Positions 1 to 35,882 of a stretch of 35,882 nucleotides of DNA are shown one piece after another. Position numbers and translations under genes: made by a program. The stretch's first letter is position 1. Each line of letters begins with the position of its first letter. Source of the DNA: a virus; the IMG/VR virus record IMGVR_UViG_3300023198_000132, positions 1 through 35,882 of that record; one strand, 5' to 3'. The notes beneath the pieces were generated by a model that saw only the letters and a list, made by a program, of their open reading frames with translations, ran no database searches and had not been told where the DNA came from.

Positions 1-59
1 CACCAGTAAATGAAGACTTGTTTTTTACATGGCAAAACCAAACACCATCAGCTGAGTAG
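1..59 (+). CDS. C-terminal end of an unidentified protein (5' end outside window)
   Basis: An open frame enters from the left edge (codons in phase from base 3) and stops at TAG 57-59. It encodes the last 18 residues of a protein, ending PVNEDLFFTWQNQTPSAE. The stretch is too short to assign a family. It lies on the same strand as the chaperonin genes, 70 bp upstream of groEL, so it may belong to the same transcript. Only the frame and stop are seen; calling it a real gene is an inference from the absence of any other explanation for the left edge. Confidence 0.4.
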   Translation, partial: PVNEDLFFTWQNQTPSAE

Positions 60-129
60 GTAATTAATTAAATATTTTGTGCGTAATTATATATCTATAC
101 AAATTAAATAAAATTAAATTATTAGCAAA

Positions 130-1698
130 ATGGAATTTAACTTACCAAGTCAAATAGTAAAAAATCTAGACTTCGGAGACGAAGCTAGAAACAAGATATT
201 GTCAGGTGTCTATAAATTATCCGACGCAGTGAAGTCCACATTAGGAGCTTCTGGAAAATGCGTTATATATGAAGACGCAATGGGCAGACCGGTGATAACA
301 AAAGACGGAGTAACCGTTGCAGAAAGCGTAGTCTTAATAGACCCGGTTGAGAATATAGGTGCTACTTTAATAAAAGAATCAGCTAATAACACAGTGCGTG
401 AAGCAGGAGACGGTACTACTACAGCTACCGTCCTTGCCACCGCTATACTTTCTGGTTTAAGTAATCATAAAGGCAAAGAAAAAATTAGAGATGTTAAAGA
501 AGGTGTTAACAACGCAGCCAAAGAAGTTGCTGAATACTTAGAGAAATCAAGTACACCTGTAGAAGGAGAAATGTTAAAGCAAGTTGCATACATTAGTTGC
601 AACAACGATTCGATTCTTGGAGACAAAATTGGTGAAGCTTTTCAAAAAGTTGGTAAAAACGGAGTGGTCTTAATGGAGGATTCCGAAACAAGTGAAACTT
701 ATGTAGACTTTGTTGAGGGAACGCAATTTCCATCAGGTATAAAATCACAGCATTTACTAACAGACAAAGACAAAGGCACAGCGGTTTTAGATAACCCATA
801 CGTTTTAATTGTTGGATCCTCAATACCTAACATCAGAAGAATACAAAGTATATTGGAGCATGTAGTAAAGACGAAAAGATCATTACTAATCATTGCAGAC
901 ATGGACCAACAGCCGTACGCTACATTATTAGCTAATAAGGTTAAAGGTAACATTAAAGTAAATATTGTTGATTTACCCGGGTTTGGACCAACAAAGAGCG
1001 ATACAATAGAAGACTTAGCTATATTAACTGGCGCTACGGTCATTAACGAGGAGTTAGGGGACGATTTAGATCTAATAGACCCTAATGTACTAGGGGCAGT
1101 TATAAAGTCCGTTACAGACAGTAAAAACACAACCTTGCAAATTGGAGAAGTTAATAAAGATTTAACTAAAAGAATTGCTGAAGTAGAAAAAAAGATTGAC
1201 AAAGAATCAAACGCTTACATAAAGAAAAGAATCGAGCAAAGATTATCAATGCTAACTGGTAAAGTTGGTGTTGTTTATGTAGGAGCTAATTCAGCTGTCG
1301 AATTAAAAGAAAAAAAAGATAGAGTAGAAGACGCTATCCACGCTACAAAAGCAGCTTTGCAAGAAGGTATTGTAGCAGGAGGTGGTATTGCTTTGTTAAA
1401 TGCTTCTCAAAGCATTAAAGCTAAGAATGAAGGTTATAACATTTTACTAGAGGCTATTAAAGCACCTTATAAAACTATCTTAGAAAACGCGGGTTATTCG
1501 AATAAACAAGAACCTCAAGGTGGAATCGGATTCGGGTACGATGTTACCTGTGGATGCGAAAGACAAATGGTTAGCAGCGGTATTATAGATCCAGTACTAG
1601 TAACAAAGTCAGCGCTTAAAAACGCGGTGAGTGTTGCTACTACTATAATTTCAGCTGATTGTATAATTTCAAATGTAAGATCTCTTGAGGGCAATTAA
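130..1698 (+). CDS. groL: phage-encoded GroEL-type (group I) chaperonin
   Basis: This is a 522-aa group I chaperonin subunit, expected to form a cytoplasmic ring that folds proteins in an ATP-driven chamber. The equatorial ATP site is intact: ITKDGVTVA at residues 56-64, GDGTTT at 93-98, and the catalytic Asp of the EDAIHAT motif at about residue 401, followed by EGIVAGGG. The final equatorial segment DPVLVTKSALKNAVSVA matches the family. It is slightly shorter than the usual ~545 aa and lacks the Gly-Gly-Met C-terminal tail. The loop LGASGKCVIYED replaces the usual LGPKGRNVVL. The start ATG follows an A-rich leader (ATTAGCAAAATG). A GroES-like gene overlaps its 3' end, so the pair is probably co-translated. 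GroEL genes are known in only a minority of phages. The natural inference is folding of phage capsid or tail proteins made from the same strand. Confidence 0.96.
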   Translation: MEFNLPSQIVKNLDFGDEARNKILSGVYKLSDAVKSTLGASGKCVIYEDAMGRPVITKDGVTVAESVVLIDPVENIGATLIKESANNTVREAGDGTTTATVLATAILSGLSNHKGKEKIRDVKEGVNNAAKEVAEYLEKSSTPVEGEMLKQVAYISCNNDSILGDKIGEAFQKVGKNGVVLMEDSETSETYVDFVEGTQFPSGIKSQHLLTDKDKGTAVLDNPYVLIVGSSIPNIRRIQSILEHVVKTKRSLLIIADMDQQPYATLLANKVKGNIKVNIVDLPGFGPTKSDTIEDLAILTGATVINEELGDDLDLIDPNVLGAVIKSVTDSKNTTLQIGEVNKDLTKRIAEVEKKIDKESNAYIKKRIEQRLSMLTGKVGVVYVGANSAVELKEKKDRVEDAIHATKAALQEGIVAGGGIALLNASQSIKAKNEGYNILLEAIKAPYKTILENAGYSNKQEPQGGIGFGYDVTCGCERQMVSSGIIDPVLVTKSALKNAVSVATTIISADCIISNVRSLEGN

Positions 1699-1945
1699 CT
1701 ATTATATAGTAATCGACAAAATTAAGGAAGCACCTAAGAAGGTTGCTGGCTTAGAATTAACAGAAACACAAAACACGGATATTAGGTATTTAAAAGCTAA
1801 TGTTATAAGTGTAGGAGATAAAGTTAAAGAACTTGTAAAAGAAGGGGATATTGTTAGATACGACAAGCATGCTGGTCACGGAATTGAATGGGATGATCAT
1901 ATGTACTATGTTATAACAATCAACGATATAGTACTAGTAGAGTGA
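1685..1945 (+). CDS. groS: GroES-like co-chaperonin (Cpn10), TTG start
   Basis: An 86-aa protein with the size and plan of GroES. It begins MRAINYYIVIDKI, like the first Cpn10 strand. A mobile-loop-like segment KKVAGLELTE follows at residues 18-27, where GLEL stands in place of the GIVL that docks into GroEL. Next come an ANVISVGDKV strand, an EGDIVRYDKHAG turn and a closing strand ending in NDIVLVE. No ATG gives this N-terminus. The TTG at 1685 restores the expected first strand and overlaps the groEL stop by 14 bp, which suggests translational coupling. It would form a heptameric lid on the phage GroEL. The assignment rests on motif order, length and position beside groEL; sequence identity to cellular GroES is low. 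Confidence 0.78.
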   Translation: MRAINYYIVIDKIKEAPKKVAGLELTETQNTDIRYLKANVISVGDKVKELVKEGDIVRYDKHAGHGIEWDDHMYYVITINDIVLVE

Positions 1946-2382
1946 GGATAGATGCACAGGATCTGCGCGATATAAAATTATTTAAGTATTACAGGCTTAC
2001 TAGAAGGTGGGCTTGTAAGACTTATAATTTAAGGGACGCTGATTTAGAGTTGTTAATTTATTTGGATTGTAAAAATCATTTTACACGTAATGATTTCCTT
2101 AACGGTGTATATACATATACCTGGGATAAAGCTAGATGGGAAAGATTAAGAAAAGGTGGGTGGATCGATATATTTAGCAAAAGAAACGGAACTACAAGAA
2201 AATATAATACATATAAAACATCTTTTAAGTGTAAGCAGTTAATAACTAGAATTTATAGAATTCTTTTAGCTGAAGAGGATTTACCTACATCGGAAAGAAG
2301 TGTATTTTATAAAAACAAAACATACACAGATAAGGTCTTTAATAAAGCTATTGATGACATGATAAAAGACAAAACCAGATAA
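1942..2382 (+). CDS. conserved phage protein, putative winged-helix DNA-binding protein
   Basis: A 146-aa basic protein starting at GTG 1942 and overlapping the GroES-like stop by four bases (GTGA). The segment from about residue 30 (NLRDADLELLIYLDC) to about residue 86 (RNGTTRKYNTYK) reads as two or three helices followed by an aromatic and Arg-rich hairpin (KARWERLRKGGWI). This is the pattern of MarR-like winged-helix proteins. The C-terminus (FYKNKTYTDKVFNKAIDDM) is helical. Proteins of this general kind are common in marine Bacteroidota phages upstream of the terminase. DNA binding and a regulatory role are inferred from fold-like features only, with no direct motif proof. Co-translation with the chaperonin genes is likely from the overlap. 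Confidence 0.6.
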   Translation: MRIDAQDLRDIKLFKYYRLTRRWACKTYNLRDADLELLIYLDCKNHFTRNDFLNGVYTYTWDKARWERLRKGGWIDIFSKRNGTTRKYNTYKTSFKCKQLITRIYRILLAEEDLPTSERSVFYKNKTYTDKVFNKAIDDMIKDKTR

Positions 2383-2392
2383 AACAAAAATT

Positions 2393-2788
2393 ATGGCATT
2401 CAAAATGGCACCTAAGTCTTCTACGCTAATAGCTACGGGAAAATTTACATCACAACTTAAGCAAGTTGCTACCACTAGAAAGATCACTCCAGAAATGGCA
2501 AAGGTAGCTAACAAAGAAAGAAATAAAGGAAAAACAAAAGAAGTAAAATCAGTGGCTAAGCAAGCTAAGGTTAATAGAGAAGATGGCGTGCAGGTAAAAG
2601 AAGTACCAGCCGTTGTAGGGGAAGAGGTTAAAAAAGCAGGTAAGTTTGTTGGGAAAGAAGCAAAAAAAGTAGGTAAGTTTTTTAAAAAATTGGCTAAAAA
2701 AGTTGGTAACACTACTTTAACAAAAACCAAAAAACAAAAAATTAAAAAGAAAGAAGAACAGCTTAAAAAATTAAAATCTAAAAAATAG
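2393..2788 (+). CDS. lysine-rich small basic protein
   Basis: A 131-aa protein of unknown function with an extremely basic, repetitive C-terminal half (repeats of the type GKFVGKEAKKVGKFF, then KKLAKKVG and a closing run of Lys). It starts MAFKMAPKSS behind the leader ACAAAAATTATGGCATT, which is identical to the leader of the major capsid gene at 10761. The composition is consistent with nucleic-acid binding or a capsid-internal protein, as in histone-like tails. No enzymatic motif is visible. The stop TAG is immediately followed by the ATG of the next gene. The start, frame and basic composition are seen; the role is unknown. Confidence 0.65.
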   Translation: MAFKMAPKSSTLIATGKFTSQLKQVATTRKITPEMAKVANKERNKGKTKEVKSVAKQAKVNREDGVQVKEVPAVVGEEVKKAGKFVGKEAKKVGKFFKKLAKKVGNTTLTKTKKQKIKKKEEQLKKLKSKK

Positions 2789-3139
2789 ATGGCATTTAAG
2801 TTGAAAAGTAATGCAGAAGTATTCGGTATCCATGAACGGTTATCAGAGTTTGGAAAACCTGTTATTATCAAAGATGACCTAGAAAAAGGTGTTGAAGCCG
2901 AAGCTAACAGAGATGGTACTATATTTGTAGGTTCAGATGTTCCTGATAAAAAGCTTGATGAAGCTGTGCGACATGAAAAAGTTCATTTAGATCAGATAGC
3001 TACAGGTAGATTACAATATAGTGAAGATTCTGTAACTTGGAAAAAAGATACAAAATCACCAGCCAGAAAATACAGTAGAGCTTCAATGAACGAGGGGGAT
3101 CATGACTTTGAATGGGAAGCTGAAGCATATAAAAAATAA
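2789..3139 (+). CDS. small protein with HExxH zinc-peptidase-like motif
   Basis: A 116-aa protein starting MAFKLKSNAEVFGI. Residues 60-70 read VRHEKVHLDQI and contain a textbook HExxH (H62-E63-K64-V65-H66) on a predicted helix. A possible third zinc ligand lies in the Glu-rich C-terminal helix (FEWEAEAY, residues 107-114), which gives a minigluzincin-like layout. It is preceded by TIFVGSDVPDKKLDEAV, resembling the strand and helix before the active site in small zincins. The motif KSPARK occurs at residues 89-94, a variant of the SPAKK motif found elsewhere in the window. The gene begins directly after the preceding stop. It could be a processing protease, or an inactive or structural zinc-binding protein. 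The peptidase role is an inference from the motif. Confidence 0.7.
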   Translation: MAFKLKSNAEVFGIHERLSEFGKPVIIKDDLEKGVEAEANRDGTIFVGSDVPDKKLDEAVRHEKVHLDQIATGRLQYSEDSVTWKKDTKSPARKYSRASMNEGDHDFEWEAEAYKK

Positions 3140-3144
3140 AAGTT

Positions 3145-3510
3145 ATGGGATTTAATTTTAGAGGAGGTAAAAAAGCTAATTTTAGCACAAAAAATCAACA
3201 CGGTTTTCAAGAGAAATCTGCGCCAGGACCAAGAAGAGGTGTCGGGGGAGATCAATCTTACAATGCTGCTGCAGAAAAAAGGTTTTCAAAGCCATTATCA
3301 ATTAAAGTTTCCACAAATCCTGTAACTCAGAGAGCTAAGCCTTCTCCTTTAAAAATAAACAACGCTTTAGTACAAGGAGCTGCTCTTACTGGAAAAAAGT
3401 TTAATGACATAAGCGATGCAATTGGGGATGCTTTTAAGCCGCTTGTAGAGCCAAAAGTTGTAGACTTACGAGCAACTAAAGAAACAGAAACCAAAGATGG
3501 CTCTAAGTAA
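3145..3510 (+). CDS. small basic protein of unknown function
   Basis: A 121-aa protein starting MGFNFRGGKKANF. The first 70 residues are Gly-, Lys- and Arg-rich and probably disordered, with a possible short linear motif PSPLK at residues 66-70. The C-terminal half (ALTGKKFNDISDAIGDAF) looks helical. No family is recognised. It sits six bases after the HExxH gene stop, in a run of small genes before the terminase, and its 3' end overlaps a 24-codon microgene by 14 bp. Confidence 0.55.
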   Translation: MGFNFRGGKKANFSTKNQHGFQEKSAPGPRRGVGGDQSYNAAAEKRFSKPLSIKVSTNPVTQRAKPSPLKINNALVQGAALTGKKFNDISDAIGDAFKPLVEPKVVDLRATKETETKDGSK

Positions 3511-3571
3511 AATGAAAAGTAATGGTTTCTTTAAAGGAAAAAACCCTTTGAAAAAAGTATATTTTAAATAA
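3497..3571 (+). CDS. putative 24-residue microprotein
   Basis: A short frame ATG 3497 to TAA 3571 encodes a very basic peptide beginning MALSKMKSNGFFKGKNP and ending KKVYFK. It overlaps the previous stop by 14 bp in another frame and is followed by about 40 bp of AT-rich DNA before the next gene. The composition (Lys, Phe, Gly) and the MxxxKMKSNG-like start resemble the short MAFKxK proteins just upstream (compare MAFKLKSN at 2789), which argues against a chance frame. No function can be given. Confidence 0.4.
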   Translation: MALSKMKSNGFFKGKNPLKKVYFK

Positions 3572-3612
3572 ATAGTAAATAGTAATAATTAATTATCAAA
3601 TCAAGTAAAATT

Positions 3613-3885
3613 ATGAGTACAGTAAAAACGTTAGATGTAGAAGCTAAAGAGGTAAAAGCAATTAGTAAAGAAGAATTAAAAGTAATTCAAGAAGCTGTTC
3701 AAAAACAGAATCAAATACAGATGCAAATCGGAGGGATTGAAGGGCAAAAAGCTTTACTGCTTGATGCTTTAAAAGAAGCTTCTAGTGAATTAAGTAAATG
3801 CCAGAAAGATTTAGAAGAAAAGTATGGCAACATTACTATTAACTTAGCAACCGGAGAAATTACAGATGTCCCAGAAGCTAATTAG
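3613..3885 (+). CDS. small coiled-coil protein
   Basis: A 90-aa protein, largely one long amphipathic helix from about residue 10 to 68 (ISKEELKVIQEAVQKQNQ and ALKEASSELSKCQKDLEEK), with a short C-terminal strand pair around NITINLATGEITD. This is the profile of a parallel or antiparallel coiled coil. The start ATG follows AAGTAAAATT, and the first 13 bases ATGAGTACAGTAA are identical to the start of the tail gene at 19404. The next gene starts inside its last codons. Similar short coiled-coil proteins are common before the terminase in marine phages; their role is unknown. Confidence 0.65.
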   Translation: MSTVKTLDVEAKEVKAISKEELKVIQEAVQKQNQIQMQIGGIEGQKALLLDALKEASSELSKCQKDLEEKYGNITINLATGEITDVPEAN

Positions 3886-4090
3886 AAAGATAAGTATTGG
3901 TAAAGACTATAAGAATGACGCTATGCACTACGCTGTTGGACAGGAAGTGTATGGCGGTCATACTATAGCTCATATCATTGAGGAAGAAGATAAGTTTTCC
4001 GTGTACATTACAAAAGGCGATATGGTTATGCCTTGGAAAGACTTTAACAAAAACATGTCCATCTCCGTAGAATACAACTTATCCTGGTAA
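3866..4090 (+). CDS. conserved small phage protein of unknown function
   Basis: A 74-aa protein whose ATG lies 20 bp inside the previous gene, in another frame. The core KISIGKDYKNDAMHYAVGQ, an IEEEDKFSVYITKGDMVMPW strand pair and ISVEYNLSW at the C-terminus make a compact beta-rich protein. It ends one base before the tandem GroES-like gene, so the two are probably co-translated and may work together. The family resembles small conserved proteins of uncultured marine phages, but I know no characterised member. Confidence 0.65.
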   Translation: MSQKLIRKISIGKDYKNDAMHYAVGQEVYGGHTIAHIIEEEDKFSVYITKGDMVMPWKDFNKNMSISVEYNLSW

Positions 4091-4091
4091 T

Positions 4092-4685
4092 ATGCAAAGT
4101 GTTTTTAATTATCTCGTAGAGCCTAAAGGCGATAGAGTAACAGGAAAAACAGAGATTGAAGGAAATGAATTATTGCTAAACACAGATTTACAAAATCACG
4201 AATACGTAAATAGAGTAGGAGTTATTGTAGGTTTGCCAAGAGCTAATAAATACAAAGAACTAAAAGAAGGAGACGAGGTTATTATTCACCATAATGTATT
4301 TAGAAGATTTAGAGATATTAGAGGTAAAGAAAAAAACAGTAAAAACTTCTTAAGTGAAAATACATATATAGTCCAACCAGATCAGATATATGCTTACAAA
4401 AGGAATGGGGAATGGAAAGCTTTAGAAGGCTTTTGTTTCGTTATGCCTATAAAAGAAACAAAAATGTTTTCAATAGATTTTGAAAAACCATTAAAAGGTT
4501 TGGTTAAATATGGAAACGAAAATATAGCAATCGATTCTTTAATTGGATTTAAACCAAATTCAGAGTATGAGTTTGTTATAGAAGGACAGAGGTTATACCG
4601 AGTATCCGAAAATTCAATTACAATCAACTATGGACATAAAGAAAACGAAGAAGAGTATAATCCAGGCTGGGCACAAAGCAGTTGA
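4092..4685 (+). CDS. GroES-like protein with two tandem Cpn10-like halves (putative)
   Basis: A 197-aa protein. The first half shows the Cpn10 plan: LVEPKGDRV at residues 8-16, a polar loop GKTEIEGNELLLNTD at 18-32 in the mobile-loop position, VNRVGVIVGLP at 39-49 and KEGDEVIIHHNVF at 58-70. The second half repeats it: FCFVMPIKE at 114-122, KGLVKYGNE at 135-143, and IGFKPNSEYEFVIEG then RLYRVSENSI up to residue 176, which mirrors the GroES ending (VKIDGEEYLIVRESDIL-like). Each half is about one GroES long. A dimeric-repeat lid for GroEL, as in plastid Cpn20 or functionally T4 gp31, is the inferred role; the alternative is a structural or accessory protein that has reused the fold. It sits directly upstream of the terminase genes, whose small-subunit gene overlaps it by 56 bp. 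Confidence 0.6.
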   Translation: MQSVFNYLVEPKGDRVTGKTEIEGNELLLNTDLQNHEYVNRVGVIVGLPRANKYKELKEGDEVIIHHNVFRRFRDIRGKEKNSKNFLSENTYIVQPDQIYAYKRNGEWKALEGFCFVMPIKETKMFSIDFEKPLKGLVKYGNENIAIDSLIGFKPNSEYEFVIEGQRLYRVSENSITINYGHKENEEEYNPGWAQSS

Positions 4686-4905
4686 GGAATTAATTCAAGT
4701 AGCTAAAGAAAAGATAGTAGACTCAGGAGATGATATAACAGCAGATAGACTTAAAAATGCTGCCGCTACTAAAAAGTTAGCAATATTTGATGCTTTTGAA
4801 ATTTTAAGCCGTATTGATGAAGAGCAAAGGTTACTGGATGACAAGCCGAGAGTAGAGGCGGTAGCTGATGAATTTAAGGGCTTCGCTGAAAAAAGATCTA
4901 AATAA
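4630..4905 (+). CDS. terS: putative terminase small subunit
   Basis: A 91-aa, almost wholly helical protein (VEELIQVAKEKIVDSGD, ITADRLKNAAATKKLAIFDAF, EILSRIDEEQRLL). Its position directly before the large terminase, its size and its helical oligomerisation-like segment fit a small terminase that recognises phage DNA. No clear helix-turn-helix is visible. ATG 4630 is the only in-frame ATG, even though it overlaps the previous gene by 56 bp. Its stop shares a base with the terL start (TAATG). The role is inferred from context. Confidence 0.6.
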   Translation: MDIKKTKKSIIQAGHKAVEELIQVAKEKIVDSGDDITADRLKNAAATKKLAIFDAFEILSRIDEEQRLLDDKPRVEAVADEFKGFAEKRSK

Positions 4906-7118
4906 TGTATGAGCAGTCACTATGTAATATCATAGAGCCTATTAAACGTACAACTATATCTAGGTTAAACAAAGGCAAGAAGTGGGAATACGGTTACAAC
5001 AAAGAACACGACGTTGTTGTTATTAGTAAATCAGGAAAGATTGGTGAAATATACCAAATACAAAATCTTAAGATAGCACTACCATTAGCTCCCAAGAACA
5101 TAGATAAGAAAAACGATAAATGGACCCCTGAGGAATATCCTAAAGAATTGAAAAGTATTAAAAGCATTTTTGATTGGAGGGATTACCCTGACGGGTTTAA
5201 AAACAAATGGGGAGAATATATAGATGAGCAATTTAAAAGAAGAGAAGAAGGGCACTGGTTTAATAACAAAGACGTTGATACTTATATCACTGGTACTCAT
5301 TTTATGTACTTGCAGTGGTCCAAAATTGATGTTGGGAAGCCAGACTTTAGGGAATCAAATAGATTATTCTATATATTCTGGGAAGCTTGCAAAGCAGACA
5401 AGAGATGTTACGGTATGTCATATCTCAAGAATAGACGTAGCGGCTTTTCATTCATGGCGTCTGGGGAGACGGTTAATATGGCCACAATATCAAGCGATGC
5501 ACGTTTCGGGATATTGTCCAAATCTGGCGCCGATGCAAAGAAAATGTTCACAGATAAGGTTGTACCCATTTCTGTTAACTTCCCCTTTTTTTTCAAGCCC
5601 ATCCAGGATGGAATGGACAGGCCCAAAACCGAGCTGGCTTATAGAGTACCAGCGTCGAAACTTACAAGGCGTAGACTCGATTCGAATACGAAGACGGAGA
5701 CGCTTGCCGGTCTTGATACCACGATCGACTGGAAGAACACGGGTGATAACGCCTATGATGGAGAAAAACTTAAACTCCTCGTCCACGACGAAAGCGGTAA
5801 ATGGGAAAGGCCGAACAATATCCTCAACAATTGGAGGGTTACGAAAACGACATTAAGATTAGGTTCAAGAATTATTGGAAAGTGTATGATGGGATCAACA
5901 TCAAATGCACTTGACAAAGGAGGAGAAAACTTTAAGAAACTATACAACAGTTCAGACGTTACTAAAAGAAACGCAAACGGACAAACGAGATCAGGCTTAT
6001 ATTCTTTATTCATTCCCATGGAGTGGAATTACGAAGGATTTATTGATGCACATGGAATGCCAGTGTTTAATAAGCCACCAGAAGGCACCACGGGTCCACA
6101 CGGAGAAGATATAGAAGTCGGAGTCATTGAGCATTGGAATAATGAGGTTGAAGGATTAAAAGGCGATCAGGATGCTTTAAATGAGTTCTACAGACAATTT
6201 CCAAGAACAGAGGAACATGCTTTCCGTGATGAAACAAAAAATAGTATATTTAACTTAGCAAAAATATACGAACAAATAGATTACAATGAAGACTTAGCTA
6301 ATAGCAATGTTGTTACAAGAGGAAGTTTTCAGTGGCAAAATGGCGTAAAAGACACAAAAGTTGTTTTTATGCCAAATCAGCAGGGTAGATTTCTAATTAC
6401 TTGGACACCTTCTATTGATATTCAGAATAAACAAGTAATAAAGAATGGGGTAAGGCATCCTGGTAATGAGCATATGGGCGCTTTTGGATGCGACAGTTAC
6501 GACATATCAGGTACGGTTGATGGTAGAGGTTCTAAAGGAGCTTTGCACGGCTTAACAAAATTTAGTATGGGTGATGCACCTCCAAGTGCTTTCTTTTTAG
6601 AATATGTAGCAAGACCGCAAACAGCGGAAATGTTTTTTGAGGATGTTTTAATGGCGTGTGTATTTTACGGTATGCCGATATTAGCGGAAAACAATAAACC
6701 TAGATTGCTGTATTACTTTAAAAGAAGAGGTTATAGAGGATACTCAATGAACAGGCCGGATAAATTTTGGACTAAACTATCTGTAACAGAAAAAGAAATT
6801 GGTGGAATACCAAATTCAAGTGAAGATATAAAGCAAGCGCACGCAGCTGCTATTGAAATGTATATTGAAAGTCACGTAGGGTTAAACAGTGAAACTGGTG
6901 ATTACGGGAGCATGTACTTTAACGAGACATTAAATGATTGGTCAAAGTTTGACATAAACAATAGAACAAAGTTTGACGCTGCTATTAGTTCAGGGTTAGC
7001 TATTATGGCTTGTCACAAAGAGCTTTACAGGCCAAGTAACAAAATGCAAAGAGAACCAGTGAAATTAAGTTTCGCTAGATATACTCACGACGGTAATACA
7101 TCAAAAATAATAAAATAA
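4905..7118 (+). CDS. terL: terminase large subunit (ATPase and nuclease)
   Basis: This 737-aa packaging motor protein pumps DNA into the prohead and cuts concatemers. ATPase part: a deviant Walker A KNRRSGFS at residues 175-182 (no classical GKT), Walker B KLLVHDE at 290-296 with the catalytic Glu 296, and the coupling motif GSTSN at 330-334. Nuclease part: acidic Asp 530 in GCDSYDISG, a second region around MPILAENNKPR, and Asp 691 in RTKFDAAISSG, the usual RNase H-like triad order. It starts at the ATG sharing a base with the terS stop, and the portal follows four bases after its own stop. An unusual island of higher G+C runs from about 5425 to 5845, exactly across the ATPase motifs. Confidence 0.93.
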   Translation: MYEQSLCNIIEPIKRTTISRLNKGKKWEYGYNKEHDVVVISKSGKIGEIYQIQNLKIALPLAPKNIDKKNDKWTPEEYPKELKSIKSIFDWRDYPDGFKNKWGEYIDEQFKRREEGHWFNNKDVDTYITGTHFMYLQWSKIDVGKPDFRESNRLFYIFWEACKADKRCYGMSYLKNRRSGFSFMASGETVNMATISSDARFGILSKSGADAKKMFTDKVVPISVNFPFFFKPIQDGMDRPKTELAYRVPASKLTRRRLDSNTKTETLAGLDTTIDWKNTGDNAYDGEKLKLLVHDESGKWERPNNILNNWRVTKTTLRLGSRIIGKCMMGSTSNALDKGGENFKKLYNSSDVTKRNANGQTRSGLYSLFIPMEWNYEGFIDAHGMPVFNKPPEGTTGPHGEDIEVGVIEHWNNEVEGLKGDQDALNEFYRQFPRTEEHAFRDETKNSIFNLAKIYEQIDYNEDLANSNVVTRGSFQWQNGVKDTKVVFMPNQQGRFLITWTPSIDIQNKQVIKNGVRHPGNEHMGAFGCDSYDISGTVDGRGSKGALHGLTKFSMGDAPPSAFFLEYVARPQTAEMFFEDVLMACVFYGMPILAENNKPRLLYYFKRRGYRGYSMNRPDKFWTKLSVTEKEIGGIPNSSEDIKQAHAAAIEMYIESHVGLNSETGDYGSMYFNETLNDWSKFDINNRTKFDAAISSGLAIMACHKELYRPSNKMQREPVKLSFARYTHDGNTSKIIK

Positions 7119-7122
7119 AAAT

Positions 7123-9552
7123 ATGGCGCAAAACGCAGTAAATAGTTTTTTTCCTAGCCAAGTGGTACCTGACCAAGAGAAAATGTCAGAAGCTTACGGT
7201 CTCAAAGTAGGTAGAGCTATTCAAAACGAATGGTGGTCTAGCAATTCTGGAACATCACGCTACAAAAGTAATCAAACTACTTTTCATAATTTGAGGCTAT
7301 ATGCTAGAGGCGAACAGTCTGTGCAAAAATATAAAGACGAACTTTCTATAAACGGAGATTTATCATATTTAAACCTTGACTGGAAACCTGTACCTATTTT
7401 ATCTAAGTTTGTTGATATCGTAGTAAATGGTATTGCGGATAGATCATTTGATATATCAGCTTATTCTCAAGATCCTTATGGTATCAGTAAGAGAACAGCT
7501 TATATGGAATCTATTATACGTGATTTACAAACAGCTGAACTAAACAATTTTGCTAAAGAACAATTTGGTATAAACTTATTTGAAAACAATCCAGATAAAT
7601 TACCTGACTCTGAAGAAGAGCTAGATATACACATGCAGTTAAGCTATAAGCAAGGTATCGAGATTGCTGAAGAGGAAGCTCTCAATACTATGTTTGAAGA
7701 AAACAGGTATGACTTAACTAAAAAAAGAACCTACTACGATTTGACCACCCTAGGGATTGGAGCTGTTAAAAACAACTTTACAGAATCTTCGGGAGTGACA
7801 GTGGAATACGTAGATCCTGCTTATCTGGTTTACTCCTATACGGAAGATCCATATTTTCAGGATATTTATTATGCAGGAGAAGTAAAGTTTGTTCCAGTGA
7901 ACGAGCTTAAAAAACAATTTCCAAACTTATCGGAAGATGAGCTAAAGAAAATTCAATCGCAAGGATCACAAAGTTATGGTTCTTTTGATAACAATTTATC
8001 AAACAATAGAGACAATAGGGATTCAAACGTTATACAGGTTTTGTATTTTAACTACAAGACTTATATGAATGAGGTTTACAAGGTTAAAGAAACCGCTACA
8101 GGAGCTAGCAAAATAATTGTTAGAGACGATCAATTTGATCCACCTGTTGAAATGCTTGAGGAGGTGTTCGGTAAGATGTCAAGATCTTTAGAGGTTTTAT
8201 ATGAAGGTGTTTTAGTTTTAGGTACAGATATACTACTTAAATGGGAAATGGCTAAAAACATGATGCGCCCAAAAAGCGATGCATCAAAAGTTAAAATGAA
8301 TTACGCTATAACTGCACCAAGAATGTATCAAGGTAAAATTGATTCATTAGTTAGTAAGTGTACTGGTTTTGCTGATATGGTTCAATTAACTCATTTAAAA
8401 CTACAGCAAGTTTTACAAAGAATGATACCTGATGGTGTTTATTTAGATGCAGATGGAATTAATGAAGTTGATTTAGGTAATGGTACGAACTATAATCCGC
8501 AAGAAGCACTTAACATGTTCTTCCAAACGGGCTCTATAATAGGTAGATCATTTACTCAGGATGGCGATATGAATCCTGGTAAAGTACCTATTCAAGAGGT
8601 ACCAACAGGTAGTGGTGGACAAAAATTACAAACACTTATATCTACATACAACTATTATCTACAAATGATAAGAGATGTAACAGGATTAAACGAAGCAAGA
8701 GACGGATCAACACCTGATTCAAGAGCTTTAGTTGGCGTTCAGAAAATGGCTGCAGCGAATTCAAATACAGCTACAAGACATATATTAGATTCAGGTTTAT
8801 ACTTAACAAGAGAAACCGCAGAATGTTTATCATTGAGAATATCTGATATAATAGAATTTCACCCAGCTAAGCAAAGTTTTATTCAAAAAATAGGTGGCTT
8901 TAATGTTGCTGTATTGGAGGAACTATCAGATTTACACTTGCATGACTTCGGTATATCTTTAAAATTACAACCTGATGACGAACAAAAAGCTGTTTTGGAA
9001 AACAATCTACAAGTCGCTTTAAGTGGAGGGTTGATTGATTTGTCTGACGCAATAGATATACGAGAGGTTACAAACTTAAAACTTGCTAATCAACTTTTAA
9101 AAGTTAAGCAAAAGAAACGTCAAGAACGCCTGCAAGCAGAAAAACAAGCGAATATACAAGCTCAAGCTCAAGCAAATGCGCAAGCTCAACAAGTAGCTGC
9201 TCAAGCTGAAATACAAAAAGATCAAGCTTTATTTTCTACTAAGTCGCAGTTAGAGCAATTAAAAGGGCAAATAGAGAATCAAAGAATAGCGGTAGAGGTG
9301 CAAGCTAAAAAAGAATTAATGGAAATAGAGTTTCAGTACAACATGAAGCTTAAAGGTATTGAAGTTGATAACGCTAAGCAAAAAGAAAAAGAGTTAGAGG
9401 ATCGAAAGGACCAAAGAACTAAAATGCAAGGAACACAACAAAGCGAGATGATTGAGCAAAGAAAAAATGGCTCACCCGCTAAAAACTTCGAATCGTCTGG
9501 AAATGACGTTATGGGAGGAGGATTTAACTTAGGTGGGTTTGAACCTAGGTAA
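7123..9552 (+). CDS. portal protein with long coiled-coil C-terminus
   Basis: An 809-aa portal candidate that would form the dodecameric channel at one capsid vertex. Its place between terL and a scaffold/capsid pair is the classic portal position, and the N-terminal part (NLDWKPVPILSKFVDIVVNG; later MQLSYKQGIEIAEEEAL) is like podovirus portals. Residues about 660-790 form a Gln- and Ala-rich coiled coil (repeats of IQAQAQANAQAQQ type, then Lys/Glu-rich helix). This could be a long barrel or crown projecting into the capsid. The tail carries NGSPAKN (SPAKN at residues 784-788) and a Gly-rich end. It begins with ATG after an A-rich leader and is followed 36 bp later by the scaffold. Confidence 0.85.
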   Translation: MAQNAVNSFFPSQVVPDQEKMSEAYGLKVGRAIQNEWWSSNSGTSRYKSNQTTFHNLRLYARGEQSVQKYKDELSINGDLSYLNLDWKPVPILSKFVDIVVNGIADRSFDISAYSQDPYGISKRTAYMESIIRDLQTAELNNFAKEQFGINLFENNPDKLPDSEEELDIHMQLSYKQGIEIAEEEALNTMFEENRYDLTKKRTYYDLTTLGIGAVKNNFTESSGVTVEYVDPAYLVYSYTEDPYFQDIYYAGEVKFVPVNELKKQFPNLSEDELKKIQSQGSQSYGSFDNNLSNNRDNRDSNVIQVLYFNYKTYMNEVYKVKETATGASKIIVRDDQFDPPVEMLEEVFGKMSRSLEVLYEGVLVLGTDILLKWEMAKNMMRPKSDASKVKMNYAITAPRMYQGKIDSLVSKCTGFADMVQLTHLKLQQVLQRMIPDGVYLDADGINEVDLGNGTNYNPQEALNMFFQTGSIIGRSFTQDGDMNPGKVPIQEVPTGSGGQKLQTLISTYNYYLQMIRDVTGLNEARDGSTPDSRALVGVQKMAAANSNTATRHILDSGLYLTRETAECLSLRISDIIEFHPAKQSFIQKIGGFNVAVLEELSDLHLHDFGISLKLQPDDEQKAVLENNLQVALSGGLIDLSDAIDIREVTNLKLANQLLKVKQKKRQERLQAEKQANIQAQAQANAQAQQVAAQAEIQKDQALFSTKSQLEQLKGQIENQRIAVEVQAKKELMEIEFQYNMKLKGIEVDNAKQKEKELEDRKDQRTKMQGTQQSEMIEQRKNGSPAKNFESSGNDVMGGGFNLGGFEPR

Positions 9553-9588
9553 TAATAAGAAGTAATACTAATTTTATAATATTTTATC

Positions 9589-10752
9589 ATGTCAGAAATC
9601 ACAGAAGATGTGCCTGTAGAAAACACAGCGGAAGCTAATTCAGGTGTATCGTTATCAGAAGAAGGAAATATCAAGCTAGATATGTCTGTTATTAACCAAC
9701 CCACACCAGAGCAAGAGCATGAAGCGGTGGTGGAAATTGAACAAACAACACCCGAACCTGTAAAAAACATTACAGAAGAAGTAATTGAAAATGTAGAAGA
9801 GCTTGTAAATGAGTCTTTTATAGAAGAAATTACAGAAGAGGAAGTTGTAGAACAAGTTGAGGAACTTGAAGAGCAAATAGAGCAAGCGGTTGTAGATCAA
9901 TCCGAAGGCGTTGTGCTTCCTGAAAATATCCAAAAAGTAGTGGATTTCATGGAAGAAACAAATGGGACGTTAGAAGACTATGTAATGCTTAACCAAGATT
10001 ACAGTAAGTTAAATGAAACTCAATTGCTAAAAGAATATTACGAACGTACAAAACCTCATTTAGACAAAGAGGATATTGAATTCTTAATGGAAGACAATTT
10101 TTCTTACGACGAAGATATTGATGATGACCGAGATATTCGTAGAAAAAAACTGGCTCACAGAGAAGAGTTGGCTAAAGCAAAATCACATTTAGACGGAATG
10201 AAGTCTAAATATTATGAAAAAATAAAAGGGGGTTCAAAATTAGCTCCCGAACAAAAGAAAGCGGTAGATTTTTTCAATCGCTATACAAAAGAAAACGAGG
10301 AAGCAACTCAGGTAGCTAAAAGACAAGCAGATTTATTTAATAATAAAACAAACAATGTTTTTAATGAAGACTTTAAAGGTTTTGATTATAAAGTTGGGGA
10401 GAAAAAATTCCGTTTTAAAGTTAAAGATTCTGTATCTGTTAAGGAAACTCAAAGCGACATTAATAATTTCATTAAGAAGTTCTTAAATGATAAAAACGAA
10501 ATGTCAGATGCTAGGGGTTACCACAAAGGATTGTTTACAGCTATGAATTCAGACGCTATCGCAGAGCATTTCTACGAACAAGGAAAAGCAGACGCAATGA
10601 AAGCTAGCATTTCGAAATCTAAAAACATTAATATGGGTGCGAGAGGCGTTCACGAAGATGTTAAGATACCGGGAGGTTGGCAAGTTAGGTCAGTCGATTC
10701 GGGAGGAGCAGATTCAAAATTAAGAATAAAAAGTTTTAAAAACATTAAATAA
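9589..10752 (+). CDS. putative capsid scaffolding protein
   Basis: A 387-aa protein with a strongly acidic N-terminal third (Glu- and Val-rich, as in EEVIENVEELVNE and EEEVVEQVEELEEQ) and a helical, Lys/Glu-rich remainder (KLAHREELAKAKSHLDGM). It ends in a basic, Gly/Ser-rich tail (SGGADSKLRIKSFKNIK). Low-complexity acidic helices between portal and major capsid genes are the signature of scaffolding proteins, which template the prohead and then leave. The basic C-terminus could bind the capsid protein. There is no protease motif. The capsid gene starts nine bases after its stop. Confidence 0.78.
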   Translation: MSEITEDVPVENTAEANSGVSLSEEGNIKLDMSVINQPTPEQEHEAVVEIEQTTPEPVKNITEEVIENVEELVNESFIEEITEEEVVEQVEELEEQIEQAVVDQSEGVVLPENIQKVVDFMEETNGTLEDYVMLNQDYSKLNETQLLKEYYERTKPHLDKEDIEFLMEDNFSYDEDIDDDRDIRRKKLAHREELAKAKSHLDGMKSKYYEKIKGGSKLAPEQKKAVDFFNRYTKENEEATQVAKRQADLFNNKTNNVFNEDFKGFDYKVGEKKFRFKVKDSVSVKETQSDINNFIKKFLNDKNEMSDARGYHKGLFTAMNSDAIAEHFYEQGKADAMKASISKSKNINMGARGVHEDVKIPGGWQVRSVDSGGADSKLRIKSFKNIK

Positions 10753-10760
10753 CAAAAATT

Positions 10761-12206
10761 ATGGCATTTGCAACCGCGCCCGCAACATTAGCGAATTTGG
10801 CACACTTAACACCGAGACCTATTAAAGGTTTATTCGGAGACAATTACCTATCTGTAGCAGATATGGATTTCACACAACAATTTTTACCAGAAGTATACGA
10901 AAAAGAAATTGAGCGTTATGGAAACAGAACAATCACTGGATTTTTACGTATGGTTGGTGCAGAGATGCCAATGGCTTCTGATCAAGTAGTTTGGTCTGAA
11001 CAAGGAAGATTACATATTGCGTATGACAACTTGACGACTCAAGCAGTAGCTCTTAAAACAATATCTTTACCAGATGCAGCTACGGCTCCTGATGGAAAAG
11101 CTCCTTTATTAGGTGCTGGAATGACTGTAGTTATTTCTAAAGGTAATGTAACTAATAAAGCTTTTATAAAAGGTATATCATCTACTGTAATTGCTAATAG
11201 TGTTGTTTACGATATTGAAGTTTATGATACTTCTAATGGTCAATTAGACGCAGCTCTTGGAGGAGAAACTGCTGTAAACATATTCGTATTTGGATCTGAA
11301 TATGCAAAAGGTTCTTCTTTAGCAGGGAACTCTATCGATGCTTCTTTTACTACATTCAGTAACAAACCAATTATCTTGAGAGATAAGTATAGTGTTAATG
11401 GATCTGATGTAGCACAAATCGGATGGGTTGAAGTAACAACTGAAGTTGGGACTGGAGGATACTTGTGGTATTTGAAATCAGAGCATGAATCAAGAATCCG
11501 TTTTGAAGACTACTTAGAAATGAGTATGGTTGAATCTACTTCTGCACAAAGCGCTTTTACAAACGCAGCCAATGCTCCTATTACAGGAACACAAGGTTTA
11601 TTTGCAGCTTTAGAAGAAAGAGGATTAGTTTATAATGATCCTGATTTCGGAGCAGCATCTGGAGCTGGTTTAGCTGAATTTGATTCTATCTTAGCCGAAT
11701 TAGACAAGCAAGGTGCAATTGAAGAAAACATGATGTTCTTAGACAGAAATACGTCTTTAGATATTGACAACATGTTAGCTGCGCAGAATTCTTATGGAGC
11801 TGGAGGTACATCTTACGGTGTATTTGAAAATTCAGAAGAAATGGCTTTAAACTTAGGTTTCTCAGGATTCAGAAGAGGTTCTTATGACTTCTACAAGACT
11901 GACTGGAAATACTTAAATGATTCTACAACTCGTGGATTAATTAATGATATCAAAGGAGTAATTGTTCCTGCTGGAACTTCTACTGTTTATGACCAACAAT
12001 TAGGACAAAACATTTCAAGACCATTCTTACATATCCGTTATAGAGCTTCAGAAGCTGATGACAGACGTTTGAAATCTTGGGTTACTGGTTCTGTTGGAGG
12101 TAATTACACTAGTGATGCGGATGAAATGAATGTTCACTTCTTATCAGAAAGAACACTTTGTACTCAAGCTGCAAACAACTTTGTATTATTGAAAGCTACA
12201 GTATAG
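10761..12206 (+). CDS. major capsid protein
   Basis: A 481-aa protein, well expressed by its context: A-rich leader and codons ending in A or T throughout. It follows the scaffold and precedes connector genes. Features fitting a HK97-fold capsid protein include the N-terminal arm, an early extended segment (MDFTQQFLPEVYEKEIERYG), a Ser/Gly-rich central part and a C-terminal half with an acidic-aromatic helix (LAEFDSILAELDKQGAIEE) and the segment SFLHIRYRASEADDR-like near the end. I recognise the family by position and general plan, not by a named motif. It is followed by the longest gene-free gap in the structural region. Confidence 0.85.
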   Translation: MAFATAPATLANLAHLTPRPIKGLFGDNYLSVADMDFTQQFLPEVYEKEIERYGNRTITGFLRMVGAEMPMASDQVVWSEQGRLHIAYDNLTTQAVALKTISLPDAATAPDGKAPLLGAGMTVVISKGNVTNKAFIKGISSTVIANSVVYDIEVYDTSNGQLDAALGGETAVNIFVFGSEYAKGSSLAGNSIDASFTTFSNKPIILRDKYSVNGSDVAQIGWVEVTTEVGTGGYLWYLKSEHESRIRFEDYLEMSMVESTSAQSAFTNAANAPITGTQGLFAALEERGLVYNDPDFGAASGAGLAEFDSILAELDKQGAIEENMMFLDRNTSLDIDNMLAAQNSYGAGGTSYGVFENSEEMALNLGFSGFRRGSYDFYKTDWKYLNDSTTRGLINDIKGVIVPAGTSTVYDQQLGQNISRPFLHIRYRASEADDRRLKSWVTGSVGGNYTSDADEMNVHFLSERTLCTQAANNFVLLKATV

Positions 12207-12221
12207 TAGTATTAAATTAAA

Positions 12222-12264
12222 GGTAACACTTACCCTCGTTTATATCACGGGGGTAATGTTTACC
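12222..12264 (+). other. interrupted hairpin after the capsid gene
   Basis: GGTAA CAC TTACCC, a 15-base loop, then GGGTAA TGT TTACC forms two paired stretches (5 and 6 bp) separated by a 3x3 internal loop. No run of T follows, so it is not a standard intrinsic terminator. It might stabilise the capsid mRNA 3' end or attenuate transcription downstream. The rest of the 12207-12344 gap holds only AT-rich sequence and a short AGTAGGCTACT palindrome at 12298-12308; no gene is seen there. Confidence 0.4.
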
Positions 12265-12344
12265 CTTATACGACAATAGCTTATATATATTAATAGTAGT
12301 AGGCTACTGTCACATTATTAATAATTTTTATATCATATTATATC

Positions 12345-13163
12345 ATGGCAGCTAAAAAAGCACCAGCAAAAAGCATTGAGGTTGCACCTCAGCAAGTACA
12401 AGCAAAAACATCTGAACCTGTAAAAGATCAATGGGTTTTTAAAGAAAGGCTTTACGAATTAAAAAGGATTAAACCGGTAATTTTTACATTACCAACTTCT
12501 CACAGTAACAGAAAAACTTTATTATATTTTGATGAAGAACTAGGTTACCAAAGAGAAATAAGATATGCGACCAACCAAAGATCTTGTTTTGTAGACGAAC
12601 AAGTCGGACAGGCGGTTATGGGAAGGATAGTTTTTAGAAACGGGGTATTAAGAGTACCTAAAGAAAACGTTACATTACAAAAGCTATTATCAATATACCA
12701 TCCAGCTTTAAAGTCTGGTATATACGAAGAGTACAAGCCACAAGAACAAGCAAGCAATGAAGTAGATTGGATTGAATTTGAACTAGCTGCTTTAAACACG
12801 GCTAAAAACTTATCAATTGAAGAAGCTGAAGCAATTCTTAGAGTGGAAATTGGATCTAAAGTAAATGATTTGTCATCATCGGAACTAAAAAGAGATGTAC
12901 TTATATTTGCTAAAAGAAATCCAAACCTATTTTTACAGCTAGCAAATGATGAAGATACGCAGTTGAGAAGCTTCGGAACCAAAGCAGTAGAAGAAGGAAT
13001 ATTAGCATTATCACAAGATCAAAGAACTTTTACTTATGGTAAAGGGGGAAGAAAAGTAATGACCGTACCTTTTGATGAACACCCTTATTCAGCGTTATCA
13101 TCATTCTTTAAAACAGATGAAGGAATGGAAATTTACAAAGCAATAGAAAAGCGACTTAAATAG
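12345..13163 (+). CDS. conserved post-capsid protein of unknown function
   Basis: A 272-aa protein. After a short basic Ala/Pro/Lys-rich arm, residues 28 to 130 form a mixed domain (VFKERLYELK, SHSNRKTLLYFDEELGYQRE, RYATNQRSCFVDEQVG, LQKLLSIYHPALKSGIYEEY). Residues about 145-272 are mostly helical and end in TVPFDEHPYSALSSFFKTD and IEKRLK. The family is conserved in uncultured marine Bacteroidota phages directly after the capsid gene. I recall no characterised member. Its place suggests a head-decoration, head-completion or processing factor, which remains an inference. Confidence 0.72.
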   Translation: MAAKKAPAKSIEVAPQQVQAKTSEPVKDQWVFKERLYELKRIKPVIFTLPTSHSNRKTLLYFDEELGYQREIRYATNQRSCFVDEQVGQAVMGRIVFRNGVLRVPKENVTLQKLLSIYHPALKSGIYEEYKPQEQASNEVDWIEFELAALNTAKNLSIEEAEAILRVEIGSKVNDLSSSELKRDVLIFAKRNPNLFLQLANDEDTQLRSFGTKAVEEGILALSQDQRTFTYGKGGRKVMTVPFDEHPYSALSSFFKTDEGMEIYKAIEKRLK

Positions 13164-13177
13164 TCACCTTTATGGTA

Positions 13178-13201
13178 ATAGGCTACCGAGAGGTGGCCTA
13201 T
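13178..13201 (+). promoter_or_regulatory. hairpin with GAGA tetraloop upstream of connector gene
   Basis: ATAGGCTACC, GAGA, GGTGGCCTAT makes a 10-bp stem (one T-G wobble) closed by a GNRA-type tetraloop. It lies 14 bp after a stop and 25 bp before the next start. The sequence after it is AACTATATAAAAAAAATAAT, with no T run, so it is unlikely to be a plus-strand intrinsic terminator. It may be an RNA processing or stability element between cistrons with different expression levels. Confidence 0.55.
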
Positions 13202-13226
13202 AACTATATAAAAAAAATAATAAATT

Positions 13227-13916
13227 ATGGCTGTAAGTATTGATACTGTTTATCAAAGAGTGTTAGCAATATTAAACAAAGAACAAAGAGGGTACGTTAC
13301 TCCTCAAGAATTTAATTTGTTTGCTAACCAAGCGCAATTGGATATATTCGAGCAATATTTCTATGACATTAATCAATTTGGTAGACTACCTGGAAACGAT
13401 ACGGAGTTTTCAGACATGCTCAACATCCTTAATGAAAAAATTAATATCTTTGAAAAGAACGAAGATATGACTTTTACAAACCCTTACTGGACTACACCTG
13501 CCGATACTTATAGGCTTGGTACAATAGTCTTTAACGGAGTAACTGAGGTTGAAAGAATAAACTACAATGAGTTTTTATACATTAACCAATCACCTTATGC
13601 TAGGCCTAAAGATTCTAGACCTGTATTCGTAGCAAACGAGTCAGGATATAAAGTTTACGGAGATAACCCTATAGTAACTAATGTTTCGTGTAATTATATA
13701 AAAACACCAGCTAAAGTATCATGGGGCTACCAAATGGTATTTGGAGAAGCTTTATACAATTCAACTACATCAACAGATTTTGAATTGCATGAATCAGAAG
13801 AAACTGAACTTGTTATAAAAATACTTTCTTTTGCAGGTTTATCGGTACAAGACATAAATATGTATCAAGTAGCTAACCAAATCGAAGCACAAACTAATCA
13901 ACAAGAAAAAGCATAA
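13227..13916 (+). CDS. putative head-tail connector protein
   Basis: A 229-aa protein: an N-terminal helical bundle (IDTVYQRVLAILNKEQRGYV, PQEFNLFANQAQLDIFEQYF) followed by beta-rich middle strands and a C-terminal helical end rich in Gln. This matches the size and order of small connector/ring proteins between capsid and tail in podovirus-like and crAss-like phages. It is preceded by an A-rich leader, and its stop lies a few bases before the next start. No catalytic motif is present. The role is inferred from position and architecture. Confidence 0.68.
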   Translation: MAVSIDTVYQRVLAILNKEQRGYVTPQEFNLFANQAQLDIFEQYFYDINQFGRLPGNDTEFSDMLNILNEKINIFEKNEDMTFTNPYWTTPADTYRLGTIVFNGVTEVERINYNEFLYINQSPYARPKDSRPVFVANESGYKVYGDNPIVTNVSCNYIKTPAKVSWGYQMVFGEALYNSTTSTDFELHESEETELVIKILSFAGLSVQDINMYQVANQIEAQTNQQEKA

Positions 13917-13919
13917 CAC

Positions 13920-14828
13920 ATGGGATTGATAAATCAAACACCTGAACTATATTACTTAGGAGCAGATGACGTATGGAATAGTGGGGATGAAAACTACGGA
14001 GACTACCAGTTCATTAGTATAAAAGATATAATAAACAACTTTATGGTTGCTTACGTAGGGCAAGACAAGCTTATAACAAAAGTTAAAAGAACAGATGTTG
14101 CTTACTGGGCTCAAAGAGCAGTACAAGAATTTAGTTTCGATTTACTGCCGCAAACCAAGTCAATAGAGATAGAGGTTCCTCCTGGATTGTATATGGTTAT
14201 GCCACAAGACTTCGTGAGCTATATTAAGCTAGCCTGGTCAGACGAAAAAGGAATTGAAAGGATAATATATAGAACAGATAAAACAAGCAACCCAGAAGCT
14301 ATATTACAAGACTCTGATTTTGCATACACTTTTTCTGAAGCAGGTGAGTTATTGAAAGCTCAAAGCTCCGAAACTTTAAAAAGATTTAAAACCGAATCAT
14401 CTGCTAATAGTGGTTATTGGGATATAAATAGTAATCCAGATTTAATGGCACTTTACGCTTATGGCGGCAGATACGGTATTTCGCCGCAAGAGGCTCAAGG
14501 AAATGGTGTTTTTTATTTAGATAATGAAGATGGAGTTATAAGATTCAGCTCAGATCTAAGAGGTAGAATCATTACTTTAATATATGTAAGTGATGGACTT
14601 GGTACAGAGGAAGACATGAATGTACATAAATACGCTATGGACGCTGTTGAAAAGTACATAGCCTATTCTGTTTTATCTACAAGATCAAATGTTCAAGAGT
14701 ACCTTGTAGCTAGATTTAAAAAGGAATCATCAGCTGCAAGAAGAAACGCAAAAATTAGATTGTCTAAGCTTAACTTGGAGCAACTAAGTCAAGTGTTCAG
14801 AAATCAAACCAAATGGATTAAACACTAA
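13920..14828 (+). CDS. putative neck/tail adaptor protein
   Basis: A 302-aa protein. The N-terminal part carries an unusual Asp/Tyr-rich strand region (YYLGADDVWNSGDENYGDYQ). A helical part follows (FMVAYVGQDKLITKVKRTDVAYWAQRAVQEFSF) that resembles the helical core of T7 gp11-like adaptors. The middle (IEIEVPPGLYMVMPQDFVSY) is beta-rich and the C-terminus is basic helical (RFKKESSAARRNAKIRLSK). It sits between a connector candidate and the 1521-aa nozzle-like gene, so an adaptor or gatekeeper role is likely. The evidence is architecture and position only. Confidence 0.65.
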   Translation: MGLINQTPELYYLGADDVWNSGDENYGDYQFISIKDIINNFMVAYVGQDKLITKVKRTDVAYWAQRAVQEFSFDLLPQTKSIEIEVPPGLYMVMPQDFVSYIKLAWSDEKGIERIIYRTDKTSNPEAILQDSDFAYTFSEAGELLKAQSSETLKRFKTESSANSGYWDINSNPDLMALYAYGGRYGISPQEAQGNGVFYLDNEDGVIRFSSDLRGRIITLIYVSDGLGTEEDMNVHKYAMDAVEKYIAYSVLSTRSNVQEYLVARFKKESSAARRNAKIRLSKLNLEQLSQVFRNQTKWIKH

Positions 14829-14833
14829 ATTAA

Positions 14834-17800
14834 ATGGCAGAACTTATACACACATTTACCGGAGGGAAAATGAACAAAGATCTTGATGAAAGACTTGTAC
14901 CCAACGGACAGTACAGAGATGCTCTTAACATAAGTATTTCCTCATCAGAAGGTTCTGACACTGGTGCTATAGAAAATATAAAAGGAAATTTAGAGTTAAA
15001 AAACAAAGAATTCAACGCTTCTACTAATACATATACTCAGTGGAGTAGTGATTATATAGATTCACTTTCAAATCCTGTGTGTATAGGATCGATTGCGGAT
15101 AACATTGACGAAAAAGTATATTGGTTTATTGCGTCTGACGCAGTAAGTGCTATAGTACAGTATGACAAAAACACAAGTATAATAAAACCTATAATTGTAG
15201 ATACTCAAGATGTACTTAAGTTTTCAAAAGATTATTTAATAACAGGTATTAACATAATTGAGGACTTATTATTTTGGACAGATAACAAAGAAGAACCTAA
15301 AAGCATAAATATAAAAGACTGGGAAAACTCAACAGTGGATTTTTCTACTCATTCTCAAATATATAACAGAAATTTTATAGAGAAAGATGTTGTGGTTATA
15401 AAGCCCGGTCCTCTTGCCGCACCTACTCTAACGCTTAGCGACAATTTAGGCACAGGTAGTACAACAACGTCTGCAGTATTTGATTTTACAGAAAGCGGAA
15501 CTAGCGGCGCGATTAACAATGCAGTTGATATCGGCTCTGCTGTTGTTATAAGTTTAGGGTCTCCTATAAACACACAATCAGGTGACACTTTAGCTTTTAC
15601 ATGTAACACCGACAGTTCTGAAGGGTATTCACCTGTGGACCCTGATGGTAATGCGGATACTTATTCCTTCGTTATAAGTGTAACATCTATGAGTAATGGA
15701 GGTACTGTTTTAAACGGGGTATTGCAAAGCGGTACAGCTGAGCTTGTAAAAGGTAATTTTACATACGAAGTAAGCTTACAAGGCTCAAAGATTCTTTTTG
15801 AATTGAAGCTACCTAGGTTTGGCTATAGATATAAATATAAAAACAATCAATACTCTCCATTTTCCCCTTTCTCAGAAGTAGCTTTTTTACCAAGCACTTT
15901 TAAATACAATGCAAAAAAAGGATGGAATAAAGGTATGACTAACAATGTGAAAAGAATTATATTAGGTGGTTTTGATTCACCCTTACCCAAAGGCGTAGAA
16001 GAGTTAGATATACTGTACAAACAAGATGGAGTAAACGTTATTTACAAAGTGGAAAGCTTGTCTCCGGAGGATTTGGAGATAAACTATGTCGAACATGAAA
16101 TAACAAACAATAGTACAAATTCTGTTAATTTTACTTTTTTAAATACAAAAAATGAAAGTCAAACAATAACTGTTTTTGCAACGCAAACAATAAATATAAT
16201 AGCTAAAGAAAATTCATTAACACCTTCTTCGGTAACAGATGTTGTCATAATAAACACATCACTTGGAACAGTATTTGAAGTAATTAGTGAATTAATATAT
16301 TCTTTATTACCTTCTAATCAAATACTTAGGCCTTGGGATAATGTGCCTAGAAAAGCAAAATCTCAAGAAGCTATATCTAATAGAATAATTTATGGAAACT
16401 ATTTACAAAATTATAATGTATCTTCCAGTTTAAAATTTGATCCCGCAAACACTTTAATTTCGCAATCGCCTATATTAAATATAAATGAGCCGTCTAAATC
16501 TATAAAGTCTATTAGAACATATCAAGTAGGTGTTGTTTTTAAAGACAAGCACGGTAGAGAAACACCTGTATTTACTGACACCTCAGGTGTTTTAGATGTA
16601 CCGAATGAGCTTTCTAATACGTCTAATTCTATAAAGATAAAGTTATCTTCTGATAGCCCTAAAAATATAGATGGTTCTGAAATGTTTGACTCGTTTAAGT
16701 TTTTCATTAAAGATCCGTCTGCACCATACTATAATGTAGTAGCTGATAGACTTTACGAATCCGAAGACGGTGAAAGCGTTTGGATATCAATGCCATCCGC
16801 TGAGACTAATAAAGTTACAGAAGGTTCATTTTTAATACTTAAAAAACAAAACGATTCATTTACTGCCGTAAAAAATTATCCTCAAAATAAATTTAAGGTA
16901 TTAACTAAAAGTCCAGAGGCTCCTTTAGAATTAAGAAAAACTAAAAGAATTGAATCATCAAAAAACTATTCATTTGATAGGCAATTTGGTGATGGAAGTT
17001 CAGCTACCTATAGGTTACCGGGAGCTACCCCAGTGCCAGGATACAGTGTTTTTTTAATAAACGATGAAGAAGGTACGTCAGGAGTACCAGATGCTACTTT
17101 TGAAAAATGGAAAGTTGGTAAATACGTAAGGTTTTCTGACCCTACTAACCAAACGCAGTTTTATGAGATAACTAACATAGAAACAGATACTACAGGTGAT
17201 CATAGAGAGCTTAAAGTAAACGTGACACCTCCTTTTAATTCTGATGTTAACTTCATATACACCGATCCAACTGTAAGCAACTCGGCTTTGGTTAGCAATT
17301 ACACTACAATCGAGATTGCTGATGATTACGAAGTATTAGGCAAAGGACAATATCAAGGTAGATTTTTTATAAGGCTAGAAAAAACCAATGAGTTAATGTC
17401 TAACTTCACTGTAAACCAAGAATACATACCAGCTAGCACAACAATAGTTCGAAGAAACTATGACTCTGACAGGTATCAAATATTTTCTGGCGGTGGGGGT
17501 GCAATGCAAAACTCTTCAGGTACTCAAATAGGTAGTGCAACTAGATTGTTTACTGACGTTAGTAGAAGACTAGGAGGTATGGGCACCAGTAATTATAATG
17601 CTACAGGACAATTCGGAAGTCTTTATCAAATACCGTTTGATCCAGGAGAAGCATGGGACTTTGTTTTTGAAAGAATACTAACATCAAGAGGCTCTGGTGA
17701 ATTCGGTAAAGCTTTTCAAGTGGGTTCAAAAATAAGATTTTCAACTCACCCAACTATTTACGAAATAAAGTTTATACACGAATTTACTCAAGTAAGCGGT

Positions 17801-19399
17801 AGCAGCTATCTTAGATCTTACACAAGATTAGATAAGCCTTTAGAAGCTTCTATTTCTCCTTGGCATATAAAAAAGGTTTCAGAGCTTAACGGGAATGGAC
17901 CAGTTTTTGTAGATGGAGTAGAGATATTTAGCGGTAGTGGAGAACCTTCGGTTACTATAGATATACTAAAGCAAGCAGATTCTGGTGAGATTTCATCTAA
18001 TGATCCTGCTATATTTGAAACTGAACCAGCTGAACAAGCTGAACTTGATATTTATTATGAAATTTCAGATGCTTTACCAATAGTGCAATACAATATCCAG
18101 CACACAAGCCCTTGGTTCAACTGTTATTCTTTTGGTAACGGTGTAGAATCAAATAGGATTAGAGATGACTACAACGCCCCTTATATAAGCACAGGGACAA
18201 AAGCAAATGCTGTTTTAGATAATCCATACAAAGAGGAATATTTACAGAATAACCTTATATTTTCAGGTATTTTTAATTCAATTTCTGGACTAAATGAATT
18301 GAATCAATTTATACAAGCTGAAGCTATAACTAAAACATTAGATCCTCAAAGTGGGCCTATACAAAAATTATTTGCTAGAGAAACAGATTTGTTAGCGTTC
18401 TGCGAAGACAAAGTAGTTAAAATACTAGCAGATAAGGATGCAATATACAATGCAAATGGAAATTCTCAGTTAACTGCTGCTAATAGAGTTTTAGGCCAAG
18501 CTATAATACCCTCAAGCTTCGGAATGTTTGGTATTGGTAAAAATCCGGAGTCCTTTGCAAACTACGGCTACAGAGTCTACTTTACGGACAATGCTAAAGG
18601 TAAAGTACTTAGGTTATCTATGGACGGAGTAACACCAATCAGCAATTATGGCTTAGATGATTTCTTCCAAGACAATCTTCCTTTAAATAATAAAATACTA
18701 GGTTGCTATAATAATGATAATGGCACGTATAATTTAACGCTAAACAGCTTAACTGACGAATGGTCTGATAAGTATGGCTTAAAAACTACGTTGTCTTTTT
18801 CTGAAAGCATAACCGGTTGGTCTAGTAGAAAATCGTATATTCCAGAAAACGGTGTATCTATAGATACGAAATTTTATACCTTTAAAGAAGGACTGGTTTA
18901 TGAGCATGGCAAAAATGATTTGTATAACAACTTCTATGGAGTCCAGTATCAAAGCACTTTAACTCTGTTATCTAATGAAAGTCCTCTTTCTGTAAAAGGA
19001 TTCAAAGCAATAAACTATACAGGTACTGCTGCTAAAAGCAACGTGTATAGCATTTCCAGTGGTGTTTATAATGGCATAAACTACTCAATTAGCGAGATAG
19101 AAACTATCAAATCTAACGGAGGACCAAATCCTACAAGTGTTATTTCAACACCTGGATGGTGGGTTAGTAATACAAAAACAAACCTACAAAGTGGAACCGT
19201 ACTTGAATTTATAGACAAGGAAGGAAAATACTACAACAACATAAAAGGAGATGCTACTACAGTAGATAATATAGACACAACTGAATTTTCTGTTCAAGGA
19301 ATAGGTAAGCCTACTACAATTACAGGAGATATTAACGTTACTCAGTTTAAAGTACGTATTTTTGCAGATCCTTCATGTTTTACTAATAATCAACCATAA
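14834..19399 (+). CDS. large tail protein, putative nozzle/tail hub (stabilisation protein)
   Basis: A 1521-aa protein, among the longest in the window. It starts with FTGGKMNKDLDERLVPNGQYRDALN, an N-terminal signature I associate with large tail-hub or 'stabilisation' proteins of uncultured marine podoviruses. The body alternates beta-rich repeats (DKVYWFIASDAVSAIVQYDK; LLFWTDNKEEPKSINIKDW; VYFTDNAKGKVLRLSMDG) of the kind seen in beta-propeller nozzles such as T7 gp12. There is no signal peptide and no enzyme motif. It begins five bases after the adaptor stop and is followed by the Ig-like tail gene. A tail nozzle role is inferred; the length is greater than in T7-type nozzles, so extra domains may be present. 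Confidence 0.72.
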   Translation: MAELIHTFTGGKMNKDLDERLVPNGQYRDALNISISSSEGSDTGAIENIKGNLELKNKEFNASTNTYTQWSSDYIDSLSNPVCIGSIADNIDEKVYWFIASDAVSAIVQYDKNTSIIKPIIVDTQDVLKFSKDYLITGINIIEDLLFWTDNKEEPKSINIKDWENSTVDFSTHSQIYNRNFIEKDVVVIKPGPLAAPTLTLSDNLGTGSTTTSAVFDFTESGTSGAINNAVDIGSAVVISLGSPINTQSGDTLAFTCNTDSSEGYSPVDPDGNADTYSFVISVTSMSNGGTVLNGVLQSGTAELVKGNFTYEVSLQGSKILFELKLPRFGYRYKYKNNQYSPFSPFSEVAFLPSTFKYNAKKGWNKGMTNNVKRIILGGFDSPLPKGVEELDILYKQDGVNVIYKVESLSPEDLEINYVEHEITNNSTNSVNFTFLNTKNESQTITVFATQTINIIAKENSLTPSSVTDVVIINTSLGTVFEVISELIYSLLPSNQILRPWDNVPRKAKSQEAISNRIIYGNYLQNYNVSSSLKFDPANTLISQSPILNINEPSKSIKSIRTYQVGVVFKDKHGRETPVFTDTSGVLDVPNELSNTSNSIKIKLSSDSPKNIDGSEMFDSFKFFIKDPSAPYYNVVADRLYESEDGESVWISMPSAETNKVTEGSFLILKKQNDSFTAVKNYPQNKFKVLTKSPEAPLELRKTKRIESSKNYSFDRQFGDGSSATYRLPGATPVPGYSVFLINDEEGTSGVPDATFEKWKVGKYVRFSDPTNQTQFYEITNIETDTTGDHRELKVNVTPPFNSDVNFIYTDPTVSNSALVSNYTTIEIADDYEVLGKGQYQGRFFIRLEKTNELMSNFTVNQEYIPASTTIVRRNYDSDRYQIFSGGGGAMQNSSGTQIGSATRLFTDVSRRLGGMGTSNYNATGQFGSLYQIPFDPGEAWDFVFERILTSRGSGEFGKAFQVGSKIRFSTHPTIYEIKFIHEFTQVSGSSYLRSYTRLDKPLEASISPWHIKKVSELNGNGPVFVDGVEIFSGSGEPSVTIDILKQADSGEISSNDPAIFETEPAEQAELDIYYEISDALPIVQYNIQHTSPWFNCYSFGNGVESNRIRDDYNAPYISTGTKANAVLDNPYKEEYLQNNLIFSGIFNSISGLNELNQFIQAEAITKTLDPQSGPIQKLFARETDLLAFCEDKVVKILADKDAIYNANGNSQLTAANRVLGQAIIPSSFGMFGIGKNPESFANYGYRVYFTDNAKGKVLRLSMDGVTPISNYGLDDFFQDNLPLNNKILGCYNNDNGTYNLTLNSLTDEWSDKYGLKTTLSFSESITGWSSRKSYIPENGVSIDTKFYTFKEGLVYEHGKNDLYNNFYGVQYQSTLTLLSNESPLSVKGFKAINYTGTAAKSNVYSISSGVYNGINYSISEIETIKSNGGPNPTSVISTPGWWVSNTKTNLQSGTVLEFIDKEGKYYNNIKGDATTVDNIDTTEFSVQGIGKPTTITGDINVTQFKVRIFADPSCFTNNQP

Positions 19400-19403
19400 T
19401 AAT

Positions 19404-20972
19404 ATGAGTACAGTAATAGATAATTTTACAGTAACAGAAACAAACTACGAAATACTTGATGGAGATGGGATACCTACTACGGTACTAACACTGTCTCCTG
19501 TACGTGGATTTGTTATAGCAGCTTCTGATTTTTCAGCTACAATAACCTCTCCAGTTGATACTATTAGTTTTACCCAAGATGGAGATGATGTTCTTATGAC
19601 GATAACTTTCGAAGCAGCATATCAAGTTACATCAAGCTTGTCAATACCAATATGTATGGCTGGATTCTCAACCACAGTTACTATAAGCTTAGCTGTAAAT
19701 TACGCTGCGAATTTAACAAACGCTTCGTCTAGTACGACACCATCTTTAATAAATATAGCTGGCTTTTACGGAACAACATCTAATGTGTTTACCAGTACTA
19801 TACAAGCTACAGCGGGTTATTATTTTCTGAATGAACCTACATGTGTTATTAGCACAGGAGTTTTGAGCGACTACTCTATTTCGAATGTGAAAACTTTAAA
19901 TAGTAATAATCAATTAACTTCAATTACATTTACAACTGACTATACCTTTCCGGCATCAAGCGTTACGGGTGATATTATAACTGTTAGTGGCTCTGCTATT
20001 GAATTAGCCTCTGTAGCTGCTGAAGAAGTTAGGTCTTATTCTATATCTAACAGAGCAATAAATCCTAATGGAGAAACAAGAAGATTTACAGCTTTAGGTA
20101 TTTTAAACGCCGATTGGAACCTTACGGTTAACAACGGTATATCTGACATTTATGATTATAGTAGCGTTATTCCATCAAGCGGTGAAGATTTCTTTGATAT
20201 TGTTTTTCCAGCCGGCAGTGGAGTTACGTATACGTTTACCTTAACAGGAGATTTATTAAGCCCGTTCCCGTTACCTACAACATGGACTATAGTTCAAACA
20301 GATACTAATACTGCCCCTGTTGCTGATGCACAAACAGTAGCTGCGCTCCATAATCACGATACTTTAATTGAGTTATCTGGATCAGACGCCGAAGGCGATG
20401 CTTTAACTTATATAATAACCTCACTACCTACAGAAGATTTAGAAAGTCCTCCTGGTACAGTTATAACAACAGTTCCTTTTACTTTACCTAGTAATGAAGT
20501 TACTTATGACGCAGGCAGTATTGGTAGTGATAATTTTCAGTTTAAAGTTAACGATGGCACATTAGATAGCATACCTCAAATTGTTACAATCAATACAGCA
20601 GCAGCTGTTACAACTATACCTATTGGTGTAACATACAACGGAAACACCTTAGTCACAGGACCTTCCCCAACTACAGTCGACGTTGGCTCTAGTGGTCCGT
20701 TTGGAAGAAGTACTACTATAAACGTAACAAAAAATATAAATGGCCCTGGAGGCGGTACAGCTACGTCAGATTATGATGTTATAATAACAGAAGATACTAA
20801 TAATGTTGGATTAACCCTAAAAGCTCACAACATACCTCCAACAACAGTTGTTGATCAAGGTGACGGTACAGTAGATATAACTTACTTATTTACTTTAAAA
20901 GTTGCAGACGGAGGTATTGTAGAATCTACAGATGCTATAAACATAACAGTAGAGGTATTTTACTATATATAA
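19404..20972 (+). CDS. tail protein with Ig/cadherin-like domain, putative host-binding
   Basis: A 522-aa protein that is almost all beta-rich, Thr/Ser/Val-rich and low in charge. Residues about 299-395 match a bacterial Ig/cadherin-like domain: AEGDALTYIITSLP, then PGTVITTVPFTLP and GSDNFQFKVNDGTLDS, the usual (D-x-DGD)LT...(F/Y)xVNDG pattern. Such domains often mediate carbohydrate or surface adhesion in phage tails. I chose ATG 19404 (MSTVIDNFTV) because upstream starts would overlap the previous gene by almost 40 bp; this start also carries the sequence ATGAGTACAGTAA seen at 3613. The assignment to a tail fibre or spike is a contextual inference. Confidence 0.66.
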   Translation: MSTVIDNFTVTETNYEILDGDGIPTTVLTLSPVRGFVIAASDFSATITSPVDTISFTQDGDDVLMTITFEAAYQVTSSLSIPICMAGFSTTVTISLAVNYAANLTNASSSTTPSLINIAGFYGTTSNVFTSTIQATAGYYFLNEPTCVISTGVLSDYSISNVKTLNSNNQLTSITFTTDYTFPASSVTGDIITVSGSAIELASVAAEEVRSYSISNRAINPNGETRRFTALGILNADWNLTVNNGISDIYDYSSVIPSSGEDFFDIVFPAGSGVTYTFTLTGDLLSPFPLPTTWTIVQTDTNTAPVADAQTVAALHNHDTLIELSGSDAEGDALTYIITSLPTEDLESPPGTVITTVPFTLPSNEVTYDAGSIGSDNFQFKVNDGTLDSIPQIVTINTAAAVTTIPIGVTYNGNTLVTGPSPTTVDVGSSGPFGRSTTINVTKNINGPGGGTATSDYDVIITEDTNNVGLTLKAHNIPPTTVVDQGDGTVDITYLFTLKVADGGIVESTDAINITVEVFYYI

Positions 20973-20982
20973 AAAACAATAA

Positions 20983-21309
20983 ATGGGATCTATAACAATA
21001 AACTTTGCTAACAATATACAAGACTCTGTTCAAATAGGAGACACAGCTTATTACACTAATGATCCTAACGGGATTGATATTGTACAAATAGGTGAAATTA
21101 CAGTGGTAGGTAGCACGTCGATTGATGTGACTATACCCAACAATGTGATAAGGCCCACTGCGGCTTCGTTTATTTTATTTAGCAAAACCAACAAAGCAAA
21201 TACAAGTGCTTTAAAAGGATACTATATGGAAACAACTTTAAACAATGACTCTACGGGAAAAATAGAGCTGTTTTCTGTTGGTACAGAGATATTTGAGAGT
21301 AGCAATTAA
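20983..21309 (+). CDS. small conserved structural protein (unknown)
   Basis: A 108-aa beta-rich protein. The N-terminal strand region (ITINFANNIQDSVQIGDTAY) and a conserved C-terminal block (FSKTNKANTSALKGYYMETTL, then STGKIELFSVGTEIFESS) recur in marine phage genomes near the tail genes. There is no charge pattern, signal peptide or known motif. It lies ten bases after the Ig-like protein and before the internal-protein candidates. A tail or connector accessory is the likely class. Confidence 0.65.
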   Translation: MGSITINFANNIQDSVQIGDTAYYTNDPNGIDIVQIGEITVVGSTSIDVTIPNNVIRPTAASFILFSKTNKANTSALKGYYMETTLNNDSTGKIELFSVGTEIFESSN

Positions 21310-21342
21310 CACGTAATAATAACCACATAAAACAATAAAATC

Positions 21343-21996
21343 ATGGCTATACCAGTACTAGGAGCTATACAAGGTCTTGCGGGAATCGCTGGAGGAATTA
21401 TAGGTAGCGGAGCAAGAAGAAGAGAACAGCAGGCAGCGCAAGCTGAGTTTGATAAAAATAAGGATAGAATGCAAAGTGCTGACACTTCTAATCTTATGGC
21501 TAATCAAGAAAATGTTTTTGAAGATTTAACCGTAAATACTCAGGAAGCTGATTTTATAAATCAACAACAGAAAGCAGGATTAGCTACTACTATGAATTCC
21601 TTACAAGGAGCCGCAGGTGGTTCTGGCCTTGCGGCATTAGCTCAAGTAATGGCTGGACAGGATTCTCAGAATGCTCAAGCAGCTGCTGCTAGTATAGGTA
21701 AACAAGAAGCCGGTAATCAGGCAGCTGAAAGACAAATGCAAGCTCAGTTAAATCAACAAGACATACAAGGTCAATATCAATCAAGAGCAGCTGAGAAAGA
21801 TAAAAACGACACACTATTAGGAATGTCTCAACAGAGATTAGGTGCAGCAAACAAAGCAAGAGCCTCAGCTACAAAATCTATTATAGGTGGAGTTGCTGGA
21901 GCAGCAGCTGGTGGGTTAGGTATGTTTGATAAAGATGGTTTTAACCCTTTTATTGGGACTGGGGTTGGTGAATATATTAAAGCACTTAAAAAATAA
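21343..21996 (+). CDS. putative internal virion protein, Gly/Ala-rich ends
   Basis: A 217-aa protein with a hydrophobic, Gly-rich N-terminus (IPVLGAIQGLAGIAGGIIGSG), a Gln-rich helical centre (QQAAQAEFDKNKDR; QAAAASIGKQEAGNQAAE) and a second small-residue hydrophobic segment near the C-terminus (IIGGVAGAAAGGLGMFD). This pattern of two membrane-active-like ends and a helical body is typical of ejection proteins such as T7 gp14-like internal proteins, which insert into the host membrane during DNA entry. No sequence homologue can be named. It is followed within six bases by another candidate internal protein. Confidence 0.6.
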   Translation: MAIPVLGAIQGLAGIAGGIIGSGARRREQQAAQAEFDKNKDRMQSADTSNLMANQENVFEDLTVNTQEADFINQQQKAGLATTMNSLQGAAGGSGLAALAQVMAGQDSQNAQAAAASIGKQEAGNQAAERQMQAQLNQQDIQGQYQSRAAEKDKNDTLLGMSQQRLGAANKARASATKSIIGGVAGAAAGGLGMFDKDGFNPFIGTGVGEYIKALKK

Positions 21997-22001
21997 ATAA
22001 T

Positions 22002-23198
22002 ATGGCAAACAACCAATTAATACAAGGAGCAGGCACAATGTCTAAAGAATTTTTAGACGTTGGTAAAGCTGTAGGAGAAGGTTTTGCACAATATGTTGAT
22101 CCAACCATTGCTAAGAACAAGTCTATAACAGCTAGGGTGAATAAAAGTATGAGTAAAATGAAAACCGATATGGATTTCACTAGCTTTAGTCCAGCAGAAA
22201 CTAAGAGTATGCGTAATTTTTTAGTTGGCGAAAGAGCTAAATACGCTGAAGCAGCTAAATTAGCAGCTCAATACAGTGACACTACCGATCCTGGGTATAT
22301 GGAACAAGTTGACATTATGCAAGGCGTTAACAATAGTTTTATGAACCTAGCTAAGCAATTAGAGTCTTATAAAAAAGGTAAATTAGACTACGCAAAAAAT
22401 CAGAAGGAGGGGATTTACTCTAACGGTACTAATAGTGAAGTTGCAACAGACAACGCTATAATGTATGGATTTTATGATGAAGATGGTGACGGTGTTTCAG
22501 ACGGACAGTATGATTCTCCGTTTATAATTCAGGAAGGTGGTAATATTGGTTTTAACATTAAAGGAAAAACAATTGATTATAACAATGCCCCCTCTCCTAT
22601 TATAAAGGATTATAAGCTAGCTACATCGATTCTTAAAGGAAATGAGGAGGTTTATAGGGCTGGTATAAAAATATCACAAAACGATCCTTCTATGAAGTCC
22701 TACAGACTACAGCTTGAGCAATCCTTAGCTGATGAGGATTCTTTAACATCAATTTTATACGACTACGAAGATGAACTTCCAACCGGTAGTATATTAAAAA
22801 GAATGAATTCTGGAGAATTAGATTTAGCTGGAGCAAGGACAGAGCTAGTAAATCTATTGTCAAACGCTAGAGTAGATGTATCTAATGAAGGGTTCAATGC
22901 TAAAGAACAAAGAGAATCAGCTAGAAAAGCTAAAGGTCGGAATGTTGTAAATAACAAAACTCCTGAATGGATTGCGTTAAAGCAAAAGCAATTGCGGGCT
23001 ATTGATAAGTACCAAACAGTAGACGGTCGGGGTTGGGTTGATATTGATAACTTTAAAGGATCCAACCAGTCACAAAAACAAAACTGGAGGGTGTCAAAAT
23101 CACCAGATACCGGTTTCTTTTATTACAAGTTACCAGGAGGTGTAGACACAATAATTTCGAAAGAAGATTTAGAAAAAGAATTAGGTTTTAAAATATAA
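22002..23198 (+). CDS. putative internal virion protein
   Basis: A 398-aa helical protein (ELIQ-like N-terminus, FAQYVDPTIAKNKSITARVN, KYAEAAKLAAQYSD, then NAKEQRESARKAKGRN). One short acidic loop DEDGDGVSDGQYDS, at about residue 160, looks like a calcium-binding DxDxDG-type loop. It lies between the Gly/Ala-rich protein and the giant protein, the usual place for podovirus internal core proteins, and its stop is ten bases before the giant gene. Function is inferred from place and composition; no family is recognised. Confidence 0.58.
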   Translation: MANNQLIQGAGTMSKEFLDVGKAVGEGFAQYVDPTIAKNKSITARVNKSMSKMKTDMDFTSFSPAETKSMRNFLVGERAKYAEAAKLAAQYSDTTDPGYMEQVDIMQGVNNSFMNLAKQLESYKKGKLDYAKNQKEGIYSNGTNSEVATDNAIMYGFYDEDGDGVSDGQYDSPFIIQEGGNIGFNIKGKTIDYNNAPSPIIKDYKLATSILKGNEEVYRAGIKISQNDPSMKSYRLQLEQSLADEDSLTSILYDYEDELPTGSILKRMNSGELDLAGARTELVNLLSNARVDVSNEGFNAKEQRESARKAKGRNVVNNKTPEWIALKQKQLRAIDKYQTVDGRGWVDIDNFKGSNQSQKQNWRVSKSPDTGFFYYKLPGGVDTIISKEDLEKELGFKI

Positions 23199-23208
23199 AT
23201 TAAATATA

Positions 23209-26200
23209 ATGGCAAATATAGATCCAATATACAAGTTAAACGGAAAAGAGTTTACTAAAGAGCAACTGGAAGCTTCGGCTAGTTACCATTCTTTAAGCTT
23301 CGATGACTATGTGTCTTCAAGAAACTTTGAAATAATACAACCCGAGGATTTTCAAAACGGAGCTGCGGAAAACAATGCACCTGTGGTTCCAAAAAACAAT
23401 CAAGCATTAAACAATGGGGGTTCAGTTTCGGAAAATGGTTCTTCGGACTTACCAGGTAACCTAGAATTTGGAGAAGCTGTAGACTTTGACTTCAACAACC
23501 CATATTCAGAACCGAAAAAAGAAAGAAGATACATTCAGTTTAAAAGCGGTAGAGTATATGAAGACACTTATTTAAGTGAACTTGAAGAAAACCCTACAGA
23601 TGAATACAATAGAGAAAAACCAAAAACATTTGAAGAGTATGCAGAGCAAATGGGTGGAAGCTCTTCTAGTATACGAATATATAAGCCAGATACTTTTGTA
23701 AAAGAACAAAAGTCTGTAGATGCTAGAGTTATTGAGGCTATAAACTCAAAGTTTGAACAAACTGAAGAGCAAAAGCTAGAGAAGAGAGCCAAAGCTGAGG
23801 AGATGTTTGTGCCTCAAGCAGATAGACCTACTCATATGGTATTTACAGGTGATTATAGCCCGCCTGAGTCAATTGTAACTAAGAACGAGGATTACGACAA
23901 GTATGTTGGAATAGCTAAAAATAAATTAGGTAACAACGCTTCGGAAGATGAAATATTATCTGTTGCTAAAAACTTATATGTAGACGCAAGTGTAAAACCT
24001 CAAATAGCAAAAAACATCGAGCAAAGTTTAAAAGACGGAGCTTATGACCAAGGTAGTAAAGATTTTTTAAACGAAGCAGACAGTGATTTTATTAAAAAGG
24101 CTGCAGCAAGAGAATATAAAACTAAAAACAAAGCGCAACAAGCAAATGTAGCCAAGCTCGAAAGCATGGGTGTTTTAATGAAAGCAACCATAGCTGAAAT
24201 GGAAGCTTTGCAAAAACAATCATATAGCCTAGATACATTTGATGCGGAGGCAGCGAGAGAAAGATACAAATATCTTCGATCAACGCTAGAAGTTGCATCA
24301 GAAAACTACAATGAGTTTTACAACAACTCTTATCTTGTGGTAAATGAAGAGCTGGAAGGTTTGGCTGACATCGTTGATGTTACTAAAAGAGCATATGGTA
24401 TTGGAAATGTTCTAGCTGCAAATGTAGTAGCTACAACAAGTGAGCTAATCGGAGGTGCTTTAAAAGCTCCAGAATGGCTAGGTACGATTATAGAATCTGC
24501 TATTACAGGAGAAGAGTACAACAATACCTGGATGGCGCAAAACACCGGTATGTTATCTGAAGCTTTGTTGGATACAGAAATGATACGTGGAGCTGTTGCA
24601 AAACCGGTTGATGTTGCTGACATTGGATCTGACGGTACAAACCTTGGGTATTGGATGACTGACCTTATAGGTAATCAAATCCCAACAGCAGCAACAATGA
24701 TAGCTTTTCCTGCATCATCACTGTATGTTATGGGAGCGAGTGCGGCTGGGCAAAAAGCTAACGATATGGCTGGATTAATGGAAAGTAGCGAAGCTGATTA
24801 TAACAATTGGCAAATGCTTTTAGCTCCAGCTATAGTAGGTACGCTTGAAACTGTTACTGAAAAAATAAGTCTTGGGCAATTAAAGCATGTTGGCAAAGTA
24901 TTCCAAGGAAAGAATAGCGTATTAAAAGAAGCAACTGACTATATACAAAACAGAGTGCTTAACAAAAATTATTTTGTTGACGTTTTAGGAGAAGGTGCAT
25001 CAGAGGGGCTTAATCAATTAGGTGGAAACATCACGGACAAGTACTTGCTTAAAGACAAAAACGTTCACATATGGGACGGTGTTGGTAATGCTGTTGCTTC
25101 TGGAGGTTTTATGAGTGGTGTTGTATACAAAGCACCATCTATAGGGGTAAAAATGCTAAATCCATTTGCATCTTCCGATTTAAAGCCAAATATCTATGCT
25201 AACATTGTAATGCAAAATAAGTTAGCTAAAGAAATGCTTAATAAAGACATTTCCCCTAACATAAAAAGTAGTTTAAAACAAGCGTACGATAAACTTAATG
25301 AGGCTAATAACAAACTATTAAATGATCAGTTTAAGACAATTGATGCTTTAAATGACGACCAAAAAACAGAACTTATTGAAATTGACAAAGCCAAAGCTAA
25401 AGCTCTCCTCGAGCTTCAAGATATAAATGGGTTTGACAACATGAGCGACAGTGTTAAGCAAAACTTAATAGAAGGAAAAGAATCCGAAATAAATAGTCTC
25501 GCAGCAAACAAAGAAAAAATATTATCAACTGTAGGAGCTGATGCTGACGTAGCGTTAACAAAATCGTTGATTGAAGGAGCTAAAGATGGTAGTTCTGTTA
25601 TGGTTTTTGAAGACGACACTAAAACAAAAGTTACAGCCGCTCAAAAACAATACGATTTCTTGATAAGTGTTGGGTTATCGGAAGCTCAAGCAGAAGCTAA
25701 AAAAAATGACTACGGTTTGTTCGTACAAGACAAGGATGGTAATGATATATTAGTTATAAATAAAGCGTCCGCTTTAGAAGACAAAGTTGTTACTACAGGA
25801 AAACACGAGTTTTTACACAAAGTGCTTAAGAGAGCTATTGCCAAAGACCCATCGTTAGCAGAAAATATGGGTAATATGCTTTTAACTGAAATCGCAAATA
25901 ATCCTTCTATAATTACAGAAAGAGGTAAGCAAGCTATTAAACAATACAAAGAAAGAGCTGACGACGTTAATGATTCTACAACACAATCTGATTATTTTGA
26001 AGAAATTATAACTGTTTTTGCAGAGTCAATGAATCCAGAAGCTGCTTCTCAAGCTGACACTTTTACATCTAAAATAGCAGATATAGTTAGAAGAGCTATG
26101 AACAGTTTAGGTATTAGAAATGTTAAGTTTAAAACAAGTAAAGACGTTGTTAATTTTATAAAGGATTATAATAGAGACTTCGCTTCAGGTAAATTATCAA

Positions 26201-29200
26201 GAACACTACAAAAATTTGAAGCTGGAGAAGGGGAGGTTGTTTCAGCCGAAACAAAGTCTAGCGCTAAACAAAAACCAACAGTATTACAAACAATAAACCA
26301 ATTAATACCGGAAGGTGTTAAAACCAAAGCAGAATTACAAAAGCCTAGAGTGTTTAATCGTATATACGAAGCTACACTTGAAAACGGAGCTATAAGTAAT
26401 TATGTAAAATCTCGAAGCGAGAATAAAGCTGTTTACGAAAAGGCAATAGAAAGCATTCAAGAAAGATTGATTAATTATGATCCAGCAGCTGTTCGAAAGA
26501 AAGCTAATGGACAACCAATTACTTTCGGTGAATTTATATTTGCTAACACTAACTTTGGTAAATTAGACGCTAAAAAGAAATTAGCAATTGAATCTAAAGA
26601 AGCAAAAGAAAAAACCAGTGTAGATAGTAAAGAAGCTAAACAAGTAGCGGACGTGTCAGAGGCTCCTGTTCGTGTTGCAGAAAAACCTAAGTATAAGAAC
26701 TTAGTTCAAAGTAAAGTGGTCAGCACAGATGCCTTAAAAAGCATTTCAGGTAAGGTTGGGAAGATAGTTAGAACGCTTAAATCAAGAATGGATGCTAAAA
26801 CATCTATTAATAAAACTATTTCTCCGTTAATCGCTGAGATTAAGAAGGAAATGGGTAAGCAAGCTGATATCGATTTAAAGAAAGAGATTGGTGGTAAAAA
26901 AGACGACCAGATAAAAAAGTATTTGTTAGCAAACAAGAAAGCAATTCTTGAGAACATGACAACTACATGGCTAATGCAAGCGATGCCTGGCGCAATCCAA
27001 AAGCAAGTTGATGGTAAGTTCACTTCAGATTGGAAAGGAAAGAAAATAGATAGAGAAAAAGTTAGCACAAATGCTGCTGGTAAAACATCTGGAGCAGAAA
27101 TAGTTAGAAGATTACCAAATCCAAGTGTAAGTTTAGACGATGCTACCTATTTAGGGTATATTATAGACGACAAAGGCGCGCCAATTAGAGGACGTAAAGA
27201 ATCTTTAGCTAAAGCAATGGCTGAAGAGATTTCTTTTGACATATTTTCTCAGCAAATAAAAGATCCCGAAAGCGATATAAGCAAAGCTTTTGAGACTAAT
27301 CAAGAAAGGCTAGGTGTTGTAATAGCTGAAAACATTGTAGAGGATCTTACAAGACAAATAGATAGAGGTACAGTTAAGTTCTCTGCTAAAATAATTAATC
27401 ACAATAAAGAAAATCCAAATTTTATACCAGATTTTCTTGAAGATATGCGATCAGCTACGTTTCAGCAAATATTTAGTGAAAACTACAGGAATGGAGTTAA
27501 TAGACCTTGGTTTGATTCAGCGATAAAATACTTTGAACAAAAGTACCCTAAAGGATCAGAAGAGCGTAGCTTAACTATTAATGCTGTAAAAGATATAGCT
27601 AATGATTTCGCAATGAAAAACAGTAATAAAAAACCTGTTGAAGTTGCTGTATTGAGAGCTGCGCAAGATCCAGAGCAATGGCAAGAGGCTTTAGATGCTG
27701 TTAATGAAAAGGTTGAAGACGCTTTAACGCTTGGAACGGCTTACGATACTGTTGGAATGATTTACACCGGTAGAACTAATCAATTTGACGACGCTAGTCT
27801 TGATGGAATAAATGAAGCAAGATACGCTTTAAAAGCATTGATAGACTCCCTAGCCGAAAAAGGAATGACTAGGAACGAAATAAGAGCCGCTTTAAAAGAT
27901 GCTTACGTAGGTCCCGGAGGTATCGGTAAGTTTACAGTAGGCAGCAAAGACGCATTGCTAACCCTTACAGATGAAAACCTAGGAGAATTTAAAGGTGGCT
28001 CCAGAGGGGCTATTGTTTTGAATGCTACTGATTTTGACAATAACTTCCTGAAAGACGTGAAGAATGAAGGGCCTAAAGTGGTTAATGATTCTAATATTTT
28101 TAAGAAAGATTACTGGACAAAACCGACTAGTAAGTTCAATAAAATGGACTCTAAAGGACAGTGGGGTTTTCTTAATAACTTATTCAATCAAGGTATTAAA
28201 AATCAAGTAAAGCTAGAAAACACAATAGAGTCTATAAAAGATTTAGATGTTTCAGCTGCTAATAAAAGATGGTTAATAAGAGGTTTGTTCGCTGCAATGC
28301 CTGCATTAGGTAAAGCAACATCAACAACTAGATACGTTCTTGTAAATAATGATGGTAGTTTAGTTTCTTTTGAAGAATTGAAAAGAAAAGGCTTAGCTGC
28401 TAAAGACGATAAAGGTGTATTTGAACACACAAAACCTGCTAATAGAGTGTCAGTAGCTGCTTATGCTTATGCTATTGCACCTAGTAAGGCAACCAAAACC
28501 GCACTTGATAACGAGTTAAAGGATTTTGATTCAGCTTTGATATCTGAAAAGATGGATAAAGTTTTAGTAGGTCTAAAATTACAATCTAAAATGGGGCTTG
28601 GTTATAAGGTAGGTACTGGGCCAATGCTTAGTAGATACAGGGAGCTTATTGCTGAACTGGATTCTAAAGGTGTTTATTTCTATGATATAAAGACAAACAA
28701 AAAGATATTACCCGCCACAAAGTTTAATGATGCTTTTTTAGCTACAGCCAAAGCGGGATTAAAATCTTCTGCAAAAATTTCTGGCGTAACAGAAGGTGGG
28801 GCTTCTACTTTTGTACCAAACGTTAAAGGAGGGTTCAGTAAAAGTTCTACTGGACTGAAAGCTATATTTATGGTTGGTGGTCCTGGAGCTGGTAAAACTA
28901 ATGTCGGTAAAGGATTACAGTTAGGTAGACGTGGTTATAAAGTAGTTAATCAAGATATTGCTTTAGAGGCTATGAAAACAGAAGTTGGATTACCAGCTAA
29001 AGAATCTGACTATGATGCAGAGCAAAGATCTACAAGATCTAAAATTGGAGCTGCTGCTAGAAAAGCTGCTGTAGCAAAGTTTGACAAGTACGCCGACAAT
29101 GGTAACGGAATGGTTATCGACGGTACTGGAGCATCATACAATGCTACTACAAAAAAAATTAAAGCATTACAAGCTAAAGGTTTTGAGGTACATATGGTTG

Positions 29201-31734
29201 TAGCTAATACTCCTTTGTCAACAGCTATAGAAAGAAATAGAGCTAGAACAGAGAGATCATTACCAGACTTTGTAGTACAAAAAACGTACGATCAAGTTCA
29301 AGAAAGTTTAATGAAGTATAGAGAAGATTTTGGAGATCGCTTATACGAGATTAATACGGAGTCAATTAAATTCGGGGAAGCACTTCCTAGCGAATTCTTA
29401 AAGCAAGTTCACAATGGTATAAACAAAAACATTGTAACACTTAATTCGTCGGTTAAATCTAGCGTTAAGTTAAGCAAAGAGTTTAACAACATGATCGAGC
29501 GGGGTACTGGTACTCTATCGGATGCTAAGTTTTCTAGTGTAGTAGCTAAAAGAAGAGGCGCAAGAAAAGGTAGATTTAAAGTATGGATGCCTACATCACT
29601 AGATGACTTTAAAGGGCTAACGTCGTATGTTTTCGCAGGTAAAGGTAGACAAGGAGACGCTGATCAAAAGTGGTTTCAAGACAACTTAATAGACCCTTAT
29701 TTTAAAGGTATTGCAGCTATTGAAGTTGCTAGACAGACAATGACAGATGATTTTAAAGCATTAAACAAAATGTTTAAACCTGTTGTAAAGTCTCTAGGCA
29801 AATTGACGAAAGACGGTGATTATACTAATGATCAAGCAATAAGAATATATTTATGGGATAAAGCTGGGTACGAAATACCTGGTCTAAGTAAAAGGGATTT
29901 ATCTAAGATGCTTAAGCATATAGAAAATAATCCAGATCTTAAAGCCTATGCAGATGCAGCACTAGTAATCTCAAAACAAGATAAATGGGTAAAACCAGGC
30001 TCTTTCTGGGATGCTCAAACTATATTATCTGATCTTGGTAACATGACTGAGAAGACCGGTAGAAAAGAATATATTGCTGAGTTTATTGAAAATTCAAAAG
30101 AGATATTTAGTGTAGATAACTTGAACAAGATTGAAGCCGTATATGGCACAAGACAAGCGGATGCTTTAAAAGATATACTTTATAGAATGGAGAACGGTAC
30201 AAACCGTCCTTCAGGAATGAATAAGAATGCAAATAGATTTAATAACTGGGTAAACAACTCGATTGGGTCTATCATGTTCTTCAACAGAAGATCTGCATTA
30301 CTACAAACATTGTCTACTGTTAACTTTATTAATTGGTCTGATAATAATCCAGCTAAGGCTGCTTTAGCATTTGCTAATCAACCACAATTCTGGAAAGATT
30401 TTTCAACGCTGTTTAACTCCCCTAAATTAAAGCAACGTAGATCAGGTTTAAAATCAGATATTAACGAAGCAGAGATTGCTAGTGCTGTTAAAGGCTCTAA
30501 AAATAAAGCTGTTGCTGCTTTAAGTTGGTTATTAAAGAAAGGATTTACACCAACACAAATGGCGGATAGTTTTGCTATTGCTTCAGGTGGAGCTACATTC
30601 TATAGAAATAGAGTAAATTCTTATTTAAAAGAGCAGGCACCAGACAAAGAGTTGACTAAGCAGAACAGAAAAATGACGTATGGCCCTAAGTATACTAGGG
30701 AACAAGCTGAACAAAAAGCGTTTGAGGACTTTAGTAAAATATCAGAAGAAACACAGCAATCAGGTGATCCAGCTTTAATATCATCGGATCAAGCAAGTAC
30801 TGTAGGTAGAATGTTGTTGGCGTTTCAGAATACGCCAATACAGCTAAATAGATCTATAAAGAAATCTGCGCAAAACATATATAACAGACGTAGAGTTCCT
30901 GGATTAAACCAGTTTCAAAGCGATGTTACTCATTTGAGTCAGATCATTTATTACGGAGCTATTCAGAACATTATATTTTCAACGTTGCAAAACGCATTGT
31001 TTGCGCTGTTGCCAGGTTTTGATGATGAAGAGCCAACAGACGAAGAACTTGCTGCTAAGCTAGGTGAAAAATCTAATAGAATTTTAAACGGTATTATAAG
31101 TACTACTTTAAAAGGAGGGTTTGGTATACCAGGAGCTGTTGTAGATACTATCAAAAACGTTATTCAAGAGTACAATAAGCAGGATGAAAAAGGGTTTACG
31201 GGAGATCATACCTACACAATACTGCAAGCAGCTAACTTAGCCCCACCAATTGGTTCTAAGCTTAGTAAAATATATAAAGGAATTCAAGCTAAAAGATTCA
31301 ATAAAGACGTGATTGAAAATAGAGGGTACGATGTGGTTTATGACGGTAGATTCAATATTTCACCAGCGTACTCTGTATTAGGTAACGTAGTAGAAGGTAC
31401 TACTAACTTTCCAATGGCTAGAGCTGTTGATGAATTAAACTCTATAACAGAAGCTTTTGACACAAGAAACACCGTGATGCAACGTATAGCATTAGGTTTA
31501 GGCTGGAAAGCTTGGAATGTAGGCGCAACAAACGAAGAGCATATACTTATTAAGACCAACGCTAAGTTAGATAAAAAGGAAAAGAAGAAGGAAGAAAGAG
31601 CTAAGGGAAAAAAGAAAAAAGCTAAGAAAGCAAAAGACTATAGCGATGTTCCTTTCCATAAATTACCGCCAAAAGAAAAAGCAAAGAGATTAGCTCGCAA
31701 GCGTGCAGAAATTGCTAAATCAAAAAACAAATAA
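23209..31734 (+). CDS. giant multidomain (polyvalent-type) protein with HExxH motif and zeta-toxin-like kinase domain
   Basis: A 2841-aa protein that fills a quarter of the window. The N-terminal ~390 residues are acidic, with a low-complexity segment. Hydrophobic patches follow near residues 395-425 and 491-515. A zincin-like motif HEFLH lies at 866-870 (GKHEFLHKVLKR). A P-loop GGPGAGKT at 1890-1897 starts a zeta-toxin/polynucleotide-kinase-like domain with VIDGTGASYN and MVVANTPLSTAIERNRAR downstream. The C-terminal part has a helical region (FWKDFSTLFNSPKLKQRRSG; MLLAFQNTPIQLNRS), a hydrophobic segment near 2580-2605 and a Lys-rich tail. Such combinations are known as polyvalent proteins, carried in virions and delivered into the host. 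No RNA polymerase signature was found. An ejected effector/core role is the best inference. Confidence 0.85.
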   Translation: MANIDPIYKLNGKEFTKEQLEASASYHSLSFDDYVSSRNFEIIQPEDFQNGAAENNAPVVPKNNQALNNGGSVSENGSSDLPGNLEFGEAVDFDFNNPYSEPKKERRYIQFKSGRVYEDTYLSELEENPTDEYNREKPKTFEEYAEQMGGSSSSIRIYKPDTFVKEQKSVDARVIEAINSKFEQTEEQKLEKRAKAEEMFVPQADRPTHMVFTGDYSPPESIVTKNEDYDKYVGIAKNKLGNNASEDEILSVAKNLYVDASVKPQIAKNIEQSLKDGAYDQGSKDFLNEADSDFIKKAAAREYKTKNKAQQANVAKLESMGVLMKATIAEMEALQKQSYSLDTFDAEAARERYKYLRSTLEVASENYNEFYNNSYLVVNEELEGLADIVDVTKRAYGIGNVLAANVVATTSELIGGALKAPEWLGTIIESAITGEEYNNTWMAQNTGMLSEALLDTEMIRGAVAKPVDVADIGSDGTNLGYWMTDLIGNQIPTAATMIAFPASSLYVMGASAAGQKANDMAGLMESSEADYNNWQMLLAPAIVGTLETVTEKISLGQLKHVGKVFQGKNSVLKEATDYIQNRVLNKNYFVDVLGEGASEGLNQLGGNITDKYLLKDKNVHIWDGVGNAVASGGFMSGVVYKAPSIGVKMLNPFASSDLKPNIYANIVMQNKLAKEMLNKDISPNIKSSLKQAYDKLNEANNKLLNDQFKTIDALNDDQKTELIEIDKAKAKALLELQDINGFDNMSDSVKQNLIEGKESEINSLAANKEKILSTVGADADVALTKSLIEGAKDGSSVMVFEDDTKTKVTAAQKQYDFLISVGLSEAQAEAKKNDYGLFVQDKDGNDILVINKASALEDKVVTTGKHEFLHKVLKRAIAKDPSLAENMGNMLLTEIANNPSIITERGKQAIKQYKERADDVNDSTTQSDYFEEIITVFAESMNPEAASQADTFTSKIADIVRRAMNSLGIRNVKFKTSKDVVNFIKDYNRDFASGKLSRTLQKFEAGEGEVVSAETKSSAKQKPTVLQTINQLIPEGVKTKAELQKPRVFNRIYEATLENGAISNYVKSRSENKAVYEKAIESIQERLINYDPAAVRKKANGQPITFGEFIFANTNFGKLDAKKKLAIESKEAKEKTSVDSKEAKQVADVSEAPVRVAEKPKYKNLVQSKVVSTDALKSISGKVGKIVRTLKSRMDAKTSINKTISPLIAEIKKEMGKQADIDLKKEIGGKKDDQIKKYLLANKKAILENMTTTWLMQAMPGAIQKQVDGKFTSDWKGKKIDREKVSTNAAGKTSGAEIVRRLPNPSVSLDDATYLGYIIDDKGAPIRGRKESLAKAMAEEISFDIFSQQIKDPESDISKAFETNQERLGVVIAENIVEDLTRQIDRGTVKFSAKIINHNKENPNFIPDFLEDMRSATFQQIFSENYRNGVNRPWFDSAIKYFEQKYPKGSEERSLTINAVKDIANDFAMKNSNKKPVEVAVLRAAQDPEQWQEALDAVNEKVEDALTLGTAYDTVGMIYTGRTNQFDDASLDGINEARYALKALIDSLAEKGMTRNEIRAALKDAYVGPGGIGKFTVGSKDALLTLTDENLGEFKGGSRGAIVLNATDFDNNFLKDVKNEGPKVVNDSNIFKKDYWTKPTSKFNKMDSKGQWGFLNNLFNQGIKNQVKLENTIESIKDLDVSAANKRWLIRGLFAAMPALGKATSTTRYVLVNNDGSLVSFEELKRKGLAAKDDKGVFEHTKPANRVSVAAYAYAIAPSKATKTALDNELKDFDSALISEKMDKVLVGLKLQSKMGLGYKVGTGPMLSRYRELIAELDSKGVYFYDIKTNKKILPATKFNDAFLATAKAGLKSSAKISGVTEGGASTFVPNVKGGFSKSSTGLKAIFMVGGPGAGKTNVGKGLQLGRRGYKVVNQDIALEAMKTEVGLPAKESDYDAEQRSTRSKIGAAARKAAVAKFDKYADNGNGMVIDGTGASYNATTKKIKALQAKGFEVHMVVANTPLSTAIERNRARTERSLPDFVVQKTYDQVQESLMKYREDFGDRLYEINTESIKFGEALPSEFLKQVHNGINKNIVTLNSSVKSSVKLSKEFNNMIERGTGTLSDAKFSSVVAKRRGARKGRFKVWMPTSLDDFKGLTSYVFAGKGRQGDADQKWFQDNLIDPYFKGIAAIEVARQTMTDDFKALNKMFKPVVKSLGKLTKDGDYTNDQAIRIYLWDKAGYEIPGLSKRDLSKMLKHIENNPDLKAYADAALVISKQDKWVKPGSFWDAQTILSDLGNMTEKTGRKEYIAEFIENSKEIFSVDNLNKIEAVYGTRQADALKDILYRMENGTNRPSGMNKNANRFNNWVNNSIGSIMFFNRRSALLQTLSTVNFINWSDNNPAKAALAFANQPQFWKDFSTLFNSPKLKQRRSGLKSDINEAEIASAVKGSKNKAVAALSWLLKKGFTPTQMADSFAIASGGATFYRNRVNSYLKEQAPDKELTKQNRKMTYGPKYTREQAEQKAFEDFSKISEETQQSGDPALISSDQASTVGRMLLAFQNTPIQLNRSIKKSAQNIYNRRRVPGLNQFQSDVTHLSQIIYYGAIQNIIFSTLQNALFALLPGFDDEEPTDEELAAKLGEKSNRILNGIISTTLKGGFGIPGAVVDTIKNVIQEYNKQDEKGFTGDHTYTILQAANLAPPIGSKLSKIYKGIQAKRFNKDVIENRGYDVVYDGRFNISPAYSVLGNVVEGTTNFPMARAVDELNSITEAFDTRNTVMQRIALGLGWKAWNVGATNEEHILIKTNAKLDKKEKKKEERAKGKKKKAKKAKDYSDVPFHKLPPKEKAKRLARKRAEIAKSKNK

Positions 31735-31737
31735 CTT

Positions 31738-31896
31738 ATGAGTATACCAATAACGTCAAGAGTACAAAGCGCAAGATCTAAAGTAAAATTTCCCAAAGGA
31801 ATGGAAATATCTATAAGCGCAGACGGAACCGGACCAGCGGTGCCAGATACAAACCCATCACCCGCTAAAAAATATGGGTGTAACAGAAAAAAATAA
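31738..31896 (+). CDS. 52-residue protein with SPAKK motif
   Basis: A short frame starting three bases after the giant-gene stop, with the leader AACTTATG. It encodes MSIPITSRVQSARSKVKFP and ends with NPSPAKKYGCNRKK. Residues 41-45 are SPAKK, the same motif as in other small proteins of the window, which supports this being a gene despite its length. It has a single Cys near the C-terminus and a basic tail. It occupies what would otherwise be a gap before the next gene. Function unknown. Confidence 0.55.
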   Translation: MSIPITSRVQSARSKVKFPKGMEISISADGTGPAVPDTNPSPAKKYGCNRKK

Positions 31897-31907
31897 AGTA
31901 AGATAAT

Positions 31908-32189
31908 ATGGCAAACAAAATTAGCGAAAGCACAGAAGTAACTCTTGACATTAAAACAATAGCTCTAGTAGTCGGAGGAGCTATATCATTTGCAGGGTTG
32001 TATTTTACTTTGAAAAAAGATATTGAGTTAGCTAAAGAACTACCTGAACCTACTATCACTAGGACAGAGTACGATCTTAAAGATCAGTTAGTTAGAGAAA
32101 CCATAATGACCACTCAAGATAAGGTTGAGGAGAATAGCAAGAAGTTAGATAAAATAGATGAGAAGTTGTATAAAATAATTCAAAGATAA
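31908..32189 (+). CDS. small membrane protein with coiled-coil tail (holin-like candidate)
   Basis: A 93-aa protein. One transmembrane helix (IALVVGGAISFAGLYFTL, about residues 18-35) is followed by a charged, helical tail ending in KVEENSKKLDKIDEKLYKI, a coiled coil. The single membrane span, its short size and its place two genes before an M15 peptidase suggest a holin-like or spanin-like lysis protein. The long cytoplasmic coiled coil is equally compatible with a membrane anchor of an assembly factor. The motif evidence for holin activity is weak. Confidence 0.6.
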   Translation: MANKISESTEVTLDIKTIALVVGGAISFAGLYFTLKKDIELAKELPEPTITRTEYDLKDQLVRETIMTTQDKVEENSKKLDKIDEKLYKIIQR

Positions 32190-32194
32190 GCAAG

Positions 32195-32509
32195 ATGAAA
32201 AATACTTTAATTATATTAATTACAATGCTTTCTATCAGCTGCTACTCTCAAAAATATACTTTACTTGAGATCAACGCTAAATGGAATGGCAAAAACAATC
32301 TAAAGCAAACAAAGATTGGTGGCATAAGAATTAACTTTGGATGGTTAGAAGATCAGCCTAAGAAAATGCAAGCCAAAATAAGATCCGTGCCTATTTTAGT
32401 TTTATTTAACAATGGTAAACCTGTTTATCAGTGGGTGGCAGGAATTAATTTTAAACTTGAAGTTACAGAAGAGCAATTTGAAAAAGTAATTAATAAACTT
32501 AAAAATTAA
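32195..32509 (+). CDS. secreted thioredoxin-fold protein lacking the active-site cysteines
   Basis: A 104-aa protein with an N-terminal signal peptide (MKNTLIILITMLSISCYSQ; possibly lipid-modified at Cys 16, though the lipobox is weak). The body follows the thioredoxin order: strand YTLLEINAKW, helix, strand, then the cis-proline segment SVPILVLFNNGKPV at residues 64-77 and helix EEQFEKVINKL. The active-site position W-C-G-P-C-K is replaced by W-N-G-K-N-N (residues 30-35), so redox chemistry is not expected. It overlaps the M15 peptidase start by one base, so it may be co-expressed with lysis genes. The fold is inferred from pattern. Confidence 0.6.
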   Translation: MKNTLIILITMLSISCYSQKYTLLEINAKWNGKNNLKQTKIGGIRINFGWLEDQPKKMQAKIRSVPILVLFNNGKPVYQWVAGINFKLEVTEEQFEKVINKLKN

Positions 32510-32892
32510 TGAAATTAACAGAAAATTTTAGCTTAGAAGAGTTTGAATGCAATTGCGGGTGTGTCATGCCTAAGTTTGTTGAGGAAAATGTAGTAAAATT
32601 GGCAGATAATTTGCAGACGTTAAGAACAGTTATTCTTAAACCTATAAAAATAACAAATGCTTACCGTTGTAAATCTCACAATGCAAAAGTTGGCGGAGCT
32701 AAAGCTTCACAGCATTTATTAGGCAAGGCTGCTGATTTGCAGGTGGAAGGTGAATCTCCTGACAGTGTAGCTGATGCAATAGACGACTTAATGAAAGCGG
32801 AAGTTTTTGATCTAGGCGGACTTGGAAGATACAATACGTTTACACATGTTGACATCCGAGGTACTAAAGCGAGGTGGAATAATAAAAAATAA
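32509..32892 (+). CDS. M15-family peptidase, putative endolysin
   Basis: A 127-aa peptidase of the M15 (VanY-like, D-Ala-D-Ala/L-Ala-D-Glu) group that should cleave peptidoglycan cross-links at lysis. Zinc-ligand motifs are present: SQHLLGKAADL with His 69 and Asp 76, then THVDI with His 113 and Asp 115. A CxCxC cluster ECNCGC at residues 13-18 is frequent in these short forms. There is no signal peptide, so a holin or another export route would be needed. The start ATG shares a base with the previous stop, which suggests co-translation. The small SPAKK genes lie directly downstream. Confidence 0.86.
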   Translation: MKLTENFSLEEFECNCGCVMPKFVEENVVKLADNLQTLRTVILKPIKITNAYRCKSHNAKVGGAKASQHLLGKAADLQVEGESPDSVADAIDDLMKAEVFDLGGLGRYNTFTHVDIRGTKARWNNKK

Positions 32893-32898
32893 ACTAAT

Positions 32899-33051
32899 AT
32901 GAGAACAAAAGGAATTGGTCCTCAAGGGCTAGGATTGCTGGGTAACAACGGATACCACATTGGATCTCCTGCTAAAAAAGCTTGTTGGAAAAATTATAAA
33001 AGAAAGCCTGGCACTGAAGTAGGTACTAAAGGAAGTTGCATTAAAAAATAA
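32899..33051 (+). CDS. 50-residue basic protein with SPAKK motif
   Basis: A short gene following the M15 stop by six bases. It encodes MRTKGIGPQGLGLLGN, GSPAKKACWKNYKRKPG and a C-terminal TKGSCIKK with a second Cys. The motif KGxGPxGLG and SPAKK are shared with the next gene (KGVGPNGLG, SSPAKK), which makes the two likely paralogues and supports both as real genes. Function unknown; disorder and basic charge dominate. Confidence 0.6.
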   Translation: MRTKGIGPQGLGLLGNNGYHIGSPAKKACWKNYKRKPGTEVGTKGSCIKK

Positions 33052-33056
33052 ATAAT

Positions 33057-33452
33057 ATGTATAAAGGATTTAAAGGTGTAGGACCTAATGGATTGGGTGG
33101 TGCTAAGAAACAATCAAGCTGCGGATGTAGTTCAGACTGCGGATGTAGTTCTCCGGCTAAAAAAACAAAAAGCAAATCGTATTCTCCTCCAAAAAATAAA
33201 AAATCTGGAAACTTTGCAGAAGTTAAAAAAGGTGGTGGCACAGGTAAAGATGCTGGCGGTGGAATGACAGCTAAAGGTGTTGCTAATTATAATAAGAAAA
33301 CAGGGGGTAATCTAAAGACAGCTGTAACTAAAAAGCCGTCTGAAATGGATCCTGATAGTAAAGATGCTAAAAGAAGAAAATCATTCTGTGCTAGATCTAA
33401 AGGCTGGAGCTCTGAAAGAGGTAAAGCCGCTAGAAGAAAATGGAATTGTTAA
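33057..33452 (+). CDS. Cys- and Lys-rich protein (DUF6321-like C-terminus)
   Basis: A 131-aa protein with two parts. The N-terminus has KGVGPNGLGGAKK, then CGCSSDCGCSSPAKKTK. The C-terminal part has GGGMTAKGVANYNKKTGGNL, SEMDPDSKDAKRRKSFCARS and the final KAARRKWNC. That last block matches a marine-phage family I associate with DUF6321 (KGxAxYN...GxNL...KRRKSFCAR...ARRKWNC). No enzymatic function is known to me. The Cys clusters (CGCSSDCGC) suggest metal binding. It is preceded closely by its paralogue-like gene. Confidence 0.68.
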   Translation: MYKGFKGVGPNGLGGAKKQSSCGCSSDCGCSSPAKKTKSKSYSPPKNKKSGNFAEVKKGGGTGKDAGGGMTAKGVANYNKKTGGNLKTAVTKKPSEMDPDSKDAKRRKSFCARSKGWSSERGKAARRKWNC

Positions 33453-33469
33453 AATAAAAACAAATAAAA

Positions 33470-33706
33470 ATGAGAAATTTAAACTTAAGACAACAATTAA
33501 AAGAGTTTAGCAAAAGAAAAAAAGTTTCTATATTAAATTCAAAACCTCCAGTAGATCCGGATGCTCCGGGAACACCAGGTAAACCAGGATACGAGCCTCC
33601 TGTAAATAGAGAAGATTTAGACGATAAAGGCAAAAAACTTTTTGATGCTAATCAGAAAAAAATAAAAAATAAAGTAAAAAAAAATAAAGTAAAAAAGAAA
33701 AAGTAA
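33470..33706 (+). CDS. small Pro/Gly- and Lys-rich protein
   Basis: A 78-aa protein with an N-terminal basic helix (RNLNLRQQLKEFSKRKKVS), a Pro/Gly-rich centre (DPDAPGTPGKPGYEPP) like a collagen-like linker, and a polylysine C-terminus (KIKNKVKKNKVKKKK). No family is recognised. It is the last rightward gene, ending two bases before the convergent terminator stem. Its A-rich 3' end supplies the U-tract of the minus-strand terminator. Confidence 0.5.
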   Translation: MRNLNLRQQLKEFSKRKKVSILNSKPPVDPDAPGTPGKPGYEPPVNREDLDDKGKKLFDANQKKIKNKVKKNKVKKKK

Positions 33707-33708
33707 AA

Positions 33709-33741
33709 AATAATGCCGCTAATTAATTTAGCGGCATTATT
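33709..33741. terminator. strong bidirectional transcription terminator
   Basis: AATAATGCCGCTAA, a five-base loop TTAAT, then TTAGCGGCATTATT forms a perfect 14-bp stem. On the minus strand the stem is followed by a T-rich tract (from TTTTACTTTTTTCTTTTT read on that strand), so it should stop the nrd transcript. The plus strand side is followed by AATTATATGTAT, weaker. It lies between convergent operons, in the right place for both. Confidence 0.85.
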
Positions 33742-33759
33742 AATTATATGTATAGCATA

Positions 33760-35481
33760 TTAGCCATCACACGCTAGACAATCTTCACTCATAGCTGAAG
33801 CCGCAATATCTCCACGCAAGACGCTTTCAGTTCTAGTATAGTATAAAGTTTTTACACCTTTCTTCCAAGCTTCGAAATGAACTTTGTTCAACCATTTAGG
33901 AGTAGCTTCAGAAGGGAATGCAAGATTAAGACTTACGGATTGATCTACGTACTGTTGCCTGATCCCTGCTTGATTAACTAATTCCAACTGATTAATCTCC
34001 TTGAATGTTCTAAAAACTTCCTTAGAAGGGATATTATGATCTCCTATCAATACATTATCAAGAGCATCGATATTTTGAACAGAACCTCCATCAGCTAATA
34101 TCTTATTCCATATATCACTAGTGTTTAATTCGTTGTCTTCAAGAACCTGTTCTAAGGTAGGATTCTTTCTTATAAAAGTCCCCTTGGCCGATTGCTCTGT
34201 GAATACGTTCGCGGCCCACGGCTCAATACCCGGAGAAACATTACCGGAAAGCTTACTATTAGAGACAGTAGGAGCGATAGCACGAAGGTGAGTATTACGC
34301 CTACCAGTACCAACACACCAAAGAGGTTCCCCATATATTTCAGCAAGATTCCTTGATGCTCTTTCGCTTTCAATTTTGATTTGCGAGAATATCTTCCTAG
34401 TTTCAAACTGAGAAAGTAAACCTTCGAAAGGAATACCCTTCTCTTGGAGATACGTGTGCCATCCAAGAACTCCCAAGCCCAATGCTCTCCCTTTCTGTGC
34501 AGATCGAATAGCGTTTTCGAATCCTCGTAAACCTTTGGCTCGTTGAATAAATTCTTCCATAACTCCGTCAAGAAAGAAAATGGCGTCATGTATAAGATTA
34601 GTGTCTTTCCACTCTTCATATTTTGCTAAGTTTAATGATGATAAACAACATACAAAGCTATGTGTTTCATCCGTGTGTAATGCGATTTCAGAACATATAT
34701 TAGTCATATGCACCTTCAATCCGTTTTGTTTGTATGCTTCTGGATTTGCTTTATTAACGTTACCTTTAAACATTATATAAGGCTCACCAGTCGCTTTTCT
34801 TTTTCTTAATAATTTACTCCATTTAGCACGAGCTTCTTTGTCTCCTTGCTCTAGTCTACGCATAAACTTATCTCCAACAATAGCGCATTGATGCAAGTTA
34901 AGAGATTGCCTATTAACATCTCCTTTGGGTTCCCTGATTTCAAGCCAGTCTTCGAAATCATTGTGTTCAATGTTAATATTAACAGAAGCAGCGCCTCTTC
35001 TTACAGAACCTTGATTGGTAGCAAGAATTGTAGAATCGTAAATTTTACAAAATGGTACTACTCCATCTGATGTTCCATTACCAGTTATCCTAGCTCCAGC
35101 GGGTCTGATTTGATTAATACCAATGCCAACACCGCCTCCATGCTTAGCTAACAGCATCATCTCTAGATTTTTCTGACCTATGTCCTGTATTGAATCTGCT
35201 ACATCAACACCGAAACAACTAATAGGGAGACCACGGTCAGTACCAGTATTGCTAAGTACAGGAGATGCCAAACATAACCAACCATTCCAAATATAGTTGA
35301 AAAATGTTTCAGCCATTTCAGGTTTATATAACCTACGAGCAACTGCTTTACTGACGCGATGGTATGCTTCTTTAGGCGTTTCTCCGTCAAATAAATATCC
35401 CCCGGATATTGTCTTCTTGTATACGTCTGTATCACCCCACGCAGGGTAATCTTCTCCTTTAATCCAATTTTCATTCCACAT
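33760..35481 (-). CDS. nrdA: class I ribonucleotide reductase large (alpha) subunit
   Basis: A 573-aa catalytic subunit that reduces ribonucleotides to deoxyribonucleotides for phage DNA synthesis. Cys 89 in LPISCFGV is the substrate-site Cys. NICSE at 261-265 carries the thiyl radical Cys 263 with Asn and Glu. Cys 278 in VCCLSSLNL is the partner Cys. Tyr 547-Tyr 548 in LYYTRTES is the radical-transfer pair. The C-terminus CLAC (Cys 568 and 571) is the mobile redox tail. The N-terminal ATP-cone of cellular NrdA is missing, which is common in phage forms and implies no dATP feedback inhibition. It is co-oriented with the small membrane gene and nrdB. G+C is higher than in the structural genes. 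Confidence 0.94.
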   Translation of the reverse strand: MWNENWIKGEDYPAWGDTDVYKKTISGGYLFDGETPKEAYHRVSKAVARRLYKPEMAETFFNYIWNGWLCLASPVLSNTGTDRGLPISCFGVDVADSIQDIGQKNLEMMLLAKHGGGVGIGINQIRPAGARITGNGTSDGVVPFCKIYDSTILATNQGSVRRGAASVNINIEHNDFEDWLEIREPKGDVNRQSLNLHQCAIVGDKFMRRLEQGDKEARAKWSKLLRKRKATGEPYIMFKGNVNKANPEAYKQNGLKVHMTNICSEIALHTDETHSFVCCLSSLNLAKYEEWKDTNLIHDAIFFLDGVMEEFIQRAKGLRGFENAIRSAQKGRALGLGVLGWHTYLQEKGIPFEGLLSQFETRKIFSQIKIESERASRNLAEIYGEPLWCVGTGRRNTHLRAIAPTVSNSKLSGNVSPGIEPWAANVFTEQSAKGTFIRKNPTLEQVLEDNELNTSDIWNKILADGGSVQNIDALDNVLIGDHNIPSKEVFRTFKEINQLELVNQAGIRQQYVDQSVSLNLAFPSEATPKWLNKVHFEAWKKGVKTLYYTRTESVLRGDIAASAMSEDCLACDG

Positions 35482-35482
35482 A

Positions 35483-35746
35483 TTATATTAAGTGATTTAA
35501 CCAGGCTATTAACCCATTAATGTTTAATGCTACAAGGTTCCATTGTTTTCTTGAGGCTGTTTGTACTACTACTAATATAAAACCTATAATATATAATTCA
35601 GGTTGTATAGTCCATTGGGCAGCGATTAAAAAACCACTACCCATGTAACCTAGCCTACTCGCTAGTTTTTCTGAAGGCGTTAACTTTCTGGATCTTACCA
35701 AAGCTTTTAGCCATTTCTTTTTAAAACTTTTTAATTTATGAATCAT
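35483..35746 (-). CDS. small membrane protein between nrdB and nrdA
   Basis: An 87-aa protein with a basic N-terminus (KSFKKKWLKALVRSRK) and two or three hydrophobic segments (LGYMGSGFLIAAQW; LYIIGFILVVVQTA; WNLVALNINGLIAWL). I chose ATG 35746 because it forms a TAATG overlap with the nrdB stop; an upstream TTG start at 35752 would add two residues. The stop lies one base from the nrdA start, so all three genes form an operon. The segment QTASRKQWNLV loosely resembles PQ-loop membrane proteins. Similar small membrane genes are seen beside nrd genes in marine phages, but I know no function. Confidence 0.68.
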   Translation of the reverse strand: MIHKLKSFKKKWLKALVRSRKLTPSEKLASRLGYMGSGFLIAAQWTIQPELYIIGFILVVVQTASRKQWNLVALNINGLIAWLNHLI

Positions 35747-35882
35747 TACCAAATGTCTTCGAAGTTCTCCCCTTCACCAGCCTTCGAATAATCTGTCGGC
35801 CTAGTTGCGAAAAAATCAGTATGAGTGACCCCGCCGGTAAGATGATAGAACCAATCAAGATTAGCTGCTGCTTTCTCGTCAT
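35746..35882 (-). CDS. nrdB: C-terminal end of ribonucleotide reductase small (beta) subunit (5' end outside window)
   Basis: The minus-strand frame from the right edge encodes the last 44 residues, including AANLDWFYHLTGGVTHTDFF and ATRPTDYSKAGEG, ending GENFEDIW. The FFATRPTDYSKA segment matches the NrdB FFExRVTEYSKA end, and a short acidic-aromatic C-terminal tail is what binds NrdA. The stop overlaps the ATG of the membrane protein (TAATG). The metal-site residues would lie outside the window. Confidence 0.75.
   Translation of the reverse strand, partial: DEKAAANLDWFYHLTGGVTHTDFFATRPTDYSKAGEGENFEDIW

Follow-up and report, generated by a model that had tools for sequence, protein, structure and literature searches.

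We found that this virus, a marine phage with a likely host among the Flavobacteriia, probably encodes its own folding chamber, in which a GroEL works with a cognate Cpn10 and the rings perhaps separate, and in addition a tandem Cpn10-like protein that may serve as a second lid for head proteins or as a head-assembly factor. The window, by which we mean the whole 35,882-nucleotide stretch of viral DNA analysed, carries the features listed in Table 1. The host assignment is likely because the relatives of the terminase come from phages that infect Flavobacterium, Cellulophaga, Tenacibaculum and Maribacter. The earlier note on this DNA had placed the chaperonin pair beside late structural genes, and such genes do follow downstream: terminase (4905), portal (7123) and capsid (10761). 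The pair is flanked by a tail-fibre gene and the head block. Phage-encoded GroEL and GroES are already known together and the pair itself is not novel; the main interest is the tandem Cpn10 beside the terminase gene, which is kept across several Flavobacteriia phage families, with and without a phage GroEL.

Table 1. Positions of the chaperonin-related features and their marker genes in the window
Feature	Position	Strand	Evidence
Group I chaperonin GroEL/Cpn60, 522 aa, ATG start	130..1698	+	Pfam, PHROG, alignment
Cpn10 (GroES-like co-chaperonin), 86 aa, TTG start	1685..1945	+	Pfam, PHROG, model
Overlap of groEL end and groES start, 14 bp, bases belonging to both genes	1685..1698	+	
GroES mobile-loop motif G-L-E-L (E. 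coli G24-I25-V26-L27)	1748..1759	+	
Second co-chaperonin-like protein, 197 aa, tandem Cpn10-like domains, just upstream of terminase	4092..4685	+	
Presumed mobile loop of tandem protein domain 1 (G-N-E-L-L-L-N)	4128..4211	+	
Terminase large subunit, neighbour serving as synteny marker	4905..7118	+	
Virion structural protein, probable major capsid protein, 481 aa	10761..12206	+	

The groEL-groES pair and its origin

The GroEL product aligns to positions 1-488 of the 490 positions of Pfam Cpn60_TCP1 (1.1e-50, 173 bits, cut-off 34.3) and matches PHROG groEL at 8.7e-135. Alignment showed that the ATPase residues D52, D87 and D398 together with T30 are invariant in the window GroEL and in all relatives examined. 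The earlier reading of an intact group I chaperonin was confirmed. Its score against the NCBI bacterial equivalog TIGR02348 is below the cut-off (459.5 vs 582.1 bits), and by its sequence it is a divergent viral Cpn60 outside the bacterial GroEL equivalog class. The small ORF behind it had been described as Cpn10-like, TTG-initiated and overlapping groEL by 14 bp, and we found both ORFs and their overlap as described. Profile search and structure prediction, two of the checks that had been proposed, both returned Cpn10: it matches Pfam Cpn10 PF00166 at 2.4e-9 (37.6 bits, cut-off 21.1) and PHROG GroES at 7.5e-13, and its AlphaFold model has a GroES/Cpn10 fold and is confident (pLDDT 90.1), with GroES/Cpn10 chains making up all 24 Foldseek matches to the PDB at E<=0.001. 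It too falls below the NCBI bacterial equivalog cut-off. The product is a genuine, divergent Cpn10; its conservation and fold and the selection on it ruled out a spurious ORF.

A scan of viral contigs returned at least 598 stretches that encode GroEL relatives, from which the best 80 were retained. Among the near-clade loci that hold GroEL, some of which derive from the same contigs, every one (97/97) has a GroES-like ORF behind it on the same strand. The length of the overlap differs by locus (14 bp in 48, 1 bp in 35, 4 bp in 10 and 17 bp in 4), as does the groES start codon (TTG in 38 loci, ATG in 64). Both genes are under purifying selection, with pN/pS of 0.09-0.22 for GroEL and 0.08-0.15 for GroES. 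Because of this strict co-occurrence and purifying selection, the pair is a real inherited unit.

The same two families exist in bacteria, which would fit a groESL operon taken recently from a host or a chimeric assembly. This explanation was ruled out by the GroEL tree, the gene order and an independent contig, and has virtually no chance of being right. The phylogeny that the earlier note had suggested as a check, here a quick tree with 45 bacterial sequences and some long branches among other phages, put the window clade in a single viral group of its own (support 100, stem 1.44) outside the Bacteroidota and the host clade. The closest bacterial GroEL found, from Flavobacteriaceae, is 44% identical. 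The gene order is groEL-groES in the phage, whereas groES comes before groEL in 77 of 80 loci from bacteria. An independent 53-kb contig (locus L086) shares 10,682 identical bp with the window at the left, other pieces of it coincide exactly with both window ends, and no difference was seen in any part compared.

The earlier note had also implied that a full pair is rare in phages, which did not hold. Both genes are present in the cultured or deposited phages phi38:1, elemo, ctfjg026, immuto and Panino, in agreement with the statement of Bracher et al. 2020 that some phages possess both GroEL and GroES; the Panino paper reports both homologues (PMC11590407), and a GroEL was already reported in 2017 for marine phage relatives of phi38:1 (PMC5332604). 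The Panino GroEL used as query found no further viral relatives. In 10 of 80 relatives of the ctfjg026 GroEL (loci L226, L238, L243, L247, L256, L257, L258, L259, L260 and L266), no recognisable GroES follows groEL although room for it exists, which may reflect loss, displacement or a gene overlooked by the profile.

Several observations concern the surroundings of the pair. A tail-fibre-like gene immediately upstream of groEL (L314:35-3286) lies where the identical 53-kb contig extends beyond the left end of the window, and its product carries a C-terminal Peptidase_S74 intramolecular chaperone (6e-12); therefore two kinds of folding aid adjoin here. The virus looks distantly crAss-like in its protein matches, because a 1521-aa protein (14834-19399) is similar to the muzzle protein of crAss-phage (PF25731, 1.4e-10), as is, weakly, the capsid protein (10761-12206) to a crassvirus capsid (0.0089, below the cut-off). 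A 2841-aa protein of the late block (23209-31734) contains a kinase domain of the AAA_33/zeta-toxin/polynucleotide-kinase type at residues 1884-2032 (1.5e-13). The ribonucleotide reductase large subunit is encoded at 33760-35481 on the minus strand, and what appears, judged by eye, to be the small subunit comes next in the longer contig (L315:342-1310, minus strand).

Ring contacts, apical groove and mobile loop

The pairs K105-D435 and R452-E461 form inter-ring salt bridges that are absent in the single-ring mtHsp60 (PMC5575113). In the alignment, K105 is substituted in the window and in 94 of 96 clade loci, D435 is absent from all clade loci (alignment gap), and conservation of R452 and E461 is lost in the clade. 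As aligned, both conserved inter-ring salt bridges are lost in the window GroEL. Because of this loss, the phage rings are predicted to separate easily or act singly, and a stable 7+7 double ring appears doubtful. A GroEL that has lost its ring-ring salt bridges and retained GroES would be a viral counterpart of the single-ring mitochondrial system. The GGM tail is missing from the phage GroEL. The stretch at residues ~455-475, next to the ring-ring contact, varies in length by ~13 residues even between nearest relatives (17-19 residues vs 28-32 in most loci).

These altered inter-ring contacts would also fit a GroEL that works lidless, as the chaperonins of phages EL, OBP and AR9 do, with the GroES-like gene acting elsewhere. 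The EL chaperonin shows no interaction with GroES of E. coli (PMC7185714), and OBP and AR9 have been described as co-chaperonin-independent (PMC9598537). However, groES immediately follows groEL in every near relative and is under strong selection, and we consider it very unlikely that the phage GroEL does without a lid.

Across the clade the apical groove of GroEL is changed at E232 (to R/K) and L234 (to Q); Y199 is replaced by L/I, and Y203 by H in 91 of 96 clade loci. Because these groove residues are altered, substrate or lid binding could have shifted in the phage GroEL. The mobile-loop triad of the phage GroES is L-E-L at the place of I25-V26-L27 in E. coli, with the outer two residues hydrophobic and the middle one acidic; it reads [LIM]-E-[LIMV] in every clade locus and the glutamate is invariant. 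In E. coli GroES, I25D and L27D abolish binding and V26D does not (PMC5575113). Since V26D is tolerated, the L-E-L triad is compatible with GroEL binding. The changes in the GroES loop and the GroEL groove are consistent, at the level of sequence, with a private pairing. Charge complementarity between GroES E26 and GroEL R/K232 was considered as a rule and rejected: it is fixed in the clade, but one clade counts as one event, and it is contradicted by Panino, in which the acidic mobile-loop residue is present and the GroEL changes of the clade are absent.

The roof segment of the phage GroES is short, and T4 gp31 has been described as lacking roof loops (PMC6318259). A missing roof as a phage trait is weakened by the cellular homologs, since the roof is equally short in Campylobacterota GroES and merely 3-4 residues longer in Bacteroidota GroES.

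A tandem Cpn10-like protein upstream of terminase

The earlier note had described one chaperonin with one lid. The pair is real, but a second co-chaperonin-like gene in the window had been overlooked. Its product matches PHROG 13932, co-chaperonin GroES, at 1.3e-14. When the halves were compared separately as profiles, the first matched the GroES of the clade itself at 2.7e-5 and the second matched bacterial GroES at 6.9e-6, and none of the reversed controls was better than 0.0019. When the structural model (pLDDT 78) was compared with the PDB, a Chlamydomonas Cpn20 subunit scored best, over the full length (4.8e-5, TM-score 0.55, identity 18%); among viral models, the Cellulophaga phi18:3 cpn10 ranked second (1.4e-11), behind an unnamed protein (1.1e-16). 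A Pfam search with the window protein and its family gave no match, direct BLAST of the tandem protein against the small GroES gave nothing useful, and neither did a PDB sequence search with the protein or its profile. In two distant relatives, from phi38:1 and phi46:3, the second domain scores above the Pfam cut-off for Cpn10. Because both halves match GroES profiles, Cpn20 is the best fold and kin pass Pfam Cpn10, the protein appears to be a tandem Cpn10, with two domains head to tail. This architecture is known otherwise from chloroplast Cpn20 (PMC5780408). The literature searched, of limited coverage, yielded no account of a tandem co-chaperonin in a phage, and the two-domain make-up of this lid-like protein seems to be undescribed.

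The presumed mobile loop of domain 1 has low model confidence, as expected for a mobile loop, and its motif is ELLLN in the window, NGLILN in elemo and SGLEL in phi46:3. The second mobile loop seems eroded in the window clade, being shortened and without the motif. The C-terminus bears a conserved E-Y-N-P-[SG]-W motif, unlike GroES. The protein is under purifying selection (pN/pS 0.17-0.27). Among the loci examined, 118 had a recognisable copy, most with terminase shortly downstream, and almost every relative that has the gene carries it directly before terminase.

Such placement, the shortened second loop and the C-terminal motif all favour a different reading, in which the tandem protein is a head-assembly or packaging factor that has retained a Cpn10 fold and the small GroES is the sole lid. 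Pervagoviridae have a 'chaperonin cpn10' among their core proteins (PMC8776804); from the Calle annotation we infer that this is the terminase-side tandem gene, and its core status would fit a structural or assembly role too, as would the tandem kin in phages without GroEL. Against a pure assembly factor, domain 1 retains its mobile-loop-like motif in all three phages compared above, and the second domain of phi46:3 is still recognised as Cpn10. We regard the head-assembly reading as plausible but not the favoured one.

The distribution of the tandem protein bears on which GroEL it serves. All 77 INPHARED records in which tblastn found it belong to GroEL-bearing lineages, and GroEL was present in 6 of 6 IMG/VR contigs tested (>=30 kb) that carry it. 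The idea that the tandem protein is confined to GroEL phages was nevertheless overturned by phi46:3 and phi19:3 (Pachyviridae), which have the tandem protein and a small Cpn10 but no GroEL; Gundel_1 has none of the three. A tandem lid without a phage GroEL presumably works with that of the host. By analogy with T4 gp31, the two co-chaperonins might divide the labour, one serving the host GroEL and the other the phage GroEL, and phi46:3 and phi19:3 fit this in that the two lids can occur where no phage chaperonin does. In the window clade, however, the small GroES is fixed to groEL and its loop is unlike that of host GroES, and such a division is possible but on the doubtful side.

In Maribacter phage Panino, the protein annotated as co-chaperonin GroES is the tandem protein (PANI_CDS0088, L309:7828-8376), and the ORF behind groEL (L002:8767-9033), a Cpn10, carries the annotation 'hypothetical'.

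Proposed folding route and comparison with known systems

The preferred reading is a phage GroEL with its own Cpn10 and a tandem second lid, and would run as follows. The overlapping groEL and groES genes would allow both proteins to be made together. Late in infection, GroEL subunits would assemble into a ring, presumably seven-membered, that binds unfolded virion proteins, with the capsid protein as the first candidate substrate. In the presence of ATP, the phage GroES would close the chamber and the substrate would fold inside, the two partners probably being specific for each other. The rings may separate easily or function singly, as the lost salt bridges suggest. The tandem protein would most likely be a second lid, for the phage or the host GroEL, used on head proteins; of all parts of the explanation, this role is the least secure. 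The capsid product would be the most likely substrate, and the tandem protein need not serve the phage GroEL because its kin occur in phages without one. That the pair may form a self-contained folding machine, as the earlier note had proposed, is a reasonable reading of the sequences.

Gene placement is not the same in all phages, and the phage chaperonin might instead mainly guard host or replication enzymes during infection rather than fold the capsid. In immuto, the two genes follow that of DNA polymerase at a distance from the head genes; in phi38:1 the pair is among replication genes; and EL is reported to protect endolysin (PMC9598537). The window pair, by contrast, adjoins the tail-fibre gene on one side and the head block on the other, and we think enzyme protection unlikely as its main task. 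A bolder form of the preferred reading, in which we place little confidence, is a folding system orthogonal to that of the host, with a Cpn60 that separates its rings or acts as a single ring and two lids used as alternatives; the one working loop per subunit of the tandem protein would let it form a seven-fold cap, taller or wider, for head proteins. If true, tandem co-chaperonins would exist beyond plastids and apicoplasts and would have arisen there independently.

The tandem lid would provide a natural system in which to ask why one virus should need two lids, and could show whether the lid sets the chamber size for capsid proteins. It also raises the question of how a seven-fold ring meets a two-domain lid, which has been studied so far in chloroplast Cpn20. 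Like the 197-aa protein of the window, chloroplast Cpn20 has two Cpn10-like domains in tandem. Each domain of Cpn20 has a mobile loop, whereas only the first loop looks intact in the window protein; because the second is shortened and without the motif, the window protein is Cpn20-like in fold only and is not classed as Cpn20.

Among phages, the cultured Cellulophaga phage phi38:1 (Pervagoviridae) has the same three-part set, with GroEL gp005, Cpn10 gp007 and the terminase-side tandem gp089. Its Cpn10 gene lies upstream of groEL with one gene between, whereas groES lies downstream and overlaps in the window, and its GroEL is very divergent from that of the window. The Elemovirus phages of Flavobacterium and podovirus ctfjg026 (MW202828) share with the window the order of GroEL then GroES, abutting or overlapping, and a tandem protein before terminase, which is annotated hypothetical in ctfjg026. 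They differ in that their GroEL belongs to other clades and their GroES triad is L-Y-L or L-L/I-L instead of L-E-L. Phages EL, OBP and AR9 also encode their own Cpn60; single-ring behaviour is known for them and is proposed for the window from the lost ring contacts, and they are described as acting without a co-chaperonin whereas the window has an adjoining groES. T4 gp31 shares the Cpn10 fold and the short roof segment with the window GroES but partners the host GroEL, while the window phage encodes its own. Compared with E. coli, in which the order of the two genes is the reverse, the window GroEL has the family and the ATP-site residues in common at 38% identity and is without the GGM tail and the inter-ring salt bridges, and the window GroES keeps hydrophobic mobile-loop residues at positions 25 and 27 under a roof segment shorter than that of E. 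coli GroES.
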